A DNA stretch of 64,000 nt. Origin: Arthrobacter sp. CDRTa11 (GTDB lineage Bacteria > Actinomycetota > Actinomycetes > Actinomycetales > Micrococcaceae). The stretch is from NCBI RefSeq assembly GCF_026427775.1, contig NZ_CP044532.1, forward strand, positions 4,898,001 through 4,962,000. Reading direction: 5' to 3'. The notes below the pieces were generated by a model. That model was not told the DNA's origin. It saw only the letters and a list, made by a program, of their open reading frames with translations, and did no database searches. Shown here piece by piece: positions 1 through 64,000 of this stretch. The position numbers were made by a program, and so were the translations under genes. The stretch's first letter is position 1. Every line of letters begins with the position of its first letter.

Positions 1-1701
1 TCCAAAATCCCGGACGAGTACCTGCGCGGACTGGCCGAGCTGGGCGCCTTTGGAATGAAGATCCCGCAGGAGTACGGCGGCCTGGGGCTTTCGCTGGTCT
101 ACTACGGCCGGGCTCTGGCCCTCCTGGGAAGTGTCCACCCCAGCATCGGGGCGCTCCTCTCCGCCCACCAGTCCATCGGTGTTCCTGAACCCGTGAAGGT
201 GTTTGGCACAGCCGAGCAGAAGCACGAGTACCTTCCCAGGTGCGCCGCCGGCGCCATCACTGCCTTCCTGCTGACCGAGCCCGACGTCGGCAGTGACCCC
301 GCCCGGATGGGCAGCACCGCAGTACCAACGGACGACGGCGAGTCCTACATTCTGGACGGCGTGAAGCTGTGGACCACTAACGGCGTAATCGCCGAACTGG
401 TGGTGGTCATGGCGCTGGTCCCGGCGCACACCGATTCGGACGGCACCCAACACAAGGGCGGGATCAGCGCATTCGTAGTTGAGATGGACTCCCCCGGCAT
501 CACCGTGGAGAACCGCAACGCCTTTATGGGACTGCGCGGAATCGAAAACGGGGTGACCAGGTTCCATCAGGTCCGCGTTCCTGCCGCTAACCGGCTGGGC
601 CGCGAAGGCCAGGGGCTCAAGATCGCGCTGACCACACTGAACACCGGCAGGCTGGCCCTTCCCGCCCTTTGTGTCGCCTCGGGCCGCTGGAGCCTGAAGA
701 TCGCCCGGGAATGGTCCAATGCCCGCACCCAGTGGGGCAGGCCCGTGGGCAAGCATGAAGCCGTGGGCAAAAAGATCGCCTTCATCGCAGCTTCGGCTTT
801 TGCCCTGGACGCCGTTTTTGAACTGTCCGCTGAACTTGCCGACGCCGGCCAGAAGGATGTCCGGATCGAGGCGGCGCTGGCCAAGCTCTGGTCCACCGAA
901 ATAAGCTGCCGGATCGCTGACGAACTGGTGCAAATCCGAGGCGGCCGTGGTTTCGAAACCGCCGAATCCCTGGAAGCCAGGGGGGAACGGGCCGTTCCGG
1001 CCGAACAACAGCTGCGTGACCTACGGATCAACAGGATCTTCGAAGGATCGTCGGAGATCATGAAGCTCCTCATCGCACGGGAAGCGGTGGATGCACACCT
1101 TGCCGCCGCGGGTGACCTCGCCTCCGCTGATGCCAGCCTCTCGGACAAAGCCAGGGCCGCCGTCGGGGCTTCGGGTTTCTATGCCAGATGGCTGCCCAAG
1201 CTCGTGGCCGGCGCGGGGATGGACCCCCGGTCCTACAGCGAGTTCGGCCGGCTCGCCAAGCAACTCAGGTTCGTGGAGCGGTCCTCGCGGCGGCTGGCCC
1301 GGCAGACCTTCTACGGCATGGGACGCTGGCAGGCAAAGCTCGAGCACAAGCAGGCTTTCCTTGGCCGTGTGGTGGACATCGGCGCGGAACTGTTTGCCAT
1401 GGCCGCCTGCTGTTCGCGGGCTGAAATGCTGCTCCGCACAGCCCCGGAACGGGGTGCCACAGCGTACGAACTGGCCGAGGCGTACTGCGAGCAGGCCAAG
1501 GTGCGCGTTGACGAGTACTTCGACCAGCTGTGGCGCAACACCGACGACGCCGACCATGACCTTTCCCGCAAGGTCCTGGCCGGGGATTACACCTGGCTGG
1601 AGGCCGGTGTCCTTGACTCATCTGAAGGCACTGGACCCTGGATTGCGGACGCCACTCCCGGCCCCTCCAAGAAGGAAAACCTGCACCGAAACTACCGTTA
1701 G
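1..1701 (+). CDS. Acyl-CoA dehydrogenase, 5' end cut by window
   Basis: The reading frame is open from base 1, so the gene starts outside the window; the first visible codons encode SKIPDEYLRGLAELGAFG just before the conserved MKIPQEYGGLGLS segment. It is an FAD-dependent acyl-CoA dehydrogenase that would oxidise acyl-CoA to trans-2-enoyl-CoA in the first step of beta-oxidation. The middle domain carries LTEPDVGSDPARM (FAD/substrate contacts), and the C-terminal helical domain carries QIRGGRGFE and RINRIFEGSSEIMKLLIAREA. About 190 residues follow this core, so it belongs to the longer VLCAD/ACAD9-like group with an extra C-terminal helical region rather than the usual 380-residue type. Chain length specificity cannot be told. 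The stop is TAG at 1699. A 22-bp imperfect palindrome follows directly. Confidence 0.93.
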   Translation, partial: SKIPDEYLRGLAELGAFGMKIPQEYGGLGLSLVYYGRALALLGSVHPSIGALLSAHQSIGVPEPVKVFGTAEQKHEYLPRCAAGAITAFLLTEPDVGSDPARMGSTAVPTDDGESYILDGVKLWTTNGVIAELVVVMALVPAHTDSDGTQHKGGISAFVVEMDSPGITVENRNAFMGLRGIENGVTRFHQVRVPAANRLGREGQGLKIALTTLNTGRLALPALCVASGRWSLKIAREWSNARTQWGRPVGKHEAVGKKIAFIAASAFALDAVFELSAELADAGQKDVRIEAALAKLWSTEISCRIADELVQIRGGRGFETAESLEARGERAVPAEQQLRDLRINRIFEGSSEIMKLLIAREAVDAHLAAAGDLASADASLSDKARAAVGASGFYARWLPKLVAGAGMDPRSYSEFGRLAKQLRFVERSSRRLARQTFYGMGRWQAKLEHKQAFLGRVVDIGAELFAMAACCSRAEMLLRTAPERGATAYELAEAYCEQAKVRVDEYFDQLWRNTDDADHDLSRKVLAGDYTWLEAGVLDSSEGTGPWIADATPGPSKKENLHRNYR

Positions 1702-1703
1702 CA

Positions 1704-1725
1704 GATAGTAAGCATCCTTGCTATC
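1704..1725. promoter_or_regulatory. Imperfect 22-bp palindrome, candidate operator
   Basis: The sequence from GATAG to CTATC reads as an inverted repeat with 18 of 22 symmetric positions (core GTAAGCATCCTTGC). It lies between the acyl-CoA dehydrogenase stop and the start of the membrane-protein gene, 27 bp upstream of that ATG, where a repressor site would overlap the promoter. No cognate regulator is apparent nearby. Confidence 0.4.
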
Positions 1726-1752
1726 CCAGTTGAGCAGTGGTTGAGTGGTGCC

Positions 1753-2595
1753 ATGAGCAGCTCAACAGGCCCAAATGACAGGCTTCCGCGGCGTGCCGGG
1801 GATGAAAACAGGCCCCCCGGGGATGAAACCAGGCGTGCCGGGGATGAGAACTTCCGCAGGGAAAGTGCTCGTGATGAAACATTCGCCGGCGGACAGCCGA
1901 CCCAGGCATTCGATCAGGCTCCTGCACCCGCCTACGGCGAACGGGAGTACGTGGCCGATCCGGACGCGGACACGGGGACGGCCTACCCCGCTGCGGCGGA
2001 TCCGAACCTGACCGACCGCGCCACGGCTGTGGCCCGCGAGAAGGAACAGTTCGGCGGCATTAAAGTGGGCTCAGCTTTCTTTGGCTGGCTCACCGCCACT
2101 GGAATGTCCGTCCTCCTGACCGCACTGGTGGCCGGAGCCGGAACCGCCGTAGGCCTCGCCAACAACACGGATGTCAATGAGGCGGTCAACCAGGTGACGA
2201 CGAACGGCGCAGTGGGGATCGTGGGGATCATCGTCCTGCTGGCCATCCTTTTTGTCTCCTACTATTCGGGCGGGTACGTGGCCGGCAGGATGGCCAGGTT
2301 CAACGGCGCCAAGCAGGGCTTCATGGTGTGGATCTGGGCACTGATCGCCGCCGTGGCGGTGGCCTTGTTGGGCCTCATCGCCGGGCAACAGTTCAACATC
2401 CTGGCCAATCTGAACAGCTTTCCGCGCATCCCCATCAACGAAGGCGAGCTGACCACGGCAAGCATCATCGCCGCTGTAGTTGTGGCGCTGATCGCGCTGG
2501 CGGGAGCGGTGCTGGGCGGGCTGGCAGGCATGCACTTCCACCGCAAGGTGGACCGGGCAGGCTTTACTCCGGACGAAGCCTACGACGAGACTTAA
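1753..2595 (+). CDS. Membrane protein with 7-residue repeats in a charged N-terminus
   Basis: This 280-residue protein has a hydrophilic, probably disordered N-terminal region of about 110 residues and then four hydrophobic segments: FFGWLTATGMSVLLTALVAG, GIVGIIVLLAILFVSYY, MVWIWALIAAVAVALLGLIAG and IIAAVVVALIALAGAVLGG. The N-terminus contains three tandem heptads, GDENRPP, GDETRRA and GDENFRR, encoded by a 21-bp DNA repeat at 1796-1858. I chose the ATG at 1753 over a TTG 12 bp upstream. The family is not recognised; glycine-rich helices suggest a small integral membrane protein in the cytoplasmic membrane. It stands alone between a palindrome and the convergent YchJ gene. Confidence 0.75.
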   Translation: MSSSTGPNDRLPRRAGDENRPPGDETRRAGDENFRRESARDETFAGGQPTQAFDQAPAPAYGEREYVADPDADTGTAYPAAADPNLTDRATAVAREKEQFGGIKVGSAFFGWLTATGMSVLLTALVAGAGTAVGLANNTDVNEAVNQVTTNGAVGIVGIIVLLAILFVSYYSGGYVAGRMARFNGAKQGFMVWIWALIAAVAVALLGLIAGQQFNILANLNSFPRIPINEGELTTASIIAAVVVALIALAGAVLGGLAGMHFHRKVDRAGFTPDEAYDET

Positions 2596-2621
2596 GCAAT
2601 CGAAACCCAGGCAGTCGAAAC

Positions 2622-3020
2622 CTAAGAAATGAGGACGGCGTCGACGTAGTACCAGCGCCCCTCCTCCCGCACAAAACGGCTGGTTTCATGATGAACTCCC
2701 CGTTCCCCGCCATAGAGAAAATGGGCCTTGAACTCCACAGTGCCCTCGGTATCAAACGGCCCGCCAGTGGCGGAAAGGATGTCGAGGCGGCGCCACTGCA
2801 TCCCCTGGTCCAGTTCCAGCTCGGCGGGAGCGGTGCGGGGGTGCCATGTGGCCATCAGGTAATCAGCGTCGAGCAGGACAAACGCGCTGTAGCGGGAGCG
2901 CATCAGTTGCTCAGCGGTTCCCGCCCGGGCTTCGCCACTGTGGAAACGGCCGCAGCACTCAAAGTACTCAAGGCCGGAGAGGCACACGCAGGGGCGAGCA
3001 TTGATCGGCTTCTCAAACAT
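2622..3020 (-). CDS. YchJ/UPF0225 family protein with SEC-C-like cysteines
   Basis: The product of 132 residues begins MFEKPINARPCVCLSG and matches the YchJ family: an N-terminal cysteine cluster (CVCLSGLEYFECCGRFHSG) resembling the SEC-C zinc-binding motif, then LMRSRYSAFVLLDADYLMATW and a C-terminal half with TVEFKAHFLYGG and GRWYYVDAVL, typical of an NTF2-like fold. The frame is open further upstream, but the ATG at 3020 has AGGAG just before it and gives the normal family start. Function is unknown in the family; the cysteines suggest metal binding. It is convergent with the membrane-protein gene on its left, with no gene partners. Confidence 0.85.
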   Translation of the reverse strand: MFEKPINARPCVCLSGLEYFECCGRFHSGEARAGTAEQLMRSRYSAFVLLDADYLMATWHPRTAPAELELDQGMQWRRLDILSATGGPFDTEGTVEFKAHFLYGGERGVHHETSRFVREEGRWYYVDAVLIS

Positions 3021-3250
3021 GGGGCTCCTGTCGGGGGCTGCCGGGCGCGGGTTCGGATCGCAGCCGGGGCTAATCCGACTATAAACGCCCGGGGAATCGT
3101 GTTTTCCGGTAACAGGTTTGAAACAACCTCGAACGCGCCCTACCCGGCGGCGGCAGCGCTCAGGAATAGTCCGTAAGGTGGTGGGGGGCTGTTGCCCGTG
3201 GTTGATGGTGCCGGCACGGGCCTCGCTGCCGGCAGAGAGGAGAAGGTGAC

Positions 3251-4099
3251 GTGGGAGACGCAACAACGATTGCCCTCAATCTGACCTTTTTCGGGACACT
3301 CGGCCTCGCCTTCTTGATGTTTTTTATCCTGTTCCTGCTGGTTGTGGCCACCCTTGTACTGGCCGGCATCGGACGCCTGGCCGCCCTTCTGGTGATGGCC
3401 CTCTTTGGAAGGTTCCCCCGGAACGACCCCGCCTCGCTGGTCCACTTCCCTGCCCCCAAAGCACAGACAGCAGGCACAGCCCGGGCAGCAGAGGAACCGG
3501 GCCCAGCGGTTCCGGATCAGTCAGTCCCCGTGTCGGGCAGCTTTTCAGAGTCTCGCGGCATTCCTGAGTCCGACGACGCCGCTGCCGCCTCCTCCCCTGC
3601 CTCGAAAGCACCGGCCGGCGGAGTACTTCGGGTCCTTCGGTCCAGGGTGGCGAGGCCGGCTTCAGCGCCGACGGCTCCCCGCGACTGGGGCGCCCTCCTG
3701 AAACCGGCAGAGCTCCGCTCCCGGTTCCGCACCGCCGTCGAACATCACCCCTTGCTCACCGCAGCCCGGAGTGAGCCGCCGGTCCTGGCCAAGGACTGGG
3801 CCGCGGCCGTGGCGGAAGCAGACGCGCGGGCCATTGCTCGTGCACGGGCCGCGGCACCCGAGATCAAGCTGTCAGTGCGGGAACTTCCCAGTCCCGCCGT
3901 CCCAGCCGAAAAGGTGGAAGCCGTGGCGCCGCTGGTGGAGTCTGCTTTGCATCAGGACAAGCCGGTGCACGATGTTCCGCGCTCGTTCAAGAAACCTCCA
4001 GCCGCTGCTCCGCTGTCCATGCTGGACACAGGCTCGCTGGTATCCCTCTCCGGCCATGCCAAAGTACTTAAGGGCAAGCTGCCGGCAGACCGGCACTGA
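3251..4099 (+). CDS. Hypothetical protein with one N-terminal membrane anchor
   Basis: The GTG start at 3251 follows a purine-rich ribosome site (GAGAGGAGAAGG). The 282-residue product has an N-terminal hydrophobic segment (roughly residues 6-35, LNLTFFGTLGLAFLMFFILF, with more hydrophobic residues up to the mid-50s, so possibly two helices), followed by a long Ala/Pro/Ser-rich region with low sequence complexity. No catalytic motif is visible. It looks like a membrane-anchored protein with an extended, probably disordered, cytoplasmic or external tail. I do not recognise the family. The gene is monocistronic by spacing, with about 150 bp before it and 200 bp after it. Confidence 0.7.
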   Translation: MGDATTIALNLTFFGTLGLAFLMFFILFLLVVATLVLAGIGRLAALLVMALFGRFPRNDPASLVHFPAPKAQTAGTARAAEEPGPAVPDQSVPVSGSFSESRGIPESDDAAAASSPASKAPAGGVLRVLRSRVARPASAPTAPRDWGALLKPAELRSRFRTAVEHHPLLTAARSEPPVLAKDWAAAVAEADARAIARARAAAPEIKLSVRELPSPAVPAEKVEAVAPLVESALHQDKPVHDVPRSFKKPPAAAPLSMLDTGSLVSLSGHAKVLKGKLPADRH

Positions 4100-4308
4100 G
4101 TCCAGCGGCTGGCCTCAAGCATCCTGATCTAGCCGGCCTGATTCAGCCGGCCCGATCTTCACAAATCGTCACCCGGAACCGCGGCGTTACCCCATGCTAC
4201 GAAAAGCGAAGCACTGTGGCGCTTTCCGGCTGTGCGGCCGGGAATTTGGGTAGCCTCATGACGATCCACAGCAATCCGCGTGGGCAATCTAATGTGAGGA
4301 ATCCGGGG

Positions 4309-5370
4309 ATGAGCCTCAGCGAACTGCGGGTATTCGGGCGGTCAGGTACGCCCATCAGCCCGCTCACTTTGGGCACCATGAACTTCGGCGAGGGGTCAGG
4401 TGCATCAGGCAGCGGCCTACCAGGCGGCGCCCCCACCGGTGCCGACGAGTCCATCCGTATCATTCAGGCCGCGCTGGACGCGGGCATCACAGCGGTGGAC
4501 ACCGCCGATGTCTACTCACAGGGCGAGTCGGAGCAGGTGGTGGGCCGAGCACTTCGGGGCCGCCGCGACGATGTTTTCCTCGCCACCAAGTTCCACGGGC
4601 AAATGAGCCCCAACCCCGCCCATTCGGGAAACTCCCGGCGATGGATCATGCGGGCCGTGGAGGGAAGCCTCCGACGCCTGCAAACAGACCGGATCGACCT
4701 CTACCAAGCCCACCGTCCGGACTACAACACCGATGTTCTGGAGACCATCACTGCCCTGAACGATCTGATCAGGCAGGGAAAAATCCTGTACTACGGCACC
4801 TCGGTATTCACCCCCGCGCAGCTGGTGGAAGCCCAATGGCTTGCCACCACCAACCACCTGATCCCTCCGGTTGCCAACCAGGTCCCCTATTCCATGCTGG
4901 TTCGCGGCAACGAACGGGACGTCCTTCCCATCGCCCAGCAATACGGCCTGGGCGTTCTCGCCTACGGCCCGCTGGCCGGAGGCTGGCTCTCCGGGGACTT
5001 TGTTTTGGACGCTGGACGGGCGCCCACTCGGACGCATTCACTCCCTGGCCGCTACGACATTTCCGGACCGGCAAGCGAGCGGAAGCTGCTGGCCGCCGAT
5101 TCGCTGGCGCGCCTGGCGGATAAGCTGGAGCTGACCCTGGTGGAACTGGCAGTCGGTTTTGCCCTGAGCCACCCAGCCATCAGCAGCGTGATCATCGGTC
5201 CCCGCAGCGAAGAGCACCTGCAGGCCTACCTGAAGGCCGCCGACACTGTGTTAGACGAGTCCGTGCTTGATTTGATCGATGACCTGGTGCCGCCGGGAAC
5301 CAACTTTGTGGAGCGCGATGCAGGGGCTGTAGTTCCTTCCCTGGAGTACGCCGAGCTGCGCAGACGCTAG
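4309..5370 (+). CDS. Aldo/keto reductase
   Basis: This 353-residue NADPH-dependent oxidoreductase has a TIM-barrel fold by homology. The catalytic tetrad is visible: Asp and Tyr in DTADVYSQGE, Lys in LATKFHGQ and His in LYQAHRPD. The cofactor-binding C-terminal part has VIIGPRSEEHLQAYLKA. It resembles YajO/IolS-like members that reduce small aldehydes; the physiological substrate cannot be read. I chose the ATG at 4309 (MSLSELRVFG) because the family begins there and GTGAGGA lies 8-10 bp upstream; in-frame starts at 4216 and 4258 would add an unusual leader. A second aldo/keto reductase follows about 100 bp downstream on the same strand, but the two are not close paralogues. Confidence 0.9.
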   Translation: MSLSELRVFGRSGTPISPLTLGTMNFGEGSGASGSGLPGGAPTGADESIRIIQAALDAGITAVDTADVYSQGESEQVVGRALRGRRDDVFLATKFHGQMSPNPAHSGNSRRWIMRAVEGSLRRLQTDRIDLYQAHRPDYNTDVLETITALNDLIRQGKILYYGTSVFTPAQLVEAQWLATTNHLIPPVANQVPYSMLVRGNERDVLPIAQQYGLGVLAYGPLAGGWLSGDFVLDAGRAPTRTHSLPGRYDISGPASERKLLAADSLARLADKLELTLVELAVGFALSHPAISSVIIGPRSEEHLQAYLKAADTVLDESVLDLIDDLVPPGTNFVERDAGAVVPSLEYAELRRR

Positions 5371-5476
5371 GGGTGGATGTTTGGGCCCGTCCCGCTAAGT
5401 CTCACCGTTCACTGTCTCATCGTTTTGCTTCGGAAAGCCCTTTCCGGATTCGTAGAAGTCCGGTAGCTTGAAAAGC

Positions 5477-6481
5477 ATGGAATTCAGATACCTCGGAAAC
5501 AGTGGCTTCAAAGTCTCGGAAATTACGTTCGGAAACTGGCTCACGCACGGATCGCAGGTGGAGAACGACGTCGCCAGCCAGTGCGTGCGGGCGGCACTTG
5601 ACGCCGGCATCAGCACTTTCGACACGGCGGACGTCTACGCCAACACGGCTGCGGAAACCGTCCTCGGTGAGGCGCTGAAAGGCGAGCGCCGGGAGTCCGT
5701 GGAAATCTTCACGAAGGTCTTCGGCGCCACCGGCCCCAAGGGCAAGAACGATGTGGGCCTGTCCCGCAAACACATTATGGAATCCATCAATGGATCCCTG
5801 GGCAGGCTGCAAACCGACTACGTCGACCTCTATCAGGCGCACCGCTACGATTTTGAAACGCCGCTGGAGGAGACCATGCAGGCGTTTGCGGACATCGTGC
5901 GGCAGGGAAAGGCCCTGTATATCGGCGTCAGTGAATGGACGGCCGCCCAGCTCCGTGAAGGGCATGCGCTCTCCAAGGAACTGGGCTTCCAACTGATCTC
6001 GAACCAGCCGCAGTACTCCATGCTGTGGCGGGTCATCGAGGCTGAGGTGGTTCCGGCGTCGGAAGAATTGGGCGTATCCCAGATTGTGTGGTCCCCCATG
6101 GCTCAGGGAGTGCTCAGCGGCAAGTACCTGCCCGGCCAGCCGGCGCCCGAAGGCAGCCGTGCCACGGATGAGAAGGGCGGCGCCAGGATGATCGAACGAT
6201 GGATGCGCGACGACGTCCTCACCGGAGTTCAGGCACTGAAGCCCATTGCCCAGGAAGCCGGGCTGTCCATGCCGCAGCTCGCCGTGGCCTGGGTGCTGCA
6301 GAACCCGAACGTGGCTTCGGCCATCATCGGAGCGTCCCGGCCTGAGCAGATCGCGGACAGCGCAGCGGCGGCGGGCGTCACGCTTGAGCCCCAGATCCTG
6401 AAGAAAATCGACGACGCCATCGGGGCGCTGGCCGAGCGTGATCCGGCGCTGACAAAATCCCCGGCCACCCGGGAAGCCTAG
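5477..6481 (+). CDS. Aldo/keto reductase, Kv-beta-like subgroup
   Basis: The 334-residue product begins MEFRYLGNSGFKVSEITFGN, typical of the Kv-beta-subunit-like (AKR6/AKR14) aldo/keto reductases. The tetrad residues are seen in FDTADVYANTAAE (Asp, Tyr), IFTKVFG (Lys) and LYQAHRYD (His); the NADPH loop is SAIIGASRPEQI. It would reduce aldehydes in the cytoplasm, perhaps methylglyoxal or aldehyde stress products, but that is family-based inference. The ATG at 5477 is preferred over a TTG three codons upstream; the ribosome site is weak. It follows another aldo/keto reductase by 106 bp and may be co-transcribed with it. Confidence 0.9.
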   Translation: MEFRYLGNSGFKVSEITFGNWLTHGSQVENDVASQCVRAALDAGISTFDTADVYANTAAETVLGEALKGERRESVEIFTKVFGATGPKGKNDVGLSRKHIMESINGSLGRLQTDYVDLYQAHRYDFETPLEETMQAFADIVRQGKALYIGVSEWTAAQLREGHALSKELGFQLISNQPQYSMLWRVIEAEVVPASEELGVSQIVWSPMAQGVLSGKYLPGQPAPEGSRATDEKGGARMIERWMRDDVLTGVQALKPIAQEAGLSMPQLAVAWVLQNPNVASAIIGASRPEQIADSAAAAGVTLEPQILKKIDDAIGALAERDPALTKSPATREA

Positions 6482-6646
6482 GGAGCGCCCTGGTTCTGGG
6501 GATGTGATTGCCACATTGGATCCTGTAGCCCTGGTTCAGGCGGGCATTGGACCGCTGGCGGTTATTTGATCGTTGACGGAGCGGGCGGCCGGGCGTAAAC
6601 CTGTGAGCAGGGGATCCGGCCGCCGCTCGAGCAGAATCGCACCGCC

Positions 6647-7756
6647 ATGACAAAACAGATCTACAGGCAACGTCCATCCACTCGCGCCGTGCCGCAGGCC
6701 GGCGAGCCCACCTCAGGGCCGCTGACTCCTGAGGAGCTTCAGCTGTCGGCCCGCAACCACTCCATGCCGCTGGAGGCTCTGCGGTACGATGTCACGCCGC
6801 CGGGGATGCACTACATCCTGACGCACTTCGATATCCCGGACACCGGCACAAGGCCCTGGCATCTGCGGATCGGCGGTGCGGTGGAACGGGCGATGGAACT
6901 CAGCCTTGCCGCCCTCAAAAAGGACCCAGCCATCACCATCCCGGTCACGCTCGAGTGCGCCGGCAACGGCCGCTCGCTGCTGAAGCCCCGCCCGCTCAGC
7001 CAGCCTTGGGTCCTTGAGGCGGTAGGCACGGCGGAGTGGACCGGGGTCCCGCTTGCCTATTTACTGGCGAAGGCCGGCGTCCTGGATGAGGCCGTGGAAG
7101 TTGTCTTCACCGGTGCCGACGAAGGGATCCAGGGCGGCGTCCGGCAGAAGTACGCCCGCAGCCTGCCCATCCGGGAAGCGCTGCGCCCCGACGTCGTGCT
7201 TGCCTATCGGATGAACGGCGCGGACCTCCCGCCGCAGCACGGCTATCCCCTCCGGCTGGTGGTTCCCGGCTGGTACGGCATGACAAGCGTTAAGTGGCTG
7301 GAGTCGATTGAGGTGGTGACAGCCCCCTTTACCGGATTCCAGCAGCACCTGGCATACAGGTACCAGGACACCGCGGACGACGCCGGCACACCGGTTTCGC
7401 GAATCAGGATCCGTTCCCTGATGATTCCGCCGGGCATCCCCGACTTTTTCACGCGCAGGCGGTCGCTTCCGCCGGGACCTGTGCTGCTGCACGGCAGGGC
7501 CTGGTCAGGCGAGGGCGCGGTCACGGGCGTTGAGGTGGGGATCGACGGCGAGTGGCTGCCGGCCCAGCTGGAGAAACCTCCGGGCCCGTTCGCCTGGTGC
7601 AAGTGGACTCTGCCATGGGTGGCCGATCCCGGGGAGCATGTGCTGGCCTGCCGTGGCACGGATGCCACCGGGGCTGTCCAGCCGCTGGAACAGAACTGGA
7701 ACTACCAGGGGCTGAGCAACAACGTGGTGCAGCACGTAAACGCCATCGTGGAGTAA
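6647..7756 (+). CDS. Sulfite-oxidase-family molybdopterin oxidoreductase
   Basis: The 369-residue protein has the oxidoreductase molybdopterin-binding domain: the molybdenum-ligand cysteine lies in VTLECAGNGRS (about Cys104), followed by GTAEWTGVPLAYLL, GADEGIQGG, LAYRMNGADLPPQHGYPLRLVVPGWYG and WLESIEVV. The C-terminal 110 residues form the Mo-cofactor oxidoreductase dimerisation domain (WSGEGAVTGVEVGIDGEW, ending in NWNYQGLSNN). There is no heme domain and no obvious Tat signal at the N-terminus (MTKQIYRQRPSTR), so it is probably cytoplasmic, unlike periplasmic YedY. The substrate could be sulfite or another S- or N-oxide. A hairpin terminator follows at 7787-7828. Confidence 0.92.
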   Translation: MTKQIYRQRPSTRAVPQAGEPTSGPLTPEELQLSARNHSMPLEALRYDVTPPGMHYILTHFDIPDTGTRPWHLRIGGAVERAMELSLAALKKDPAITIPVTLECAGNGRSLLKPRPLSQPWVLEAVGTAEWTGVPLAYLLAKAGVLDEAVEVVFTGADEGIQGGVRQKYARSLPIREALRPDVVLAYRMNGADLPPQHGYPLRLVVPGWYGMTSVKWLESIEVVTAPFTGFQQHLAYRYQDTADDAGTPVSRIRIRSLMIPPGIPDFFTRRRSLPPGPVLLHGRAWSGEGAVTGVEVGIDGEWLPAQLEKPPGPFAWCKWTLPWVADPGEHVLACRGTDATGAVQPLEQNWNYQGLSNNVVQHVNAIVE

Positions 7757-7786
7757 GGGATTCAGAGCACCCCGGCGGGCTTAAAC

Positions 7787-7828
7787 AGATGCGTCGGACA
7801 CCCCCCAAAAGTGCCCGACGCCTGTCTG
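7787..7828 (+). terminator. Hairpin terminator after molybdoenzyme gene
   Basis: The arms GCGTCGGACAC (7791-7801) and GTGCCCGACGC (7811-7821) pair with one mismatch around a 9-base loop, and CAGA/TCTG just outside add further pairs. No strong T-run follows, as is common in actinobacteria. Confidence 0.55.
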
Positions 7829-7942
7829 CTGTATGCGCCATGCTACGCACGAATTCATTAAAAAGCCATACGGCCGGTATTTTAGTTCATCATGGGTCAA
7901 GAACTTGCGAGGGACAAAAACGTGAACGGCCCGCCGCGCCCG

Positions 7943-7948
7943 TATACT
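7943..7948 (+). promoter_or_regulatory. Candidate -10 box, near-leaderless start
   Basis: TATACT ends 11 bp before the S4-protein ATG, so transcription would begin about 5 bp before the start codon. No convincing -35 hexamer is seen at 16-18 bp upstream. Confidence 0.35.
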
Positions 7949-7959
7949 CAGTCGCAGCC

Positions 7960-8346
7960 ATGACCAGCCTTCCTTCCTCCCCTGCCAGTGTTCGAATCGA
8001 CGCTTGGCTGTGGGCCATCCGCGCCTACAAAACCCGCTCCGCAGCCACTGCCTCCTGCCGCGCCGGCCATGTTCGCCTCAACGGCAGTCCGGCCAAGGCG
8101 TCCGCCACCCTGGTCACGGGTGACACCGTGACAGTCCGCATGTCCGGCTACGAACGGACTCTTGAGGTGAGGCGCCTGATTGCCAAGCGCGTTGGGGCAG
8201 AGGCGGCTTCCCATTGCTTTACCGATCACACCCCGCCGCGTCCCGTTGCGCCGGCCCTCGGTCTTCCCCAGCGCGACCGCGGCGCAGGGCGGCCAACCAA
8301 GAAGGACCGCCGCGATATGGAGCGGCTGCGGGGCCCAGCAACCTAG
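7960..8346 (+). CDS. S4-domain RNA-binding protein (Hsp15-like)
   Basis: This 128-residue protein carries an S4 RNA-binding domain at residues about 8-55: VRIDAWLWAIRAYKTRSAATASCRAGHVRLNG, then GDTVTVRMSGYERTLEV. The C-terminus is basic (GRPTKKDRRDMERL), as in HslR/Hsp15, which binds stalled 50S subunits carrying nascent peptidyl-tRNA. A ribosome-associated or tRNA/rRNA-binding role is inferred from the family. The ATG at 7960 fits the domain start. No good ribosome site precedes it, but TATACT, a good -10 hexamer, lies at 7943-7948, only 11 bp before the ATG, suggesting a leaderless or near-leaderless message. Confidence 0.88.
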   Translation: MTSLPSSPASVRIDAWLWAIRAYKTRSAATASCRAGHVRLNGSPAKASATLVTGDTVTVRMSGYERTLEVRRLIAKRVGAEAASHCFTDHTPPRPVAPALGLPQRDRGAGRPTKKDRRDMERLRGPAT

Positions 8347-8522
8347 GCGTTCGGACATCTGGTTTCCGTTTCCTGAACAGCGCCCGGTGCGAACGATGGT
8401 CAGTCCTGCCCATCGGCGCGGGCAAGGCTGAAGGCTAGGCTGGTACGGCGGCCGGGGCGGCGTACATCGGAACCGTTGCGGTTGGGGATGGATACTCGGG
8501 CCGCCTCAGATCAGGGGGAACC

Positions 8523-9113
8523 ATGGGGACAGCAAAAAAGCCTGCCGTTCGGCGCATCTACGGCGTTTCACGAACGCCGCATCGGGGGCTGGCCGTGGCA
8601 GGAATTCTGCTCGGAACCCTGCTGCTTCCTGCCCTGACCGGGTGCCAGCAGACAGAGACACGTCCCGTACTGCCAACGGTGACCGAGCCGCCGTTGAATG
8701 TGGTGGAAAGCTCCCAAAAGTATGGACCGGTCATCGACGACATCCGAAGGGCGCTGGAAGATGAGTTTCCAGATATCAGCTGGCGGGCGGGGGATGCGTA
8801 CTCCATCGGGGAACGGACCGATGGGCAGTGTTCGCTCCGGCTGCCCTCGTTCCGGAGCAACGGTGACGTCGTGGGAGCGTCGGATGAGTTCCAGCGGGTT
8901 ATGGACACTATCAATCCCGTGTTGGAACCGAACGGCTTCAGCCGCGTCTCAGTTCTGGATGAGGGGTCCAAGGGATGGTGGTCTGTGACGTCGGGCAATG
9001 CGCAGGGAGCAAGGGTGCGGATTTTCGGCCGGACGTCGGTCGATTTGACGCTTAGCGTTCCTGTCGAGGCGGGGCCGTGTTCTGACGAGGAGCTTGCGGT
9101 GTTGGATCCATGA
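8523..9113 (+). CDS. Putative lipoprotein of unknown function
   Basis: The 196-residue product has a positively charged N-terminus, a hydrophobic segment (GLAVAGILLGTLLLPALTGC) and a lipobox LTGC with the cysteine near residue 41, so it should be lipid-anchored on the outer face of the membrane. The start ATG at 8523 follows AGGGGGAACC. The mature part has two cysteines (CSLRLPSF and GPCSDEE) that could form a disulfide. Its organisation resembles many small actinobacterial lipoproteins of unknown role. The stop overlaps the start of the next gene by 4 bp (ATGA at 9110-9113), implying coupled translation with the amidohydrolase. Confidence 0.8.
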   Translation: MGTAKKPAVRRIYGVSRTPHRGLAVAGILLGTLLLPALTGCQQTETRPVLPTVTEPPLNVVESSQKYGPVIDDIRRALEDEFPDISWRAGDAYSIGERTDGQCSLRLPSFRSNGDVVGASDEFQRVMDTINPVLEPNGFSRVSVLDEGSKGWWSVTSGNAQGARVRIFGRTSVDLTLSVPVEAGPCSDEELAVLDP

Positions 9114-10573
9114 CCGGCCTCGTCCTGAAGTCCGTCCGCCAGCCCGGGAGCGACGCCATCTCGGACCTGCACATTGTGGATGGCGCGGTGAGCCGGATCA
9201 GCCGGGGAGGCTTGATTCCGGACGGCACCCGCGTAGTCAGCCTCGATGGGCGTTATGTCATTCCCGGGCTCTGGGATGAACACGTTCACATGGTCCAGTG
9301 GGCCCTGCATTCCAACAGGCTCGACCTGGCGGAGGCCCGCTCGGCCCGCGAGGCTGCGGCCGCCGTCGGATCCCACCGCCACGGCGCTCAGTCTTCCGTC
9401 ACAACCGTGGGCGTGGGCTTCCGCGATGCTCTCTGGCAGGATGTCCCCACCCTCGACATGCTCGACGCCGCCACCGGCAACCAGCCGACCGCCCTGATCA
9501 GCCACGACCTGCATTGTATGTGGGTGAACAGCTCGGCCGCGGCCCGGTACGGGGTGGCGGTTGACGGGAGTGGCCTGCTCCGGGAGGAACCGGCTTTCGC
9601 GCTAACCCGTGAACTCGGCAAACTGCCGCATGAGGTGGTGGACCGCTGGGTCGCCGATGCGGCAAACGCGGCAGCTGCCCGCGGCATCGTGGGCATCGTT
9701 GACTTTGAGATGACCTGGAACCGGGACGCCTGGCTGCGGCGCATCGGCAGCGGCTTCGACGCCTTGCGGGTGGACGCGGGCGTTTATCCGGCGGACCTCG
9801 GGCGGGCCCGCAGCGACGGCATGCGCACAGGCCTCGTAGTCGACGGCGGGAATGGACTGCTGCGCGTTGGCCCCCTGAAGGTGCTCATCGATGGCTCGCT
9901 CAACACCCGCACCGCCTTCTGCGCGGACCCTTATCCCCACGGCGGCCACGGGCTGCTGACCGTCAGTGAGACGGAGCTGCTGGAGCTCCTGGAGGAGGCG
10001 AAAGCGGCAGACTTTGTTCCGGCCGTTCATGCCATCGGTGATGCTGCAAACCGGGTGGCGTTGGACGCCTTTGAACGCGCGGGCTTGGGCGGCCGGATTG
10101 AGCACGCCCAGTTTGTCCGGCAGCAGGATCTTCCCCGGTTTGGCCAGCTGGGAGTTACCGCCAGCGTGCAGCCGGCCCATGCCCTCGACGACCGTGACGC
10201 TGCCGAGGCAAACTGGCCGGGCCGCACCGAGCGGGCGTTTCCACTGCGGTCCCTCCTGGATTCAGGGGCCGCCTTGGCTCTCGGCTCTGATGCTCCTGTT
10301 GCGCCGATCGATCCATGGGGTGCAATGTCGGCCGCCACCACCAGTGCCAGGCAGGACGGCCGTGGGCCCTGGCATCCGGAGCAGGGCATCAGCAGGCGGC
10401 AGGCTCTTTCGGCATCGGCGCGGGGCCGTCACAGCATCAGGGTGGGAGATCCGGCGGATCTGGTGGTGCTCGACGCCGATCCGCTCACCGTTCCGGACGG
10501 CGTGTTTGCCGCGATGCCTGTTGCGGCCACGCTCCTGTCTGGCAGGTTCACGTACGACGGCGGACTGGCTTAG
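9110..10573 (+). CDS. YtcJ-like metal-dependent amidohydrolase
   Basis: This 487-residue protein belongs to the amidohydrolase_3 (YtcJ-like) group. Metal-binding and active-site motifs are visible: IPGLWDEHVHMVQW (the HxH pair), VPAVHAIGDAANRVALDAFE, GRIEHAQFV and the late aspartate in LALGSDAPVAPIDPW. The N-terminal beta-sandwich (HIVDGAVSRI) and C-terminal GDPADLVVLDADPL strand pair are typical. It would hydrolyse a C-N bond of a cyclic or acyl amide, substrate unknown; the protein has no signal peptide and should be cytoplasmic. It starts inside the lipoprotein stop codon (4-bp ATGA overlap), so the two are expressed together. It is convergent with the next gene, overlapping its end by 4 bp. 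Confidence 0.88.
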   Translation: MTGLVLKSVRQPGSDAISDLHIVDGAVSRISRGGLIPDGTRVVSLDGRYVIPGLWDEHVHMVQWALHSNRLDLAEARSAREAAAAVGSHRHGAQSSVTTVGVGFRDALWQDVPTLDMLDAATGNQPTALISHDLHCMWVNSSAAARYGVAVDGSGLLREEPAFALTRELGKLPHEVVDRWVADAANAAAARGIVGIVDFEMTWNRDAWLRRIGSGFDALRVDAGVYPADLGRARSDGMRTGLVVDGGNGLLRVGPLKVLIDGSLNTRTAFCADPYPHGGHGLLTVSETELLELLEEAKAADFVPAVHAIGDAANRVALDAFERAGLGGRIEHAQFVRQQDLPRFGQLGVTASVQPAHALDDRDAAEANWPGRTERAFPLRSLLDSGAALALGSDAPVAPIDPWGAMSAATTSARQDGRGPWHPEQGISRRQALSASARGRHSIRVGDPADLVVLDADPLTVPDGVFAAMPVAATLLSGRFTYDGGLA

Positions 10574-11073
10574 TTCCGCACGCGGGCCTGCACCAGGTTC
10601 GCAAACGGCAACCTGCCAAACTCGGCGACAAAATCCGCGTGAAGCCGGGCTTCAGCGGCGTTCAGTTCCGCTGCAGGCAGCTCTTTCCAGGCGATGAGCA
10701 GCGATTCGGCGTGCAGGAGCTGCCATACCAGCCTGCCCTCCCAATGACCCGGCGGTTTCCCTTTCCCGAAATCGAGGAACTCCTGGATTTGGCGACGCAG
10801 TCCCCGGTTACCCTTGCTCCCTGGACCGGCTTTGCCGATGTAGAGGACATCCGCATCCTTAATCCATTCGGCGCCCAGGGCTGAAAGTGGCAGCGACGGA
10901 TTCTTCTTTTTGAAAATCCCGGCAGTGCTTTTCTTGAGAAATTGAGGTTCGAAGCCGTCCGGCCGGAGCACGGCAAAAACGCCGGTCCCCTGCGGCACCC
11001 GCATAATCTCCAGCGCGTCCACGGCCCTGAATCCTGAAAATCCGTCAGCCTTGAGTGTTTTCCTGCTGACCAT
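10570..11073 (-). CDS. GIY-YIG-like protein
   Basis: The 167-residue protein contains DADVLYIGKAGPGSKG, then GLRRQIQEFLDFG, GHWEGRLVWQL and AEARLHADFVAEFGRLPFANL. This order resembles a GIY-YIG nuclease domain (tyrosine and YIG strand, arginine helix, later acidic residue), although the first GIY tripeptide is degenerate. A role in DNA cleavage or nucleic-acid processing is possible; activity is not certain. The ATG at 11073 is preceded by AAAAAAGGAACC. Its stop overlaps the convergent amidohydrolase stop. No partner gene is evident. Confidence 0.6.
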   Translation of the reverse strand: MVSRKTLKADGFSGFRAVDALEIMRVPQGTGVFAVLRPDGFEPQFLKKSTAGIFKKKNPSLPLSALGAEWIKDADVLYIGKAGPGSKGNRGLRRQIQEFLDFGKGKPPGHWEGRLVWQLLHAESLLIAWKELPAAELNAAEARLHADFVAEFGRLPFANLVQARVRN

Positions 11074-11263
11074 CGTGAGGTTCCTTTTTTAGCCGTGACG
11101 GTGCGGTGACGTGGGTCCCCGTTGATATTCTTCCTCAATGGCCCGCTGTGAAGGGACGCTGGTGGTCGGTAATGGAAGATTCTCCCCGCGCACCCTAACG
11201 CCCAAAAGCGTAGAGTGGGCTAAGACGCCTGATTCTGGACGCCGTGCTGCTGAGGGAGAGATC

Positions 11264-11881
11264 GTGACGATTGACTGGGACGAAAAAAAGGCCCTGCTAC
11301 AGGAACCGAACATCGCGGCGGTAACGCAGCTTTGCGACGAACTGATGGAAAAGAAGCCAGGGTCAATCGTTCCCTACATCGATCCCGTGCATGACGAGGA
11401 CGAATGCCGGATCGTGAGCCTTCAGGTAAGCCCCGGCAAGGGCACCGAGTCCGGGTTCATCTCCCACTACAACGACGACGAAGCCGCGCGCCGGGCCACC
11501 CAGATTTACGAACTCGCAGAGCTTGACCCCCGCTATGTCATGCCATGGAACGCCTACCCTTGGATCCGGGATCCGGACCTTCCCTCAGCACTGAATGTCC
11601 AGGAGAAAACAGACGGCCTGCGCCCCTTCCGTCAGTTCCTCAAGATCAACCGCCGCGTCTCCGCCGTCATCGCCCACGGCACGGACGCCTCCACGTTCCT
11701 CACCCTCTTCGAGAAGACGTACCACTCGTCGCTGAAGAACAGCGGCATCAAGATCTACAAGGCCAGCGCCCTGGGCGGCCGCGCCTTCGCCGTCTCCGAA
11801 GCCAAGCAGGAAGACCTTCTGGCCAAGAGCGTGGAGATCTACCGGGACGCCATGCAGCGGGCCGGAATCCAGCACCTTTAG
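11264..11881 (+). CDS. Uracil-DNA-glycosylase-like protein
   Basis: This 205-residue product starts at a GTG (11264) with TGAGGGAGAG just upstream; an in-frame ATG at 11138 would add an unlikely leader. The segment YVMPWNAYPWI resembles the P-W-N/C-P active-site neighbourhood of the uracil-DNA glycosylase superfamily, and SAVIAHGTDASTFLTLF could be a later beta-strand and loop of the fold. SGFISHYNDDEAARRATQIYELAELDPRYV precedes the PWN region as expected. A DNA-repair or nucleobase-glycosidase role is inferred and weakly supported. It is followed by hipA, in the opposite direction. Confidence 0.55.
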   Translation: MTIDWDEKKALLQEPNIAAVTQLCDELMEKKPGSIVPYIDPVHDEDECRIVSLQVSPGKGTESGFISHYNDDEAARRATQIYELAELDPRYVMPWNAYPWIRDPDLPSALNVQEKTDGLRPFRQFLKINRRVSAVIAHGTDASTFLTLFEKTYHSSLKNSGIKIYKASALGGRAFAVSEAKQEDLLAKSVEIYRDAMQRAGIQHL

Positions 11882-11914
11882 CCCTCCGCGGTACCTCCCC
11901 GATCCAGCAGTACC

Positions 11915-13171
11915 TCACCTTTCCAGCAGCCTCCGCCGGTGCTTCAGCTCCTTGACCCATGATCTGGTGACCAGATCGGGAAACGGTGAGCCGCCGTCGT
12001 CGTTCCCGGCCTCCGCGTTCACGCCGGCGAAGGCCCGGCCCGCCTCCAGGTCCGGAATCAGCGGACCGGACGCCGTCAAGGCGAGCGTCAGCACGTGGGC
12101 CGCCGCGCGCTCCGTCAGCCCGAGTTCGGTGGCCCAGCCGAGAAAATGCCGCCGTGAGATCCCGGTGCGTTTCCCGCCCAGCGTCAGCGCCAGTGTTTTG
12201 TCCCCATAGACCACTGTGGAGGGGATGTCATAGACGGGCGCGATGGTCCACTCACCCTCCGGATGCTGAACCATGGAGACGTTCTTTGCGTGCAGGTCAC
12301 CGTTGCCCGTCAGCCAGGCAAAAGCGGCCTGGAGCGCCAGATTGCGGAGCGCCGGGAGGGGCGCGGAGCAGTGGTCAGCCAAGGCGTGGGCCACCTGCCC
12401 GTAGCCCACGTTGTATTTGTCCGCGGGGTAAAGCCGAAGCACCTGGGCCCCGTCCTCCACGGCAAGGCGCTGCACATCAGGTCCACGGGCTGCCGGCGCC
12501 GCCCCTGCTGCCGGCACCCGGTCGAAGCGTTCCACCAGCAGGCCAGGCCTGCCGGCAACATCGCGGATCAGCCGTACCCTGCTGAGCGGGATCCGCAGCC
12601 GCGCCGCATAACGGAACATCACCAGCTCGTTCTCCACCACATGGGGAAATTCGGGGGCGTTGAGTTTGAGGATGAAGCGCTTGCCAGCACTGGCCACCGG
12701 CAATGAAATCATCCCGGCGGAGAGCTTGTCCTGCACCCCGGCGAGGGCTACCGGATCGATCAGGTCCGGATCGCCCAGCAGTTCGTCGAAGTCCACAGGC
12801 TGCCGGGTGTCCAGCTCTACGGCGTGCTCGTCAGGGTCCAGCGGTTCACCGTGCCCGACGATCTGCACATCTCCCACCGGGTTGGCGCCCGTCGCAATCA
12901 GCAGGGAGAGGTCATCATCAATGCTGGTTTTGACGGACCGCCGCAGCGCGTTGAGCCTGCGCCCCTCGGGGAGCAGGCCGGTGAAGTAGGGTGGGGCCGC
13001 CCCGGCCGCGGACAGCACCGGCTGCGCCGTGAGCGGCAGCGACGTGGCGACGGCGGGTCCCCCGCCCGCAAGGTACGCGGGCAGGTAGCTGAAGCGCGTG
13101 CCGCCGTCGTGCCTCTCGAGCCGGGCAGCCAGCACGCCTGCCTTGCAGATGTCCGCGACGCGGTGCTTCAT
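11915..13171 (-). CDS. HipA-like toxin kinase
   Basis: The 418-residue protein is a HipA-family serine/threonine kinase. The N-terminal subdomain ends with PPYFTGLLPEGRRLNALR, followed by LAGVQDKLSAGMISLP and KRFILKLNAPEFPHVVENE (nucleotide-binding lysine region). The catalytic loop GNGDLHAKN (about residues 289-297) and the metal-binding segment APVYDIPS are intact, so the kinase should be active. In E. coli HipA phosphorylates glutamyl-tRNA synthetase and stops growth; the target here is inferred only. A glutamyl-Q-tRNA synthetase gene occurs 34 kb away, but there is no evidence of a link. The ATG overlaps the hipB stop by 4 bp, so toxin and antitoxin are translationally coupled. Confidence 0.9.
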   Translation of the reverse strand: MKHRVADICKAGVLAARLERHDGGTRFSYLPAYLAGGGPAVATSLPLTAQPVLSAAGAAPPYFTGLLPEGRRLNALRRSVKTSIDDDLSLLIATGANPVGDVQIVGHGEPLDPDEHAVELDTRQPVDFDELLGDPDLIDPVALAGVQDKLSAGMISLPVASAGKRFILKLNAPEFPHVVENELVMFRYAARLRIPLSRVRLIRDVAGRPGLLVERFDRVPAAGAAPAARGPDVQRLAVEDGAQVLRLYPADKYNVGYGQVAHALADHCSAPLPALRNLALQAAFAWLTGNGDLHAKNVSMVQHPEGEWTIAPVYDIPSTVVYGDKTLALTLGGKRTGISRRHFLGWATELGLTERAAAHVLTLALTASGPLIPDLEAGRAFAGVNAEAGNDDGGSPFPDLVTRSWVKELKHRRRLLER

Positions 13172-13434
13172 GGCCTGGATTCACCGTCCGTGGCCTGGCT
13201 GGCGACCGAATGGGCCGCCTTGCCGAGCTTGCCGGCCAGCCGGAGTTCCAGCCCAAGCGTTTCAAGTACGGCGGTGAGTGAATCCAGCTGGATGCTTGGT
13301 TTTCCCTGCTCCACGAACCGGACGAAGCGCTCGGACACACCCGCCATGTCTGCAAGATCCTGCTGGGTGAGCCCAAGCCGTCCCCGCCGTGTCCGGACCT
13401 CTGCTGCCAGGAGGACACTGATGGGTTCTGGCAT
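13168..13434 (-). CDS. HipB-like XRE antitoxin
   Basis: This 88-residue protein has a helix-turn-helix of the Cro/CI type at about residues 10-65: RTRRGRLGLTQQDLADMAGVSERFVRFVEQGKPS. The C-terminal tail (LGLELRLAGKLGKAAHSV) resembles HipB tails that contact the toxin. It is first in a two-gene operon and should repress it by binding the palindromes upstream (13454-13470 and 13523-13532), while neutralising HipA. The start ATG at 13434 gives the normal size. Toxin downstream with a 4-bp ATGA overlap is the usual hipBA order. Confidence 0.88.
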   Translation of the reverse strand: MPEPISVLLAAEVRTRRGRLGLTQQDLADMAGVSERFVRFVEQGKPSIQLDSLTAVLETLGLELRLAGKLGKAAHSVASQATDGESRP

Positions 13435-13453
13435 GATGCTCGGCGCTCCTATA

Positions 13454-13467
13454 GGTACGATCGTTCC
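13454..13467. promoter_or_regulatory. Palindromic operator candidate for hipBA
   Basis: GGTACGATCGTTCC is a 14-bp palindrome with one mismatched pair, 20 bp upstream of the hipB start. Overlapping it, TCGTTCCGAT (13461-13470) recurs inverted at 13523-13532. Confidence 0.5.
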
Positions 13468-13522
13468 GATTATCAGTGGTGGCTAGAGTCTACGCTCACG
13501 CATGCCTAGACGGAAGAGGTGG

Positions 13523-13532
13523 ATCGGAACGA
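13523..13532. promoter_or_regulatory. Second, inverted half-site upstream of hipB
   Basis: ATCGGAACGA is the exact reverse complement of 13461-13470, 52 bp away, giving a spaced inverted repeat between hipB and the divergent GH15 gene. Confidence 0.4.
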
Positions 13533-13591
13533 ACGTGCCGGTAGCGCTCCGGAAATTCCATCCATCAGTGGCGGACTGGCCGCATCAGCGG

Positions 13592-13597
13592 GATAAT
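13592..13597 (+). promoter_or_regulatory. Candidate -10 box for the GH15 gene
   Basis: GATAAT matches five of six consensus bases, 41 bp upstream of the ATG at 13639; no good -35 hexamer is seen. Confidence 0.3.
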
Positions 13598-13638
13598 TTA
13601 AGTACCCAGGGAAAGAGAATCTGAAGGAACCAGCAGGC

Positions 13639-15492
13639 ATGTTTGCTGCGGCGATCCCGCGCCCGGTGGAGCGCCTCGATGGGTACCTGCCTATCGAGGA
13701 TCATGGACTCATCGGCGACGGTTCCTCCTGTGCCTTGGTAGGGCGGGACGGTGCAATTTCCTGGCTCTGCCTCCCTGAATTCGACAGTCCGCCTTTCCTG
13801 GCAGGCATTCTGGACATGGAGGCCGGCGGGCTCTTTGAGATCACACCCGTGCCTCTGCATTCCTCCGCGCAGCGGTATACGGAGGACTCCTGCGTGCTGG
13901 TCACCTCCCTGTTCTCCGATCACGGCATGCTCCAGGTGACGGACTGCCTTACCCTTCGCTCCGGAGCCAATCTTGCGGAGCCCGTCCCGGCCGGCCGGCG
14001 TGAGTTGCTCCGCCAGGCCCGGGCGGTGGGAGGCGATGTGCGGGTCCGGGTCCGCCTGACGCCCAAGGTCGGTACGAGCTTTGACAAGCTCGCCGGCGGG
14101 TGGCGGTTTGACTGGCCGGTGAACGGCACCTCGGAGGTGTACCTCTGGTCCTCGGTGGAACTCCGGCCTGACGGCCGCGGCCTCTCCGCTGAGTTAACCC
14201 TGCGTGCGGGTGAATCAATTACCGTGTCCCTGCACTGGTCCGGGCGCTTCCGGCTGCGTCAGCGGCCGGACGCCAGGGTGCTGATCGACCAGACGGTGCG
14301 GGGCTGGCGCCAGTGGGCCTCTGGCCTGGACTGTGAGGGATCCCAGGCCGATCTCATGAAGCGCTCGGCCCTTACGCTGAAGATGCTGGATCACGCAGAG
14401 ACGGGCGCGATCATGGCCGCCGCCACGTCTTCCCTGCCCGAATGGCCTGGTGCGCCCCGCAACTGGGACTACCGGTACACCTGGGTGCGGGACGCCGCCT
14501 TCTCCAACTACGTCTTCCGCCGAATTGGCGATCCCAGCGATGCCGACGTGTTCCTCGCCTGGGTCCTCACCAACGTGGAGCGCGACGGCGAGCCACACGT
14601 GATGTACGCCCTGGACGGCTCCCAGCCGCCTGAAGAAGTGGAAGATCCGGTGCTGCACGGCTACCGGGGATCCTCCCCCGTGCGTTGGGGAAACGGTGCC
14701 AGGCACCAGGCCCAGCACGATGTCTACGGAGAAATAGTGGACGTTGCGTACCAGTGGTCCAACAGCGGGCAGCCAGTGGACCGCCAGCTTTGGGCTGCCC
14801 TGACTCCCATCGTCGAAGCCGCCATCAGGAGCTGGAGGAGCCCGGACAGCGGCCCCTGGGAAGTCAGGAGCACCGGCCGGCCCTTCACCTATTCGGCAGC
14901 CATGTGCCATGTGGCCATCGACCGTGCCATCCGCATCGCCCGGCGACACAAGCTGCCGTATCCAAAACGGCGCTGGGAGGCGGCGGCGAGGGAGATTCAC
15001 AACGCCGCCCTTGGATTGTCCTGGAACGAGGACAGGGGCACCTTCACCGAACACCTGGGCGGCTCCGGAGGGCTTGATGCCACGCTCCTGACGCTCCCCG
15101 TCCGGAACGTCATTTCGTTCAGTGACCCCAGGATGGTGGCCACCACCCAAGCCATCGCTGCCAACCTGGACGCAGGCAACGGACTGCTGTTCCGCTATCT
15201 CCCATCAGAATCCCCGGACGGCCTGCCGGGCGGCGAAGGCGCATTCCTCCTGTGCAGCTTCTGGCTGGTAGACAACATGGCAGGGCAAGGACGTGTGGAT
15301 GAGGCCCACGAACTCTACGAATCCCTGTGCAAGCGGGCGAACCCGCTGGGACTGTTTCCCGAGCAGATCCACCCTGACACCGGAGAGTTCCTGGGGAACT
15401 TTCCGCAGGCCTTCAGCCATGTGGGCGTGCTGGCCAGCGGCCTGCGGCTCCTCAAAGCCCAACAGCGCCGGCGCAGCGCTGAGGCCTCGTGA
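13639..15492 (+). CDS. Glycoside hydrolase family 15 (glucoamylase/trehalase-like)
   Basis: The 617-residue enzyme matches actinobacterial GH15 proteins that include glucoamylases and trehalases. The N-terminal beta-domain has RLDGYLPIEDHGLIGDG and WLCLPEFDSPPFLAGILD; the (alpha/alpha)6 catalytic part has WPGAPRNWDYRYTWVRDA, the region QAQHDVYGEIVDVAY with the general-acid glutamate, and FPEQIHPDTGEFLGNFPQAFSH with the catalytic base. No signal peptide is seen, so it probably acts on intracellular alpha-glucans or trehalose. The ATG at 13639 follows GAAGGA. Trehalase against glucoamylase activity cannot be settled from sequence alone. The gene is divergent from hipBA and separate from the operon downstream. 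Confidence 0.92.
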   Translation: MFAAAIPRPVERLDGYLPIEDHGLIGDGSSCALVGRDGAISWLCLPEFDSPPFLAGILDMEAGGLFEITPVPLHSSAQRYTEDSCVLVTSLFSDHGMLQVTDCLTLRSGANLAEPVPAGRRELLRQARAVGGDVRVRVRLTPKVGTSFDKLAGGWRFDWPVNGTSEVYLWSSVELRPDGRGLSAELTLRAGESITVSLHWSGRFRLRQRPDARVLIDQTVRGWRQWASGLDCEGSQADLMKRSALTLKMLDHAETGAIMAAATSSLPEWPGAPRNWDYRYTWVRDAAFSNYVFRRIGDPSDADVFLAWVLTNVERDGEPHVMYALDGSQPPEEVEDPVLHGYRGSSPVRWGNGARHQAQHDVYGEIVDVAYQWSNSGQPVDRQLWAALTPIVEAAIRSWRSPDSGPWEVRSTGRPFTYSAAMCHVAIDRAIRIARRHKLPYPKRRWEAAAREIHNAALGLSWNEDRGTFTEHLGGSGGLDATLLTLPVRNVISFSDPRMVATTQAIAANLDAGNGLLFRYLPSESPDGLPGGEGAFLLCSFWLVDNMAGQGRVDEAHELYESLCKRANPLGLFPEQIHPDTGEFLGNFPQAFSHVGVLASGLRLLKAQQRRRSAEAS

Positions 15493-15533
15493 AGCAGCAT
15501 CTGACACGAGGTCCGGCCCAGTGCAGGGACCCC

Positions 15534-15552
15534 TGATCTGACCCGCAGATCA
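15534..15552 (+). terminator. Short hairpin after the GH15 gene
   Basis: TGATCTG and CAGATCA form a perfect 7-bp stem with a 5-base loop, 41 bp after the GH15 stop; no T-run follows. Confidence 0.35.
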
Positions 15553-15583
15553 AAGCCTCCGCTCTTTCGATAACCCCCGGATG

Positions 15584-15612
15584 TTGACAGCGCCTGTGAC
15601 CCGTGCCATATT
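15584..15612 (+). promoter_or_regulatory. Sigma-A-type promoter of the asparagine operon
   Basis: TTGACA (15584-15589) and CATATT (15607-15612) are separated by 17 bp. Transcription is predicted to start about 7 bp later, at the GTG start codon of the regulator gene (15619), suggesting a leaderless transcript. Confidence 0.55.
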
Positions 15613-15618
15613 TTAAGC

Positions 15619-16374
15619 GTGAACCTGTCAGACAGCCGGACAGCAGGACAGCCTGCCGAGTCCTCAGCCAGCCAGCCAGCCGCCCAAGGGCTGCAAGGGG
15701 GAATGGCCCAGCCATTGGCCCGGCTCAGTGCTGCCGAAGCAGTGTTCAATGCCATCCGCGCCGACATCGAGTCAGGCAAGGTGCCCGTTGGTGGCAAACT
15801 CAGCTCTGAAGCCACGCTTTCGCAGCAATATGGCGTAAGCCGCTCCGTCATCAGGGAAGCCTTGCGCTCCTGCACCGCCTTGGGCCTCACCGTGACCAAA
15901 ACAGGCAAGGGCACCTTTGTGGTGGCCAACAAGGTGGCCAACGACCTCACGCTGGGACAGTACTCCGCCCGGGACCTCAACGAAGCCCGCCCTCACATCG
16001 AAGTTCCGGCTGCAGGGCTGGCGGCCCAGCGCCGCACGGATGAAGAACTGGAGACCCTCCGGCACATCGTGGCAGCAATGTCCACGGAAACCGATCCCGA
16101 ATCATGGGTGGCCCTGGACTCCAGCTTCCATGCCGCCATAGCGTTCGCCAGCCGCAACAAGGTTTTTGCCAGTGTGGTCGCAGAAATCAGGGGCGCCCTG
16201 GCCTTCCAGTCCGAAACCCTGAACATGGTGGCTGACCGCCAGCACGCCTCAGACGCGGAGCACCAGAAGATTCTCGCTGCCATCGAAGCCGGCTCTGCCG
16301 AAGAGGCAAGCGCCGCCATGGCCGAGCACCTGTACGCAGTGGGCCTTGCCCTCGATTCCATCCTGAACAAGTAA
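15619..16374 (+). CDS. FadR-type (FCD) GntR regulator, asparagine operon
   Basis: This 251-residue regulator has an N-terminal winged HTH (RADIESGKVPVGGKLSSEATLSQQYGVSRSVIREAL, with wing TGKGTFVV) and an FCD effector domain with likely metal-binding residues in LDSSFHAAI, EHQKIL and a late His (EHLYAVG). It should sense a small acid or amino acid and control the operon it heads. The GTG at 15619 is favoured because the promoter places transcription there; an ATG at 15703 would remove a Ser/Ala/Gln-rich leader of 28 residues and is a real alternative. The spacing to the asparaginase gene is only 19 bp. Target and effector (aspartate or asparagine) are inferred from the neighbours. Confidence 0.88.
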   Translation: MNLSDSRTAGQPAESSASQPAAQGLQGGMAQPLARLSAAEAVFNAIRADIESGKVPVGGKLSSEATLSQQYGVSRSVIREALRSCTALGLTVTKTGKGTFVVANKVANDLTLGQYSARDLNEARPHIEVPAAGLAAQRRTDEELETLRHIVAAMSTETDPESWVALDSSFHAAIAFASRNKVFASVVAEIRGALAFQSETLNMVADRQHASDAEHQKILAAIEAGSAEEASAAMAEHLYAVGLALDSILNK

Positions 16375-16393
16375 CCGTTACCCCAAGGACCCC

Positions 16394-17557
16394 ATGCCAA
16401 CCCCTGCATTTTCCGCTGCCCAGAAGGCTGCCCGCACCGAAGTCGGGGCCCTCGACGTGACTGGCCCGGTGACCGCCGCGACCGCTGACGTGGCACCGGC
16501 AGCCCATGATCTGCCGCAGCATGCCGCCCTGGCGGTTGCCGTCCGCGACGGCCTGGTGGAAAGCGTGCACTACGGCTCGGTCATTGCCACCGCTCCGGAT
16601 GGTTCGATCCTTGCGGCGGCCGGCGATCCCCTCCGCCCGTTCTATCCGCGTTCCTCGCTCAAGCCGCTGCAGGCCGTAGCCATGGTCCGGGCCGGGCTGG
16701 AACTCCCGGCCGATCTGCTGGCCCTCGCTGCCGCCAGCCACTCCGGTGCTGCTAAGCACCGCGACGGCGCCCTGCGGATCCTGGAACAGCACGGCCTCAC
16801 GGCCAGCGACCTGGAAAACAGCACCGACCTTCCCTACGGCATCAGTGAACGCGAAGAATGGCTTCGTTCGGGAGGGCGGGCAACCCAGCTGGCCCAGAAT
16901 TGCTCCGGCAAGCACGCCGCCATGGCAGCCACGTGCGTCATCAACGGCTGGCCTGTGCGCGGCTACCTTGAGCCGTCCCACCCGCTGCAGCAGTTCGTGG
17001 CCCAAACCATTATCGAGTTGACGGGCGAGCAGCCGTTCGCCTACAGCACGGACGGCTGCGGCACCCCGCTCCTGGCCTTAACACTCCCCGGCATGGCGCG
17101 CGCCTTCGGCCGGATCGGCCGGGCCAGCGCCCCTGCAGGCACCACAAGCGCCGCTGCGGGCAACACGAAGACCGTCACATCCGACGACGGCGGGACACTG
17201 CCGCTGACGGCAGAAGCCGCCGTTGGCCGTGCCATCCAGCTGCACCCGGACATGGTGGCCGGCGACCACCGGGACGTCACCGAACTGATGCACCTGCTGC
17301 CCGGTACCGTGGCCAAGGACGGCTTTGAAGGGATTCAGCTGGTGGGCCTGCCCGACGGCCGCGCCGTAGCCGTGAAGATCGCCGACGGCGCCGACCGCGC
17401 CCGGATGCCCGTCACCGTGCGCGTCCTCAAGGCGCTGGGTGAGGACACCGCGTCCCTCGCCGGCATTGCCAGTGCCCCCGTGTTGGGTGGAGGCCGCCAG
17501 GTAGGGCGGCTGCTGTCCACTGACTTTTTGTCCACGCCCGTCAAAGAAGCCGCGTGA
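16394..17557 (+). CDS. L-asparaginase (COG4448 family)
   Basis: The 387-residue protein belongs to the bacterial asparaginase II family of COG4448/PF06089, distinct from the AnsA/AnsB type. Family motifs include VESVHYGSVIATAPDG, FYPRSSLKPLQAVAMV, ASHSGAAKHRDGAL, AQNCSGKHAAMAATC and STDGCGTPLLALTL. It should hydrolyse L-asparagine to aspartate and ammonia in the cytoplasm. About 50 residues of Ala/Thr-rich sequence precede the conserved start, so the real start could be internal; I kept the ATG at 16394, which lies soon after the regulator. The gene is second in the operon regulator-asparaginase-aspartase-permease, with 8 bp to the aspartase start. Confidence 0.92.
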   Translation: MPTPAFSAAQKAARTEVGALDVTGPVTAATADVAPAAHDLPQHAALAVAVRDGLVESVHYGSVIATAPDGSILAAAGDPLRPFYPRSSLKPLQAVAMVRAGLELPADLLALAAASHSGAAKHRDGALRILEQHGLTASDLENSTDLPYGISEREEWLRSGGRATQLAQNCSGKHAAMAATCVINGWPVRGYLEPSHPLQQFVAQTIIELTGEQPFAYSTDGCGTPLLALTLPGMARAFGRIGRASAPAGTTSAAAGNTKTVTSDDGGTLPLTAEAAVGRAIQLHPDMVAGDHRDVTELMHLLPGTVAKDGFEGIQLVGLPDGRAVAVKIADGADRARMPVTVRVLKALGEDTASLAGIASAPVLGGGRQVGRLLSTDFLSTPVKEAA

Positions 17558-17565
17558 GGACCCCC

Positions 17566-19092
17566 ATGACCACCCCCGATACCAGTGACGCCATCAAGGC
17601 CGCAGCCTCAACAAAGGCAGCGGACGGGATGGCGGCAACCTCCGCTACCGGCTTTGCCACACCCCCCGGTGTTGGCAAGAAAGTGTCTACGCGTTCTGAG
17701 CATGATCTGCTTGGTGACCGGGACGTCCCGGCGGAGGCTTACTGGGGCGTGCATACCCTGCGCGCGGTGGAAAATTTCCCCATCACCGGCCAGCCGCTGT
17801 CCTCGAACATGCACCTGGTCCGCGGCCTGGCCGCGGTCAAACAGGCCGCGGCCCGCACCAACCTCGAACTCGGCCTCCTGGACCCCGAACGCGCCGCCGC
17901 GATCGAACAGGCCTGCACCGACGTGATGAACGGCCACTACGCAGACCAGTTCGTCGTGGACGTCATCCAGGGCGGCGCCGGGACCTCCTCAAACATGAAC
18001 GCCAACGAGGTCATCGCCAACCGGGCCCTGCAAATCCTCGGCCACGCCAAAGGCGAATACACCCGCCTGCACCCCAACGACCACGTCAACCTCTCCCAGT
18101 CCACCAACGACGTCTACCCCACCGCCGTGAAACTGGGCACCATCTTCGCCGTCAAGGAACTCCTCGCCGCGCTCGAAGAACTCGAAGAAGCCTTCGCCGC
18201 CAAAGCCCTGGAATTCCGCACCGTCGTCAAAATGGGCCGCACCCAACTCCAGGACGCCGTGCCCATGACCCTGGGCCAGGAATTCGGCACCTACGCCATC
18301 ACCATCGGCGAAGACCGGCTCCGGCTCGCCGAAGCAAACCTGCTCATCCACGAAATCAACCTCGGCGCCACCGCCATCGGCACCGGCCTGAACGCCCCCG
18401 CCGGCTACACCGAAGCCGCCTGCCGCCACCTCGCCCAAATCACCGGCCTGCCCCTGGTCACCGCGCCGGACCTGATCGAAGCCACCCAGGACGTCGGCGC
18501 GTTCGTCCACCTCTCCGGCGTCCTCAAACGCGTCGCCGTGAAACTCTCCAAAACCTGCAACGACCTGCGCCTGCTCTCCTCCGGCCCGCGCGCCGGCTTC
18601 GGCGAAATCAACCTCCCCGCCGTCCAGTCCGGCTCCTCCATCATGCCCGGCAAGATCAACCCCGTCATCCCGGAAGTAGTCTCCCAGGTCGCCTACGAAG
18701 TGATCGGCAACGACGTCACCATCACCATGGCCGCCGAAGCCGGGCAACTCCAACTCAACGCCTTCGAACCCATCATCGTCCACAGCCTCCACAAGAGCAT
18801 CTCCCACCTCCAGGCAGCCTGCACCACCCTCACCGCACGCTGCATCCGAGGCATCACCGCCAACACTGAACACCTGCGCCTGACCGTCCAACAATCCATC
18901 GGCCTGGTCACCGCACTGAACCCGCACCTGGGCTACACCACGGCCACCGCCATCGCCCAGGAAGCACTCGCCACCGGCAAAGGCGTCGCCGAACTCGTCC
19001 TCGAACACGGACTGCTCACCGACGCGCAGCTCCAGGAACTCCTCAGCCCCGAACGCCTGGCAAACCTCACCAAACGCGCCACCCAGCAATAA
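17566..19092 (+). CDS. aspA: Aspartate ammonia-lyase
   Basis: The 508-residue enzyme converts L-aspartate to fumarate and ammonia, feeding the TCA cycle after the asparaginase. The fumarase/aspartase signature [11 protein letters not shown] is intact at about residue 356, with [19 protein letters not shown] and [17 protein letters not shown] upstream. I chose the ATG at 17566, with GAGGA 5 bp upstream; a GTG at 17554 overlaps the asparaginase stop. A Ser/Thr/Ala-rich extension of about 40 residues precedes the usual start. From roughly 17,750 to the end, codons are almost all C-ending (GCC, ACC, CTC), more extreme than in neighbouring genes, so that a long false frame appears on the other strand. 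Confidence 0.95.
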
Positions 19093-19154
19093 CAGCAAGA
19101 GCACTAATAAAAGCCCCACCTGATAGTCCCCACCCCAAGAGAAAAAGGACTCCC

Positions 19155-20708
19155 GTGACACAGCCCCCAGTGGCCGCCCAGCAAAAAGCGGCCATCTCCG
19201 ACCACACCATTCCAGCGCACGCCCACGCCTCCGAAGCAACCCTGCATCTGGAGGACGAGGGCTACCACAAGGGCCTTAAGCCCCGCCAGGTCCAGATGAT
19301 CGCGATCGGCGGCGCCATCGGCACCGGCCTGTTCATGGGTGCCGGCGGCCGCCTTGCCTCCGCAGGCCCCGCCCTGATCATCAGCTACGCAGTCTGTGGC
19401 TTCTTCGCCTTTATGATCCTCCGGGCCCTGGGCGAACTGGTCATGCACCGGCCGTCCTCCGGTTCCTTCGTGTCATATGCCCGCGAATTCTTCGGTGAGA
19501 AGGCAGCGTTCGTCACCGGCTGGCTCTACTGGCTTAACTGGGCGATGACGGCGATTGTGGACATCACCGCCGTCGCGCTTTACATGAACTTTTTCAAGAA
19601 GTACGTACCGGCCATCGCAGATGTGCAGCAGTGGATTTGGGCGCTGCTGGCCCTCGTTCTGGTCCTCGGCCTGAACCTGGTTTCCGTCAAGGTGTTCGGC
19701 GAGCTTGAGTTCTGGTTCGCCCTCATCAAGGTGGTTGCCCTGGTGAGCTTCCTGATCATTGGCATCTACTTCGTCATCTTTGGCACTCCGGTGGAGGGCC
19801 AGGAAGTTGGCTTCACGCTGATCGCCGACAACGGCGGCATGTTCCCGAATGGCCTGCTGCCGGCCATTGTGGTGATGCAGGGTGTGCTGTTCGCCTACGC
19901 CTCCATCGAGCTGATCGGTACCGCCGCCGGTGAAACCGAGAACCCGGAAAAGATCATGCCGAAGGCCATCAACACTGTGGTCCTGCGTATCGCTGTGTTC
20001 TACGTCGGTTCCCTGATCCTGCTTTCGCTGCTGCTCCCGTTCACGGCCTACAAGGCCGGCGAAAGCCCGTTTGTCACCTTCTTCGGCTCCATCGGCGTGG
20101 AGGGCATTGACGCGATCATGAACCTCGTGGTGCTCACGGCGGCGCTGTCTTCGCTGAACGCCGGGCTGTACTCCACGGGACGCATCATGCGCTCCATGTC
20201 GCTGGCCGGCTCGGCCCCGAAGTTCGCCGGACGCATGAACAAGGCCGGTGTCCCCTACGGCGGCATCGCGCTGACCGCAGTGGTGGCTGTCCTTGGTGTG
20301 GTCCTGAATGCGATCGTTCCGGCGGAAGCGTTCGAGATTGTCCTGAACGTCGCCTCGCTGGGCATCATCAGCACCTGGGCCATGATCGTCCTGTGCCAGA
20401 TGCAGCTGGCCAAGCTCGCCAAGCGTGGAGAGGTACTGCGTCCGGCCTTCCGGATGCCCGGCGCCCCGGTGACCGGCTGGCTTACGCTCGCATTCCTTGC
20501 CGCGGTGCTGGTCATGATGGCCTTCGACTCCCCGGCCGGAACCTGGACTGTCGCTTCACTGGTGGTCATCATTCCGGCCCTGATGCTCGGCTGGTACCTC
20601 TGCCGCGACCGCGTCCTGGAAATCGCCAAGGTCCGCGACGGCCACACTGGGCCGTACCCCCTGGTGGCTAATCGTCCGGCTCCCGGTACCCGCAAGGACG
20701 GCAAATAA
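19155..20708 (+). CDS. Amino-acid permease (asparagine/GABA type)
   Basis: The 517-residue transporter is an APC-superfamily amino-acid permease with about 12 membrane segments. The first helix carries [20 protein letters not shown], the conserved substrate-binding glycine motif, followed by [25 protein letters not shown] and [19 protein letters not shown]. The N-terminus is hydrophilic. It most resembles AnsP (asparagine) and GabP. The operon suggests import of asparagine or aspartate; related amino acids are possible. The GTG start at 19155 is preceded by AAAAAGGACTCCC. It is the last gene of the operon, and a strong terminator follows at 20738-20787. Confidence 0.93.
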
Positions 20709-20737
20709 CACCTGCCATACCCACCGCAGGCAACGCC

Positions 20738-20787
20738 CGACGGCGGCACCCGGGTTCTGTTTTCACGGAACCCAGGTGCCGCCGTCG
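20738..20787 (+). terminator. Strong hairpin after the permease gene
   Basis: CGACGGCGGCACC (20738-20750) pairs perfectly with GGTGCCGCCGTCG (20775-20787); inside, after one mismatch, GGGTTC pairs with GAACCC around a T-rich loop. It separates the asparagine operon from the next gene. Confidence 0.75.
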
Positions 20788-20798
20788 CGGTTTCTGCT

Positions 20799-20813
20799 AA
20801 ACATCAGATGTAT
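20799..20813. promoter_or_regulatory. Operator palindrome upstream of fucose-pathway regulator
   Basis: AAACATC-A-GATGTAT differs at one symmetric position from a perfect palindrome, and matches the perfect site AAACATC-G-GATGTTT at 29004-29018. It ends 18 bp upstream of the regulator start codon, a place suited to autorepression. Confidence 0.75.
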
Positions 20814-20831
20814 GGCCGCTAAGATGGAGCC

Positions 20832-21503
20832 ATGGCAGTCACTGATGAAGCGATCGGCAAGATCAAGGACATGCTCCTTCGGGGCGAACTCAAGGCCGGC
20901 GACCGCCTGCCCCCGGAGAAGGAGCTCAGCGACCGGCTGGGCCTCTCCCGGAGCTCCCTGCGCGAGGCAGTCAAGGCATTGGAGCTCATCAAGGTGCTGG
21001 ACGTCAGGCGCGGGGACGGCACCTATGTCACCAGCCTGGACGCGAAGCTGCTCAACGAGGCCGTGGCTTTTGTGGTGGAACTTCATCAGGACAAGTCCAT
21101 CCTTGAGCTCTTCGAGGTCCGACGTATTCTCGAACCCGCCACCGCTTTTATCGCCACCGGCAAGATCGGGGCCGGCGAACTCCTTGAACTGAGCGCCACC
21201 ATGGAGGGCATCGACGAGAACACCGACGTGGAGGAACTGGTCGCCCATGACCTGGAGTTCCACCGCATCATCAGCAGGGCCGCGGGCAACGCGTATTTGG
21301 AAAGCCTGCTGGATGCCCTGTCCGGCAGCACGGTGCGGGCCCGCATCTGGCGCGGGCTCACGCAGGACCGCGCAGTTGCGCACACCCTTGCCGAACACAA
21401 GGCCATTGCCGATGCCCTTGAACGCGGCGACGCGGAACTTGTCAGGGCGCTTGTAACCGTCCACATCAGCGGCGTCGAGAGCTGGCTGAGGCAGGCACTC
21501 TAA
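20832..21503 (+). CDS. FadR-type (FCD) GntR regulator, fucose-pathway cluster
   Basis: This 223-residue protein has a winged HTH (MLLRGELKAGDRLPPEKELSDRLGLSRSSLREAV, wing RRGDGTYV) and an FCD domain with the typical metal/effector residues in AHDLEFHRII, EHKAIADAL and VHISG. It is likely a repressor released by a sugar acid. The operator AAACATC-N-GATGTTT lies immediately upstream and again between the two divergent sugar operons at 29 kb, which ties this gene to the pathway; the effector (fuconate, KDF or another acid) is not known. It ends 107 bp from the convergent substrate-binding-protein gene with a terminator between them. Confidence 0.9.
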   Translation: MAVTDEAIGKIKDMLLRGELKAGDRLPPEKELSDRLGLSRSSLREAVKALELIKVLDVRRGDGTYVTSLDAKLLNEAVAFVVELHQDKSILELFEVRRILEPATAFIATGKIGAGELLELSATMEGIDENTDVEELVAHDLEFHRIISRAAGNAYLESLLDALSGSTVRARIWRGLTQDRAVAHTLAEHKAIADALERGDAELVRALVTVHISGVESWLRQAL

Positions 21504-21515
21504 AGAGGGAACAGA

Positions 21516-21545
21516 AAAGGCCCGCTGCGTCAGCAGCGGGCCTTT
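21516..21545. terminator. Bidirectional terminator between convergent genes
   Basis: AAAGGCCCGCTGC (21516-21528) and GCAGCGGGCCTTT (21533-21545) form a perfect 13-bp stem with a GTCA loop, with A-rich and T-rich ends, so it can serve both the regulator and the ABC operon. Confidence 0.9.
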
Positions 21546-21610
21546 CCCATCCCATCAGACTGCGCCAGCCCGGCAGGATGCTGCCGGGCTGGCTGGCTGG
21601 TTGGCAGGAC

Positions 21611-22606
21611 CTACTGGTAGAGGTTCGGTTTGATCTTCTCCGAGTCAATGTTCGTGGCGTCGTACCAGTAGAACCCGGTATCCACCACCTTCTCCAGCTT
21701 GTCGCCCTTGATCGCGGCTACCGCAGCCTTCACGGTTTCATAGCCGATTCCCACCGGGTTCTGCGTCACGGCACCTGCCATTAGACCGGACCGGATGGCG
21801 TCGATCTGGGCTTTGCCCGAATCGAAGCCGACAATGGTCAGCTTGCCTTTGAGGCCAAGTTCCTCCACAGCCTTGACCACGCCGATGGCCGAACCCTCAT
21901 TGGTGCCGTACATGCCCTTCAGGTTGGGGTTGGCCGTCACAATGGCCTTGGCCGCATCCGCGGAGAGGAGCTGATCGCCGCCGGCATACTGGATGGCCAC
22001 GATCTTGACGTCCGGGTGGTTCTTCTCGATGTATTCCTTGAAGCCGTCCCGCCTGTCCGTACCCGACTTGGAGGTCTGGTCGTGGCCGATGATGGCGATC
22101 TCGCCCTTGCCGCCAATGAGCTCGGCCAGGTGTTTGGCGGCCTCCGCAGCGGCAGCCTTGTTGTCCGTGGATGCCGTGGTGACGGGAATGTCCGAGTCCA
22201 CGCCGGAGTCGAAGGCAACCACCGGGATGTTCTTGCCCTTGGCCTGTTCCAGCAGCGGCGTGGCTGCCTGTGAGTCGAGGGCAGCAAAACCGATGGCGGC
22301 CGGTGATTTGCCCAGGGCCGTGGTCAACATCTGGATCTGCTGGTCCACGTCCTTCTCGGTGTTGGGACCCTCGAAGCTGACTTCGACGTCGAACTCCTTG
22401 GCAGCCTGGTCAGCGCCCTGCTTCACGGCCTGCCAGAACTGGTGCTGGAACCCCTTGGAAACGATGGCGATGTACGGCTTGGCTCCGCCGGCGGCCGTTC
22501 CGGCCGGCGTTCCTGCCGGTGCCTCGCAGCCGGCGATTGCCACCACGCCCAGAGCCAGGCCGGACAAGGTGAGGAAACTGCGGCGGTCAAAAGTGGGCTT
22601 GTTCAT
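21611..22606 (-). CDS. Ribose-type ABC sugar-binding lipoprotein
   Basis: The 331-residue protein has a signal peptide with a twin-arginine-like start (DRRSFLTLSGLALGVVAIAGC) and a lipobox ending at Cys27, so it should be lipid-anchored outside the membrane. The mature part is a type-I periplasmic-binding domain (peripla_BP_4): YIAIVSKGFQHQFWQAVKQGADQAAKEF, VVAFDSGVDSD, IAIIGHD, GMYGTNEGSAIGVVKA, LTIVGFDSGK. It would deliver a sugar to the permease/ATPase encoded just upstream. It is the last gene of the long minus-strand operon, with 90 bp before it and the shared terminator after it. L-fucose is the predicted cargo from context. Confidence 0.92.
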   Translation of the reverse strand: MNKPTFDRRSFLTLSGLALGVVAIAGCEAPAGTPAGTAAGGAKPYIAIVSKGFQHQFWQAVKQGADQAAKEFDVEVSFEGPNTEKDVDQQIQMLTTALGKSPAAIGFAALDSQAATPLLEQAKGKNIPVVAFDSGVDSDIPVTTASTDNKAAAAEAAKHLAELIGGKGEIAIIGHDQTSKSGTDRRDGFKEYIEKNHPDVKIVAIQYAGGDQLLSADAAKAIVTANPNLKGMYGTNEGSAIGVVKAVEELGLKGKLTIVGFDSGKAQIDAIRSGLMAGAVTQNPVGIGYETVKAAVAAIKGDKLEKVVDTGFYWYDATNIDSEKIKPNLYQ

Positions 22607-22696
22607 TCGTGAAAACTCCGTTGTTTTTTGATGGGGAATGGAGATGGTTGGGATGGTGCGTTGCCGGGGGATGCCGTCCGGCGGCGGCGGGAGGCG

Positions 22697-23734
22697 CTAC
22701 GTGGCGGCCTCCTTCCGGCGAAGCATGTCCAGGTAGACGGCCACCAGGATCACGACGCCAATGGCCACGTTCTGCCACTCCTGCGGCACCGAAATGACCC
22801 GCAGGCCATTGGTGAGGACGGACATGATGAGGGCACCGATCACCGTTCCCACGATGGAGCCCTTGCCTCCGGCCAGGGAGGTTCCACCGATCACGACGGC
22901 GGCAATCGCCTGCAGCTCATATCCCATGCCCTGTCCGGGCTGCGCCGAGTTAAGCCGGGCAGCGATGATCACGCCGGCCAGCCCGGTGAAGGCGCCCGCG
23001 GCGGTGTAGATCCAGAGCTTCCAGCTGCGCACATTAATGCCGGACAGTGCCGTGGCCTCCTCGTTGGACCCGATGGAGAAGGTGTAGCGGCCCAGGAGGG
23101 TCTTGCTCATCACCACGCCCGCTATGGTGGCAACGGCGAAGAAGATGAAGACAGCGTTCGGAATCACCAGTCCGACGATCGGTTTACCGAGGGCGAGGTT
23201 GGAAAAGCCTTCGGTCCCGGTGAAGTAGATGGGCTTGGTTCCCGAGACCACCAGAGCCATGCCCTGGGCCACCAGCATGGTTGCCAGGGTGGCGATGAAG
23301 GGCGGGATTTTCAGGAACGAGATGAGGAAGCCGTTCACTGCCCCGATCAGCGCACCCATCAGGATGCCGCCCACCACCCCGGCCCACAGCGGCAGGCCCA
23401 GGTAGGTCAGCACCACGCCCACCATCACTGAGCACAGACTCATTCCCGTGCCCACCGAAAGGTCGATGCCGCCCGTGATGATGACGAACGTGGCGCCAAG
23501 CGCCAGCAGTCCGATGACAACGGTGGAGAGGAGGATGTCCGAGAGGTTGCCGGGCAGCAGGAACCGCGAATTCATGGCTCCAAAGAAGACCACCAGGACA
23601 ATCAGCGAGCCGAAGGCCAAGAGCTGCTGCAGGGAGGAGCGAAGCCGCAGGCTAAGGCCGTTTCCCCGCGTGGGCTGGGACTTCGCCGTCAGCACCTTGG
23701 ATTCTTTCGGTGTGGGGGTTTGTACGATGCTCAT
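22697..23734 (-). CDS. Sugar ABC transporter permease
   Basis: The 345-residue protein is an RbsC-type BPD_transp_2 permease with roughly 8-10 membrane helices, including VVIGLLALGATFVIITGGIDLSVG, the family hallmark, and GINVRSWKLWIYTAAGAFTGLAG. I chose the ATG at 23734, overlapping the ATPase stop by 4 bp (ATGA), over an upstream in-frame ATG that would add a basic leader. It forms the membrane channel with the ATPase; a homodimer is expected because only one permease gene is present. Confidence 0.92.
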   Translation of the reverse strand: MSIVQTPTPKESKVLTAKSQPTRGNGLSLRLRSSLQQLLAFGSLIVLVVFFGAMNSRFLLPGNLSDILLSTVVIGLLALGATFVIITGGIDLSVGTGMSLCSVMVGVVLTYLGLPLWAGVVGGILMGALIGAVNGFLISFLKIPPFIATLATMLVAQGMALVVSGTKPIYFTGTEGFSNLALGKPIVGLVIPNAVFIFFAVATIAGVVMSKTLLGRYTFSIGSNEEATALSGINVRSWKLWIYTAAGAFTGLAGVIIAARLNSAQPGQGMGYELQAIAAVVIGGTSLAGGKGSIVGTVIGALIMSVLTNGLRVISVPQEWQNVAIGVVILVAVYLDMLRRKEAAT

Positions 23735-25263
23735 GAGGTTGGTGCTCCTGTGGTGATGGAGACCCGCCGGGTGGCAAGTTCCATGATGTTTTCCTGGGTG
23801 GCTTCGGCGTTGGTGAGGAAGCCGGTGATTCGCCCTTCGCACATGACGGCGATCCGATGGGACAGGCGCAGGACTTCGGGGAGTTCCGAGGAGATCATGA
23901 TGATCGCCTTGCCCTCAGCTGCGAGCTCGTTCAGCAGTTTGTAGATTTCGTCCTTGGCGCCCACGTCAATGCCGCGGGTGGGTTCGTCAAAGATGAGGAT
24001 GTCGCAGTCCTTGACGAGCCATTTGGCGATGACCACCTTCTGCTGGTTGCCGCCGGAAAGATTCCGGGCCAGCTGCTTGATGGACGGCGTCTTGATCCGA
24101 AGCTTCCGCGAGTATTCGTCGGCCGTGCGGCGCAGGGACCCGTCATTGATGAATCCCGCCGTCGAATTTTTTGCCAGCGAGGAGAGCATGATGTTCTCCT
24201 TGACGTCGCGTTCCAGCAGAAGGCCAAGGTGCTTCCGGTCCTCGGAGAGGTAGCCGATTCCCAGCTTCGCCGCGGCCGCCGGGTTAGGGATCCGTTCGTC
24301 GGCCCCGTTTACCTGCAGCTGCCGGAAGCTGGCCTTGTCCGCGCCCACCAGTGCCCTGGCAACCTCCGTCCGGCCGGCGCCCATCAGACCGGCGAACCCA
24401 AGGATTTCGCCCCGGTGCAGCTCAAAGCTGACGTCCTTCAGCAGGGACGGAGTGGACAGCCCGGCAACAGCCAGTACGACGTCGTCCGCGCCGTGTGCTT
24501 CTTCGGCGGCCGGCCGCTGTTCGCCGGAGATGGAACGGCCCACCATCAGCGAGATGACCTCCCGCATGGTGCTCGCTGCGGTATCCACAGTGTCCACATA
24601 TTCGCCGTCGCGGATAACGGTGATGCGCTGGGAAATCTGCTTGAGTTCATCCATACGGTGCGAAATGTAGATGACGCCGGTGTCAGCCGAAACGAAGCCG
24701 CGAATCAGTTCGTGCAGGGTGGCCACCTCGGCATCATTGAGGGCGGCGGTGGGCTCGTCCATGATGATCACCTTGGAGTCGTGGCTCAATGCCTTGGCGA
24801 TCTCCACCATCTGCTGCTTGGCCACTGTCAGGTCCCCGCAGCGCTCCCTGGGGTCCAGCTTGAGGCTCATCCGGTCAAACAGGTCCTGGGTTTTCCGGTT
24901 GAGGGCGCGCTCGCTGAGGATTCCATAGCGCCGGGGCTCGCGGCCGATGTAGATGTTCTGGGCCACTGTCAGGTCCGGCATCAGGTTGAACTCCTGATGG
25001 ATGATGCTGATACCCAGCTCCTGGGCGTGCTTTGGTCCGGCCGGCGTGAAGGCCACACCGTTGAGTTCGAAGGTTCCCTGGTCGGGAACGTAGATGCCGG
25101 AGAGCAGCTTCATCAGCGTTGACTTGCCCGCACCGTTTTCGCCTACCAGCGCCAGCACTTCACCGTGCCGAAGGTCCAGCTGCATGTTGTGCAAAGCCCT
25201 GACCCCGGGGAATGTCTTGCCCACCCCATGCACGGACAACAGCGTTGTTTGATCCGCGGTCAT
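23731..25263 (-). CDS. Sugar ABC transporter ATPase, two nucleotide-binding domains
   Basis: This 510-residue RbsA/XylG-type protein has two ABC domains. The first has Walker A GENGAGKST (about residues 40-48), Q-loop IIHQEFNLMPDLT and Walker B VIIMDEPTAAL; the C-terminal one has a GLMGAGRTEVAR degenerate Walker A, the signature NLSGGNQQKVVIAKWL and ILIFDEPTRGIDVG. A degenerate second Walker A is usual in this family. It energises sugar uptake with the neighbouring permease and binding protein. The start overlaps the lactonase stop by 4 bp, so the ABC genes are translated together with the catabolic genes. Confidence 0.94.
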   Translation of the reverse strand: MTADQTTLLSVHGVGKTFPGVRALHNMQLDLRHGEVLALVGENGAGKSTLMKLLSGIYVPDQGTFELNGVAFTPAGPKHAQELGISIIHQEFNLMPDLTVAQNIYIGREPRRYGILSERALNRKTQDLFDRMSLKLDPRERCGDLTVAKQQMVEIAKALSHDSKVIIMDEPTAALNDAEVATLHELIRGFVSADTGVIYISHRMDELKQISQRITVIRDGEYVDTVDTAASTMREVISLMVGRSISGEQRPAAEEAHGADDVVLAVAGLSTPSLLKDVSFELHRGEILGFAGLMGAGRTEVARALVGADKASFRQLQVNGADERIPNPAAAAKLGIGYLSEDRKHLGLLLERDVKENIMLSSLAKNSTAGFINDGSLRRTADEYSRKLRIKTPSIKQLARNLSGGNQQKVVIAKWLVKDCDILIFDEPTRGIDVGAKDEIYKLLNELAAEGKAIIMISSELPEVLRLSHRIAVMCEGRITGFLTNAEATQENIMELATRRVSITTGAPTS

Positions 25264-26252
25264 GCTCTCACCCCTTCTTCCTTGCTTGTAGTTGCCGCTT
25301 CCGGCATGTCTTCTGTGTGCTGCGGCCCGTAGATGCGCTGCGCCGTGGCTTCAAGGAAGGCGTGCCGACCCGCAGCATCCAGCTCCTCGGTCAGCTCCAA
25401 CAGCACATCCAACGTGCGCTGGTACGGCGCCCCGAGCGTGCTGACCGGCCAGTCCATCCCGATCATGAGCCTTTGAGGCCCAAAGCTTGCCAAGGCCTCT
25501 TCCCAAACCGGCCGCAAAGCCGGGGCTGAATATTCCGTCCCTGGTATGTACAGGCCGGATACCTTTGCCACTGTGTTGGGCAACCCGGCCAGGGCCCGGA
25601 ACTCCCGGCGCCAGCGGTCCAGCCCGTCATCTGCTGCCCCTGCGTCAGGCCCGGCGGTGGCCCCGAGCGGCGGCTTACCCAGGTGATCCAGCACAACTGT
25701 CAGCTCCGGAAGGTCGCAGGCAAGATCGGCGGCCCGGCCCAGATGCCGGGGAAAGGCATCCGGAATGTCCAGCGCCAGGCCCCTGGCCGCCACCAGCCGC
25801 AAAGACTCGCGGACCTCTGGCAGCTCCAGGAAGTTGTCCCGTGGATCGTCATGGATCAGGTGGCGGACGCCCCGGAACTTCGGGTTCCGGGCAAACCGTT
25901 CCAGCGCAGCTGCTGCCTGCTCCGGGTGTTCCAAAGGAATCCAGCCGACGACAGCGAGGACCCAGTCGTTCCGGTCAGCAACGGCGAGCATGGATTCCGT
26001 GTCGGCAAGGGTGTCGTCAGCCTGCACCAGTACCGCGGCGCTGACTCCGGCGTCGGCGATGGTCTGTTGGGCCTCCGCTTCCCCAAAGCTGCGGAAGAGC
26101 GCTCCGTGCTGGGGTCCCAGCCACGAATAGGGGCGGGCGGCGCCGTCCTGTTCCAAGGCGTCCTGTTCCGAGGATCGGCCGGCGTCTGGCAGCCCTTTTG
26201 CAGGCTGGTCCCCTGACTGCAGGTCCCATAAGTGGAGGTGCGAGTCGATCAT
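25260..26252 (-). CDS. Amidohydrolase-family L-fuconolactonase
   Basis: The 330-residue protein starts with the metal-binding MIDSHLHLWDL (HxH) and continues with VRHLIHDDPRDNFLE, VVLDHLGKPPLG and LMIGMDWPVSTLG, the pattern of amidohydrolase_2 sugar-lactonases such as L-fuconolactonase and L-rhamnono-1,4-lactonase. It would open the lactone formed by the aldose dehydrogenase. The ATG at 26252 overlaps the dehydrogenase stop by 4 bp; an upstream in-frame ATG is not needed. The assignment to fucose rather than rhamnose rests on the neighbouring fuconate dehydratase. Confidence 0.85.
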   Translation of the reverse strand: MIDSHLHLWDLQSGDQPAKGLPDAGRSSEQDALEQDGAARPYSWLGPQHGALFRSFGEAEAQQTIADAGVSAAVLVQADDTLADTESMLAVADRNDWVLAVVGWIPLEHPEQAAAALERFARNPKFRGVRHLIHDDPRDNFLELPEVRESLRLVAARGLALDIPDAFPRHLGRAADLACDLPELTVVLDHLGKPPLGATAGPDAGAADDGLDRWRREFRALAGLPNTVAKVSGLYIPGTEYSAPALRPVWEEALASFGPQRLMIGMDWPVSTLGAPYQRTLDVLLELTEELDAAGRHAFLEATAQRIYGPQHTEDMPEAATTSKEEGVRA

Positions 26253-27241
26253 GACGGGATCAGCTCCTGCCGCAAGAGCTCCGCCCAAAGTTCGCCGGGA
26301 ACCTCTTCAGCCATCCGAGCCGCGTTATCCCGGATCTGGTCAGGGGACGTTGCCCCCACTGTCACATTGACCACGGCGGGGTGGCGCAGTCCGAACTGCA
26401 GGGCCGCCGTCGGAAGTTCCACACCAAAGCGTGCGCAGATGCCGGCGAGCTGGCGTGCGCGCTCAATCTTCGCGTGGGGCGCCTGCCCGTAGTTATAGTG
26501 CGCGTCATCAGGCACGTCCTGCCGCGCCAGCAGTCCGGAATTGTAGGCTCCAACATTTACCACTCCTGTACCCTTTTCCACGCAGCGCTCCAGCAGCGGA
26601 ACCTGCGGCTGCTCCAGCAGCGTGTAGCGTCCGGCCAGCATCACCAGGTCCAGGCTGGCCGCCTCGACGCATTCCAGCGCTGCCTCCGCCGAGTTGATCC
26701 CCACGCCGATGGCGCGGACCAGCCCTTCGGAGCGCAATTTCTCCAGCGCGGGCAATCCGTCGCGGATGCCGGCGGCGAGATCATGGACATCGGCGTCGTG
26801 CAGGTACGCAATGTCCACGTGGTCAAGGCCGAGGCGCTCGAGCGACTCCTCCAGGCTTTGCCGGATACCCTGTTCGGAAAAGTCCCAGATGCGCCTGCTG
26901 ACGGCGGGCACGTCGAAGCCTTCGGGGTCGCGCGGCACATCCTGAGCAGTACGGATGTCGGGCGGCGTATCACCCGTCAGAACGCCCTGGTGTGGGACCA
27001 GGAGGCGTCCCACCTTGGTGGACAGCACAAATTCATGCCTCGGCTTTCCCTGAAGCACCCGGCCCAGCCGGCGCTCCGACAGGCCCAGTCCGTAGTGGGG
27101 GGCCGTGTCGAAGTACCTGATGCCGGCATCCCACGCCGCTTCAACAATGGCGGTGGCCCTGCTGTCCGGCATGGCGCGGTAGAGGTTGCCGATTCCCGCT
27201 CCCCCGAAGCCCAGCGAGCCAAGGCGCAGTGGCGCGCTCAC
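26249..27241 (-). CDS. Aldo/keto reductase, L-fucose (D-threo-aldose) 1-dehydrogenase
   Basis: The 330-residue protein starts [22 protein letters not shown] and has the aldo/keto-reductase catalytic residues in FDTAPHYGLGLSERRLG (Asp, Tyr), STKVGRLLVPH (Lys) and IAYLHDADVHD (His). This subgroup contains D-threo-aldose/L-fucose 1-dehydrogenases that make the lactone with NAD(P). The GTG at 27241 overlaps the mutarotase stop by 4 bp (GTGA) and gives the family start; a longer upstream open frame exists but encodes an improbable basic leader. The gene sits between mutarotase and lactonase, matching the biochemical order. Confidence 0.85.
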   Translation of the reverse strand: MSAPLRLGSLGFGGAGIGNLYRAMPDSRATAIVEAAWDAGIRYFDTAPHYGLGLSERRLGRVLQGKPRHEFVLSTKVGRLLVPHQGVLTGDTPPDIRTAQDVPRDPEGFDVPAVSRRIWDFSEQGIRQSLEESLERLGLDHVDIAYLHDADVHDLAAGIRDGLPALEKLRSEGLVRAIGVGINSAEAALECVEAASLDLVMLAGRYTLLEQPQVPLLERCVEKGTGVVNVGAYNSGLLARQDVPDDAHYNYGQAPHAKIERARQLAGICARFGVELPTAALQFGLRHPAVVNVTVGATSPDQIRDNAARMAEEVPGELWAELLRQELIPS

Positions 27242-27552
27242 GGCAGCTCCCAAACGAGCGGGATGCCGGAGTCTTGTCCGCTGTAATCGTCCTGTACTTC
27301 CAGGAGCTCGGCCATCCGCGCCTGCCAGGGGACGTTCGCTGGATGCTGGGCGAGTTCGCGGCGCATGCGCTTGTAGTCCTCCACTTCCACCAGGTGGATC
27401 AGCTCGCGGCCGCTGCGCCAGATCCGCCAATTAACGACGCCGGCTCCCTTCAGGGCTGCCACGAGCTCGGCCGGTATGGCGTCATGGGCGTCCGCATATG
27501 CCTCGGCGGCACCCGCCTTCAGCCTGGTGTGCAGGACGATGGTCTCAGGCAT
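27238..27552 (-). CDS. L-rhamnose mutarotase-family protein
   Basis: The 104-residue protein belongs to the RhaM/DUF718 mutarotase family: [55 protein letters not shown] is the usual pattern, with His and Trp at the expected sites (VNWRIW, active site in VLHTR). It interconverts alpha and beta anomers of a 6-deoxy-hexose, helping the dehydrogenase choose its anomer. The start ATG at 27552 overlaps the end of the dehydratase gene by 8 bp; the upstream extension is a different frame of that gene. In fucose clusters this small enzyme often substitutes for FucU. Confidence 0.9.
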
Positions 27553-28912
27553 CAGCTGCGGCTTCTTTGAGGGGGAATTCCGGCACCAGCTCGAAACTGC
27601 CGTCAGCAGCTGATGTGGCGCTCCATTCCACGCCGTCCGGGTAACTGTAGGCAGCCAGAGTATTCCGGTGCATCTCCGCGCCGGCGCCTGGTGCTGACGG
27701 TGGCCAGTAACAGCCATCGTGAACGTCCACGGGGGTGATGAAATGCTCGTGGAGGTGGTCAACGAATTCAATCATACGGCCGTCTTTATCCGCCGAGACA
27801 GCAATGAAATCGAACATGGACAGATGCTGGACTGCTTCACAGAGGCCAACTCCGCCGGCATGGGGGCAAACCCGGACACCGAACTTTGCGGCGAGCAGCA
27901 GGATCGCGATGTTCTCGTTCACACCACCTACGCGGGCAGCGTCGATCTGGAGCACTTCCAGGGATTGCGCCTGCAGCAGCTGCTTGAACATCACCCGGTT
28001 GTGGACGTGCTCCCCGGTAGCCACGGGAATGGGCGCGACGCCCCGGGCAATGGCGGCGTGGCCCAGGATGTCGTCCGGGCTGGTGGGTTCTTCAATCCAG
28101 GCGATGTCGTAGGGTGCCAGGTGCCCCATCCATTCAATCGCGTCCTGCACATCCCAGCGCTGGTTGGCGTCGACGGCGATCTTGATGTTTGGTCCCACCG
28201 CTTCACGGGCTACACGAACACGGCGGAGGTCGTCCTCCAGCGAAGCGCCAACCTTCAGCTTGATCTGGCCGAAGCCATCCGCCACGGCCTCCTTGGCCAG
28301 CCGCGTCAGCTTCTGGTCGCTGTACCCGAGCCAGCCTGGCGTTGTGGTGTAGCCGGCGTAGCCTTCCGCGAGGAGGCGGGCGCGGCGCTCAGCCCGCCCC
28401 GGCTCGGCCTTACGGAGGATCTCCAGTGCCTCCTCGGGGGTGAGCGCGTCACTCAGGTAACGGAAATCAACCAGCGCCACGATCTCCTCAGGGCTAAGAC
28501 CCGCCAGCAAATCCCAGAGCGGCAGCCCGGCGCGCTTGGCTTTCAGGTCCCACAGTGCGTTGATCACGGCGCCAATCGCCATGTGCATCACACCTTTTTC
28601 CGGGCCCAGCCACCGCAGCTGGGAATCGTGGGCCAGCAGCTTCCACGTGGTTCCCATGTCAGCCAGCAGCTCTTCAGCGTTCTTGCCAAGGATGTGCGGA
28701 CGAAGGGCATCAATCGCGGCCGCCTCCACCTCATTTCCGCGTCCAATGGTGAAGACGAATCCGTGGCCTTCGTGCCCGTCTCCGGCATCGGTGCCGATGA
28801 TCAGGTAGGCAGCCGAGTAATCGGGGTCCGGGTTCATGGCGTCGGAACCGTCGAGGTCCCTGGACGTGGGAAAGCGGATGTCAAAGGTCTCTACCGCGGT
28901 AATGATGCTCAC
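27545..28912 (-). CDS. L-fuconate dehydratase (enolase superfamily)
   Basis: The 455-residue protein is a mandelate-racemase subgroup enolase-superfamily enzyme. The N-terminal capping domain has [20 protein letters not shown], a hallmark of fuconate dehydratase. The barrel has the lysine in IKLKVGAS, the metal-binding Asp in [11 protein letters not shown], the Glu in IEEPTSPDD and the later Glu and His of ATGEHVHNR and CPHAGGVGL. It removes water from L-fuconate to give 2-keto-3-deoxy-L-fuconate. The GTG at 28912 has GAGGAG 5 bp upstream. It is the first gene of the minus-strand operon, driven from the 28.9-29.1 kb control region. Confidence 0.93.
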
Positions 28913-29003
28913 AATGCTCCTCGTGTGCAGCCGTTGGAAGGGCCGCTTGCTGGCCGGCCCGGCAAATGATGACGCTCCCGGGCCTGAAATCTGAGATCAA
29001 CCT

Positions 29004-29018
29004 AAACATCGGATGTTT
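29004..29018. promoter_or_regulatory. Perfect 15-bp operator palindrome in divergent control region
   Basis: AAACATC-G-GATGTTT is a perfect palindrome between the fuconate dehydratase gene (minus) and the diketo-acid hydrolase gene (plus). It matches the operator before the FCD-GntR gene at 20799-20813. Confidence 0.8.
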
Positions 29019-29067
29019 CACTTGTCAATGGGCTGGTTTTGCGTACTATTAGGAAAACGGTTGAAGC

Positions 29068-29082
29068 AAAGCTCGGATGTTA
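29068..29082. promoter_or_regulatory. Second, weaker operator in the same control region
   Basis: AAAGCTC-G-GATGTTA has a near-complete right half and a 5-of-7 left half. Its centre is 64 bp from the perfect site, close to six helical turns, which would suit cooperative binding or looping. Confidence 0.45.
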
Positions 29083-29116
29083 GCTTGCTGCAGCTCCAGG
29101 AAATCGAAGGAAACTT

Positions 29117-29995
29117 ATGGATATCAAGCTGGCCCGGCTCGGTGAACGAGGCAAAGAAGAACCTGTGGTGCTCGTGGCTGACGGGAGCGGGGGCCACAAA
29201 TACTTCAGCCTTGGTGCCCTGACGCAGGACATCGACGGCGCCTTCCTCGCTTCTGACGGCGTAGAACGGACCCGGCAGGCTCTTACGGCGGGGGAACTGG
29301 CGGAGGTTTCAGCGTCCGGGGTTCGGATCGGGGCACCCGTTGCCCGTCCCGGCTCAATCATTTGCATCGGGATGAATTACGCGGCGCATGCCGCAGAATC
29401 AGGCTCGGCTCCGCCGGAAATCCCGGTCGTATTCCTTAAGCCTTCCAACACTGCCAGTGGCCCTTTCGACGCGGCACCCATCCCGCCGTCGTCGGAAAAA
29501 TACGACTGGGAAGTGGAGCTGGGCGTTGTTATTGGACGGGAAGCGAGGTACCTTTCCGATCCCAGCCAGGCCTTGGAATGCGTGGCCGGATACCTCGTGG
29601 CCAACGATCTCTCGGAGCGGAACTATCAGCTGCCAGGTGCCGCAGGCCAGTGGACGAAAGGCAAGTCCCTGCCCGCCTCGACACCGCTTGGCCCGTGGCT
29701 CGTCCCGGCTGACCAGATCAACGCGGGCCGCCTGCAGCTCCAGACCCGGGTCAATGGCGAGGTCCGGCAGGACTCCTCCACGGCCGACCTGATTTTTGAC
29801 GTCCCCACGCTGGTACACCACGTCAGCCAATACATGCTCCTGGAACCTGGAGATGTCATCCTCACCGGCACTCCGGAGGGGGTGGCCCTGTCCGGCCGGT
29901 TCCCGTATCTCCAGCCGGGGGACGTGGTGGAACTGGACATCGAAGGCCTGGGCCGCCAACGCCAGGAGTTCTACCGTGAAGGAGCATCGCAGTGA
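29117..29995 (+). CDS. FAH-family diketo-acid hydrolase (2,4-diketo-3-deoxy-L-fuconate)
   Basis: The 292-residue protein is a fumarylacetoacetate hydrolase-family enzyme: IGMNYAAHAAES near residue 80, VVFLKPSNTASGPFD, the metal-site glutamates in YDWEVELGVVIGREARY, then VANDLSERNYQ, KSLPASTPLGPWL and DVILTGTPEGVAL. In L-fucose and L-rhamnose diketo pathways this family cleaves the 2,4-diketo-3-deoxy acid into pyruvate and lactate. The ATG at 29117 follows AAGGAAACTT. It heads the plus-strand operon, overlapping the next gene by 4 bp. Substrate is inferred from the cluster. Confidence 0.88.
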   Translation: MDIKLARLGERGKEEPVVLVADGSGGHKYFSLGALTQDIDGAFLASDGVERTRQALTAGELAEVSASGVRIGAPVARPGSIICIGMNYAAHAAESGSAPPEIPVVFLKPSNTASGPFDAAPIPPSSEKYDWEVELGVVIGREARYLSDPSQALECVAGYLVANDLSERNYQLPGAAGQWTKGKSLPASTPLGPWLVPADQINAGRLQLQTRVNGEVRQDSSTADLIFDVPTLVHHVSQYMLLEPGDVILTGTPEGVALSGRFPYLQPGDVVELDIEGLGRQRQEFYREGASQ

Positions 29996-30765
29996 CTGCC
30001 ACACCGGAGAGTTTTGTGAACAGGGATTTCGAGGGCCTGGTGGCTTTGGTGACCGGCGGAGCGTCCGGAATCGGGGCAGCCATAGCGGACAGGCTGGTGG
30101 CAGGCGGCGCCAAGGTGGCGGTCCTGGACCTCAACCCCGCCGGTACCTCTCATTACGCCGTTGAGTGCAACGTGGCAGAGGACGCATCGGTGAGGGCCGC
30201 GGTGGACGCCGTCGCCGCACAATTCGGCAGGCTGGACATTGTGGTGAACAACGCTGGGATCGGCGCCATGGGCGACGTCGCGGCCAACGACGACGCCGAA
30301 TGGGCGCGTGTGCTGGACATCAACGTTGTGGGGGTTGCCAGGGTGACGCGTGCTGCCCTTCCGTACCTGCGCCAATCCCCCGCGGCAGCCATTGTCAATA
30401 CGTGTTCCATCGCCGCCACGGCCGGACTCCCACAGCGGGCGTTGTATTCGGCGTCCAAGGGTGCCGTGCTGTCACTGACCCTCGCCATGGCGGCCGACCA
30501 CATCCGCGAAGGCATCCGGGTCAACTGCGTCAACCCGGGAACAGTGGATACCCCCTGGGTTTCCCGGCTACTTGGCCAGGCGGACGATCCTGAAGGCGAG
30601 CGTGCCGCCCTCAATGCCCGCCAACCCCATGGCCGGCTAGTGGCAGCTGAGGAAGTGGCAGAGGCCGTAGCGTACCTGGCAAGCCCTCGTTCGGGGTCAA
30701 CTTCCGGCACGTCCCTGGCTGTGGACGGCGGCATGCAGGGGTTGCGGCTGAGGCCGCTCGGCTAG
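29992..30765 (+). CDS. SDR, 2-keto-3-deoxy-L-fuconate dehydrogenase
   Basis: The 257-residue short-chain dehydrogenase has TGGASGIG near residue 22, the NNAGIG motif, the serine in NTCSIAAT and YSASKGAV (catalytic Tyr-Lys), with the C-terminal cofactor-binding NPGTVDTPW and SGTSLAVDGGMQG. It would oxidise 2-keto-3-deoxy-L-fuconate to the 2,4-diketo acid consumed by the hydrolase encoded just upstream. GTG at 29992 overlaps the hydrolase stop by 4 bp. This completes the non-phosphorylating pathway in the cluster. Confidence 0.88.
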   Translation: MTATPESFVNRDFEGLVALVTGGASGIGAAIADRLVAGGAKVAVLDLNPAGTSHYAVECNVAEDASVRAAVDAVAAQFGRLDIVVNNAGIGAMGDVAANDDAEWARVLDINVVGVARVTRAALPYLRQSPAAAIVNTCSIAATAGLPQRALYSASKGAVLSLTLAMAADHIREGIRVNCVNPGTVDTPWVSRLLGQADDPEGERAALNARQPHGRLVAAEEVAEAVAYLASPRSGSTSGTSLAVDGGMQGLRLRPLG

Positions 30766-31133
30766 CGTTCCTTCAGCGCGCGGCTCCTCTGGCCGCCCCT
30801 CCTCAGCCACGCTGCCACGGCCTGACTCGGCCTGGATCGACGCGGCTTCGAGGTTGCGCATCCCCGCCTGTTTCATGATTAGCATCCACCTGTTGACCGC
30901 CCCGGTCCGGAGGCGTACTTTGCCATTATCCGGCCCGCTATCTGCAGATGATCAGACCGGAAAGGGGGCTGCCTTTCGGGGCCGCCGCGCATTGATGAAG
31001 CACGCCACCGCAGGCTCTTTGGCCCAACCTTACGGCTGCAGTGGTGCACCGGTCTCGCAACCGCATATCGGGCATGCCCAGCTGAGGGACGCCATGCCTG
31101 AGCACCAAAGCACCAGCAGCTATGGAGTTCAAC
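30766..31133. other. Intergenic region without a recognised gene
   Basis: Open frames here lack a convincing start, ribosome site or family. A weak promoter-like pair (TTGACC at 30893, TACTTT at 30916, 17-bp spacing) precedes the flavoenzyme gene by over 200 bp. I see no repeat or RNA gene. Confidence 0.4.
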
Positions 31134-32510
31134 ATGGACAACAGCGCCCTGCAGTCTCTACAGGAAAAAGTACGGGGAACCGTCATCACCGCAGATCACA
31201 CTGGTTATGACGCCGCCCGATTGGTCTACAACGGCATGATCGACAAGCGCCCTGCAGCCGTACTCCAGGTTTCCCAGGTGGCCGACGTGATTTCGGCAGT
31301 GAATTTCGCACGGGACGAAGGAATGGATATTGCCATTCGGGGCGGCGGCCACAGTGCTCCGGGCTTCGGCACCTGCGACGGCGGCCTGGTGATTGATTTC
31401 GTCAATTGCCGGGGAGTGCGGGTGGATCCCTCCACCGCTACCGCCAGGGCTGAAGGCGGCACTACGTGGGCCGACTTCAACTACGCAACCAACGCCTTCG
31501 GTCTCGCCACAACCGGGGGCATCATCGGTTCCACGGGGGTGGCCGGGCTGACTCTCGGCGGCGGCATCGGCTACCTTTCCCGGAAATACGGCCTGTCCTG
31601 CGACAACCTGAAATCCGCTGACGTGATCACGGCAGACGGAAAATTCCGCCACGCCAGCACCACTGAGAACGATGACTTGTTCTGGGCTCTTCGCGGGGGA
31701 ACCGGAAACTTCGGCGTGGTGACCTCCCTTGAGTTCAGCCTGCATCCGGTGGACGTGGTGTACGGCGGGGTGGTCATCTACCTGCTGGAGCATATGGAAG
31801 CCGTTGGGCAGCTGTATCGCGACTACATCGCCACCGCTCCCGAAGAAATGGGCATTTTCCTGGGGGTTCACCAGGGCCCTCCCGTCCCCTTCCTGCCGGA
31901 GGAGTACCACGGGCGCCCCGTGGCAGTAATAGTGGGCGCCTGGACCGGCCCCCACGACGAAGGGCAGCGTCAGTGGCAAAAATTCCTGGATGTCGCGCCG
32001 GTGGCGGGTGCATTTGTGGGCCCTCTCCCCTACCCCGCCCTCAACACCCTCTTCGACCCGCTCCTTCCTAAGGGACTCCAGGCGTACTGGAAGGCCGAAT
32101 TCTTGCCCTCCCTGGGTGACGAGGCCATCCGCGTTGCCCAGGAATTCGGCAAAGGCATACCCAGCGAGGAGTCTGCGAACCACTTCTACCCCATCAACGG
32201 CGCCGTCCAACGGGTACCTGCGGACGCTACGGCCTTTCCCTACCGGGGTGCGGATTTTGCGGCGGTGATCGCGGGCATGTGGCAAGATCCAGCGGACAAC
32301 GATGCGAACGTCGCGTGGGTCAGGGACTACTGGTCCGGGCTGCATCCGCACAGCGCCGGCGGCGGCTATATAGGGTTTATGGACGCCGACGACCAGTCCA
32401 GGATCCGCGACAACTATGCAGGAAACTACCAGCGGTTGGCCAGCATTAAGGCCAAGTACGATCCTGACAACCTGTTCCACATCAACCAGAACATCAAACC
32501 CGCAGCCTGA
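31134..32510 (+). CDS. Berberine-bridge-type FAD oxidoreductase
   Basis: The 458-residue enzyme has a PCMH-type FAD-binding domain with IRGGGHSAPGFGTCDGGLVID, where the histidine is the expected covalent flavin site, then TTGGIIGSTGVAGLTLGGGIGYLSRKYGLSCDNL and LRGGTGNFGVVTSLEF. The C-terminal BBE segment (YDPDNLFHINQNI) is present. It resembles 6-hydroxynicotine oxidase and glucooligosaccharide oxidase-type enzymes, which oxidise amines or sugars with O2 and release H2O2. No signal peptide is visible. The ATG at 31134 is preferred, with GGAG six bases upstream; an ATG at 31122 is the alternative. Substrate unknown. Confidence 0.9.
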   Translation: MDNSALQSLQEKVRGTVITADHTGYDAARLVYNGMIDKRPAAVLQVSQVADVISAVNFARDEGMDIAIRGGGHSAPGFGTCDGGLVIDFVNCRGVRVDPSTATARAEGGTTWADFNYATNAFGLATTGGIIGSTGVAGLTLGGGIGYLSRKYGLSCDNLKSADVITADGKFRHASTTENDDLFWALRGGTGNFGVVTSLEFSLHPVDVVYGGVVIYLLEHMEAVGQLYRDYIATAPEEMGIFLGVHQGPPVPFLPEEYHGRPVAVIVGAWTGPHDEGQRQWQKFLDVAPVAGAFVGPLPYPALNTLFDPLLPKGLQAYWKAEFLPSLGDEAIRVAQEFGKGIPSEESANHFYPINGAVQRVPADATAFPYRGADFAAVIAGMWQDPADNDANVAWVRDYWSGLHPHSAGGGYIGFMDADDQSRIRDNYAGNYQRLASIKAKYDPDNLFHINQNIKPAA

Positions 32511-32649
32511 GCCGCTCCGCTTAACGCAACGCTCCCGCAACCTTGCGCGGGAGTTGATCGCCTATGCTCAGCAGAGCGCCTCGGCGCGTCGCGATCAACG
32601 TTCAACGTTCAACGAGCGATTCAATGACGAACCACCCGGGAGACACGGC

Positions 32650-33966
32650 ATGACCAACTGGCGGATCAGGGACTTTCATTCAGCGGACCTTGACGGGATC
32701 CTGCACCTGTGGGAAACGCTCAAGGCAACCAATGTGGAACCCGTCTATGCCCTTTCCGAGGTCCTGGCCTCCTGCGAAAAGGACCACGCCGTGGTGGCTG
32801 TGCTGGGCGACATGGTGGTGGGCGCCGCCGTCGGACGTGCGGCGCATGACCAGGGCTGGATTGTTTTCCTGGCCACCCTTCCGGAGTACCGGGGCCGCGG
32901 GATCGGGACCTCGCTGCTGGCCGCCGTCGAAAACCGCATGGCTCCGCACGGGCTTAACAAGCTCTCGGCCCTGATGCCCGAAGCGGAAACCCGGGTGGAG
33001 GCCTTCCTCAGCCGGGGGTTCGCGCTGAAGAAGAACCTGCGCTATTTCGAGCGGACCATTCCGGTTCAGCGCCAGGAGCTCGGTGCGCTCGGCCAACTGG
33101 GCGGCCGGATCCTGGCCCGTGACCTGTGGGAAAACGTGGCCGGCATGCGCAAGGAAAAGGAACTCCTTGAGCGGCGCTTGGTCCTCCCCCTGGCTGAAGC
33201 CGATCTCGCCGATGAATACGGCGTGGTGCCGCCGCGCGCCGTCGTGCTTTTCGGTCCTCCGGGAACGGGCAAAACCACCTTCGCCAAGGCGATCGCATCG
33301 CGGCTGGAATGGCCGTTTGTGGAAGTGTTTCCGTCCAGGCTTGCCTCCGATCCGAAAGGCCTGGCAGGAGCGCTGCGGGAAACATTCCTGGAAATTGCCG
33401 AGCTGGAGCACGCCGTGGTGTTCATTGACGAGGTGGAGGAGATCGCCTCCCAGCGTTCCGGCGAACCGCCGTCGCCGCTGCAGGGAGTCACCAACGAGCT
33501 CCTGAAGATCATTCCCGCCTTCCGCGAACAGCCCGGCCGCCTCCTGGTCTGTGCCACCAACTTCATCAAATCCCTGGACACGGCGTTCCTGCGCCACGGC
33601 CGGTTCGACTACGTCATCCCCATCGGCCTGCCGGACCGCCAGGCTCGCGAAGCGATGTGGCAGCGTTTCATCCCTTCCGCCGTGGTGGACAACGTGGACG
33701 TGGAACTCCTGGTGGATCGCACCGAGGGCTTCTCCCCCGCGGATATTGAGTATGCCGCCCGGAGCGCTTCCCAGCGTGCGCTGGAAAAAGCAGTGTACGA
33801 CGACGGGGGGCTGGCTTCGGGCGGGACCCTTTCCGTTCGCGACGCGGTGCGGAAGGGCCCCTCCACACAGGATTACCTCGACGCTATCGGCGAGACGCGG
33901 ACCACCGTCAGCGACGAGGTTCACCAGGACTTCCTGGAGGATATCGACCGCCTGGGCCGCGTCTAA
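32650..33966 (+). CDS. GNAT-AAA+ ATPase fusion protein
   Basis: This 438-residue protein joins two domains. Residues 1-140 are a GNAT acetyltransferase-like fold: IRDFHSADLDGILHLW, the acetyl-CoA loop in FLATLPEYRGRGIGTSLL (about 73-90) and AFLSRGFALKKNLRYFERTI. Residues about 195-400 form a classical AAA ATPase: Walker A GPPGTGKTT (near 202), Walker B AVVFIDEVEE (near 256), sensor-1 CATNF (near 303), arginine fingers in LRHGRFDY (near 315-318) and sensor-2 GFSPADIEYAAR. Every AAA motif needed for hydrolysis is intact. It could acetylate and remodel or activate a target protein. No partner gene is adjacent, and the gene directly precedes an insertion sequence. The ATG at 32650 was chosen because the GNAT domain starts there. 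Confidence 0.88.
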   Translation: MTNWRIRDFHSADLDGILHLWETLKATNVEPVYALSEVLASCEKDHAVVAVLGDMVVGAAVGRAAHDQGWIVFLATLPEYRGRGIGTSLLAAVENRMAPHGLNKLSALMPEAETRVEAFLSRGFALKKNLRYFERTIPVQRQELGALGQLGGRILARDLWENVAGMRKEKELLERRLVLPLAEADLADEYGVVPPRAVVLFGPPGTGKTTFAKAIASRLEWPFVEVFPSRLASDPKGLAGALRETFLEIAELEHAVVFIDEVEEIASQRSGEPPSPLQGVTNELLKIIPAFREQPGRLLVCATNFIKSLDTAFLRHGRFDYVIPIGLPDRQAREAMWQRFIPSAVVDNVDVELLVDRTEGFSPADIEYAARSASQRALEKAVYDDGGLASGGTLSVRDAVRKGPSTQDYLDAIGETRTTVSDEVHQDFLEDIDRLGRV

Positions 33967-34214
33967 GCAGGGTCAGCTTTCTTCTTCCCCACCTCCCCCT
34001 GCGCGAACGGACACTTAAGCACCTCCACCGGGCGCGGGCAGACACTCAAGCCCTGACCGTCTGGCGGCCGAGGCATAGGGCGTCGGGCTGGAATGAGCGA
34101 GCCGGAAGAGCCCGGCGGGGGCTGGACGGGATGCCGTTGCCACTGCGTTTGCGGGTACGGAACGTTTTTGGGAGCGGGCGAGCTTCGGGACGGTTACTGA
34201 TGCTCCTATAGCTG
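33967..34214. other. Non-coding stretch next to the insertion sequence
   Basis: No coding signal is seen. A short imperfect direct repeat, GACACTTAAGCAC (34010) and GACACTCAAGCCC (34041), is present, and the right end of the IS110 element probably lies in the last 20 bp. Confidence 0.4.
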
Positions 34215-35527
34215 TCAATGGTCGTTGAGCCAGTTTGTATAGCGTTCGTGGAAGTGGTCGTCGCGGGTGAGTCCCCGTTCGAGTCTGGAGAGCGCCGTGG
34301 GCCAGACACGGAGGTCACCGGCGGCGGTCTGGAGCGTAATGTTTTTAGATTTGCGCAGGGCGCGGAGTGCTCCAGCATCTGGTGCCGGGTGCGGGTGTAG
34401 GAGCTGCTCGTAGATTTCGCGCGCGATGTAGCGTTTGAGGCATCGCATGATTTCTTTGGTGCTCTTGCCTTCGGCCCGGCGCCTGGTGACATAGGTTTTG
34501 GTGCGACTGTCACTCATCATCCGCACGAGCACGACACTGTGGATCGCTTTGTTCGCCTGCCGATCGCCGCCGCGGCTGAGCCGGTGTCGTGTGGTCTTGC
34601 CGGAGGATGCGGGGATCGGTGCGACCCCCACGAGGGCGGCGAATTGTGCTTCGGTGCCGATCCGTTGGGGGTTGTCGCCCACGGTGACCAGCAGCTGGCT
34701 TGCCACGTCTGTGCCGACCCCGTGCAGGTCGCGGAGCAAAGGCGCGTGAGTGGTGATGATCGTGTCGAGTTCAGCATCGATCAAAGCTATTTCCTGGTGC
34801 AACGCCCGGTACCGGTGGGCGAGGCGTTTGAGGGCGGTAGCGGTGGCGTTCAGAGGTTCTGAGATGTTCCCGGCAGGTCGGGTCTTTTCCAGCGCGGCAA
34901 TGATGGCCGCGCTGCCCAGCCCGCGGTATTTGGCACGGAGCGGCTCAGGAGCGGAGACGAGGATGCCCTGGACCTGATTCATGACCGCGACGCGTGCCCG
35001 CATCGCGGTCGCCCGTTCGGCCCGCAGGACGCGAAGTGACTCCACAGCCCCGTCCCGGGCCTTGGGCGTGGCGGTGCTACGGCCGGCGAGCACCGATTCC
35101 GCGGCCTGATAGGCGTCCAGCGGGTCAGATTTGCCTTGCAACCGACGGCCTTGCCGGTTCGGGCGCATGACCTCTAGGACCTGGATCCCTTCCTTCGTCA
35201 AAATTCGGGCGAGCTCAGCTCCATAGCTGCCGGTACCTTCGACACCGGCGGCGACGACCGGCCCGAAGCCGGTTATGAACTCGATGATCTTTCGATAGCC
35301 AGACTCGACGGCCAGGAATTCCTGGTCGGCAACGTGCCGGCCGGTTTCGGAGATGATGGCGACGTGATGGGTGTCGGTATGGGTGTCGATCCCGGCGATG
35401 ACTTTCAGATGTTCCTTTGCCATGATGAAACTGCCCTGACCTTCCGTTGCATGCGATGGACACGAAGGGGCACGCCGGCCGGGTGGGCAGACAAGACAGT
35501 AATGGGACTCCTCGAACAGGCTCCTAT
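34202..35527 (-). mobile_element. IS110-family insertion sequence (approximate limits)
   Basis: The element contains one intact IS110-type transposase gene in minus orientation. Its limits are set tentatively by an 8-bp direct repeat, GCTCCTAT, at 34202-34209 and 35520-35527, with further similarity on the inner and outer sides (GTCA-TG after each copy). IS110 elements lack normal terminal inverted repeats, so no ends are certain; the element would be about 1.32 kb on this definition, and could be longer on the 5' side, where a strong hairpin lies at 35546-35577. Confidence 0.6.
34215..35423 (-). CDS. IS110-family DEDD transposase with C-terminal HTH-like tail
   Basis: The 402-residue recombinase has the RuvC-like DEDD N-terminal domain: IAGIDTHTDTHHVAIISETG, AAGVEGTGSYGAELARIL and GKSDPLDAYQAAE. 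The C-terminal transposase_20 domain shows LLRDLHGVGTDVASQLLVTVGD, AALVGVAPIPASSGKTTRHRLSRGGDRQANKAIH, with the catalytic serine. The last 50 residues (about 350-402, LRALRKSKNITLQTAAGDLRVWPTALSRLERG) resemble an XRE-type HTH and go beyond the usual IS110 end. It catalyses RNA-guided recombination in known IS110 elements. The coding frame is intact, so the element may be active. The ATG at 35423 is the normal family start. Confidence 0.92.
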   Translation of the reverse strand: MAKEHLKVIAGIDTHTDTHHVAIISETGRHVADQEFLAVESGYRKIIEFITGFGPVVAAGVEGTGSYGAELARILTKEGIQVLEVMRPNRQGRRLQGKSDPLDAYQAAESVLAGRSTATPKARDGAVESLRVLRAERATAMRARVAVMNQVQGILVSAPEPLRAKYRGLGSAAIIAALEKTRPAGNISEPLNATATALKRLAHRYRALHQEIALIDAELDTIITTHAPLLRDLHGVGTDVASQLLVTVGDNPQRIGTEAQFAALVGVAPIPASSGKTTRHRLSRGGDRQANKAIHSVVLVRMMSDSRTKTYVTRRRAEGKSTKEIMRCLKRYIAREIYEQLLHPHPAPDAGALRALRKSKNITLQTAAGDLRVWPTALSRLERGLTRDDHFHERYTNWLNDH

Positions 35528-35545
35528 GAGGTCATGTCCACCTGG
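35424..35545 (-). ncRNA. Possible bridge-RNA region of the IS110 element
   Basis: In characterised IS110-group elements a bridge RNA is transcribed from the non-coding left end upstream of the transposase. This 5' flank is the corresponding place. The candidate is positional only; I cannot define stem loops matching target and donor with certainty. Confidence 0.25.
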
Positions 35546-35577
35546 CCGCCGCGTCTAATGCAGCTGCATTGCGGCGG
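35546..35577. repeat. Strong hairpin upstream of IS110 transposase
   Basis: CCGCCGC and GCGGCGG pair perfectly, and the 14-bp palindrome AATGCAGCTGCATT lies inside, with a four-base one-sided bulge (GTCT). It sits about 120 bp upstream of the transposase start, outside the provisional element end. Confidence 0.5.
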
Positions 35578-35688
35578 ACAGATCATTTAGAAGACAAACC
35601 CTTCACCGGGCGTCAGTCAGTGCCGGAGTCACACCGCAACACAGCCAATTCCATCATTACTGTCGGTGGCTGCTGACAAGCTAAGGGT

Positions 35689-37212
35689 ATGGACAACGGG
35701 GAAGTCTTGGAGGCAGCAGACGCACCTGGTGCGGCCTTGATCCGGCCTGACTCCAAGCCGTGCTCCGCTGCCGTTGATTCTTATGCAGGTCCTGATGCTG
35801 TTTCTCTTGCCGCCGGGCATCCTGATGCTGCTTCTGGCTCGGGCGCCGATACTGATCCTGACGCTGGTCTTGTTTCCGGTGCTGGTTCTGATCCGTTGCG
35901 GGATTTGGCGGAGGAGTGCCTGGCTGTCATGGCGGAGGCGGCCCGTGATGAGGCCCGGGCCGCTGCCCGGAAGGCCCGCGCGGCCGCCGCCTACGCGGAC
36001 GCCTGCCGCCGCCTGCTTCCTCCGTCGGCCTCACTGCACGACCAGTCTGTGGCGGAGATGGGCATGGTCGCGGAGGTCGCCTGTGTCCTGACCATCAGCG
36101 AAGGCACCGCCTCAGCCTTCCTGGTCCAGTCCCGCCAACTGAGCACCGAACTGCCGCGCACCCTGTCCGCCCTGCAGACCGGGGCCATCTCCTGGCAGCA
36201 CGCCCGGATCCTCTGCGACGAAACCACCGGCTTGGGCCCCGCCGGCGCTGCAGCCCTGGAAGCCCACTTCCTGAACCCCGACGCAGCGAAGGCTTCCCGC
36301 GCCTGCCTGGCCGGGGACCTCACACCCTCACGGTTCCGTGCCAAGGCCCGGACCTGGCGCGAACGCCACCACCCCGTCTCGATCGAAACCCGCCACGCCA
36401 AGTGCGTCCTGGACCGCCGGGTCGAATACACCCCGGACCGCGACGGCATGGCCTGGCTCTCCGCCTACCTGCCCGCCGACCAAGCCGCCGCCATCTGGGA
36501 ACACACCACCACCACAGCCCGGGCACTCCAAAGCCCCACCGAATCCCGCACCCTCACCCAACTCCGCGCCGACACCCTCGCCACCGCACTCCTCAGCGGA
36601 GAAACCACGAACGTCGAAAAGAACCGGCCCACTGGCGGCGAAGAGCGCACTCGTGATGACGACGCAGAGCGCACAGCCGGGCAGGTCCCGCCGCTGCGGG
36701 CCCAGGTACTGGTCACCGTGCCCGTCTTCTCGCTCCTGGGCCTGACCGATGAACCTGCCACCCTCGACGGCCACGGCCCCATCCCCGCCTCCATGGCCCG
36801 GAACCTGGTCGCCAACGGAGCCGACTCCTTCCACCGCGTCCTGACCGACCCCCGCGACGGCGCACCACTGGAAATCGGCAGAACCAGCTACCGCCTCACC
36901 ACAGCCATGCGCCAATGGCTCAGACTCCGCGACGCCAAATGCCCCTTCCCCGGCTGCAACAACCACTCCCTCGACAACGAAGCAGACCACCTCCTCGCCT
37001 GGGCAGACGGCGGCACCACCGGCATCAACAACCTCGGCCAACCCTGCCGAAAACACCACCACCTCAAACACAACTCGGCCTGGCAACCAACCCCAGCCAG
37101 CAAAAACCAACCACCCGGCTGGACCTCACCCACCGGCCGCCACTACAAAAGCGAACACCAAGACTGGGAACCACCCACCTGGCCGGATCGCACACCGAGC
37201 CTTCTCGAATGA
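35689..37212 (+). CDS. DUF222-HNH endonuclease protein (13E12-like)
   Basis: This 507-residue protein belongs to the DUF222/HNH proteins, common and often repeated in actinobacterial genomes. The N-terminus is low in complexity and Ala/Asp/Gly-rich; the DUF222 core is at about residues 100-330 (e.g. LQTGAISWQHARILCDET and DRDGMAWLSAYLPADQAAAIW). The HNH nuclease domain is at about 419-462: CPFPGCNNHSLDNEADHLLAWADGGTTGINNLGQPCRKHHHLKH carries the zinc-binding cysteines and the His/Asn/His pattern. It may be a homing-type or selfish nuclease; the biological role is unknown. Codons in its second half are strikingly C-ending. The ribosome site (AAGGG) is very close to the ATG, so the exact start is uncertain. 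Confidence 0.88.
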   Translation: MDNGEVLEAADAPGAALIRPDSKPCSAAVDSYAGPDAVSLAAGHPDAASGSGADTDPDAGLVSGAGSDPLRDLAEECLAVMAEAARDEARAAARKARAAAAYADACRRLLPPSASLHDQSVAEMGMVAEVACVLTISEGTASAFLVQSRQLSTELPRTLSALQTGAISWQHARILCDETTGLGPAGAAALEAHFLNPDAAKASRACLAGDLTPSRFRAKARTWRERHHPVSIETRHAKCVLDRRVEYTPDRDGMAWLSAYLPADQAAAIWEHTTTTARALQSPTESRTLTQLRADTLATALLSGETTNVEKNRPTGGEERTRDDDAERTAGQVPPLRAQVLVTVPVFSLLGLTDEPATLDGHGPIPASMARNLVANGADSFHRVLTDPRDGAPLEIGRTSYRLTTAMRQWLRLRDAKCPFPGCNNHSLDNEADHLLAWADGGTTGINNLGQPCRKHHHLKHNSAWQPTPASKNQPPGWTSPTGRHYKSEHQDWEPPTWPDRTPSLLE

Positions 37213-37241
37213 CATGGGGCCTTACACGGGTCTAGGCGACC

Positions 37242-37412
37242 CCAACCGTCTGAACTAGCCCGGGCCGAGGCTGCGCCAACCGTTCGATCCCACCCGGTCT
37301 GGACCGCGCCAACCCTCTGAACATGGCCCGGGTCGGAGCGGGGCCAACCGTCCGTACCTGGCCCACGGCCGAGTCGCGCCCTCTATCCGACACGAGCCAG
37401 GTCCGGAGGGGA
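37242..37412. repeat. Degenerate tandem repeat, about 34-bp period, five copies
   Basis: CCAACCGTCTGAAC recurs in diverged form at about 37242, 37276, 37309, 37344 and (weakly) 37379, each followed by a GGCCCGGGTCGGAG-like segment. The five diverged units span the gap between the HNH gene and ltrA. Confidence 0.6.
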
Positions 37413-37457
37413 CCGGGACCTCCTCCGGACCACGCCTCCCCCCGGACCACGCCCCAC

Positions 37458-37485
37458 GCCCCTCGCCCCTCGCCCCTCGCCCCTC
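37458..37485. repeat. 7-bp microsatellite, four exact copies
   Basis: GCCCCTC is repeated four times in tandem, 50 bp upstream of the ltrA start codon, where copy-number change could affect transcription or the leader. Confidence 0.75.
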
Positions 37486-37535
37486 GCCCCCGATGCTGTG
37501 GAACAGCGAGCAGGGCGGGCTGTAATCTTTGACCC

Positions 37536-38795
37536 ATGCCCTCGAACCCGCTTCGGCACGCCATGGCCCGCATGGGCGGCCGCGATCCGCATCAAGCCCA
37601 CCGAGCCGCCACTCCGCTGGAACTCTTCTTCGACCTCACCTTCGTGATTGCCTTCGGAGTGGCCGGCAGCCAGTTCGCCCACGAGATTGCCGAGGCCCAC
37701 TTTGCCGCCGGGTTCCTCGGGTTCGGGTTCGCCATGTTCTCGGTGATCTGGGCCTGGATAAATTTCACGTGGTTCGCGAGCGCCTATGACACCGACGACT
37801 GGATCTTCCGTGTCGTCACCATGGTTCAGTTGCTGGGAGTCCTGATTTTGGCGATGGGCATCGAGCCGTTGTTCGAGTCGCTGGTTGAGGGAAAAAGCGT
37901 GGACAACGCAGTGATGGTGGGCGGCTACGTGATCATGAGGCTTGCTCTCGTATTCCAATGGGTGCGCGCTTCCCGGCAGGATCCCGCCCGCCGTGAAACC
38001 TGCCTGCGCTACGCCACCTGCCTTGGACTGGTGCAACTCGGGTGGATCGCAGTGGCGGTCATCCAGGCTGATGTGTTGACCACCTTCATGATGGTCGTGC
38101 CCCTGTTCGTGCTGGAAATGGCCACGCCGTACTTCGCCGAACGCCGGGCAACCACGCCATGGCACGCGCACCATATCGCCGAGCGCTACGGCCTCCTGGC
38201 CATCATCACCCTGGGCGAGTGCCTGATCGGCGCCATCGAAACCCTTCGGGCCATCGTGGCCCTCCACGGCTGGAGCGTTGATGCTGCACTGGTGGGCTTC
38301 GGCGGCACCGCGCTGGCCTTTGGCATGTGGTGGATCTACTTCATCCTGCCCGCCGGCCGCGCACTGCATCTGCGCCGCCACCGTTCGTACTTCTTTGGCT
38401 ACGGACACATGCCCGTCTTCGCTGCGATTGCGGCCACAGGTGCCGGACTGCACGTCGTGGCCTACTACATCGACCACCAGGCACACATCAGCGCGGCCGT
38501 AGCGGTGGCCAGCGTCGCAGTTCCGGTCGTGCTCTTCAAGGTCTCGCTGACCTGGCTGTTCAGCGGCATGATCTGCCGGGACCGCTCGGTGATGGCCGTA
38601 ACCGCAGGCGTCACCGCAGCAATGGCGGCAACGATCGGCATGGCTGCGGCTGGGGTCCCAGTTCCCGTCTGCCTCTTGGTGATCGTGCTGGCACTCGGCG
38701 CCTCGATCGTCGTGGACGAACGCCGCGGCGTCGAAAAAATGAACGCGGCCTTGGAACAGCTTGAGGCGGAGGCTAAAACGCGCCGTCCGGCCTAG
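37536..38795 (+). CDS. LtrA-like membrane protein (low-temperature requirement)
   Basis: The 419-residue protein has the LtrA N-terminus, HRAATPLELFFDLTFVIAFGVAGSQF, and about 10-12 hydrophobic helices, including VMVGGYVIMRLALVFQW, HHIAERYGLLAIITLGECLIG and ALVGFGGTALAFGMWWIYFILP. LtrA was named for a Listeria gene needed at low temperature, but its biochemical role is unresolved. The ATG at 37536 is used. Its stop codon overlaps the stop of the convergent HD-domain gene (CTAG, 38792-38795). The leader holds the 7-bp repeat. Confidence 0.9.
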   Translation: MPSNPLRHAMARMGGRDPHQAHRAATPLELFFDLTFVIAFGVAGSQFAHEIAEAHFAAGFLGFGFAMFSVIWAWINFTWFASAYDTDDWIFRVVTMVQLLGVLILAMGIEPLFESLVEGKSVDNAVMVGGYVIMRLALVFQWVRASRQDPARRETCLRYATCLGLVQLGWIAVAVIQADVLTTFMMVVPLFVLEMATPYFAERRATTPWHAHHIAERYGLLAIITLGECLIGAIETLRAIVALHGWSVDAALVGFGGTALAFGMWWIYFILPAGRALHLRRHRSYFFGYGHMPVFAAIAATGAGLHVVAYYIDHQAHISAAVAVASVAVPVVLFKVSLTWLFSGMICRDRSVMAVTAGVTAAMAATIGMAAAGVPVPVCLLVIVLALGASIVVDERRGVEKMNAALEQLEAEAKTRRPA

Positions 38796-39442
38796 GACTC
38801 GCGGGAGTCGGACGTTCCGCTGGGGGCCTCTTCGTACGAGAGGTTCTCATAGTCCGTCTGGTCCTCGTCATCCAGCCTGTCGTCCAGTTCCTTGAGCAGC
38901 CAGGGGTTCACCCGGGCCAGGATCTTCCGGACTTCCTCCACGTCTACGGCTGCGTACAGCACCGGCCGGGCGTCGTCATAGCGCGTGACGGGCGGCTTGT
39001 CCGGCCACTTGTCGGCCAGGGCTTTGACCCGCTCGGGCAGGGAGTTGTGGGCGTTGTCCGCGATCTTCACCAGTGCGGCATCGTGGTCTTCGGCGATGAA
39101 GCGGATGCCAGCCTGGTAGTCATCCGGGTCGTCGTGGAGTCGTTTGGTAACGCGCTCGATAATGCTTACTGCCCGCTCGGAAACCCCCATGTCCAGGAGG
39201 GCCTGGCGCGTAATGGGGGTGTCCTCCGCGATGTCGTGCAGGTACCCGGCAATCCGGATGTCGTCGTCGAAATCGGCCAGCGCGTCCCCTACCGCGATCA
39301 CGTGGTCACGGTAGGGACGCTTGAGCTTGTCCTTCTGGCGGTTGTGGGCCACCTCGGCCAGGACCTTGGCCGTCTCAACCGTGAATCGCGGCCGGGGCCC
39401 AACATCCGGAGAGCCGGCTTCCGTAAATTCCAATTCAGACAT
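38792..39442 (-). CDS. HD-domain hydrolase (RelA/SpoT-like fold)
   Basis: The 216-residue protein has an HD domain with RPYRDHVIAVGDALADFDDDIRIAGYLHDIAEDTPIT: the HD pair (LHDIAED) and a first histidine upstream (DHVIAVG), then the later Asp/Asn in LVKIADNAHNS. This is the pattern of metal-dependent phosphohydrolases related to the (p)ppGpp hydrolase domain of SpoT/MESH1, and it has no synthetase domain. Substrate could be ppGpp or another nucleotide; the acidic C-terminus (DRLDDEDQTDYENL) is unusual. It overlaps ltrA at the stop. Confidence 0.82.
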   Translation of the reverse strand: MSELEFTEAGSPDVGPRPRFTVETAKVLAEVAHNRQKDKLKRPYRDHVIAVGDALADFDDDIRIAGYLHDIAEDTPITRQALLDMGVSERAVSIIERVTKRLHDDPDDYQAGIRFIAEDHDAALVKIADNAHNSLPERVKALADKWPDKPPVTRYDDARPVLYAAVDVEEVRKILARVNPWLLKELDDRLDDEDQTDYENLSYEEAPSGTSDSRES

Positions 39443-39482
39443 AGTCCCAGCCTACGCGCCGGGCGGGCCGCTCAAATCCCGC

Positions 39483-40589
39483 TCAGAGAACCAGAACGGG
39501 CTTGATGGACTGCCCTGATTTCATGTCTTCCACAGCCAGGTTGATGTCTTCGAGTTTGTACGTGCTGACCAGCTTGTCCAGGGGGAACCGGCCGGCTTCC
39601 ATCAGCGCAATGATGGCTGGGATGAGCCTCTCGATTTCGCTGTCCCCCAGCGTGATTCCCTGGATACGGCGCCCCGGCATCATAAAGTTGACGTCTACTG
39701 CAGCCGTCGCACCAAAAGCGGGCGCACCAACAGCCACAATCTCGCCCCGGGCCGCCGTAGAGAAGACCGCCTGCTCCAGGACCTTCGTGTGCCCGGTCGC
39801 CTCAATCGCCGCGTTCGCGCCGCCGCCGGTGATCCTGTGGATTTCGGCGGGGACGTCCTGGGTTTGGGAGGCATCGATGGTGTGGGTCGCGCCCAACTCC
39901 CGGGCAAGGTCCAGGCGGGCAGGAACCATGTCGACGGCGATGATGGTGGCCGCCGGAGACAGCGCCGCGGCCATGATGGCTGACAGTCCTACAGCTCCGA
40001 CGCCGAACACAGCAAGGCTGGATCCTGGCCTGGGCTGAATGGCGTTCCACACCGCCCCCGCACCGGTCTGCACGCCACAGGCCAACGGTGACAGGTGCTC
40101 AAAGGGAAGATCGCTCTCCACTTTTACAATGCTCCGCTCGTCCACTACAGACTGCCGCGCGAAGGATGACTGGCCGAAAAAGTGGCCACCCACAGGTTCT
40201 CCTCCCCGGGATATGGGGGAAGTTCCGTCGCTTCTGGCTCCCCCGATCAGGTTCGCGGGAAGCCAGGTGTCGCAGTAGGCCGGGTGGCCGTCCCGGCAGT
40301 TCCCGCAGGATCCGCAGGAGGTAAAGGAAAGCACTACCTTGTCGCCCGGCCGGACCCTGGTGACAGCGGTGCCAACGTCGGCCACCACGCCGGCACCTTC
40401 ATGTCCCAGGACGCCCGGCAGTGGAAAGGGCAGGCCTCCGCCGGCCACGGAAAGGTCGGTGTGGCACAGGCCGGCGGCCTTGATATCCACCAGGACCTCA
40501 TGGGGCCTGAGGTTGTCCAGCTGCACGGACTGGATGGAAAAAGGGGCACCCGGGGACTCAACAATGGCGGCGTCGGTAGTAAGAAGCAT
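39483..40589 (-). CDS. Zinc-dependent alcohol dehydrogenase (aryl-alcohol type)
   Basis: The 368-residue medium-chain dehydrogenase has the catalytic zinc site at AGLCHTDLS and GVLGHEGAGVV, the structural zinc cysteines in CGSCGNCRDGHPAYC and the Rossmann motif AVFGVGAVGLSAIMAA. It resembles benzyl/aryl-alcohol dehydrogenases that oxidise aromatic alcohols to aldehydes with NAD. I chose the ATG at 40589 because AGGAG lies 6 bases before it; the ATG at 40595 overlaps that site. It is 9 bp downstream of an aldehyde dehydrogenase gene, forming a two-step alcohol-to-acid pair under a likely AraC-type control. Confidence 0.88.
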   Translation of the reverse strand: MLLTTDAAIVESPGAPFSIQSVQLDNLRPHEVLVDIKAAGLCHTDLSVAGGGLPFPLPGVLGHEGAGVVADVGTAVTRVRPGDKVVLSFTSCGSCGNCRDGHPAYCDTWLPANLIGGARSDGTSPISRGGEPVGGHFFGQSSFARQSVVDERSIVKVESDLPFEHLSPLACGVQTGAGAVWNAIQPRPGSSLAVFGVGAVGLSAIMAAALSPAATIIAVDMVPARLDLARELGATHTIDASQTQDVPAEIHRITGGGANAAIEATGHTKVLEQAVFSTAARGEIVAVGAPAFGATAAVDVNFMMPGRRIQGITLGDSEIERLIPAIIALMEAGRFPLDKLVSTYKLEDINLAVEDMKSGQSIKPVLVL

Positions 40590-40598
40590 GGTCATCTC

Positions 40599-42095
40599 CT
40601 AATCCGTGGCGATGACGACGGACTTGGTGCGGCTGTAGGACTCCAGGGCCTCAGGGCCATATTCGCGGCCCCAACCGGAGTTCTTGACCCCGCCGAAAGG
40701 CACCGCAGGATCCAACAGCGCCCAGGAGTTGACCCAGACAATACCGGCATCAAGTCTTGAGGAAACGCGGTGCGCCCGGGCAATGCTTGATGTCTGGACC
40801 CCGGAGGCCAGCCCGTACTCAGTGCTGTTGGCCAGCTCGATGGCCTCCTCCTCGGAGTCGAAAGGCTGGACCGTCAGGACGGGGCCAAAGACCTCCTCCC
40901 GGACAGCCGCTGCATCATTGGCGAGGCCGGCAATAACTGTCGGCTTGTAGAAGAACCCGCCGTTCAGCTCCAGCCGCTCGCCGCCCACCACCACCTGGCC
41001 CCCGGCTGCCTTGGCGCCCTCAACAAAGTCAGCTACTTTGTCCAGCTGTTTCCGGCTGGCCAATGGCCCCATCACGGTTTCCGGGTTGCTTGGATCGCCC
41101 ACAGGAACACCGGCAACGGCCTCTTTCAGGATCCCCAAAACCGTTTCATAGATGGGCCGTTCCACCAGGAGCCGTGGCCCGCCCATGCAGAACTGGCCAG
41201 AATTGAAGACGAAGGCGCCGATCACGGTGCCGATGGCCTGGTCCAGGTCCGCGTCGGCGAAAAGGATGTTCGCGGCATTGCCGCCAAGCTCGGCAGTGAC
41301 CGGGCGGAGGTTCTGGCCGGCGAGGGCAGCCACATGCCGGCCGACGTCGGTGGAGCCGGTGAAGGCCACCTTGCTGACGTCGGGGTGTGCCACAAGTTGA
41401 TCCCCCAGGATGCCGCCCGAGCCGGTCACAACATTAAAGACGCCCGCCGGCACACCTGCTTCGGTGAGAATCTCGGCCATCAGCAGGGCACTGAGCGGAG
41501 TGTCACCCGCCGGTTTGTGGACTACCGAGTTGCCGGCCGCCAGGGCTGCAGCAATCTTGGTGCTGGAAAGGATCAGCGGAAAATTGAACGGCGTAATCGC
41601 GGCCACCACCCCCAAGGGCTCCCTCTTGGTGAAGGCATGGGCAGGGAGGGGCGTCTCCCGGACGGATCCGTCGAGCTGCTGCGCCAGGGCGGCCACGTAC
41701 TCGTACTGGTCAGCTGCTGTGGCCACATCCACCACACGTGCGAAGGTGATGGGCTTCCCGACGTCGGTGCTCTCGGTGAGTGCCAAATCCTCGGCGCGTT
41801 CCCGTATCAGCAGCGCCGCCCTATTCAGCACGCGTGAGCGTTCCCGGCCGCTGAGGCGGGACCACCTGCCGTCGTCGAACGCGGTTTTGGCAGCGGCAAC
41901 AGCGGCGTTGATGTCTGAGACTGTCCCGGCAGCGACTGTGGCGGCCACCGCACCGGTGGCGGGGTTGATAATGTCCGTGGTGCCCCCGTCGGACGAAGGC
42001 CGCCATTCGCCGTTGATGAACAACTGGCCCCGGTTGACGGCGTCCGGAAGGGTGACCGACGGAATGAGTACTTTTTCAGACTCTGTCATTGTCAT
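40599..42095 (-). CDS. Aldehyde dehydrogenase (aromatic aldehyde type)
   Basis: The 498-residue NAD(P)-dependent aldehyde dehydrogenase has AITPFNFPLILSSTKIAAALAAGNSVVHKP, the catalytic Glu in TAELGGNAAN and the catalytic Cys in NSGQFCMGG (about Cys303), plus EEVFGPVLTV and PFGGVKNSG. Related enzymes oxidise benzaldehydes or cinnamaldehydes. The ATG at 42095 with AAGGAAG upstream is favoured over a leader of 33 residues. It lies between the AraC regulator (141 bp upstream) and the alcohol dehydrogenase (9 bp downstream), so it probably acts on the aldehyde made by the latter. Confidence 0.9.
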   Translation of the reverse strand: MTMTESEKVLIPSVTLPDAVNRGQLFINGEWRPSSDGGTTDIINPATGAVAATVAAGTVSDINAAVAAAKTAFDDGRWSRLSGRERSRVLNRAALLIRERAEDLALTESTDVGKPITFARVVDVATAADQYEYVAALAQQLDGSVRETPLPAHAFTKREPLGVVAAITPFNFPLILSSTKIAAALAAGNSVVHKPAGDTPLSALLMAEILTEAGVPAGVFNVVTGSGGILGDQLVAHPDVSKVAFTGSTDVGRHVAALAGQNLRPVTAELGGNAANILFADADLDQAIGTVIGAFVFNSGQFCMGGPRLLVERPIYETVLGILKEAVAGVPVGDPSNPETVMGPLASRKQLDKVADFVEGAKAAGGQVVVGGERLELNGGFFYKPTVIAGLANDAAAVREEVFGPVLTVQPFDSEEEAIELANSTEYGLASGVQTSSIARAHRVSSRLDAGIVWVNSWALLDPAVPFGGVKNSGWGREYGPEALESYSRTKSVVIATD

Positions 42096-42236
42096 TGGCT
42101 TGAACTTCCTTGTTCGCGGTAAGCATGAATCCCAGACCAGGCGACGCGCTGCGCTGGATCTAGGGTGATGCGGATCATGATTGCCGTCAAACACGGGCAG
42201 GACAATGGCCTCCTGCGCGATTCGGATAGTCCAGGG

Positions 42237-43259
42237 TTAGGAAGCCGTGGGTTCAGTTGATTTTTTCAACGTTTGTGAGGGTGCCTCGCCAAAAGTCTTC
42301 GCATAGTGGATAGCGAACCGGCCTGCGTGCGGGAACCCCCAGCGTGCGGCGACATCCCCCACGCGGGTGGAAGGCCTGGCCGAGATGAGCTCGCTGCGGA
42401 CGCGGCGGAGGCGGATGCTGCGCAAATGGTCCATGGGCGTGGTGTCGAGGTGCTTCCGGAACCCCAGCTGGAGCGCCCGCGGGCTGACAAAGGCGTCGGC
42501 TGCCAAGGCTTCCAGGGTGATGGGCAAATGGGCGTTGGATTCCATGAAGTCAATTGCCCGCCGAACGGCTGCAGATCCCACCGCCTCCGCATCACCGGCC
42601 AGTTCTTCGCTGAAGTTGTTGGGAGCCGACAGGAGCAATCCCCGCACGGCGTACTGGACGGCGGCGTGTGCCATCAGCGGCGAACTCAGGAGAGAGTCGG
42701 GATTGCTCACGCCGGCAATCAGCAGTTCGACGGCGGCACGCCACTCCTTACCCCGGTGGGAGGTCAGGTCAAAGGAGCCTTCAAAGGCAAGCTCCTTTTC
42801 GGCTGAGCGCCCCAGGAGCGCTTCGAGTTCCTGATGCATCAGGGACGTGGGGATCTTCAGCCCAAGCAGCTGCGTCGGTTCCGACCAGCCCTGGAGGGTG
42901 GTGGGCCCCACAGGACCGTGGATGGCGGCAAGGGAGGGGCTGCCCAGCACCACACTGTTGCCCTGGGAAAACTTCATCCGGCCAAACCGGGGGAAATTGA
43001 CCTGGTAGGCGGTCTCCAAATCGCCCGTGGAGATCTTCATCGGAGTCCCGTATTCCAGCAGGCCCAGGGTCACGCCCTCGAGGGTTATGCCCTTGGTGCG
43101 CCATTGAAAATCCTCAGCCGAACGGCCCATGTCCAAGTGGTGGGGGTAGTAGACCTTGCCACCGATGTCCAGTGCCTCGTCGGGGATTTTGCTCTGGATG
43201 GCAAAACGGCCAAGCGCCTCGGCGGAGGCGTCAGCTGCAGAAACGCCGGTGGCTCGCAT
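42237..43259 (-). CDS. AraC-family regulator
   Basis: The 340-residue protein has an N-terminal AraC_binding_2-like sensor domain (VTLGLLEYGTPMKISTGDLETAYQVNFP and a LGSPSLAAIHGPVGPTTLQGW segment) and a C-terminal AraC HTH pair at about residues 235-330: RAIDFMESNAHLPITLEALAADAFVSPRALQLGFRKHLDTTPMDHLRSIRLRRVRSEL. It is likely an activator of the aldehyde/alcohol dehydrogenase genes downstream and perhaps of the divergent hydroxycinnamate-type operon. The start ATG at 43259 gives the standard length. The effector is unknown; an aromatic acid or alcohol fits the context. Confidence 0.88.
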   Translation of the reverse strand: MRATGVSAADASAEALGRFAIQSKIPDEALDIGGKVYYPHHLDMGRSAEDFQWRTKGITLEGVTLGLLEYGTPMKISTGDLETAYQVNFPRFGRMKFSQGNSVVLGSPSLAAIHGPVGPTTLQGWSEPTQLLGLKIPTSLMHQELEALLGRSAEKELAFEGSFDLTSHRGKEWRAAVELLIAGVSNPDSLLSSPLMAHAAVQYAVRGLLLSAPNNFSEELAGDAEAVGSAAVRRAIDFMESNAHLPITLEALAADAFVSPRALQLGFRKHLDTTPMDHLRSIRLRRVRSELISARPSTRVGDVAARWGFPHAGRFAIHYAKTFGEAPSQTLKKSTEPTAS

Positions 43260-43321
43260 ACGTCAACTAGAGCACGGGCATGGAAAGTCGAACAAGTGGT
43301 ACCAGGCAACAGAATTAATCG

Positions 43322-43350
43322 TTGACTTTTACAACAATATGGATTCTCAT
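43322..43350 (+). promoter_or_regulatory. Candidate promoter of the hydroxycinnamate-type operon
   Basis: TTGACT (43322) and TCTCAT (43345), spaced by 17 bp, precede the SDR start by 65 bp. The region between the AraC gene and this operon also holds GTCAAC/GTTGAC arms at 43262 and 43321. Confidence 0.35.
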
Positions 43351-43414
43351 TGATATGAGCACAGCAGTTATGCCAAAGAGCATGCTGCGTACGTCAGCGA
43401 GCAAAGGAGCAACC

Positions 43415-44353
43415 ATGAGCCTGTCAGGCAAAGTAGCAATCGTCACCGGAAGCGGACGGGGATTGGGCCTGGCCTACGCCCGGGAACTGGCACGCCAGGG
43501 CGCCGCCGTGGTCATCAATGATGTGGATTCCGATGTAGCTGCTGATGCAGTCCGGACCATCGAGGCCGACGGCGGACGGGCCGTTTCCGTCGTCGCCCCC
43601 GTGGGCAGCACGGATGTTGCAAAGCAACTGGTCGCCAAAGCTGTGGAGGCCTTTGGCCGGCTGGACATCCTGGTCACCAACGCCGGGATCCTGCGGGACA
43701 AGTCACTGCTGAAGATGACGGACGAGGACTTTGACCTGGTGATCAATGTCCACCTGAAGGGGACGTTCACCTGCGTCCGGGAGGCCTTCGCGTACTTCAA
43801 GGAAAACAACATCCCGGGCCGGATTATCACGATCGGTTCGCCCACCGGTCAGCGCGGCAACTTCGGCCAGACCAATTACGCTGCGGCGAAGGCCGGGATT
43901 GTGGGCATGGTCCGCACCTGGGCGCTGGAGATGAAGAAGGCCGGCGTGACTGTGAACTGCGTGATTCCGGTGGCTGCCACCGCGATGACTAAAACAGTCC
44001 CGTATTTCCAAAAGGCTGTGGAAGCGGACGAGCGCGGCGAAGCCATGCCGTCCTTCTTCCGCCACGACCTAGGTTTCGGAACGGCCGACGACGTCGCCGG
44101 GCTGGTTGCCTTCCTCGCCTCGGACGAGGCCGCCAACATCACCGGCCAGGCCATCGGCGCCGGCGGTGACCGGTTGCAGGTCTGGACCCACCCGGTAGCG
44201 GCCACCACCGAATACCTCGAGGGCGGCTGGAGCTACGACGCCCTCCACGACAACGCCGCATCCCTCTTCAGCCCGGACACCCTGCAGAGTTACGGCGAGG
44301 AATTCCTCCCGCTGCCCGAGGAACTGCAGCCCTCGCAAGCACAGGCCCGCTGA
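43415..44353 (+). CDS. SDR, 3-hydroxyacyl-CoA dehydrogenase-like
   Basis: The 312-residue short-chain dehydrogenase has TGSGRGLGLAYARELARQGA (cofactor), NAGILRDKS, the serine in TIGSPTGQRG and NYAAAKAG (Tyr/Lys). It resembles the dehydrogenase domain of multifunctional peroxisomal enzymes, and has a C-terminal extension of about 50 residues (YLEGGWSYDALHDNAAS). In the proposed pathway it oxidises a beta-hydroxyacyl-CoA to the beta-keto form, as CouN does for hydroxycinnamate catabolism. The ATG at 43415 follows AAAGGAGCAACC; upstream in-frame ATGs lack a ribosome site. The next gene starts 2 bp after the stop. Confidence 0.88.
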   Translation: MSLSGKVAIVTGSGRGLGLAYARELARQGAAVVINDVDSDVAADAVRTIEADGGRAVSVVAPVGSTDVAKQLVAKAVEAFGRLDILVTNAGILRDKSLLKMTDEDFDLVINVHLKGTFTCVREAFAYFKENNIPGRIITIGSPTGQRGNFGQTNYAAAKAGIVGMVRTWALEMKKAGVTVNCVIPVAATAMTKTVPYFQKAVEADERGEAMPSFFRHDLGFGTADDVAGLVAFLASDEAANITGQAIGAGGDRLQVWTHPVAATTEYLEGGWSYDALHDNAASLFSPDTLQSYGEEFLPLPEELQPSQAQAR

Positions 44354-44355
44354 CC

Positions 44356-45240
44356 ATGGCACGCTACGAACTGGGCATCGATGCCGCCACGCTGGACGCG
44401 ATCGACATGCACGTCCATCTCGAGGTGGACAGCTGCGGCCACGGGTCCCTCCCGGACGCGCTGACCGAGGCCTCGGCGAAGTACTTCAAGGCCGAGGACC
44501 GCACCCCGTCCCTAGACCGCATCGCCGAGGTGTACCGCGAACTGAACATGGCCGCAGTCGTCTTCACCGTGGACGCCCGCACCCAGCTCAAGCACGAACC
44601 CAACAGCATCCCGGAACTGATCGCCGGCGCAGCCCGGAACAATGACGTCCTGATCCCGTTCGGCAGCGTTGACCCGCGCACCGGCGAGGACGCAATCGCC
44701 GGAGCCAAGCACCAGGCCATCGAACTCGGTGCCCGCGGCTTCAAGTTCCACCCGTCCCTGCAGGGCTTCGACCCCTCCAACGAACGCTTCTACCCGCTCT
44801 GGGAAACCCTGCAGGAACTCGGCCTGCCGGCCATCTTCCACACCGGCCAGAACGGCATGGGCGCCGGCCTTCCCGGCGGCTACGGCATCAAACTGGCCTA
44901 CTCCAACCCGCTGCTGCTGGACGCCGTTGCCGCGGACTTCCCGGAACTGCAGATCATCATGGCCCACCCCTCCGTGCCCTGGCAGGACGAAGCCAACTCC
45001 ATCGCCACCCACAAGGCAAACGTCTTCATCGACCTCTCCGGCTGGTCACCAAAGTACTTCCCGGAATCCCTCGTCCGCCTGTCCAACTCTGTACTGCAGG
45101 ACAAGGTCCTCTTCGGCACCGACTTCCCGCTCATCACCCCACAAAAATGGCTGGGTGCTTTTGCGGACCTGCCACTCAAAGACGAGGTCCGCCCCAAAAT
45201 CCTCAAACACAACGCCATCCGCCTGCTTGGACTAAATTGA
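44356..45240 (+). CDS. Amidohydrolase-2 family hydrolase, possible beta-ketoacyl-CoA hydrolase
   Basis: The 294-residue protein has IDMHVHLEVDS (HxH), GARGFKFHPSLQGFDP, IFHTGQNGMGAG, IIMAHPSVPWQDE and LFGTDFPLI, the metal-binding pattern of ACMSD/amidohydrolase-2 enzymes. Homologues in hydroxycinnamate clusters (CouO in Rhodococcus, PhdC in Corynebacterium) hydrolyse aryl beta-ketoacyl-CoA to a benzoate and acetyl-CoA. That specific role is inferred from the SDR, MaoC and ligase genes alongside. It starts 2 bp after the SDR gene. Codon use is strongly C-ending. Confidence 0.85.
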   Translation: MARYELGIDAATLDAIDMHVHLEVDSCGHGSLPDALTEASAKYFKAEDRTPSLDRIAEVYRELNMAAVVFTVDARTQLKHEPNSIPELIAGAARNNDVLIPFGSVDPRTGEDAIAGAKHQAIELGARGFKFHPSLQGFDPSNERFYPLWETLQELGLPAIFHTGQNGMGAGLPGGYGIKLAYSNPLLLDAVAADFPELQIIMAHPSVPWQDEANSIATHKANVFIDLSGWSPKYFPESLVRLSNSVLQDKVLFGTDFPLITPQKWLGAFADLPLKDEVRPKILKHNAIRLLGLN

Positions 45241-45319
45241 CCGGGCCAGGCAGCTGACCTCTTCATCTTTAGTCCTTCTCCACATAATCCCTAAACATCA
45301 GAAGCACAGGAGCCCACCA

Positions 45320-45775
45320 ATGCCCAACCTCGTCGTCGACTTCGACAAACTGCTCACGCTCACCGGCACGGACCTCGGATTCACCGAGTACCGGGAAATT
45401 ACCCAGGAACAGATCAATAAGTTCGCCGAGGCCACCGGGGACGACCAGTGGATCCACGTGGATCCCGAGCGCGCCAAGGACGGGCCGTTCGGCGCCCCGA
45501 TCGCGCACGGCTTCCTTACGCTCTCGCTCATCATCCCCTTCTGGGGCGAGCTGTTCGACGTCGAGAACGTCACCACCAAGGTGAACTATGGGCTTGATAA
45601 GGTCCGCTTCACCTCGCCCGTAAAGGTGGGCTCACGGATCCGCATGCAAGCCACTATCGCCGACGTCACCGAGGTTAAGGGCGGAGCCCAGATCAAAGTG
45701 GCCAACACCATCCACATCGAAGGCCAGGAACGCCCCGCCGTGGTGGCTGAGTTCCTCGCCCGCTTCTACATCTAG
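45320..45775 (+). CDS. MaoC-like enoyl-CoA hydratase
   Basis: The 151-residue hot-dog-fold protein has the MaoC/hydratase-2 motif: FAEATGDDQWIHVDPERAKDGPFGAPIAHGFLTLSL, with the catalytic Asp/His pair (DDQWIHVD and IAHGF). It hydrates an enoyl-CoA to a beta-hydroxyacyl-CoA, here predicted to act on a cinnamoyl-CoA. The ATG at 45320 has ACAGGAG upstream. It sits between hydrolase and ligase on the same strand, 80 bp after the hydrolase stop. Confidence 0.9.
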   Translation: MPNLVVDFDKLLTLTGTDLGFTEYREITQEQINKFAEATGDDQWIHVDPERAKDGPFGAPIAHGFLTLSLIIPFWGELFDVENVTTKVNYGLDKVRFTSPVKVGSRIRMQATIADVTEVKGGAQIKVANTIHIEGQERPAVVAEFLARFYI

Positions 45776-45868
45776 CTTCCTCCCACCTCCTGGCGTCCCA
45801 CCCCGGACTCGCTTCCCGGGTCCAAGCCAGTCAGAACGGACTAGTCTCACAGATAGGAAGGATTCGCC

Positions 45869-47440
45869 GTGGAAAACTTTGGCTCGTGGCTGCAGCGTCG
45901 CCGCCCCAAGTCCGGCACCAAGACAGCACTGATCAGCGGTGACCGGGAAGTGAGCTACGACCAACTCGCGGACCGCAGCATCAGGCTGGCCAACGCCTTA
46001 CGGGACCGCGGAGTGGCCAGGGGAGACAGGGTTGCCTACCTCGGTGAGAACCATCCGTCCTTCCTGGAAACCCTCTTTGCCTGTGGCCTGCTGGGGGCCG
46101 TGTTCGTCCCCGTCAACACCCGGCTGGCACCGCCCGAGATCCAGTTCCAGCTCCAGGACTGCGATGCCGCGTGCCTGGTCCATTCCAGCAGCTTGGACGG
46201 ACTGGCCATCAGTGGCGCAACGGGTACTCCGGTGGCCCGGCGCATCATTGTCCAAGACGCAACGGGAACAGGAGCCACTGAATTCAACACCGAACAGGGC
46301 ACGACGGTGGTGGAGGATTTCGAGGCCGCCGTCGCGTCCGGCGCGGCCGAGTTTTCGGACGAGCAAGTGGGTCTCGACGACGGCGCCATGATCCTCTACA
46401 CGTCCGGAACCACGGGACGGCCCAAGGGGGCGCTCCTGACGCACGGGAACATTGTCTGGAATTGCCTCAACGTGGTGGTGGACTTTGATTTCGCGTCTAC
46501 GGACGTGGTGCTGATCATCTCGCCGATGTTCCATGTTGCGTCCCTGAACATGGGCGTGCTGCCAACCCTGCTGAAGGGCGGGACCGTTGTTCTGGAGGCG
46601 AAGTTCAATCCCCAGAGGACGCTGGAACTGATCGAAAAGCACCATGCCACCACCATGAGCGGTGTCCCCACCACGTACCAGATGCTGTGCGAGCACCCGG
46701 ATTGGGAGGGAACCGACCTATCTTCGCTCAACAAACTTACGTGCGGCGGCTCCGCTGTTCCCCTGCGGATCCTGGAAGCTTATGAAAAGCGTGGCCTTGT
46801 TCTTTCCAACGGCTACGGCATGACCGAAACAGCGCCTGGAGCCACCACGCTTCCGGCCGCCCGTTCCCGGGAAAAGGCCGGCTCGTCGGGGCTTCCGCAT
46901 TTCTTCACTGACGTCCGCATTGCGGACTTTGACGGCACTTTGGCTGCTCCCGGCGCAGTGGGTGAGATCCAGGTAAAAGGCCCCAACGTGATCCGGCAGT
47001 ACTGGAACCAGCCCGAGGCAACAGCGGAATCCTACGCCCCCGGCGGATGGTTCAAGTCCGGGGATATGGGCTACAAGGACGACGACGGGTTTGTGTTTGT
47101 CTCGGACCGGCTCAAGGACATGATCATCTCCGGCGGCGAGAACATCTATCCGGCGGAAGTGGAACAGGTCATCGCGGAGCTGGAGGCCGTGGAGGGCGTT
47201 GCTGTGATTGGTGTGCCGGACGAGAAGTGGGGCGAGGTGCCGCGGGCCGTGGTGCTGCTCCGCGAGGGCATGCAGCTGACCGAAGAGGAGCTTCGGGCGC
47301 ACCTTGAGGGCCGGCTGGCGCGCTACAAGATCCCCAAATCCGTGGTGTTCGTGGACGAGATGCCGCGGACGGCAAGCGGCAAGATCAGGAAGGCCGAGCT
47401 TCGAAGGACCAGCGGAGCCCAGCCCTCCGGCCGGGCCTGA
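45869..47440 (+). CDS. AMP-forming acyl-CoA ligase
   Basis: The 523-residue ANL-superfamily enzyme has the P-loop ILYTSGTTGRPKGALLTHGN, SNGYGMTETAPGA, the aspartate in FKSGDMGYKDDDGFVFVSDRLKDMIISGGENIYPAEVE and the C-terminal lysine motif PRTASGKIRKAEL. It activates a carboxylic acid to its CoA ester with ATP; its place with SDR, MaoC and hydrolase genes suggests a cinnamic-acid type substrate (a CouL/PhdA counterpart), although fatty acids are possible. GTG at 45869, preceded by AGGAAGGATT, is used. It is the last gene of the operon, convergent with gluQ. Confidence 0.92.
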   Translation: MENFGSWLQRRRPKSGTKTALISGDREVSYDQLADRSIRLANALRDRGVARGDRVAYLGENHPSFLETLFACGLLGAVFVPVNTRLAPPEIQFQLQDCDAACLVHSSSLDGLAISGATGTPVARRIIVQDATGTGATEFNTEQGTTVVEDFEAAVASGAAEFSDEQVGLDDGAMILYTSGTTGRPKGALLTHGNIVWNCLNVVVDFDFASTDVVLIISPMFHVASLNMGVLPTLLKGGTVVLEAKFNPQRTLELIEKHHATTMSGVPTTYQMLCEHPDWEGTDLSSLNKLTCGGSAVPLRILEAYEKRGLVLSNGYGMTETAPGATTLPAARSREKAGSSGLPHFFTDVRIADFDGTLAAPGAVGEIQVKGPNVIRQYWNQPEATAESYAPGGWFKSGDMGYKDDDGFVFVSDRLKDMIISGGENIYPAEVEQVIAELEAVEGVAVIGVPDEKWGEVPRAVVLLREGMQLTEEELRAHLEGRLARYKIPKSVVFVDEMPRTASGKIRKAELRRTSGAQPSGRA

Positions 47441-47476
47441 GCCCAGGAACGCACACGCTGGAGCGCTGCCGCCGCC

Positions 47477-48373
47477 TCACTGCAGCCTGCCAGGGTAGCC
47501 GGGCCACACCCACGATTCGCGGGGCAGCCCCTCTGGCCGGAAGACCGCCAGCGCCTGCTCCAGGGTTCCGGCCGGCAGGCCCAGGGACTGCAACAGCACG
47601 TCCCGCACCGCGGGCGCGGACACTCCTGCGAGCGCGAGGTCGGCCAGCGTGACGGCACCGTCGCGCTTGGCCAGCCGGACGCCGTCGGAATTCACCACCA
47701 GCGGGACGTGCGCATATTCCGGAACCGGTATGTCCAGCAGCGAGGCCAGGTACGCCTGCCTGGGGGTGGACGCCAGCAGATCGTCCCCGCGGACCACCTG
47801 GTCAATCCCCTGCGCGGCGTCGTCCACCACCACCGCCAGGTTGTACGCCGTCACGCCGTCGTTGCGGCGCAGCACAAAGTCGTCCACCACTCCCGTGAAC
47901 TCACCGTGCAGGATGTCCCGCACGGTGTACTCCGCCGTGTCCGAACGCAGCCTGATGGCAGCCGGCCGGGTGGATCTCTTGAACTCAAGCTCGGCAGGGT
48001 CAAGGTTCCGGCAGGTGCCTGGATAGGCACCCTGGGGCGCGTGCGGAGCTGACGGCGCCTCCTGGATTTCCCGGCGCGTGCAGAAGCATTCATACGTCCG
48101 GCCGGCATCAGCCAGCCTGCTGATCGCCGCGGCGTACAGCCCTCCGCGGTCCGTCTGGCGTACGACGGCGCCGTCCCACCTCACGCCGATAGCCGCCAGA
48201 TCGCGGAGCTGCTCCGCCTCCGCACCGGCCCGGGCGCGGTCCAGGTCCTCCACGCGCAACAGGAAGTTCCGGCCCGTGGACCTGGCAAACAGCCAGGCAA
48301 GGATGGCTGTCCGAAGGTTGCCAACATGCAGTTCACCGGAAGGGCTCGGGGCGAAGCGGCCGGCGGAAGTCAT
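47477..48373 (-). CDS. gluQ: Glutamyl-Q tRNA(Asp) synthetase
   Basis: The 298-residue protein is a truncated glutamyl-tRNA synthetase lacking the anticodon-binding domain. It has RFAPSPSGELHVGNLRTA (HIGH-like), the KRDG signature in VRLAKRDGAV and CFCTRREIQ, a partial zinc-binding cysteine pair, later CRNLDP. GluQ/YadB ligates glutamate to the queuosine base of tRNA-Asp. Zinc-ligand spacing looks normal. The ATG is at 48373. It stands alone, convergent with the ligase gene and separated from the next gene by a structured region. Confidence 0.9.
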   Translation of the reverse strand: MTSAGRFAPSPSGELHVGNLRTAILAWLFARSTGRNFLLRVEDLDRARAGAEAEQLRDLAAIGVRWDGAVVRQTDRGGLYAAAISRLADAGRTYECFCTRREIQEAPSAPHAPQGAYPGTCRNLDPAELEFKRSTRPAAIRLRSDTAEYTVRDILHGEFTGVVDDFVLRRNDGVTAYNLAVVVDDAAQGIDQVVRGDDLLASTPRQAYLASLLDIPVPEYAHVPLVVNSDGVRLAKRDGAVTLADLALAGVSAPAVRDVLLQSLGLPAGTLEQALAVFRPEGLPRESWVWPGYPGRLQ

Positions 48374-48455
48374 GGAACAACACTAGGCCGATGAGCGGAC
48401 GGCTGAAGAACGCATGGCTGAAGAACAGGACAGATCTAAAGAGCCGGCACAGCAC

Positions 48456-48514
48456 AAGAGCCCCTCAGCTACCGATGACTTCGGCGGACCGACGTCGGGA
48501 GCTCAGGGGCTCTT
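48456..48514. other. Structured intergenic element: 15-bp arms enclosing two small hairpins
   Basis: AAGAGCCCCTCAGCT (48456-48470) pairs with AGCTCAGGGGCTCTT (48500-48514) with one mismatch. Between the arms lie CCGA/TCGG (48472-48484) and the perfect palindrome CCGACGTCGG (48489-48498), so a three-way junction is possible. It could be a terminator or a structured RNA. The rest of the 48374-48707 gap shows no coding signal. Confidence 0.5.
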
Positions 48515-48758
48515 GCCGTGTGTTTGCAGAATGACCGTGGTGTGAACAAGTGTCAATCAGCGGCGGCCTCCTTGCGGGAAGCGAAGTCCAGGGACCGGGT
48601 GGTGTGCCGGGGTGCCTGTAGCCTGCGGGTTGCGGCGGTAGCCTTTAGCCCTTCTTGCCATTATTTGAGCAGGCACCCTACAGTTGGCACAACCGGCAGA
48701 GCTTTGATTGATCAATCCGACCAATACCTGCCGGGGTGACCGGCAGGAACTGATCAGA

Positions 48759-49217
48759 TTGCAGGAACTGGACGCAACGGACCGGCGGATCCTCAAGGCC
48801 CTGGATGAGGATCCCCGGGTACCCATCATGGTGCTTGCCCAAAAGCTGGGCCTGGCCCGCGGGACTGTGCAGTCGCGCCTGGAGCGGATGACGGCGTCGG
48901 GAGCCCTGCGCCCCAACAGCAGCCGCGTGCTTCCTGCAGCGTTGGGCCGCGGTGTGGCCGCAGCCGTCAGCGCTGAGCTGGACCAGAGCCACCTCAACGA
49001 AGCCATCGCCGCGCTTCGCGAGATCCCCGAGGTCCTGGAGTGCCATGCCCCGGCCGGCGACACCGACCTGCTGATTCGCGTGGTGGCCACCAGCCCCGAT
49101 GACCTCTACCGCGTCTCCGAGGAAATCCGGCTCTGCCCCGGAATCGTGCGGACGTCCACCAGCATGTTCCTGCGCGAAGTCATCCCTTACCGGACCACCG
49201 GACTGCTGAAGGGCTGA
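48759..49217 (+). CDS. Lrp/AsnC-family regulator
   Basis: The protein has an N-terminal HTH at about residues 5-50 (LDATDRRILKALDEDPRVPIMVLAQKLGLARGTVQSRLERM) and a C-terminal RAM domain (VPEVLECHAPAGDTDLLIRVVA-type ligand region, here VLECHAPAGDTDLLIRV). Such proteins control amino-acid metabolism. I chose the TTG at 48759 because AGGAA lies 9 bases upstream and the protein begins just before the usual LDATDRRIL; a TTG at 48708 would add 17 residues. It is followed after 86 bp by the WXG-like gene. Its target is unknown. Confidence 0.85.
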   Translation: MQELDATDRRILKALDEDPRVPIMVLAQKLGLARGTVQSRLERMTASGALRPNSSRVLPAALGRGVAAAVSAELDQSHLNEAIAALREIPEVLECHAPAGDTDLLIRVVATSPDDLYRVSEEIRLCPGIVRTSTSMFLREVIPYRTTGLLKG

Positions 49218-49303
49218 GTTCCGGCTGGCACGGGGAGCTCTCCCCATCGCGGACACCAGCTCAACGCGGCTAGGCTGTCACGGGAATCCACACAGGGGGC
49301 AAC

Positions 49304-50818
49304 ATGGCGGGAACATTCTACGGCGCTGACGTGCCGGCGCTTCGGCAGCTCGCCAAGGAGTTGGCCAGCGGCGCCAGCCGGCTGGACCTGCTGGGCCAGC
49401 AACTCAACGGCTCCGTCACTAACAGCCCCTGGAAAGGGCACGACGGCGACAGGTTCCGCAGCGACTGGAACTCCGGACACCTGAAGGTACTAAAGTCTGC
49501 ATCCGCGGGGCTGGAGCTGGCATCCAGGGCGCTGCTCGCCAACGCTGATGAGCAGGACAAGGCAAGCACCAGCGGCGGGACAGGCAACGGCAGCGGTGCA
49601 GGCGGTTCCGGCGGCGGTGCAGGCAACGGAAGCAACAGTGGGGCCGGGGAGGGCACAGCCCAGGATCTGACCGACACCCTGACCGGCATGACCGCTGAAG
49701 AACGCGCGGACTACCTCAAGAGCGCTGAGTTCAAGCAATGGGCCCTGGATAACCCTGAAGCAGCCAAAACTGCCATGGACGCCGCCGCGGATTCGGGCCT
49801 GATCGATAAAAACTCCAAGGTGTACGGTGACTTCCTGAGCTCGTACTGGAACCAGCGGGCAATGCTCGACATGGGCATCGACCTCTCCGATTGGGACACG
49901 TCCAAGGGCACGGAGCACAACTGGGAGACCATCAGCAAGGTCTACGATTTCTACGGCCAGGCCTACCTCTCCAACCCTGACCTGCAGTGGGCCGGAATGG
50001 CCAACATGATCGGTCCGTCATTCGCGGGCGGGTTCAAGGACATGGCCATGCTTCGGGAGCTCGCCCAACAGATTTCGGACAATCCGGCGTCGGACATCCC
50101 GCTGCCCGTCCTGGACCAGATTGAACAACTGGCGGGGATGACCGACCAGGAAATCCGCTACTACGAAACCAGCATGCTGGATATGAACAAGGAGATCTTC
50201 CTGGACCAGGCCCGCCAGCATCAGGCCTACATGACCGGGGGAATGGACGAGATCAACCGGTTGCGCGATTCGGGCGCAATAGACCCCGGCACCGCCCAGG
50301 AATGGGCCAAAATTGCTTCCGGGGACCCCGAACTGGTCAAGGAGGGCAACACGGCGTTGCTCTTCCGGGAACAAAACGAGATCATCGCGGACGACTACGA
50401 CAACATGCGCAACCATCCTGGCGGGGAAGCCGTGACGTACATGGTGACGCTTGCCGGAGAGCCCTCCATCCCCGGCGCTAAGAGCTACGCCGAGGTGTTC
50501 CCCTACACGTTCGACGTGGAAAGCCCAGGGCCGGAAAACATACCCTTCACCAACTGGGACAACCCCGCCCAATTCCGTACGGACTTCACCACAGGCTTCC
50601 CTGACGGCAATATCGCGGATGCAAACCAGCGGTGGGAACTCATCAGGCAGGACACCCTGCCTGCCTATCAGAACCTCCTGGCCGATGATCCGGCGCGCGC
50701 CGGCCAAATCATCGGTTCGGACTTCAACGACCGGGTGGAGCAACACCGCCCCACCAACAACATCCCCGGCATCATGGACCGCTTCCTGGATGGCTTTAGC
50801 GCGGAGGTTCACCAGTGA
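49304..50818 (+). CDS. WXG100-like secreted protein with a large C-terminal domain
   Basis: The 504-residue product starts with a helical WXG100-like domain (residues about 1-90, with PWKGHDGDRFRSDW giving the central Trp-X-Gly turn), then a Gly/Ser-rich linker (about 88-120, SGGTGNGSGAGG), then about 380 residues of unknown fold. This arrangement is common in type-VII-secreted toxins and effectors of actinobacteria. No catalytic motif was recognised in the C-terminal part, which is acidic and contains YGQAYLSNPDLQWAGMANMIGPSF and IPFTNWDNPAQFRTDF. ATG at 49304 follows AGGGGGCAAC. The stop overlaps the lipoprotein start by 4 bp (GTGA), implying a functional pair. No secretion-apparatus genes are in the window. 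Confidence 0.8.
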   Translation: MAGTFYGADVPALRQLAKELASGASRLDLLGQQLNGSVTNSPWKGHDGDRFRSDWNSGHLKVLKSASAGLELASRALLANADEQDKASTSGGTGNGSGAGGSGGGAGNGSNSGAGEGTAQDLTDTLTGMTAEERADYLKSAEFKQWALDNPEAAKTAMDAAADSGLIDKNSKVYGDFLSSYWNQRAMLDMGIDLSDWDTSKGTEHNWETISKVYDFYGQAYLSNPDLQWAGMANMIGPSFAGGFKDMAMLRELAQQISDNPASDIPLPVLDQIEQLAGMTDQEIRYYETSMLDMNKEIFLDQARQHQAYMTGGMDEINRLRDSGAIDPGTAQEWAKIASGDPELVKEGNTALLFREQNEIIADDYDNMRNHPGGEAVTYMVTLAGEPSIPGAKSYAEVFPYTFDVESPGPENIPFTNWDNPAQFRTDFTTGFPDGNIADANQRWELIRQDTLPAYQNLLADDPARAGQIIGSDFNDRVEQHRPTNNIPGIMDRFLDGFSAEVHQ

Positions 50819-51456
50819 CAGCCACCCGCCATTTCCGGCGGCACGCCGCTGCAGCTGTCCTCATTGCAGCGGCAGGCAGCCTCGCTCTGACCGGCTGCCA
50901 GGCCAGCGGGACCACCACCGAACCAACCTCTCAAGGGAGCACCATGAGCACCTCGGAATTCTCTACGCTGGACGCTGCCGGAGTGGAGCAGATCCGCACG
51001 TCCAAGGCTGCCCGGCTGGACATGAGCTCAGGGCGGCTGGAAAAGACTGCCGTGCGGGTCACCGACGACAGCTACGGACCCGAAATCAATACCAAGGATT
51101 CAGGAAAGATCAGCCTCACCATCGTTGGCCCCAGCGGCGAGATCAGCGCTGACACTGACCGGATCCGGTTCAATACCACCACCAAGCGGCAGGACTTCAC
51201 CGAAGTCACCTACTTCCTGACCGCCGATTCACCGGAGGAGTATTTTGACCTCATCCGGGACGGCGTGGCCCGTTACGGCATCGATTCCGCCTCCGCCGAA
51301 CGCTGGATCAGCAGTACCCGGGAGGATCCGGGCACCAAGAGCGACTTCTCCATCACCTCCGGCAGGTCAACGGGGCTGGACGTAAATTACGACCTGCGGT
51401 ACGACGGCGGCAAGTCCACCCAGGTGATCATCGTCCACGTCAGGCCGGCCGCGTAG
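50815..51456 (+). CDS. Lipoprotein coupled to the WXG-like gene
   Basis: The 213-residue protein has a basic N-terminus, a hydrophobic segment and lipobox LTGC (SLALTGCQASG, Cys near residue 28), so it should be anchored outside the membrane. The rest has no recognised domain, with beta-rich segments (VRVTDDSYGPEI, SLTIVGPSGEIS, VIIVHVRPAA). The GTG start overlaps the upstream stop by 4 bp, so it is made with the WXG-like protein. It could be an immunity or tethering partner; that is inference from the pairing only. No other homologue is evident in the window. Confidence 0.8.
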   Translation: MTATRHFRRHAAAAVLIAAAGSLALTGCQASGTTTEPTSQGSTMSTSEFSTLDAAGVEQIRTSKAARLDMSSGRLEKTAVRVTDDSYGPEINTKDSGKISLTIVGPSGEISADTDRIRFNTTTKRQDFTEVTYFLTADSPEEYFDLIRDGVARYGIDSASAERWISSTREDPGTKSDFSITSGRSTGLDVNYDLRYDGGKSTQVIIVHVRPAA

Positions 51457-51502
51457 GAAACCGAGCGAAATACCCAGCGAAACCACTCAACGAATAGAAG
51501 CG

Positions 51503-51958
51503 CTATACCGGCGGGCCCGCGTTGGACTTGAGGTTTTTCATCACCAGGGTTGAGGTGAGCCTCTCAACCCCGGGCAGTGACGTCAGTTCGGCATCGTAGA
51601 AGCGCTGGTAGGCCGGCAGGTCCTCGGCAATGACCTTGAGCAGGTAGTCAGGCGAGCCGAACAGCCGCTGGGCCTCCACGATGTTGGGATTGTCCGCCAC
51701 ACGGTTCTCGAAGATCTCCATCGTGGGCCGGTCCACCTGGCGCAGGGTCACAAAGACGATGGCCTCGAACCCCAGCCCCACAGCGGCGGGATCAATGTCC
51801 GCCTTGTAGCCGCGGATCACTCCTGACGTCTCCAGGTCACGCAGCCGGCGATGGCAGGGTGCCACAGTGAGGCCCACCTTGGCGGCGAGCGCGGTTGCGG
51901 TCATCCGGCCATCCTCTTTAAGGTGGCGCAAAATATTTCTGTCAATGTGGTCTATCAC
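51503..51958 (-). CDS. Lrp/AsnC-family regulator, divergent from LysE
   Basis: The 151-residue protein has an HTH (IDRNILRHLKEDGRMTATALAAKVGLTVAPCHRRLRDLE) and an AsnC_trans_reg ligand domain (FEAIVFVTLRQVDRPTMEIF, IVEAQRLFGSPDYLLKVIAEDL). It is divergent from a LysE exporter gene, a typical pair in which the Lrp-type protein senses basic or branched-chain amino acids and activates export. GTG at 51958 is the start. A 14-bp palindrome lies between the genes. Confidence 0.9.
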   Translation of the reverse strand: MIDHIDRNILRHLKEDGRMTATALAAKVGLTVAPCHRRLRDLETSGVIRGYKADIDPAAVGLGFEAIVFVTLRQVDRPTMEIFENRVADNPNIVEAQRLFGSPDYLLKVIAEDLPAYQRFYDAELTSLPGVERLTSTLVMKNLKSNAGPPV

Positions 51959-51983
51959 GCAATTATCTTACCCAGACCGTCGG

Positions 51984-51997
51984 TTTTCGCGCGAAAA
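51984..51997. promoter_or_regulatory. Palindrome between lrp-like and lysE-like genes
   Basis: TTTTCGCGCGAAAA is a perfect 14-bp palindrome, 26 bp from the start of the Lrp-type gene and 66 bp from the exporter gene: a likely operator. Confidence 0.5.
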
Positions 51998-52062
51998 AGG
52001 CGAGCACTTCTGGCAGTGAAATTACTAGGGTTTGTCCTGTAGCCATCTGACAGGAGTCCCCC

Positions 52063-52701
52063 ATGAATGCCCAGCTGTTTTTCGCCTTTGTGCTGGTGGC
52101 CGCCGCCCTCGCCTGCACTCCCGGTGTGGATTGGGCCTACTCCATCACGGCCGGCCTGCGCCAGCGCAGTTTTGTTCCCGCGGTGGCTGGGCTGTGCGGC
52201 GGTTACGTCCTACATACGGTGCTGATGGTAGTCGGCCTGGCCGCGCTGCTGACGGGCATGCCCGGCGTCCTCAGCTGGCTCACCCTGGCTGGTGCCGCGT
52301 ATCTTTTGTGGCTCGGGGTCAGCACCCTGCGCTCCTGGCGCGGAGCCTCGTTCAGCACAGCATCCGACGCCGGGATGGCCGCCAACCAGGTCCGCACCTT
52401 TTTCCAGGGGATGGGCACCAGTGGCATCAACCCCAAGGGCCTGCTGTTCTACGTGGCTTTGGTGCCCCAATTTGTGAGCCCGGAGGCGCCCCTCCCCGTT
52501 CCGGTGCAGTCCGGCCTGCTGGGCCTGACGTTTGTGCTGCTCGCGGCAATCGTCTACACCTGCGTGGCGCTCCTGGCCCGCAAGCTCCTCCAGTCCCGCC
52601 CCGGGGCTGCGCGGAAGGTCACACTGGCCAGCGGCATCATCATGGTGGGACTGGGCCTGGTGCTCCTGTCCGAGCAGGCGGTCCCGCTGTTCCTGTCCTG
52701 A
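52063..52701 (+). CDS. LysE-family amino-acid exporter
   Basis: The 212-residue protein has six hydrophobic helices (FFAFVLVAAALACTPGVDW, AVAGLCGGYVLHTVLMVVGLAALL, LSWLTLAGAAYLLWLGVSTL and others) with the LysE/RhtB hallmark CTPGVDWAYSI near residue 18 and GTSGINPKGLLFYVALVPQF. It probably exports amino acids such as lysine, threonine or branched-chain acids, or other small metabolites. ATG at 52063 follows ACAGGAG. The divergent Lrp-type gene probably controls it. It is convergent with a TPR-like gene 41 bp after its stop. Confidence 0.9.
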   Translation: MNAQLFFAFVLVAAALACTPGVDWAYSITAGLRQRSFVPAVAGLCGGYVLHTVLMVVGLAALLTGMPGVLSWLTLAGAAYLLWLGVSTLRSWRGASFSTASDAGMAANQVRTFFQGMGTSGINPKGLLFYVALVPQFVSPEAPLPVPVQSGLLGLTFVLLAAIVYTCVALLARKLLQSRPGAARKVTLASGIIMVGLGLVLLSEQAVPLFLS

Positions 52702-52742
52702 GGAACGTGCGCCTGTCCTGACCGGGCAGGCTTACTCCCGCC

Positions 52743-53708
52743 TCAGTCGCCGCCGGACTGCTTCCAGTCCTGTTCCCAGAGCCTGCGCTCCTCGACGTCC
52801 TTTCGGATGACCTCGAATGTTTCAAGCTCCGCCGGCCTGCCGCGAAGCCAGTCCCGGGGGTTGAGGGTCTTTCGGCCGTTGTCCAGCAGGAGCAGGGCGC
52901 GGTCGGTCAGGGCGTCATTACGCAAAGCCAGGTCCGTTTTACGGCGGCGGAGGACCTCCTTCAACGTTTCGTGGGCCTTCGCGCGGGCACCGAGCCGCCG
53001 GAGCGAGCGCGCCCTGAGCAACAGCAACGCAGCGGACAGATCATCAGAGTTGAGCAGGCCTTCTGTCCAGACCACCACTTCCTTGTCCCATCCAAGGGCG
53101 AAGGCCAGTGAACAGCGCGCCAGCGCGGAGGGCAACGACGGCGGCAGCCTGGCCACAGTCTGCAGCGCGGCCTCCAGCTGGCCCGTTTCCCGCAGGGAAT
53201 GCGAGAGCGCCAGGAACACCGACTCCTCGCTGAAGAGCACGGGAACTTCGATGCGTTCGGCCACTTCCACCCTGGTGACCACGCGCATCAGGTAGGCGGC
53301 GGCGTACTGGTTCGCGTCGTCGTCGTTCCTGGTGGACAGGCCGCGCTGAAGGAGCTCAGAGGCACGCAGGTAGCCGCCGTGCTTGTACTCCAGCAACCCG
53401 GCCATCATGTAGCAGAGGCCTGCCCACCCGGGATAGGTGCGGGCCACGGTAATCAGCCGTTCCGGTTCCTTGCTGCCGAAGATGGCAGTATGGACGGCCT
53501 TGGCCGCCTTGCTCGGCATCCTCTTGAGCCTGGGGACGTCCCCGTCCACCGAAATCAACGCCGGGTCGCGGCCGCCCAGCACTCCGTGGATCAGCCCGCC
53601 CACGCCGTCGGCCAGTTCCCGCACCGGCGTCCGGAGGTGGACGTGCCCGAACGGCGTCAGGTCCCGGGTGTCCCGATAAATTGGTAGTGCAGCATCCCCC
53701 GAGGTCAT
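52743..53708 (-). CDS. TPR-like protein of unknown function
   Basis: The 321-residue protein has a repeated helical pattern with Ala/Leu-rich segments (AGLCYMMAGLLEYKHGGYLRASELLQRGLSTRN, VFLALSHSLRETGQLEAALQTVARLPPSLP, SALARCSLAFALGWDKEVVVWTEGLL, ALLLLRARSLRRLGARAKAHETLKEVLRRR). This is the tetratricopeptide-type alpha-solenoid pattern. No catalytic motif is seen. The N-terminus has GVGGLIHGVLGGRDPALISVDG. The ATG at 53708 has GGAGAA just before it. It may work as a scaffold; the partner is unknown. A DUF456 gene lies upstream on the same strand, 9 bp away, and probably shares its mRNA. Confidence 0.75.
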   Translation of the reverse strand: MTSGDAALPIYRDTRDLTPFGHVHLRTPVRELADGVGGLIHGVLGGRDPALISVDGDVPRLKRMPSKAAKAVHTAIFGSKEPERLITVARTYPGWAGLCYMMAGLLEYKHGGYLRASELLQRGLSTRNDDDANQYAAAYLMRVVTRVEVAERIEVPVLFSEESVFLALSHSLRETGQLEAALQTVARLPPSLPSALARCSLAFALGWDKEVVVWTEGLLNSDDLSAALLLLRARSLRRLGARAKAHETLKEVLRRRKTDLALRNDALTDRALLLLDNGRKTLNPRDWLRGRPAELETFEVIRKDVEERRLWEQDWKQSGGD

Positions 53709-53717
53709 TTCTCCATG

Positions 53718-54218
53718 CTACGTCGCCAGCGAGACCCACAGGCCGATGACCCAGGTGCTTGCCGCCAGGCACGCCAGGCCAAACTCCACCAGTATGCCCA
53801 GTCCGGTTGCCTTCAGCGCGGCCCAGCTGGTTGACGTTGCGGTACCGATGCTCCTGGTGCGGTGGAACTCACTGAGCAGGAGCCCGGTGGCAAAACCGAC
53901 AAAGAGCCCAACCAGCGGAATGATGAACATGCCCGCGACGCCGGCAGCCAGACCGATCAGCACGCTTCGGTTGGGAATCCGGTGCTCCCTCAGTTTGCGG
54001 CCGGTCAGCACCGCGCTTGCCACCATTCCCGCCAGAACGAGCGGCAGCCCCACCGCCAAAACCACCCAGCCGGCTGTTCCGGCCCCGCCCCAGATAGCCC
54101 ACGCCAGCAGGCTCGCCCCGATCAGGATGCTGCCGGGAAGGACCGGGATAACGGTGCCGGCCACGCCCACCAGGATCGCCAGGCCACACAGGACTGTCAC
54201 CACCGTTTCGGAGTTCAT
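53718..54218 (-). CDS. DUF456 membrane protein
   Basis: The 166-residue protein has four or more hydrophobic helices: VTVLCGLAILVGVAGTVIPVLPGSILIGASLLAW, WVVLAVGLPLVLAGMVASAVL, LIGLAAGVAGMFIIPLVGLFVGFATGLLLSE and a final segment. This matches DUF456, whose role is unknown. The gene is the upstream member of a likely pair with the TPR-like gene (9-bp gap). The ATG is at 54218. Confidence 0.85.
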   Translation of the reverse strand: MNSETVVTVLCGLAILVGVAGTVIPVLPGSILIGASLLAWAIWGGAGTAGWVVLAVGLPLVLAGMVASAVLTGRKLREHRIPNRSVLIGLAAGVAGMFIIPLVGLFVGFATGLLLSEFHRTRSIGTATSTSWAALKATGLGILVEFGLACLAASTWVIGLWVSLAT

Positions 54219-54294
54219 GACCCCAAGTGTAGGGCGGCAGCCGGGCGAACCCCTTCCTGGTTGGTTTCCCAGCGTGCAGGTTGCCGGTTAACCC

Positions 54295-54336
54295 TCGACG
54301 GCGGCGCCTCCCCTACACGGGAGGCACCGCCGTCGA
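54295..54336 (-). terminator. Terminator hairpin after malic enzyme gene
   Basis: TCGACGGCGG-C-GCCTCCC (54295-54312) pairs with GGGAGGC-A-CCGCCGTCGA (54319-54336) around a 6-base loop with one internal mismatch. It lies 34 bp past the malic enzyme stop. Confidence 0.75.
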
Positions 54337-54369
54337 ACGTTTTGGCCTGCTACAGGCAGTCGCTGTTTG

Positions 54370-55569
54370 CTACTCCGCTTCCACCGCTGCGGCGACAGCG
54401 GCAGTGACGGCGGGAGCGACGCGCGGGTCCAGCGGGCTGGGCACGATGTACTCTGCCGAGAGGTCAGCCTCCGCCAGCTCTGCGATGGCGCGGGCTGCCG
54501 CAAGCTTCATGGCCGGCGTGATGCGGCGCGCTCCGGCGTCCAAGGCGCCGCGGAAGATCCCGGGGAACGCGAGGACATTGTTGATCTGGTTCGGGAAATC
54601 GCTGCGGCCGGTGGCCACTACTGCGGCGTACTTGGAGGCAACCTCCGGAAGGACTTCGGGGTCCGGGTTGGAGAGGGCGAACACGATGGAGTCGCTGTTC
54701 ATCAGCTTCAGGTGCTCTTCATCCAGCTTCGAGGAGGAAACGCCGATGAAAACGTCCGCGCCGAGGAGGGCCTCACCCGGGCCGCCGCTGACGCCACGCG
54801 GGTTGCTGCGCTGTGCCATCTGGGCCTTCTTGCTATCCGGGCCGGCGGCAATGTCGGCACGCTCGCTGTTGATGACACCGCGCGAATCCAGCAGAACCAC
54901 ATCCTGGATGCCGGCGGTGAGGAGGATTTCTGCCACTGCGATGCCCGCTGCCCCGGCACCGGAAACCACTACGCGAAGGCCGGCCAGGTCGCGGCCGGTG
55001 ACCTTTGCTGCGTTGGTCAGGGCTGCCAGCGCCACCACGGCGGTGCCGTGCTGGTCATCATGCATGACCGGGCAGTCAAGCGCCTCAATGAGCTTCTCTT
55101 CCAGCTCGAAGCAGCGCGGCGCGGAAATGTCCTCGAGGTTCACGGCGCCGAAGCTGGGGCGCAGCCGGACCAGGGTCTCCACGATCTCGTCCACGTCGGT
55201 GGTGTTAAGGACCAGCGGGATGGAATCAAGGTCGCCGAAGGTCTTGAAGAGGGCTGACTTTCCCTCCATCACTGGAAGCGAAGCGCTGGGTCCGATGTCG
55301 CCCAGGCCCAGTACGGCAGTGCCATCGCTGACCACTACCACCAGGCGCTGGGCCCAGGTGAGTGTGCGTGCAAGCTCGGGCTTGTTGTGGATGGCACGGC
55401 TGACTTCGGCCACACCAGGGGTGTAGGCGATGGACAGGTCGCGCTTGTTTGACAGCGGGACGGTGCTGGAGATCGAGAGCTTGCCGCCCTGGTGGGCGTC
55501 GAAGATCTCGGCTTCGGTCAGGGCCGTTGCTGCGGAGTTGTCGATGGGTGCAATTGCGTCAATGGACAC
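54370..55569 (-). CDS. NAD(P)-dependent malic enzyme
   Basis: The 399-residue enzyme decarboxylates L-malate to pyruvate. The malic N-terminal domain has SIAYTPGVAEVSRAI and VSDGTAVLGLGDIGPSASLPVMEGK, the metal-binding FGAVNLEDISAPRCFELE, VMHDDQHGTAVVALAAL (conserved Asp/His), and the NAD-binding domain has RVVVSGAGAAGIAVAEILL. It is the short prokaryotic type (no phosphotransacetylase domain). The GTG at 55569 follows AGGAGACAAAGAC; upstream in-frame codons give an unlikely leader. Control by the dre-like and CRP-like sites 240-290 bp upstream is possible. Cofactor preference (NAD or NADP) is unclear. Confidence 0.92.
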   Translation of the reverse strand: MSIDAIAPIDNSAATALTEAEIFDAHQGGKLSISSTVPLSNKRDLSIAYTPGVAEVSRAIHNKPELARTLTWAQRLVVVVSDGTAVLGLGDIGPSASLPVMEGKSALFKTFGDLDSIPLVLNTTDVDEIVETLVRLRPSFGAVNLEDISAPRCFELEEKLIEALDCPVMHDDQHGTAVVALAALTNAAKVTGRDLAGLRVVVSGAGAAGIAVAEILLTAGIQDVVLLDSRGVINSERADIAAGPDSKKAQMAQRSNPRGVSGGPGEALLGADVFIGVSSSKLDEEHLKLMNSDSIVFALSNPDPEVLPEVASKYAAVVATGRSDFPNQINNVLAFPGIFRGALDAGARRITPAMKLAAARAIAELAEADLSAEYIVPSPLDPRVAPAVTAAVAAAVEAE

Positions 55570-55805
55570 GTCTTTGTCTCCTGGGGCTAGCCGTGGGCGC
55601 ACGGCGCATAATGGCTCAAGCACAGGGAGGCTCAAGGCGGAGCAAGTCGGCGCTTCGCAGGGCCCAGGGGTGTCGGGCCCGGTGTGAAGCCCTTGCAGGG
55701 CGGGTTGCCAGCCACTCCGGTTCTGCAATGGTAAACAGAACGGAAGCCGTCAACTGGCAGTCCGGGCCTCGGAAGCGCAGAAGAAACGATTTTTCACTTC
55801 ATTTA

Positions 55806-55819
55806 GTGATCCGGATCAC
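55806..55819. promoter_or_regulatory. CRP/GlxR-like palindrome
   Basis: GTGATCCGGATCAC is a perfect palindrome of the GTGA-N6-TCAC type recognised by CRP/GlxR proteins. It lies upstream of the malic enzyme gene, about 240 bp before the start codon, and downstream of the tetR stop. Confidence 0.5.
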
Positions 55820-55830
55820 GGTAATAAGAC

Positions 55831-55841
55831 GTATTTAATAC
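55831..55841. promoter_or_regulatory. AT-rich palindrome between dre-like and CRP-like sites
   Basis: GTATT-T-AATAC is a perfect 11-bp palindrome, in a 52-bp stretch that holds three palindromes. Confidence 0.35.
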
Positions 55842-55844
55842 AGG

Positions 55845-55860
55845 ATTGGTCTAGACCACT
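55845..55860. promoter_or_regulatory. DasR-type operator (dre-like) TGGTCTAGACCA
   Basis: ATTGGTCTAGACCACT contains the perfect 12-bp palindrome TGGTCTAGACCA, the core of DasR/NagR (HutC-type GntR) operators that respond to amino-sugar phosphates in actinobacteria. It ends at the tetR stop codon, 276 bp before the malic enzyme start. Confidence 0.6.
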
Positions 55861-56468
55861 CAGGCGGAATGGTGCAGTGAATAGCCTTCGTCGGAGGCCT
55901 GATCGAAGAGGCTGCAGGCCTTCTTCAGGTCCTCTTCCGCCTCAAAAAGCGAGAGGCGCCTGTTTCGGACCGACTGGACCAGACCAGTGACGGTCAGCAG
56001 CAGGACCCTTGCCACGGCCGGATCGCCGCATACCGGTGCCAGCGCCTTCTCACCCAGGACGTCGATTTCACGCAGCAGCGCAGTGGTGTCCCTTCCCGTG
56101 ATGTATGCGCCCCTGGTGAGGCACTGCTCGACGGCGGGCTGCATCACCCTCATGTGGAAGATCTCCATCACCACCCCAGCGAGGGCTCGGCTGCGGAAGC
56201 GCGGGCTCGCATTCCGTGCGGCGCCCTGCAGCTCCTCCAATTGGTGGCGATACAGCGCAAGCATCAGATGTGTCGGAGTGGGAAAGTAGCGGTACAGGGT
56301 GCCCAGCGGCACGTCGGCCCTGGCCGCAACCTCGGCCATATCCACAGAGTCCAGGCCTTTACGCGCCCACCCTGCGGCGGCCTCCAGGATTCGGGCATAG
56401 CGTAACTGCTGACGTGGAGCAGAGGGCCTCGCGGCCATGGGCGGATGGTCTGAAAGGGTCTCGGGCAT
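55860..56468 (-). CDS. TetR-family regulator
   Basis: The 202-residue protein has a TetR HTH at about residues 25-70: ARILEAAAGWARKGLDSVDMAEVAARADVPLGTLYRYFPTPTHLMLALY. The C-terminal ligand domain (VVMEIFHMRVMQPAVEQCLTRGAYITG, LLLTVTGLVQSVRNRRL) resembles the KstR subgroup. It most likely represses genes for lipid or hydrophobic substrates; no obvious target is adjacent, and the gene itself is monocistronic. The start ATG at 56468 is kept though its ribosome site is weak; MAARPSAPRQQL ten residues later is an alternative. Confidence 0.82.
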   Translation of the reverse strand: MPETLSDHPPMAARPSAPRQQLRYARILEAAAGWARKGLDSVDMAEVAARADVPLGTLYRYFPTPTHLMLALYRHQLEELQGAARNASPRFRSRALAGVVMEIFHMRVMQPAVEQCLTRGAYITGRDTTALLREIDVLGEKALAPVCGDPAVARVLLLTVTGLVQSVRNRRLSLFEAEEDLKKACSLFDQASDEGYSLHHSA

Positions 56469-57061
56469 CAGGTTTCCGGAGGTTGTGTTTTATGGTGCTG
56501 CGGCCAGGAGCATCCCCATCCAATGCCACCTGCAAATCCGGTCCAACTATACGCCACACTTTCGTGGCGTAATTTGTCCATTCCTTTGATTTGTCCCTTC
56601 AGAGGGAGCGCCCGGGAGGCCGGCAGCTACGGAGCGGACACCGGTGGACTCGGCCGTCTTCGGCCTCCCTGAACCGGTGAATCCAGCCGGCACTTCTGGT
56701 GCCGGCCCCAATTTTCCTGGCCAACCCGCCGGCCAGCCTTGGGTCCCCGGATTCGTGTTTACCCCGGCCAGGATGTCTTGCGGCCAGCTGTCTTACTGCG
56801 TGCGGAATAAGACATGGCTAGCCCGTTGGATCGTTGGGGTGAGACGATATGGATGTCATGATGTCGGGGGACTTGATGGCTGGCCCCAGTAATACAAGGG
56901 CCGTACGGAACACCGGTTCCTTACTCTGGGGAACTTCAAGGGCTGGTGGGCCAAATCCCTGGATGCGGGCGCAGGCTGGAGTGCACTCGCTTCGGGAGCC
57001 GCTGGAGTCAATACCACCAACGGCTGCAGCTATTTTTCAAAACTGAAAATGAGGTCTCAGA
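56469..57061. other. Intergenic region before secreted repeat proteins
   Basis: No gene is supported. A hairpin (GCCGGCAC/GTGCCGGC, 56686-56706, followed by TTTT) is a possible terminator for rightward transcription. Small open frames here lack ribosome sites. The last 20 bp hold the ribosome site (GAGGT) of the FG-GAP gene. Confidence 0.45.
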
Positions 57062-58201
57062 ATGAGCATCATCAAACGTGCCAAGTGGGCAGCGCGCCTG
57101 GGGGCCAGCGTAGCCGTGGCAATGGCTGCTGCTTTCGCCATTTCCGGGGCGGCCAACGCGAATAATGACCCGGACAATCCCGTGATCAGCGGGCAGCCCT
57201 TCGTCGGATCAACCCTGACAGTGGAGATCGATCCTACGTCATACCGCGGCTGTGGAGCAGCGGCCGGTCCGGACTACCGCATCTATTGGACCCGCGACGG
57301 TGAGATCATGCCAAGTCACGGCACGTGGTGGTTTTACCATCTGAGCGAAGAGGACCGTGGCAGCCAGATCGAGGCACATGTGGCCAGCAACTACCCCTGC
57401 GAACCTATGGCCGTCCACAGCGGGCCAACGCCGCCCATAGCAGCCTCCAACCGCGTCAACGGATACACGGGGCGCGGCGCATCTGAGCTCCTGGCCTGTA
57501 CGTCCAGCGGCACGCTGAACCTGTACTCAAAAGTGAACGGCGCCTGGGAAGCCCCCCGGACTGTCGGATGGGGCTGGAACATTTTCAACCAGCTCCTCTC
57601 CCCCGGCGACTTTGACGCTGACGGCAACAATGACGTTCTGGCCCGCGACAGTTCCGGCCGGCTGTTCCTGTACGGCGGAACGGGCGACGGCGGGATGTTT
57701 CCAGGGAAGCAGATCGGCAGCGGCTGGAACATCTTCGAATCAATATTCAGCCCGGGAGACTTCAACGGCGATGGCACCAATGATGTCCTTGCCGCCAGCT
57801 TTGACGGAACACTCTATTTGTATCCCGGAGACGGAGCCGGCGGCTGGCTGCAGCCGTCAGTGGTGGGCAGTGGCTGGGGCGTGATGGACGCCATTCTCGC
57901 CACAGGCGATTTCGACGGCAACGGCACCGTGGACCTGGCTGCCCGCGACGGAAGCGGGGCACTGCATCTGTACAACACGGACGGGACTGGCGGTTGGGGC
58001 GAGGTCAGCACCATCGGCCAAGGGTGGGATGTCATGAACATTATTGGCGGCGCCGGAGACTTCAACGGCGATGCAACCAATGACGTTTTCGCCATCGGTT
58101 CAGACGGACGCCTGTTGGCCTACTACGGCAACGGCGCAGGTGGCTGGACTGGAGATGAAGCCATAGGACAGGGGTGGCAGATCTTTACTGCCGTCTTCTA
58201 G
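57062..58201 (+). CDS. Secreted FG-GAP/tachylectin-like repeat protein
   Basis: The 379-residue protein has a Sec signal peptide (RLGASVAVAMAAAFAISGAANA, cleavage after about residue 33). Residues about 40-130 form an Ig-like domain with a Cys pair (YRGCGAA, NYPCEPM). Residues about 140-379 hold five repeats of about 45-48 residues, each with a GWN-F-type turn (VGWGWNIF, IGSGWNIF, VGSGWGVM, IGQGWDVM, IGQGWQIF) and a Ca-type DxDGxxD loop (DFDADGNND, DFNGDGTND, DFDGNGTVD, DFNGDATND). This resembles VCBS/FG-GAP and five-bladed tachylectin propellers, suggesting sugar or surface binding. It is adjacent to a larger relative. ATG at 57062 has GAGGT upstream. Confidence 0.88.
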   Translation: MSIIKRAKWAARLGASVAVAMAAAFAISGAANANNDPDNPVISGQPFVGSTLTVEIDPTSYRGCGAAAGPDYRIYWTRDGEIMPSHGTWWFYHLSEEDRGSQIEAHVASNYPCEPMAVHSGPTPPIAASNRVNGYTGRGASELLACTSSGTLNLYSKVNGAWEAPRTVGWGWNIFNQLLSPGDFDADGNNDVLARDSSGRLFLYGGTGDGGMFPGKQIGSGWNIFESIFSPGDFNGDGTNDVLAASFDGTLYLYPGDGAGGWLQPSVVGSGWGVMDAILATGDFDGNGTVDLAARDGSGALHLYNTDGTGGWGEVSTIGQGWDVMNIIGGAGDFNGDATNDVFAIGSDGRLLAYYGNGAGGWTGDEAIGQGWQIFTAVF

Positions 58202-58240
58202 GGGACCTGCTGGCCTTTGCCAGCAATTCAGGGGGATTCA

Positions 58241-60106
58241 ATGGTGCACTTCAGTTCATCGGTTAAAGGGCCTCCAATGCGCAAGGGCCGCGTACGGCTC
58301 CGCAAAGGACCGTCGCGTGGCACTGTAAGAGGCACGACGGCGGCACTGCTCTGCGCGCTTCTGACCACCTTCGCCCTGGTCCCGCTGGCGCCTGCAGCGG
58401 CGGAACCCGCCTCTCCAGTCCTCACCGGCGTTCAATTGACATCGGACCCCATCCTGACAGTCGGCGAAACGGCCAGCGCCGACTTCTCGTTGAGCGAAGG
58501 TGCACAGACTGTCAGGTTCCTCTATACAGACGAATCCACGGTCAACACTCAGAGCCTGTGGTGGGACGGAGACTCTGAATCCGGTCCGATAACTGCCACA
58601 GCTACGACAATCGTGGATGGCGATTTCTTTGCCGGCGAGCACACGCTTCAGCGGATCGAGATCACCTTCCCAGGCGGTTCGGTGCACTACGACCGCAGCG
58701 GCGAAATCACACAAACGGGCGACGGCGAACCCGTGGACCCCGACTCATGGTTTCCTGATTTCACAGAGCTGGACTTTGCCGTGGACGGGACTGGCCAAGC
58801 CCTTCGGGTCAACGAGATGCTGTCGGAGCCATCGATCATCGGCGTTCCTCGGTCGGGCTTCACCCTGGGGGTGGACCTTGGCCGGTGGAGCGAGCCCGGG
58901 CCTTTCGAGCTTTCGTGGCATACCATCAGGCTGGCCCATTGGGACCTCGGTCGGATGTGCCGGGTCCGGGTCACCTGGACGAGGCCGGGCTTCTTCCCTG
59001 TCGACTTCACGACGGACCCGGTCGGGCCCGTGACGAGTGGCGAACAGATTCCTATGCTAGGCCAAATGTCGGTGGGGTCCATCCTGCGCCCGGACTTCGA
59101 TCTAGGCTCTGTGATCGCCCCGGAAGGCGTGGAGGTGGCGGCTGCCTTCCGTTGGACAGGATCTGCTCCGATTGATCGGCCGTCCGGACCGTGGTACCGG
59201 ATCATGCCCGCTGATCTGGTCCCCAGCGAGTGGGGCGGGCCAATGTGGGTTGCGGCGTCGCTCGATGTCATGGTCGGCGAGACTCTGCTGGAGGGACCCA
59301 GCACCCGCCGCAATCATGGATCGACTACGTGGTGGCTGAAATCCGACTCCCACTTCTCCAGCGGCTTCGATGACGACGGCACTCCCGACTTCATGACCCG
59401 CGACAGTTCCGGGCAGCTGAGGATGTATCCCACCAGCGGCGACGGCAGCTGGCATGACCCGCGGGCCATCGGGTGGGGCTGGACGGGGTTCAGCGCAATC
59501 CTGAAAGCCGGCGATTTCAACGGCGATCTCCACAACGACATCATTGCCCGCAACGACGCCGGCGAGCTCTTCCTCTACCCCGGTGACGGAACCGGAGGCT
59601 GGCTCCCCCCGGCACAGATCGGCTGGGGCTGGAACATTTTTGACATCCTCGTTGCCCCTGGTGACTTCAGCGGCGACGGCAAAAACGACATTATCGGACG
59701 AACCGCGGACGGGCTTCTCACGATGTATCCGGGCGACGGCAAGGGGAGCTTTTATCCTCCGGAGGTCATTGGCGCCGGCTGGGGGACCATGGACACGGTG
59801 TTCTCGCCGGGTGACTTCGATGGAAACGGCTACGCAGACATCCTGTCCCGGGATCGGTCAGGTCTGCTCCATTTCTACGGGGGCAACGGCGGCGCAGGCT
59901 GGACCACCACGGCGGTCATAGGACAGGGCTGGGAGAACATGAGCCGGGTCGGCAGCGCTGGGGACTTCAACGGTGACGGCCATCCCGATGTCTGGGCCAT
60001 CAACTCGGCAGGGCAACTACTCGCGTACTACGGCGACGGCGCCTGCGGCTGGAAGGGATCCGCCGTCGTCGGCTGGGGCTGGGGTGGCTTCACGGCGGTT
60101 TTTTAG
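58241..60106 (+). CDS. Larger secreted FG-GAP/tachylectin-like protein
   Basis: This 621-residue protein has a long N-terminal signal (RGTTAALLCALLTTFALVPLAPAAAEPAS), then about 350 residues of beta-rich sequence without a recognised domain (LTGVQLTSDPILTVGETASADFSLSEG), and five C-terminal repeats (from about residue 370) with the same GW-F/GW-M order as the gene before it (IGWGWTGF, IGWGWNIF, IGAGWGTM, IGQGWENM, VGWGWGGF). The Ca-type loops are DFNGDLHND, DFSGDGKND, DFDGNGYAD and DFNGDGHPD. It probably shares a fold and duplicated origin with its neighbour. ATG at 58241 is preferred because CAGGGGG lies just upstream; 58277 is an alternative that shortens the charged leader. Confidence 0.85.
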   Translation: MVHFSSSVKGPPMRKGRVRLRKGPSRGTVRGTTAALLCALLTTFALVPLAPAAAEPASPVLTGVQLTSDPILTVGETASADFSLSEGAQTVRFLYTDESTVNTQSLWWDGDSESGPITATATTIVDGDFFAGEHTLQRIEITFPGGSVHYDRSGEITQTGDGEPVDPDSWFPDFTELDFAVDGTGQALRVNEMLSEPSIIGVPRSGFTLGVDLGRWSEPGPFELSWHTIRLAHWDLGRMCRVRVTWTRPGFFPVDFTTDPVGPVTSGEQIPMLGQMSVGSILRPDFDLGSVIAPEGVEVAAAFRWTGSAPIDRPSGPWYRIMPADLVPSEWGGPMWVAASLDVMVGETLLEGPSTRRNHGSTTWWLKSDSHFSSGFDDDGTPDFMTRDSSGQLRMYPTSGDGSWHDPRAIGWGWTGFSAILKAGDFNGDLHNDIIARNDAGELFLYPGDGTGGWLPPAQIGWGWNIFDILVAPGDFSGDGKNDIIGRTADGLLTMYPGDGKGSFYPPEVIGAGWGTMDTVFSPGDFDGNGYADILSRDRSGLLHFYGGNGGAGWTTTAVIGQGWENMSRVGSAGDFNGDGHPDVWAINSAGQLLAYYGDGACGWKGSAVVGWGWGGFTAVF

Positions 60107-60197
60107 GACTGATTGAATTTGGCATACAGCGTCCCATGGACACGGACACGCCGGCTGTAATGTCAGCTCCGAGGTCTCGATCGGCTCCCTGCAGAAG

Positions 60198-60365
60198 CCT
60201 GCAATTCAGGGGATGCAACGGCGAACTTCCGTTCATCGGTAAAGCGTGTTCTGAGCGGAAAGGCAGCAAGGGGTCTACGCGTGGCGAGGGACGGCGGCAC
60301 TGCTCTGCGCGCTCCTGACCCTTCGCCCTGGTCCCGCTGACGCCTGCTGCATCACTGACGAAGCC
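60198..60365 (+). pseudogene. Decayed 5' fragment of a third FG-GAP gene
   Basis: This stretch repeats the ribosome site and signal-peptide region of the preceding gene: GCAATTCAGGGG at 60201 (as at 58223), GTTCATCGGT at 60231 (as at 58254), a 24-bp block at 60290-60313 identical to 58336-58359, and an 18-bp block (60322 and 58371). It has lost bases, including two between the long blocks, so the frame is broken. The repeats themselves are missing: only the 5' end remains. Confidence 0.8.
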
Positions 60366-60452
60366 AGTGCTGAAACATTTTGAGCGCACTTCCCGGACAC
60401 CATCAACGCCGGGCACACGCTGTCCATGGGCCGCCGTTCGGGCCTGCGGCTG

Positions 60453-61739
60453 TCAGTCAACGCCCTTGATCTTCACCACAAAGACCGCGCCCAGCAGCCC
60501 GATGCAGGCGGCCGTGATGAACAGCGTCAGGTACCCGCCGAAGTACGTCACGGCAAGGAATGCGAGGCCTGGCGCGAACACCTGCGGCAGCGAGTTGGCC
60601 ACATTGATGACACCCATGTCCTTGCCCCGGTCCGCCGCCTGCGGCAGTACCTGGGTGAGCAGGGCGAAGTCGACGGCGAGGTATGCCCCGAACCCGACGC
60701 CCAGGATGCCGGCTCCTATGAGGGCGCCGGTCCAGACAGGGAAGAAGGCCATGGTCAGTCCCGCTGCGGCGATGATTCCGGAGGACCCGATCACAAACGG
60801 CTTCCGCAGGCCCAGCCGGTCGCTCCACGGGCCCGCCACCACCGCGGTGATCATCACCATCACCGCATAAATGCCAGTCAGGGTCAGGACCCCCAGGGCC
60901 GGGTCCTCATGCTTGAGGACGTCCCGGAGGAAGAAGAGCAGGTACACGATGGTCATCTGGTTGCAGACGTTGACCAGGAAGCGGGTGAGCCAGGCCCAGG
61001 CGAAGTCCGGGTGGCGGGCAGGGCTGATCCAGAAGCTCCGGACGAACTCCCCCAGCCGGAACGGAACCTTCTCCCCCTTGGGCAGTTGCGGATCGTTCCG
61101 GTGGAACAGATAGGGCAGCACAGAGAGTATGAGCGCAGCAGCACACAGGGCGTATCCCACCATGTAGTTGCCACTGACGACGGCGCCGAACACCGCGCCG
61201 ATCAGGATTCCCACCGTCTGGCCCATGGCAGCCAGCCCGCCCACACCGCCGCGCTGAAGCACCGGAACACGGTCCGGGACAGCAGCGGTGATGGCGGCGT
61301 AGGCCGCGTTGGCCCCCAACTGCACCAGGCACCAGAAGAGCACCATCAGAGCTACGGTCGTCGCCCCTGACAGTGCCAGGAGCGCGGCCGTTCCCAGGAT
61401 GGCACCGGCCAGCACCCAGGGCGACCGGCGGCCAAAGCGGGAGGTGGTGCGGTCAGAGAGGGCGCCAAACAACGGATTGGCCACCAGTGACACGGCAGCG
61501 CCGCACGCTGTCACAAGGGACAGGATGGCTTCCTTGTTGTCCTCGTCAATGCCGATGGCCTGCTGGCCGATAAAGATGTTGATGGGTCCAAAGAACGCCG
61601 CATTAATGCCAACGTTGACCAGCACCAGGCCGGTGACCCAGCGGGCGGTGACCTTCCGGGTGGGTTCGGCGAGTGCCGCCGTCGTGCTGTCCGCTGCGGC
61701 GCCGGGATCCGGCGGTGCGGGTGTGTTGGACAGGCTCAT
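60453..61739 (-). CDS. Major facilitator transporter (sugar/GPH-like)
   Basis: The 428-residue protein has about 12 hydrophobic helices, with FGALSDRTTSRFGRRSPWVLAGA (MFS motif A) after the second helix, and a mid-protein loop (YLFHRNDPQLPKGEKVPFRLGEF). The sequence resembles MFS and GPH-like sugar transporters. The N-terminus is polar (SNTPAPPDPGAAADSTTAAL). The ATG at 61739 is preceded by AGGGGGAACCAG. It is divergent from rraA, with a 13-bp palindrome between them. Substrate is unknown. Confidence 0.85.
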   Translation of the reverse strand: MSLSNTPAPPDPGAAADSTTAALAEPTRKVTARWVTGLVLVNVGINAAFFGPINIFIGQQAIGIDEDNKEAILSLVTACGAAVSLVANPLFGALSDRTTSRFGRRSPWVLAGAILGTAALLALSGATTVALMVLFWCLVQLGANAAYAAITAAVPDRVPVLQRGGVGGLAAMGQTVGILIGAVFGAVVSGNYMVGYALCAAALILSVLPYLFHRNDPQLPKGEKVPFRLGEFVRSFWISPARHPDFAWAWLTRFLVNVCNQMTIVYLLFFLRDVLKHEDPALGVLTLTGIYAVMVMITAVVAGPWSDRLGLRKPFVIGSSGIIAAAGLTMAFFPVWTGALIGAGILGVGFGAYLAVDFALLTQVLPQAADRGKDMGVINVANSLPQVFAPGLAFLAVTYFGGYLTLFITAACIGLLGAVFVVKIKGVD

Positions 61740-61768
61740 GGCTGGTTCCCCCTGGAACAGTTGGTGAT

Positions 61769-61781
61769 TCTGAAAATCAGA
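61769..61781. promoter_or_regulatory. 13-bp palindrome between MFS and rraA genes
   Basis: TCTGA-AAA-TCAGA is a perfect palindrome 30 bp upstream of the MFS start, a possible operator. Confidence 0.35.
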
Positions 61782-61857
61782 CTATCGTGGGCTTCATCGC
61801 GCCGCTTGCCATACGGCAAAACTGCCTTCCAGCGGCGCGCAAACCTCAGGAGAACGC

Positions 61858-62355
61858 ATGACAACAGCTGCAGGAAACCAACCAGCCCAGGCGGTCAACA
61901 CCGCAGACCTCTACGATGAGCGCGGCGAAGACCTGGCCTCAGTGTCGCTGCAGTTCCAGTCCCTCGGTGGCCGCTCACACTTCAGCGGCCCGGTCAGGAC
62001 CATCCGCTGCTTCCAGGACAACGCCCTGGTGAAGTCGACGCTGGCAACTCCCGGCGACGGCGCGGTGCTGGTGGTGGACGGCGGCGGATCGCTGGGCACG
62101 GCCCTGATGGGCGACATGATTGCCGAAAGCGCCGTCGCGAACGGCTGGGCCGGTGTGGTGATCAACGGTGCCATTCGGGACCGTGAGGCCATTGCCCGGC
62201 TGGACCTGGGGGTCAAGGCGCTGGGCAGCAATCCGCGCAAGAGCGCCAAGGCCGGCGCCGGCGAGGTTGACGTGGATGTGGAGATCGACGGCGTGACCTT
62301 CCGCCCCGGTATCACTGTCTGGTGCGACCCCGACGGCATCCTTGTGGAGCGCTGA
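61858..62355 (+). CDS. rraA: RraA-like protein
   Basis: The 165-residue protein has the RraA/HMG-aldolase-like fold, with GDGAVLVVDGGGSLGTALMGDMIAESAVANGWAGVVINGAIRDREAIARLDLGVKALG. In E. coli RraA inhibits RNase E, and related proteins act as aldolases on 4-hydroxy-4-methyl-2-oxoglutarate with the same site. The G-G-D and RD motifs needed for metal binding are intact, so an aldolase role is possible. ATG at 61858 is used, though the sequence before it also carries AGGAGAACGC. It is divergent from an MFS gene. Confidence 0.85.
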   Translation: MTTAAGNQPAQAVNTADLYDERGEDLASVSLQFQSLGGRSHFSGPVRTIRCFQDNALVKSTLATPGDGAVLVVDGGGSLGTALMGDMIAESAVANGWAGVVINGAIRDREAIARLDLGVKALGSNPRKSAKAGAGEVDVDVEIDGVTFRPGITVWCDPDGILVER

Positions 62356-62390
62356 GCGGGAATAAATTCAGGCTGCGGGAACAAAAACGG

Positions 62391-62417
62391 AACTAACATA
62401 GTTACTGGAAGCAACTA
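62391..62417. promoter_or_regulatory. Cluster of AACTA/TAGTT half-sites before the exporter
   Basis: AACTA-ACA-TAGTT (62391-62403) overlaps TAGTTAC-N5-GCAACTA (62399-62417), giving three inverted half-sites 36 bp upstream of the exporter ATG, as expected for a MarR/TetR-type repressor. Confidence 0.45.
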
Positions 62418-62452
62418 TTAGTACCAATTCCTCTTTTTCCCTGGGAGCAGCC

Positions 62453-64000
62453 ATGTCCAAAGCCACCGCAGTGCGGGCCGCCGGAGAAACCCTGACGCAC
62501 CGGCAAACAGTCACAGTGATGGTGGGGCTCATGCTTGGCATGTTCCTGTCATCGCTTGACCAGACCATCGTGTCCACGTCCATCTACACCATCGCCAACG
62601 ACCTGGACGGGCTCTCCCTCCAGGCGTGGGCCACCACCGCCTACCTCATCACCTCCACCGTCAGCACGCCGCTGTACGGCAAGCTGAGCGACATCTTCGG
62701 CCGGCGCCCGCTGTACCTTGCCGCCATCGTGATCTTCCTGGCAGGCTCGCTGTACGCCGGGTCCGTGCACTCCATGACAGAGCTGGCCATTGCCCGCGGC
62801 ATCCAGGGCATGGGCGCCGGCGGCCTGCTGGCCCTCGCCCTGACCATCATCGGCGACATCGTCTCCCTCAAGGACCGTGCCAAGTTCCAGGGCTACTTCA
62901 TGTCCGTGTTCGGCATCTCCTCTGTCCTCGGCCCCGTGGTGGGTGGCGCCTTCGCCGGCTCCGCGAACATCCTGGGATTCGACGGCTGGCGCTGGGTGTT
63001 CTTCATCAACCTGCCGATCGGCCTGGCCGCCCTGGCCGTGGTGTTCCTCTACCTGCACCTGCCGGCCAAGCACGTCAAGCAAAAGATCGACTACTGGGGC
63101 GCAGCGGCCATCACCCTTGCCATCGTGCCGCTCCTGCTCGTCGCGGAGCAGGGCCGCAGCTGGGGCTGGACGTCCCTGACCTCGTTCCTCTGCTACGGCC
63201 TGGGCGTGGTGGGGATCGTCTGGTTCCTGCTGGCCGAGAAGGGTGCCGGAGACTACGCACTGATTCCGCTCCGGCTGTTCAAGAACCTGACCTTCGGCCT
63301 GTCCTCGCTCCTGAACTTCATCATCGGCGTCGGCATGTTCGGGGCCATCGCCATGCTTCCCATGTACCTGCAGCTGGTCAAGGGGCTCACCCCCACGGAG
63401 GCCGGCCTGATGATGATCACCTTCACTGCAGGCATCCTCACCGGCTCCATCACAGCCGGCCGCACCATTTCCGCCTCCGGCACCTACCGGATCTTCCCCA
63501 TCATGGGTACGGCCATCCTGACCGCCGCCGCCCTGGCCATGGGCCTGACCCTCGGCGTGGATACCGGCCTCTGGGTGCCGGGTCTCATCGCCGTCTTCTT
63601 TGGCATGGGACTGGGCTTCTGCATGCAGCCGCTGACCCTGGCCATGCAGGTCTCGGTCCCCGCGAAGGACATGGGCGTGGGAACCTCCTCCGCCGCGTTC
63701 TTCCGCTCGATGGGCGGCGCGGTGGGCACGGCGGTGTTCATCTCCATGCTCTTCAGCCTGGCCGCGGCCCGGATTGCCGACACCATGAAATCGGCCATGG
63801 GAAGTGCCGACTACCAGGCCGTGCTCAATGACCCGGCCGTGGCCGCCGACCCCGCCAACGCCAAGCTCTATGAGTTCTTCCAGCACGGCGCATCCAACGA
63901 GTCCCTCAACGACACCAGTTGGCTGCACACCGCCAACAGCGTGCTCACCCGGCCCATCACCGAGGGATTCGCCTACGCGATCGACACCGTGATGATCACC
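62453..64000 (+). CDS. DHA2-type MFS drug exporter, 3' end cut by window
   Basis: The frame runs open from ATG 62453 to the last base (516 codons visible). The product begins MSKATAVRAAGETLTHRQT and has the EmrB/QacA (14-helix) hallmarks: FLSSLDQTIVSTSIYTIANDL, motif A KLSDIFGRRPLY, GIQGMGAGGLLALALTIIGDIV and SSVLGPVVGGAFAG, then a long run of hydrophobic helices and GVGTSSAAFFRSMGGAVGTAV. It exports drugs or other hydrophobic compounds by proton antiport. GGGAGCAGCC precedes the ATG. The upstream inverted sites suggest a local repressor, but none is in the window. Confidence 0.92.
   Translation, partial: MSKATAVRAAGETLTHRQTVTVMVGLMLGMFLSSLDQTIVSTSIYTIANDLDGLSLQAWATTAYLITSTVSTPLYGKLSDIFGRRPLYLAAIVIFLAGSLYAGSVHSMTELAIARGIQGMGAGGLLALALTIIGDIVSLKDRAKFQGYFMSVFGISSVLGPVVGGAFAGSANILGFDGWRWVFFINLPIGLAALAVVFLYLHLPAKHVKQKIDYWGAAAITLAIVPLLLVAEQGRSWGWTSLTSFLCYGLGVVGIVWFLLAEKGAGDYALIPLRLFKNLTFGLSSLLNFIIGVGMFGAIAMLPMYLQLVKGLTPTEAGLMMITFTAGILTGSITAGRTISASGTYRIFPIMGTAILTAAALAMGLTLGVDTGLWVPGLIAVFFGMGLGFCMQPLTLAMQVSVPAKDMGVGTSSAAFFRSMGGAVGTAVFISMLFSLAAARIADTMKSAMGSADYQAVLNDPAVAADPANAKLYEFFQHGASNESLNDTSWLHTANSVLTRPITEGFAYAIDTVMIT

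What the first reader, a model, noticed from the sequence alone, without database searches (positions are those of the whole stretch)
20799..29082. One palindromic operator links a GntR-FCD regulator to a divergent sugar-acid gene set 8 kb away
AAACATC-N-GATGTTT occurs perfect at 29004-29018, weaker at 29068-29082 (64 bp, about six turns, away) and one mismatch from perfect at 20799-20813, directly before the regulator at 20832. Three sites at the expected places are hard to explain by chance. The regulator lies at one end of the cluster, beyond the ABC operon.
Basis: partly seen in the sequence, partly recalled or inferred. Interest (0 to 1): 0.72.

Follow-up and report, generated by a model that had tools for sequence, protein, structure and literature searches.

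The report
L-fucose regulon with paired operators
A soil bacterium appears to switch its L-fucose digestion genes with one repressor protein and a short DNA palindrome that recurs at matching places in many relatives; the parts are of a familiar kind, but I found no description of this regulon, and the fixed spacing of its paired sites can be tested.

Summary
In the 5.16 Mb genome the palindrome occurs with at most one mismatch at exactly two places: the divergent promoter (29004-29018) and the regulator's promoter (20799-20813). The genes are the oxidative L-fucose pathway; the dehydratase matches solved L-fuconate dehydratase at 656 bits. One of three two-mismatch sites precedes the genome's only GH29 fucosidase match. 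In 16 related genomes, 24 of 28 sites with at most one mismatch precede fucose genes or the regulator. The main site scores at least 13/14 in 26 of 26 homology-chosen dehydratase-hydrolase regions, but at most 10/14 before 13 of 13 dehydratase paralogues with no close regulator beside them. It fills the spacer between TTGACA and the -10 in 34 of 34 regions, implying repression by occlusion. The weak second site lies 63, 64 or 74 bp away in 30 of 34. Binding, inducer and oligomer state are untested. New member of a known kind: a GntR/FCD sugar-acid regulon, with an operator lacking the usual GT/AC core.

The parts
20799..20813 (.). Operator O3 (AAACATCAGATGTAT) in the regulator's own promoter
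   Evidence: 22 of 30 regulator loci (own included) have a site of at least 10/14 at 11, 12 or 18 nt before the start codon
20820..20825 (+). Putative -10 (TAAGAT) of the regulator, 6 nt before its ATG; implies a leaderless mRNA (inferred)
   Evidence: TANNNT exactly 6 nt before the start codon in 25 of 30 regulator loci, own included
20832..21503 (+). GntR/FCD regulator (PF00392 + PF07729), 223 aa; proposed L-fucose repressor
   Evidence: nearest solved relative by sequence 2di3 (C. glutamicum LldR), 84 bits
21611..22606 (-). Sugar-binding protein of ABC transporter (PF13407)
22697..23842 (-). ABC permease (PF02653); ORF as listed, true start probably later since it overlaps the ATPase gene
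23731..25263 (-). ABC ATPase (RbsA-like)
25260..26288 (-). Amidohydrolase, probable L-fuconolactonase
   Evidence: NCBIfam L-fucono-1,5-lactonase 158.5 bits, under its 400 cut-off; PDB 4dlf 85.7 bits
26249..27430 (-). Aldo/keto reductase, probable L-fucose dehydrogenase (ORF as listed)
   Evidence: PF00248; nearest solved relatives are L-galactose dehydrogenases, 134 bits
27238..27552 (-). Mutarotase (rhaM family); the ORF opens at 27771 but the family match and relatives begin near 27552
27545..28912 (-). L-fuconate dehydratase, first gene of the long minus-strand operon
   Evidence: 656 bits to PDB 1yey/2hxt L-fuconate dehydratase
28999..29004 (-). Putative -10 TAGGTT of the dehydratase operon; its first T is the last operator base
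   Evidence: TANNNT in this register in 27 of 34 regions
29004..29018 (.). Operator O1, perfect palindrome, nested between -35 and -10 of the dehydratase promoter
29022..29027 (+). Putative -35 TTGTCA of the hydrolase/SDR operon, overlapping the opposite -35
29023..29028 (-). Putative -35 TTGACA of the dehydratase operon, 18 bp from its -10
   Evidence: perfect TTGACA in 34 of 34 regions, spacer 17-19
29044..29049 (+). Putative -10 TACTAT of the hydrolase/SDR operon (16 bp spacer)
29068..29082 (.). Operator O2, weaker and asymmetric, just downstream of the hydrolase promoter, 64 bp from O1
29117..29995 (+). FAH-family hydrolase, probable 2,4-diketo-3-deoxy-L-fuconate hydrolase
   Evidence: PF01557; 8gsr L-2,4-diketo-3-deoxyrhamnonate hydrolase 190 bits
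29992..30765 (+). SDR, probable 2-keto-3-deoxy-L-fuconate dehydrogenase
   Evidence: PF13561/PF00106; next to the hydrolase in most relatives

Best explanation
The gene at 20832 encodes an FCD-type GntR repressor of an L-fucose regulon (a 'FucR' by function). Without fucose its dimer sits on O1 (29004), inside the -35/-10 spacer of the dehydratase/ABC operon and against the overlapping -35 of the divergent hydrolase/SDR operon, so that RNA polymerase cannot bind. A second dimer at the weaker O2 (29068), six helical turns away, closes the hydrolase start region and may help O1 through dimer-dimer contact. O3 (20799) gives autoregulation; a further site probably controls a distant GH29 alpha-L-fucosidase gene. 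An acid intermediate (L-fuconate or 2-keto-3-deoxy-L-fuconate most likely) binds the FCD pocket and releases DNA. SHOWN computationally: sites, pathway genes, conservation, promoter register, linkage of regulator and operator, fixed spacing of the divergon pair. INFERRED: binding, repression, effector, cooperation, metal in the pocket, leaderless mRNA.
For: Only two sites with at most 1 mismatch in 5.16 Mb. Exact 15-mer in 8 of 150 same-genus genomes (own included), 9 places: 8 between dehydratase and hydrolase, 1 directly before a GH29 fucosidase. 26 of 26 homology-chosen dehydratase-hydrolase regions have at least 13/14; counting all 29 relatives fetched by dehydratase homology, 28 of 29. 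Control: 13 of 13 dehydratase paralogues (58-66%) with no close regulator beside them have at best 6-10/14 in 300 nt upstream. In the two 197-genome family searches the regulator (E at most 1e-40) is found in 29 of 30 genomes with a dehydratase of at least 70%, and in 1 of 14 with only a more distant one. 24 of 28 sites with at most 1 mismatch in 16 genomes: 15 between dehydratase and hydrolase, 1 between GH29 and hydrolase (G461), 3 ABC operons, 2 GH29, 1 GH95, 2 regulators; the reversed pattern gives 0 in all 16. Other families of the order: regulator in the same operon as the dehydratase with a 13/14 site ahead (L176, L179, L185, L187, L189) or divergent from the hydrolase with a 12-13/14 site between (L177, L183, L184). 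TTGACA-N17-19 with the operator nested, 34 of 34. FCD residues D140, H144, H189, H211 invariant in 26 of 26, matching by sequence the histidine metal site described for LldR and TM0439 (passages of PMC4746285).
Against: No binding or expression data. 5 of 30 regulator loci have no recognisable site before the regulator and 3 more only 9/14; 13 of 32 named loci have none of at least 11/14 there. In the order-wide set 10 of 24 loci show none near the regulator; none of these ten shows a dehydratase or hydrolase in the 1.5 kb flank held. O2 is missing in 4 of 34 regions (L006, L013, L037, L040). 4 of 28 sites with at most 1 mismatch precede or lie in other genes (amino-acid permease, trypsin-like, ruvB, MFS sugar transporter 271 bp off). 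12 of 31 fetched GH29 loci have no site of at least 11/14, and the own GH29 site is from a two-mismatch class that is not enriched. Activation rather than repression is not excluded for the hydrolase promoter, where O1 lies just upstream of -35.
Confidence: 0.86

Rival explanations
1. O1 and O2 act independently: each blocks its own promoter, and the constant distance only reflects that both flank the hydrolase promoter.
For: O1 lies in the dehydratase promoter and O2 beside the hydrolase start; the survey PMC4494728 found that double sites in divergons of structural genes only behave as separate sites (section 14). A systematic list of second sites also holds distances off the helical turn.
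Against: Inter-site distance is only 63, 64 or 74 bp in 30 of 30 divergons with both sites and in 37 of 37 genomes found with 57-87 allowed, while intergenic length runs 139-249 bp within the 64 group; the added 10 bp lies in different places in g24 and in L033 by alignment; 63/64 recurs beside a 35-36% regulator relative and in another family (L155-L157, L181).
Confidence: 0.45
2. The operator is read by some other regulator, for example the second FCD protein at 15619 beside the asparaginase operon, and the fucose-cluster FCD gene is incidental.
For: A second GntR/FCD gene lies 5 kb away; no binding data exist.
Against: Operator and this regulator co-occur, the regulator's own promoter carries the site, and in other families regulator and operator share one operon or divergon.
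Confidence: 0.04
3. The protein activates at least the hydrolase/SDR promoter, from O1 just upstream of -35, and represses the dehydratase promoter.
For: O1 ends 3 bp before TTGTCA; FCD activators exist (CitO, abstract and passages of PMC4746285).
Against: O2 lies downstream of the same promoter, a repressing position; the hydrolase -35 is lost in most of the g24 group while O1 and TTGACA of the other strand are kept.
Confidence: 0.12

Closest known systems
LldR, PdhR, DgoR and other FadR-subfamily (FCD) GntR repressors of hydroxy- and sugar-acid pathways
   Same: Domain make-up, FCD metal-site residues, palindrome of odd length centred in a promoter, acid catabolism next door
   Different: Far under the NCBIfam cut-offs (LldR 97.5 against 311); operator half-site ACATC instead of TGGTC (the latter recalled in full; GT core from PMC4494728)
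Non-phosphorylating L-fucose pathway of Xanthomonas campestris, and predicted FucR sites in fuc loci of mat bacteria (PMC5507952, passages)
   Same: Same enzyme steps; dehydratase 656 bits to the solved enzyme
   Different: ABC transporter and GntR/FCD regulator in Actinobacteria; the family and motif of that FucR are not in the passages I saw
Atu1419, tetrameric FCD repressor that loops between two palindromes (PMC7797058, passages)
   Same: Palindrome overlapping -10 or between -10 and -35, a degenerate second palindrome, two-site repression
   Different: VanR type; its sites are 190 and 109 bp apart, not 64; oligomer state here unknown
C. jejuni FucR (IclR family; PMC12566272, passages) and the DeoR-family fucose regulators named there
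   Same: Regulation of a fuc locus
   Different: Unrelated protein families

Membership tests
GntR superfamily, FadR/FCD subfamily | N-terminal GntR winged helix plus C-terminal FCD domain above gathering scores | tested here: met
   PF00392 61.4 bits (cut-off 27), PF07729 85.4 (24.3)
GntR superfamily, FadR/FCD subfamily | FCD metal-site residues (Asp/His) | tested here: met
   D140, H144, H189, H211 invariant in 26 of 26 aligned proteins; by sequence only, no metal shown
GntR superfamily, FadR/FCD subfamily | Canonical operator with GT...AC core (TKGT-N3-ACMA) | tested here: not met
   Core is ATC-N-GAT; consensus taken from PMC4494728 sections 5 and 10. That paper lists exceptions (NanR, BioR), so membership by protein stands. 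In many relatives the regulator's own site has one GACCA half
LldR / NanR / PdhR models | Score over NCBIfam cut-off | tested here: not met
   97.5/311, 87.7/260, 77.6/330
Non-phosphorylating L-fucose pathway | L-fuconate dehydratase | tested here: met
   656 bits to 2hxt/1yey over residues 3-436; by sequence, no assay
Non-phosphorylating L-fucose pathway | Dehydrogenase, lactonase, ketodeoxyfuconate dehydrogenase, diketo hydrolase | tested here: inconclusive
   Right families present, none over an NCBIfam cut-off in the rows shown; activity not testable here
Looping FCD tetramer (Atu1419-like) | Tetramer that bridges two palindromes | not testable with these tools

The most novel reading that the evidence does not exclude
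The regulator works as a dimer of dimers that bridges two operators held at whole helical turns (divergon 63/64 or 74 bp; elsewhere 84-87 and 94 bp) and so controls, from a gene 8 kb away, a divergon made only of structural genes - an arrangement that the published FadR-subfamily survey did not see in such divergons - using a half-site (ACATC) outside the GntR consensus.
Probability: 0.3. Interest if true: 0.5.

Novelty: new member of a known kind. Interest (0 to 1): 0.36.

Why it matters
It proposes a function, an operator and a regulon for a regulator group with relatives in 60 of 297 sampled genomes of its order (E at most 1e-55, 45% identity and up), ties fucosidases to intracellular fucose breakdown in soil actinobacteria, and offers natural spacing variants (64 and 74 bp, and a few others) for testing cooperative repression by FCD proteins. 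It also extends the DNA code of the GntR family to an ATC-N-GAT core.

Tried and rejected
Rejected: 22612-22626 as an operator (3 mismatches; it is the Shine-Dalgarno stretch of the binding-protein gene, and identical in L106 and L107, where it also lies at that gene's start). 56259 as an operator (no link to the cluster, two-mismatch class at background). 657672 (2 mismatches, before a GH43-like ORF) left open.

Tried and weakened: the idea that Lys instead of Arg at HTH position 28 (FadR Arg35) explains the A/T in place of G/C. No Arg occurs there in the 26 aligned proteins (K, T or A; M in L063), but L156, a 36% relative, has Arg there beside sites that keep the ATC core. The residue does not determine the operator.

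Weakened on re-check: helical phasing outside the divergon. Rayleigh p 0.0008-0.001 at 10.5-10.6 bp over 12 cases that I had collected, one of them out of phase (153 bp, L106); p 0.02-0.03 if each distinct value counts once (without the 153 and L181 cases, gave 0.00015). A systematic list in all held loci (primary at least 13/14, second at least 10/14, 30-160 bp apart) has 55 distinct segments: 42 at 63, 64 or 74, and 13 others at 52, 75, 77, 78, 84, 87, 87, 94, 101, 103, 120, 151, 153. Six of the 13 (77, 78, 101, 103, 120, 151) lie in or overlap coding sequence by the gene positions; the rest mix in-phase and out-of-phase values. Cases are related and gathered after the fact.

Own error found: the GH29a query was translated from the wrong strand, so its strand labels there are flipped and its identities too low; one search repeated it correctly for L113 and L115 (GH29 reads in the dehydratase direction). 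No count rests on those labels. One search also showed that G461 and L115 have GH29, not the dehydratase, next to the site.

Literature: searches listed no paper on a GntR/FCD fucose regulator in Arthrobacter or its kin; subscription papers, supplements and RegPrecise itself were not searchable. PMC3870299 (passages) has no GntR and nothing on Arthrobacter.
Full report
OBSERVATION. The window gives 5 matches at up to 3 mismatches against 0.79 expected. In the whole 5,161,232-base genome there is one perfect place and one place with a single mismatch, both being the reported sites; the three two-mismatch places are not above background, since the reversed control pattern gives 7 places. So O1 and O3 stand on their own, while O2 (3 mismatches) needs outside support.

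WHAT THE GENES ARE. The minus-strand run from 28912 to 21611 holds a dehydratase, a mutarotase, an aldo/keto reductase, an amidohydrolase and a ribose-type ABC transporter; the plus-strand pair is an FAH hydrolase and an SDR; the regulator at 20832 converges on the ABC end. The dehydratase matches the solved L-fuconate dehydratases with 656 bits over residues 3-436 of 455, the hydrolase matches L-2,4-diketo-3-deoxyrhamnonate hydrolase (190 bits, second to a 4-hydroxyphenylacetate-pathway enzyme at 199), the reductase's nearest solved relatives are L-galactose dehydrogenases (L-fucose is 6-deoxy-L-galactose), and the amidohydrolase matches the L-fucono-1,5-lactonase family below its cut-off. 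[quoted passage not shown] pathway order recalled, not assayed).

GENOME-WIDE SPECIFICITY. The own genome's only PF01120 (GH29 alpha-L-fucosidase) match starts at 57173, 122 bp after the two-mismatch site 57037-57051. Its promoter has TTGACA-N16-TAACAT with the -10 inside the operator, and a weaker site 85 bp upstream; relative G097 has the same arrangement at 86 bp. Among 150 same-genus genomes the exact 15-mer occurs in 8 (own included), at 9 places: 8 between dehydratase and hydrolase, and 1 directly before a GH29 gene. In 16 chosen relatives, sites with at most 1 mismatch number 28: 15 between dehydratase and hydrolase, 1 between GH29 and hydrolase (G461, which has no dehydratase there), 3 before ABC ATPase genes, 2 before GH29, 1 before GH95, 2 before the regulator, and 4 elsewhere (amino-acid permease, trypsin-like, inside ruvB, 271 bp from an MFS sugar transporter); the reversed pattern gives none. 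The 16 were picked because they carry the cluster, so this measures what else the motif hits, not how often it occurs. Not every fucosidase is included: 12 of 31 fetched GH29 loci have no site of at least 11/14, and most of the other 19 merely lie near the divergon.

CONSERVATION AND CONTROLS. Dehydratase homology (not the motif) brought in 29 relatives with loci. In 26 the hydrolase is adjacent and divergent, and all 26 have a site of at least 13/14; of the other three, two score 14/14 and one 10/14 before the dehydratase. All 17 remaining dehydratase rows were fetched as controls: 13 (58-66%) have no close regulator beside them (two have FCD proteins of 27-30%), and their best upstream score is 6-10; three (L155-L157) have a 35-36% regulator relative divergent to the dehydratase and a pair of sites with a CATC-N-GAT core (10-11/14) at 63, 64 and 63 bp; one (L158) has a 41% relative and a 13/14 site. 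In the two 197-genome family searches the regulator is present in 29 of 30 genomes with a dehydratase of at least 70% and 1 of 14 with only a more distant one.

REGULATOR-OPERATOR LINKAGE ELSEWHERE. Regulator relatives occur in 60 of 297 order genomes (E at most 1e-55). Of 24 newly fetched loci, 8 have the regulator in one operon with the dehydratase or divergent from the hydrolase with a 12-13/14 site at the expected promoter, 6 have an 11-12/14 site before the regulator, and 10 show none nearby. Among 32 named loci with at least 56% regulator identity (Arthrobacter, Paenarthrobacter, Cryobacterium, Labedella, Microbacterium, Amycolatopsis, Actinomadura, Catellatospora and unnamed MAGs), 19 have a site of at least 11/14 just before the regulator and 13 do not.

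PROMOTER ANATOMY AND MECHANISM. In 34 of 34 distinct intergenic regions a perfect TTGACA lies 17-19 bp (18 in 31) from the base where the dehydratase -10 begins, and that base is the last base of the operator; the -10 reads TANNNT in 27 of 34. The 34 include 7 relatives chosen by the exact motif and the window itself. The operator thus fills the spacer, the classic place for occlusion of RNA polymerase. On the other strand O1 ends 3 bp before TTGTCA of the hydrolase promoter in the window, and O2 lies just after its -10. The regulator's own promoter has TANNNT exactly 6 nt before the start codon in 25 of 30 loci, with a Shine-Dalgarno-like string in only 6, so its mRNA is probably leaderless. 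Its site is at least 10/14 in 22 of 30, 9/14 in the same register in 3, and absent in 5.

PAIRED SITES. A second site of at least 10/14 lies 64 (17), 74 (11) or 63 (2) bp from O1 in 30 of 34 regions; correlation with intergenic length is 0.38, and within the 64 group intergenic length runs from 139 to 249 bp. With 57-87 bp allowed, 37 of 395 family genomes matched, at 64 (16), 74 (19) or 63 (2), and the reversed pattern matched none. The extra 10 bp appear at different places in g24 and in L033 by alignment; G377, a g24 member, has 64. The pair recurs at 63/64 beside a 35-36% regulator relative (L155-L157) and in another family (L181). In other promoters the picture is looser: 75, 84, 85, 86, 87 and 94 are near whole turns, 153 is not, and a systematic list also holds off-turn values, mostly in coding sequence. 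The phase statistics are therefore suggestive only. The survey PMC4494728 (abstract, sections 5, 10, 14, 17 and passages read) reports that double sites in structural-gene-only divergons act separately; this family may be an exception. Atu1419 (PMC7797058, passages read) shows that an FCD tetramer can loop between two palindromes.

MOTIF. The GntR consensus needs GT...AC (PMC4494728); here the core is ATC-N-GAT, sharing only the T and C next to the centre with TGGTC-N-GACCA (the canonical full site is recalled). In many relatives the regulator's own site is a hybrid, AAACATC-N-GACCA(A/T)T, which suggests that the same protein reads both half-sites. The simple residue code (Arg at HTH position 28 for G) does not explain it, because L156 has Arg with the same core.

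VERDICT. A real, conserved L-fucose regulon of an ordinary kind, well beyond chance, of which I found no description in the library searched. The interesting and testable part is the fixed spacing of the strong and weak operator in the divergon.

Noticed in passing
window 15619-20708: A second GntR/FCD regulator followed by asparaginase, aspartase-like lyase and amino-acid permease genes: a likely separate asparagine/aspartate regulon with its own FCD regulator.
   Followed up: no
window 32416-33966: One 516-aa ORF joins a GNAT acetyltransferase domain to an AAA ATPase; its start overlaps the end of the previous gene and may be mis-set.
   Followed up: no
window 34215-37212: IS110-type transposase next to a DUF222 gene just beyond the fucose cluster.
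   Followed up: no
G000:C1:657672-657686 (L004 1501-1515): Two-mismatch operator-like site 156 nt before a GH43-like ORF (27.8 bits, below cut-off); could be a further target or chance.
   Followed up: partly
L050-L061, L063, L064, regulator promoters: The regulator's own operator has one non-canonical (ACATC) and one FadR-type (GACCA) half in these relatives (L058 has ACGTC); unexplained.
   Followed up: partly
L155-L158, L043: A 35-41% regulator relative divergent to a 57-70% dehydratase; in L155-L157 two CATC-core sites lie 63-64 bp apart: a sister system with the regulator inside the divergon.
   Followed up: partly
G461 (L210), L115: Relatives in which a GH29 fucosidase gene, not the dehydratase, is the first gene of the minus operon beside the site.
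   Followed up: no
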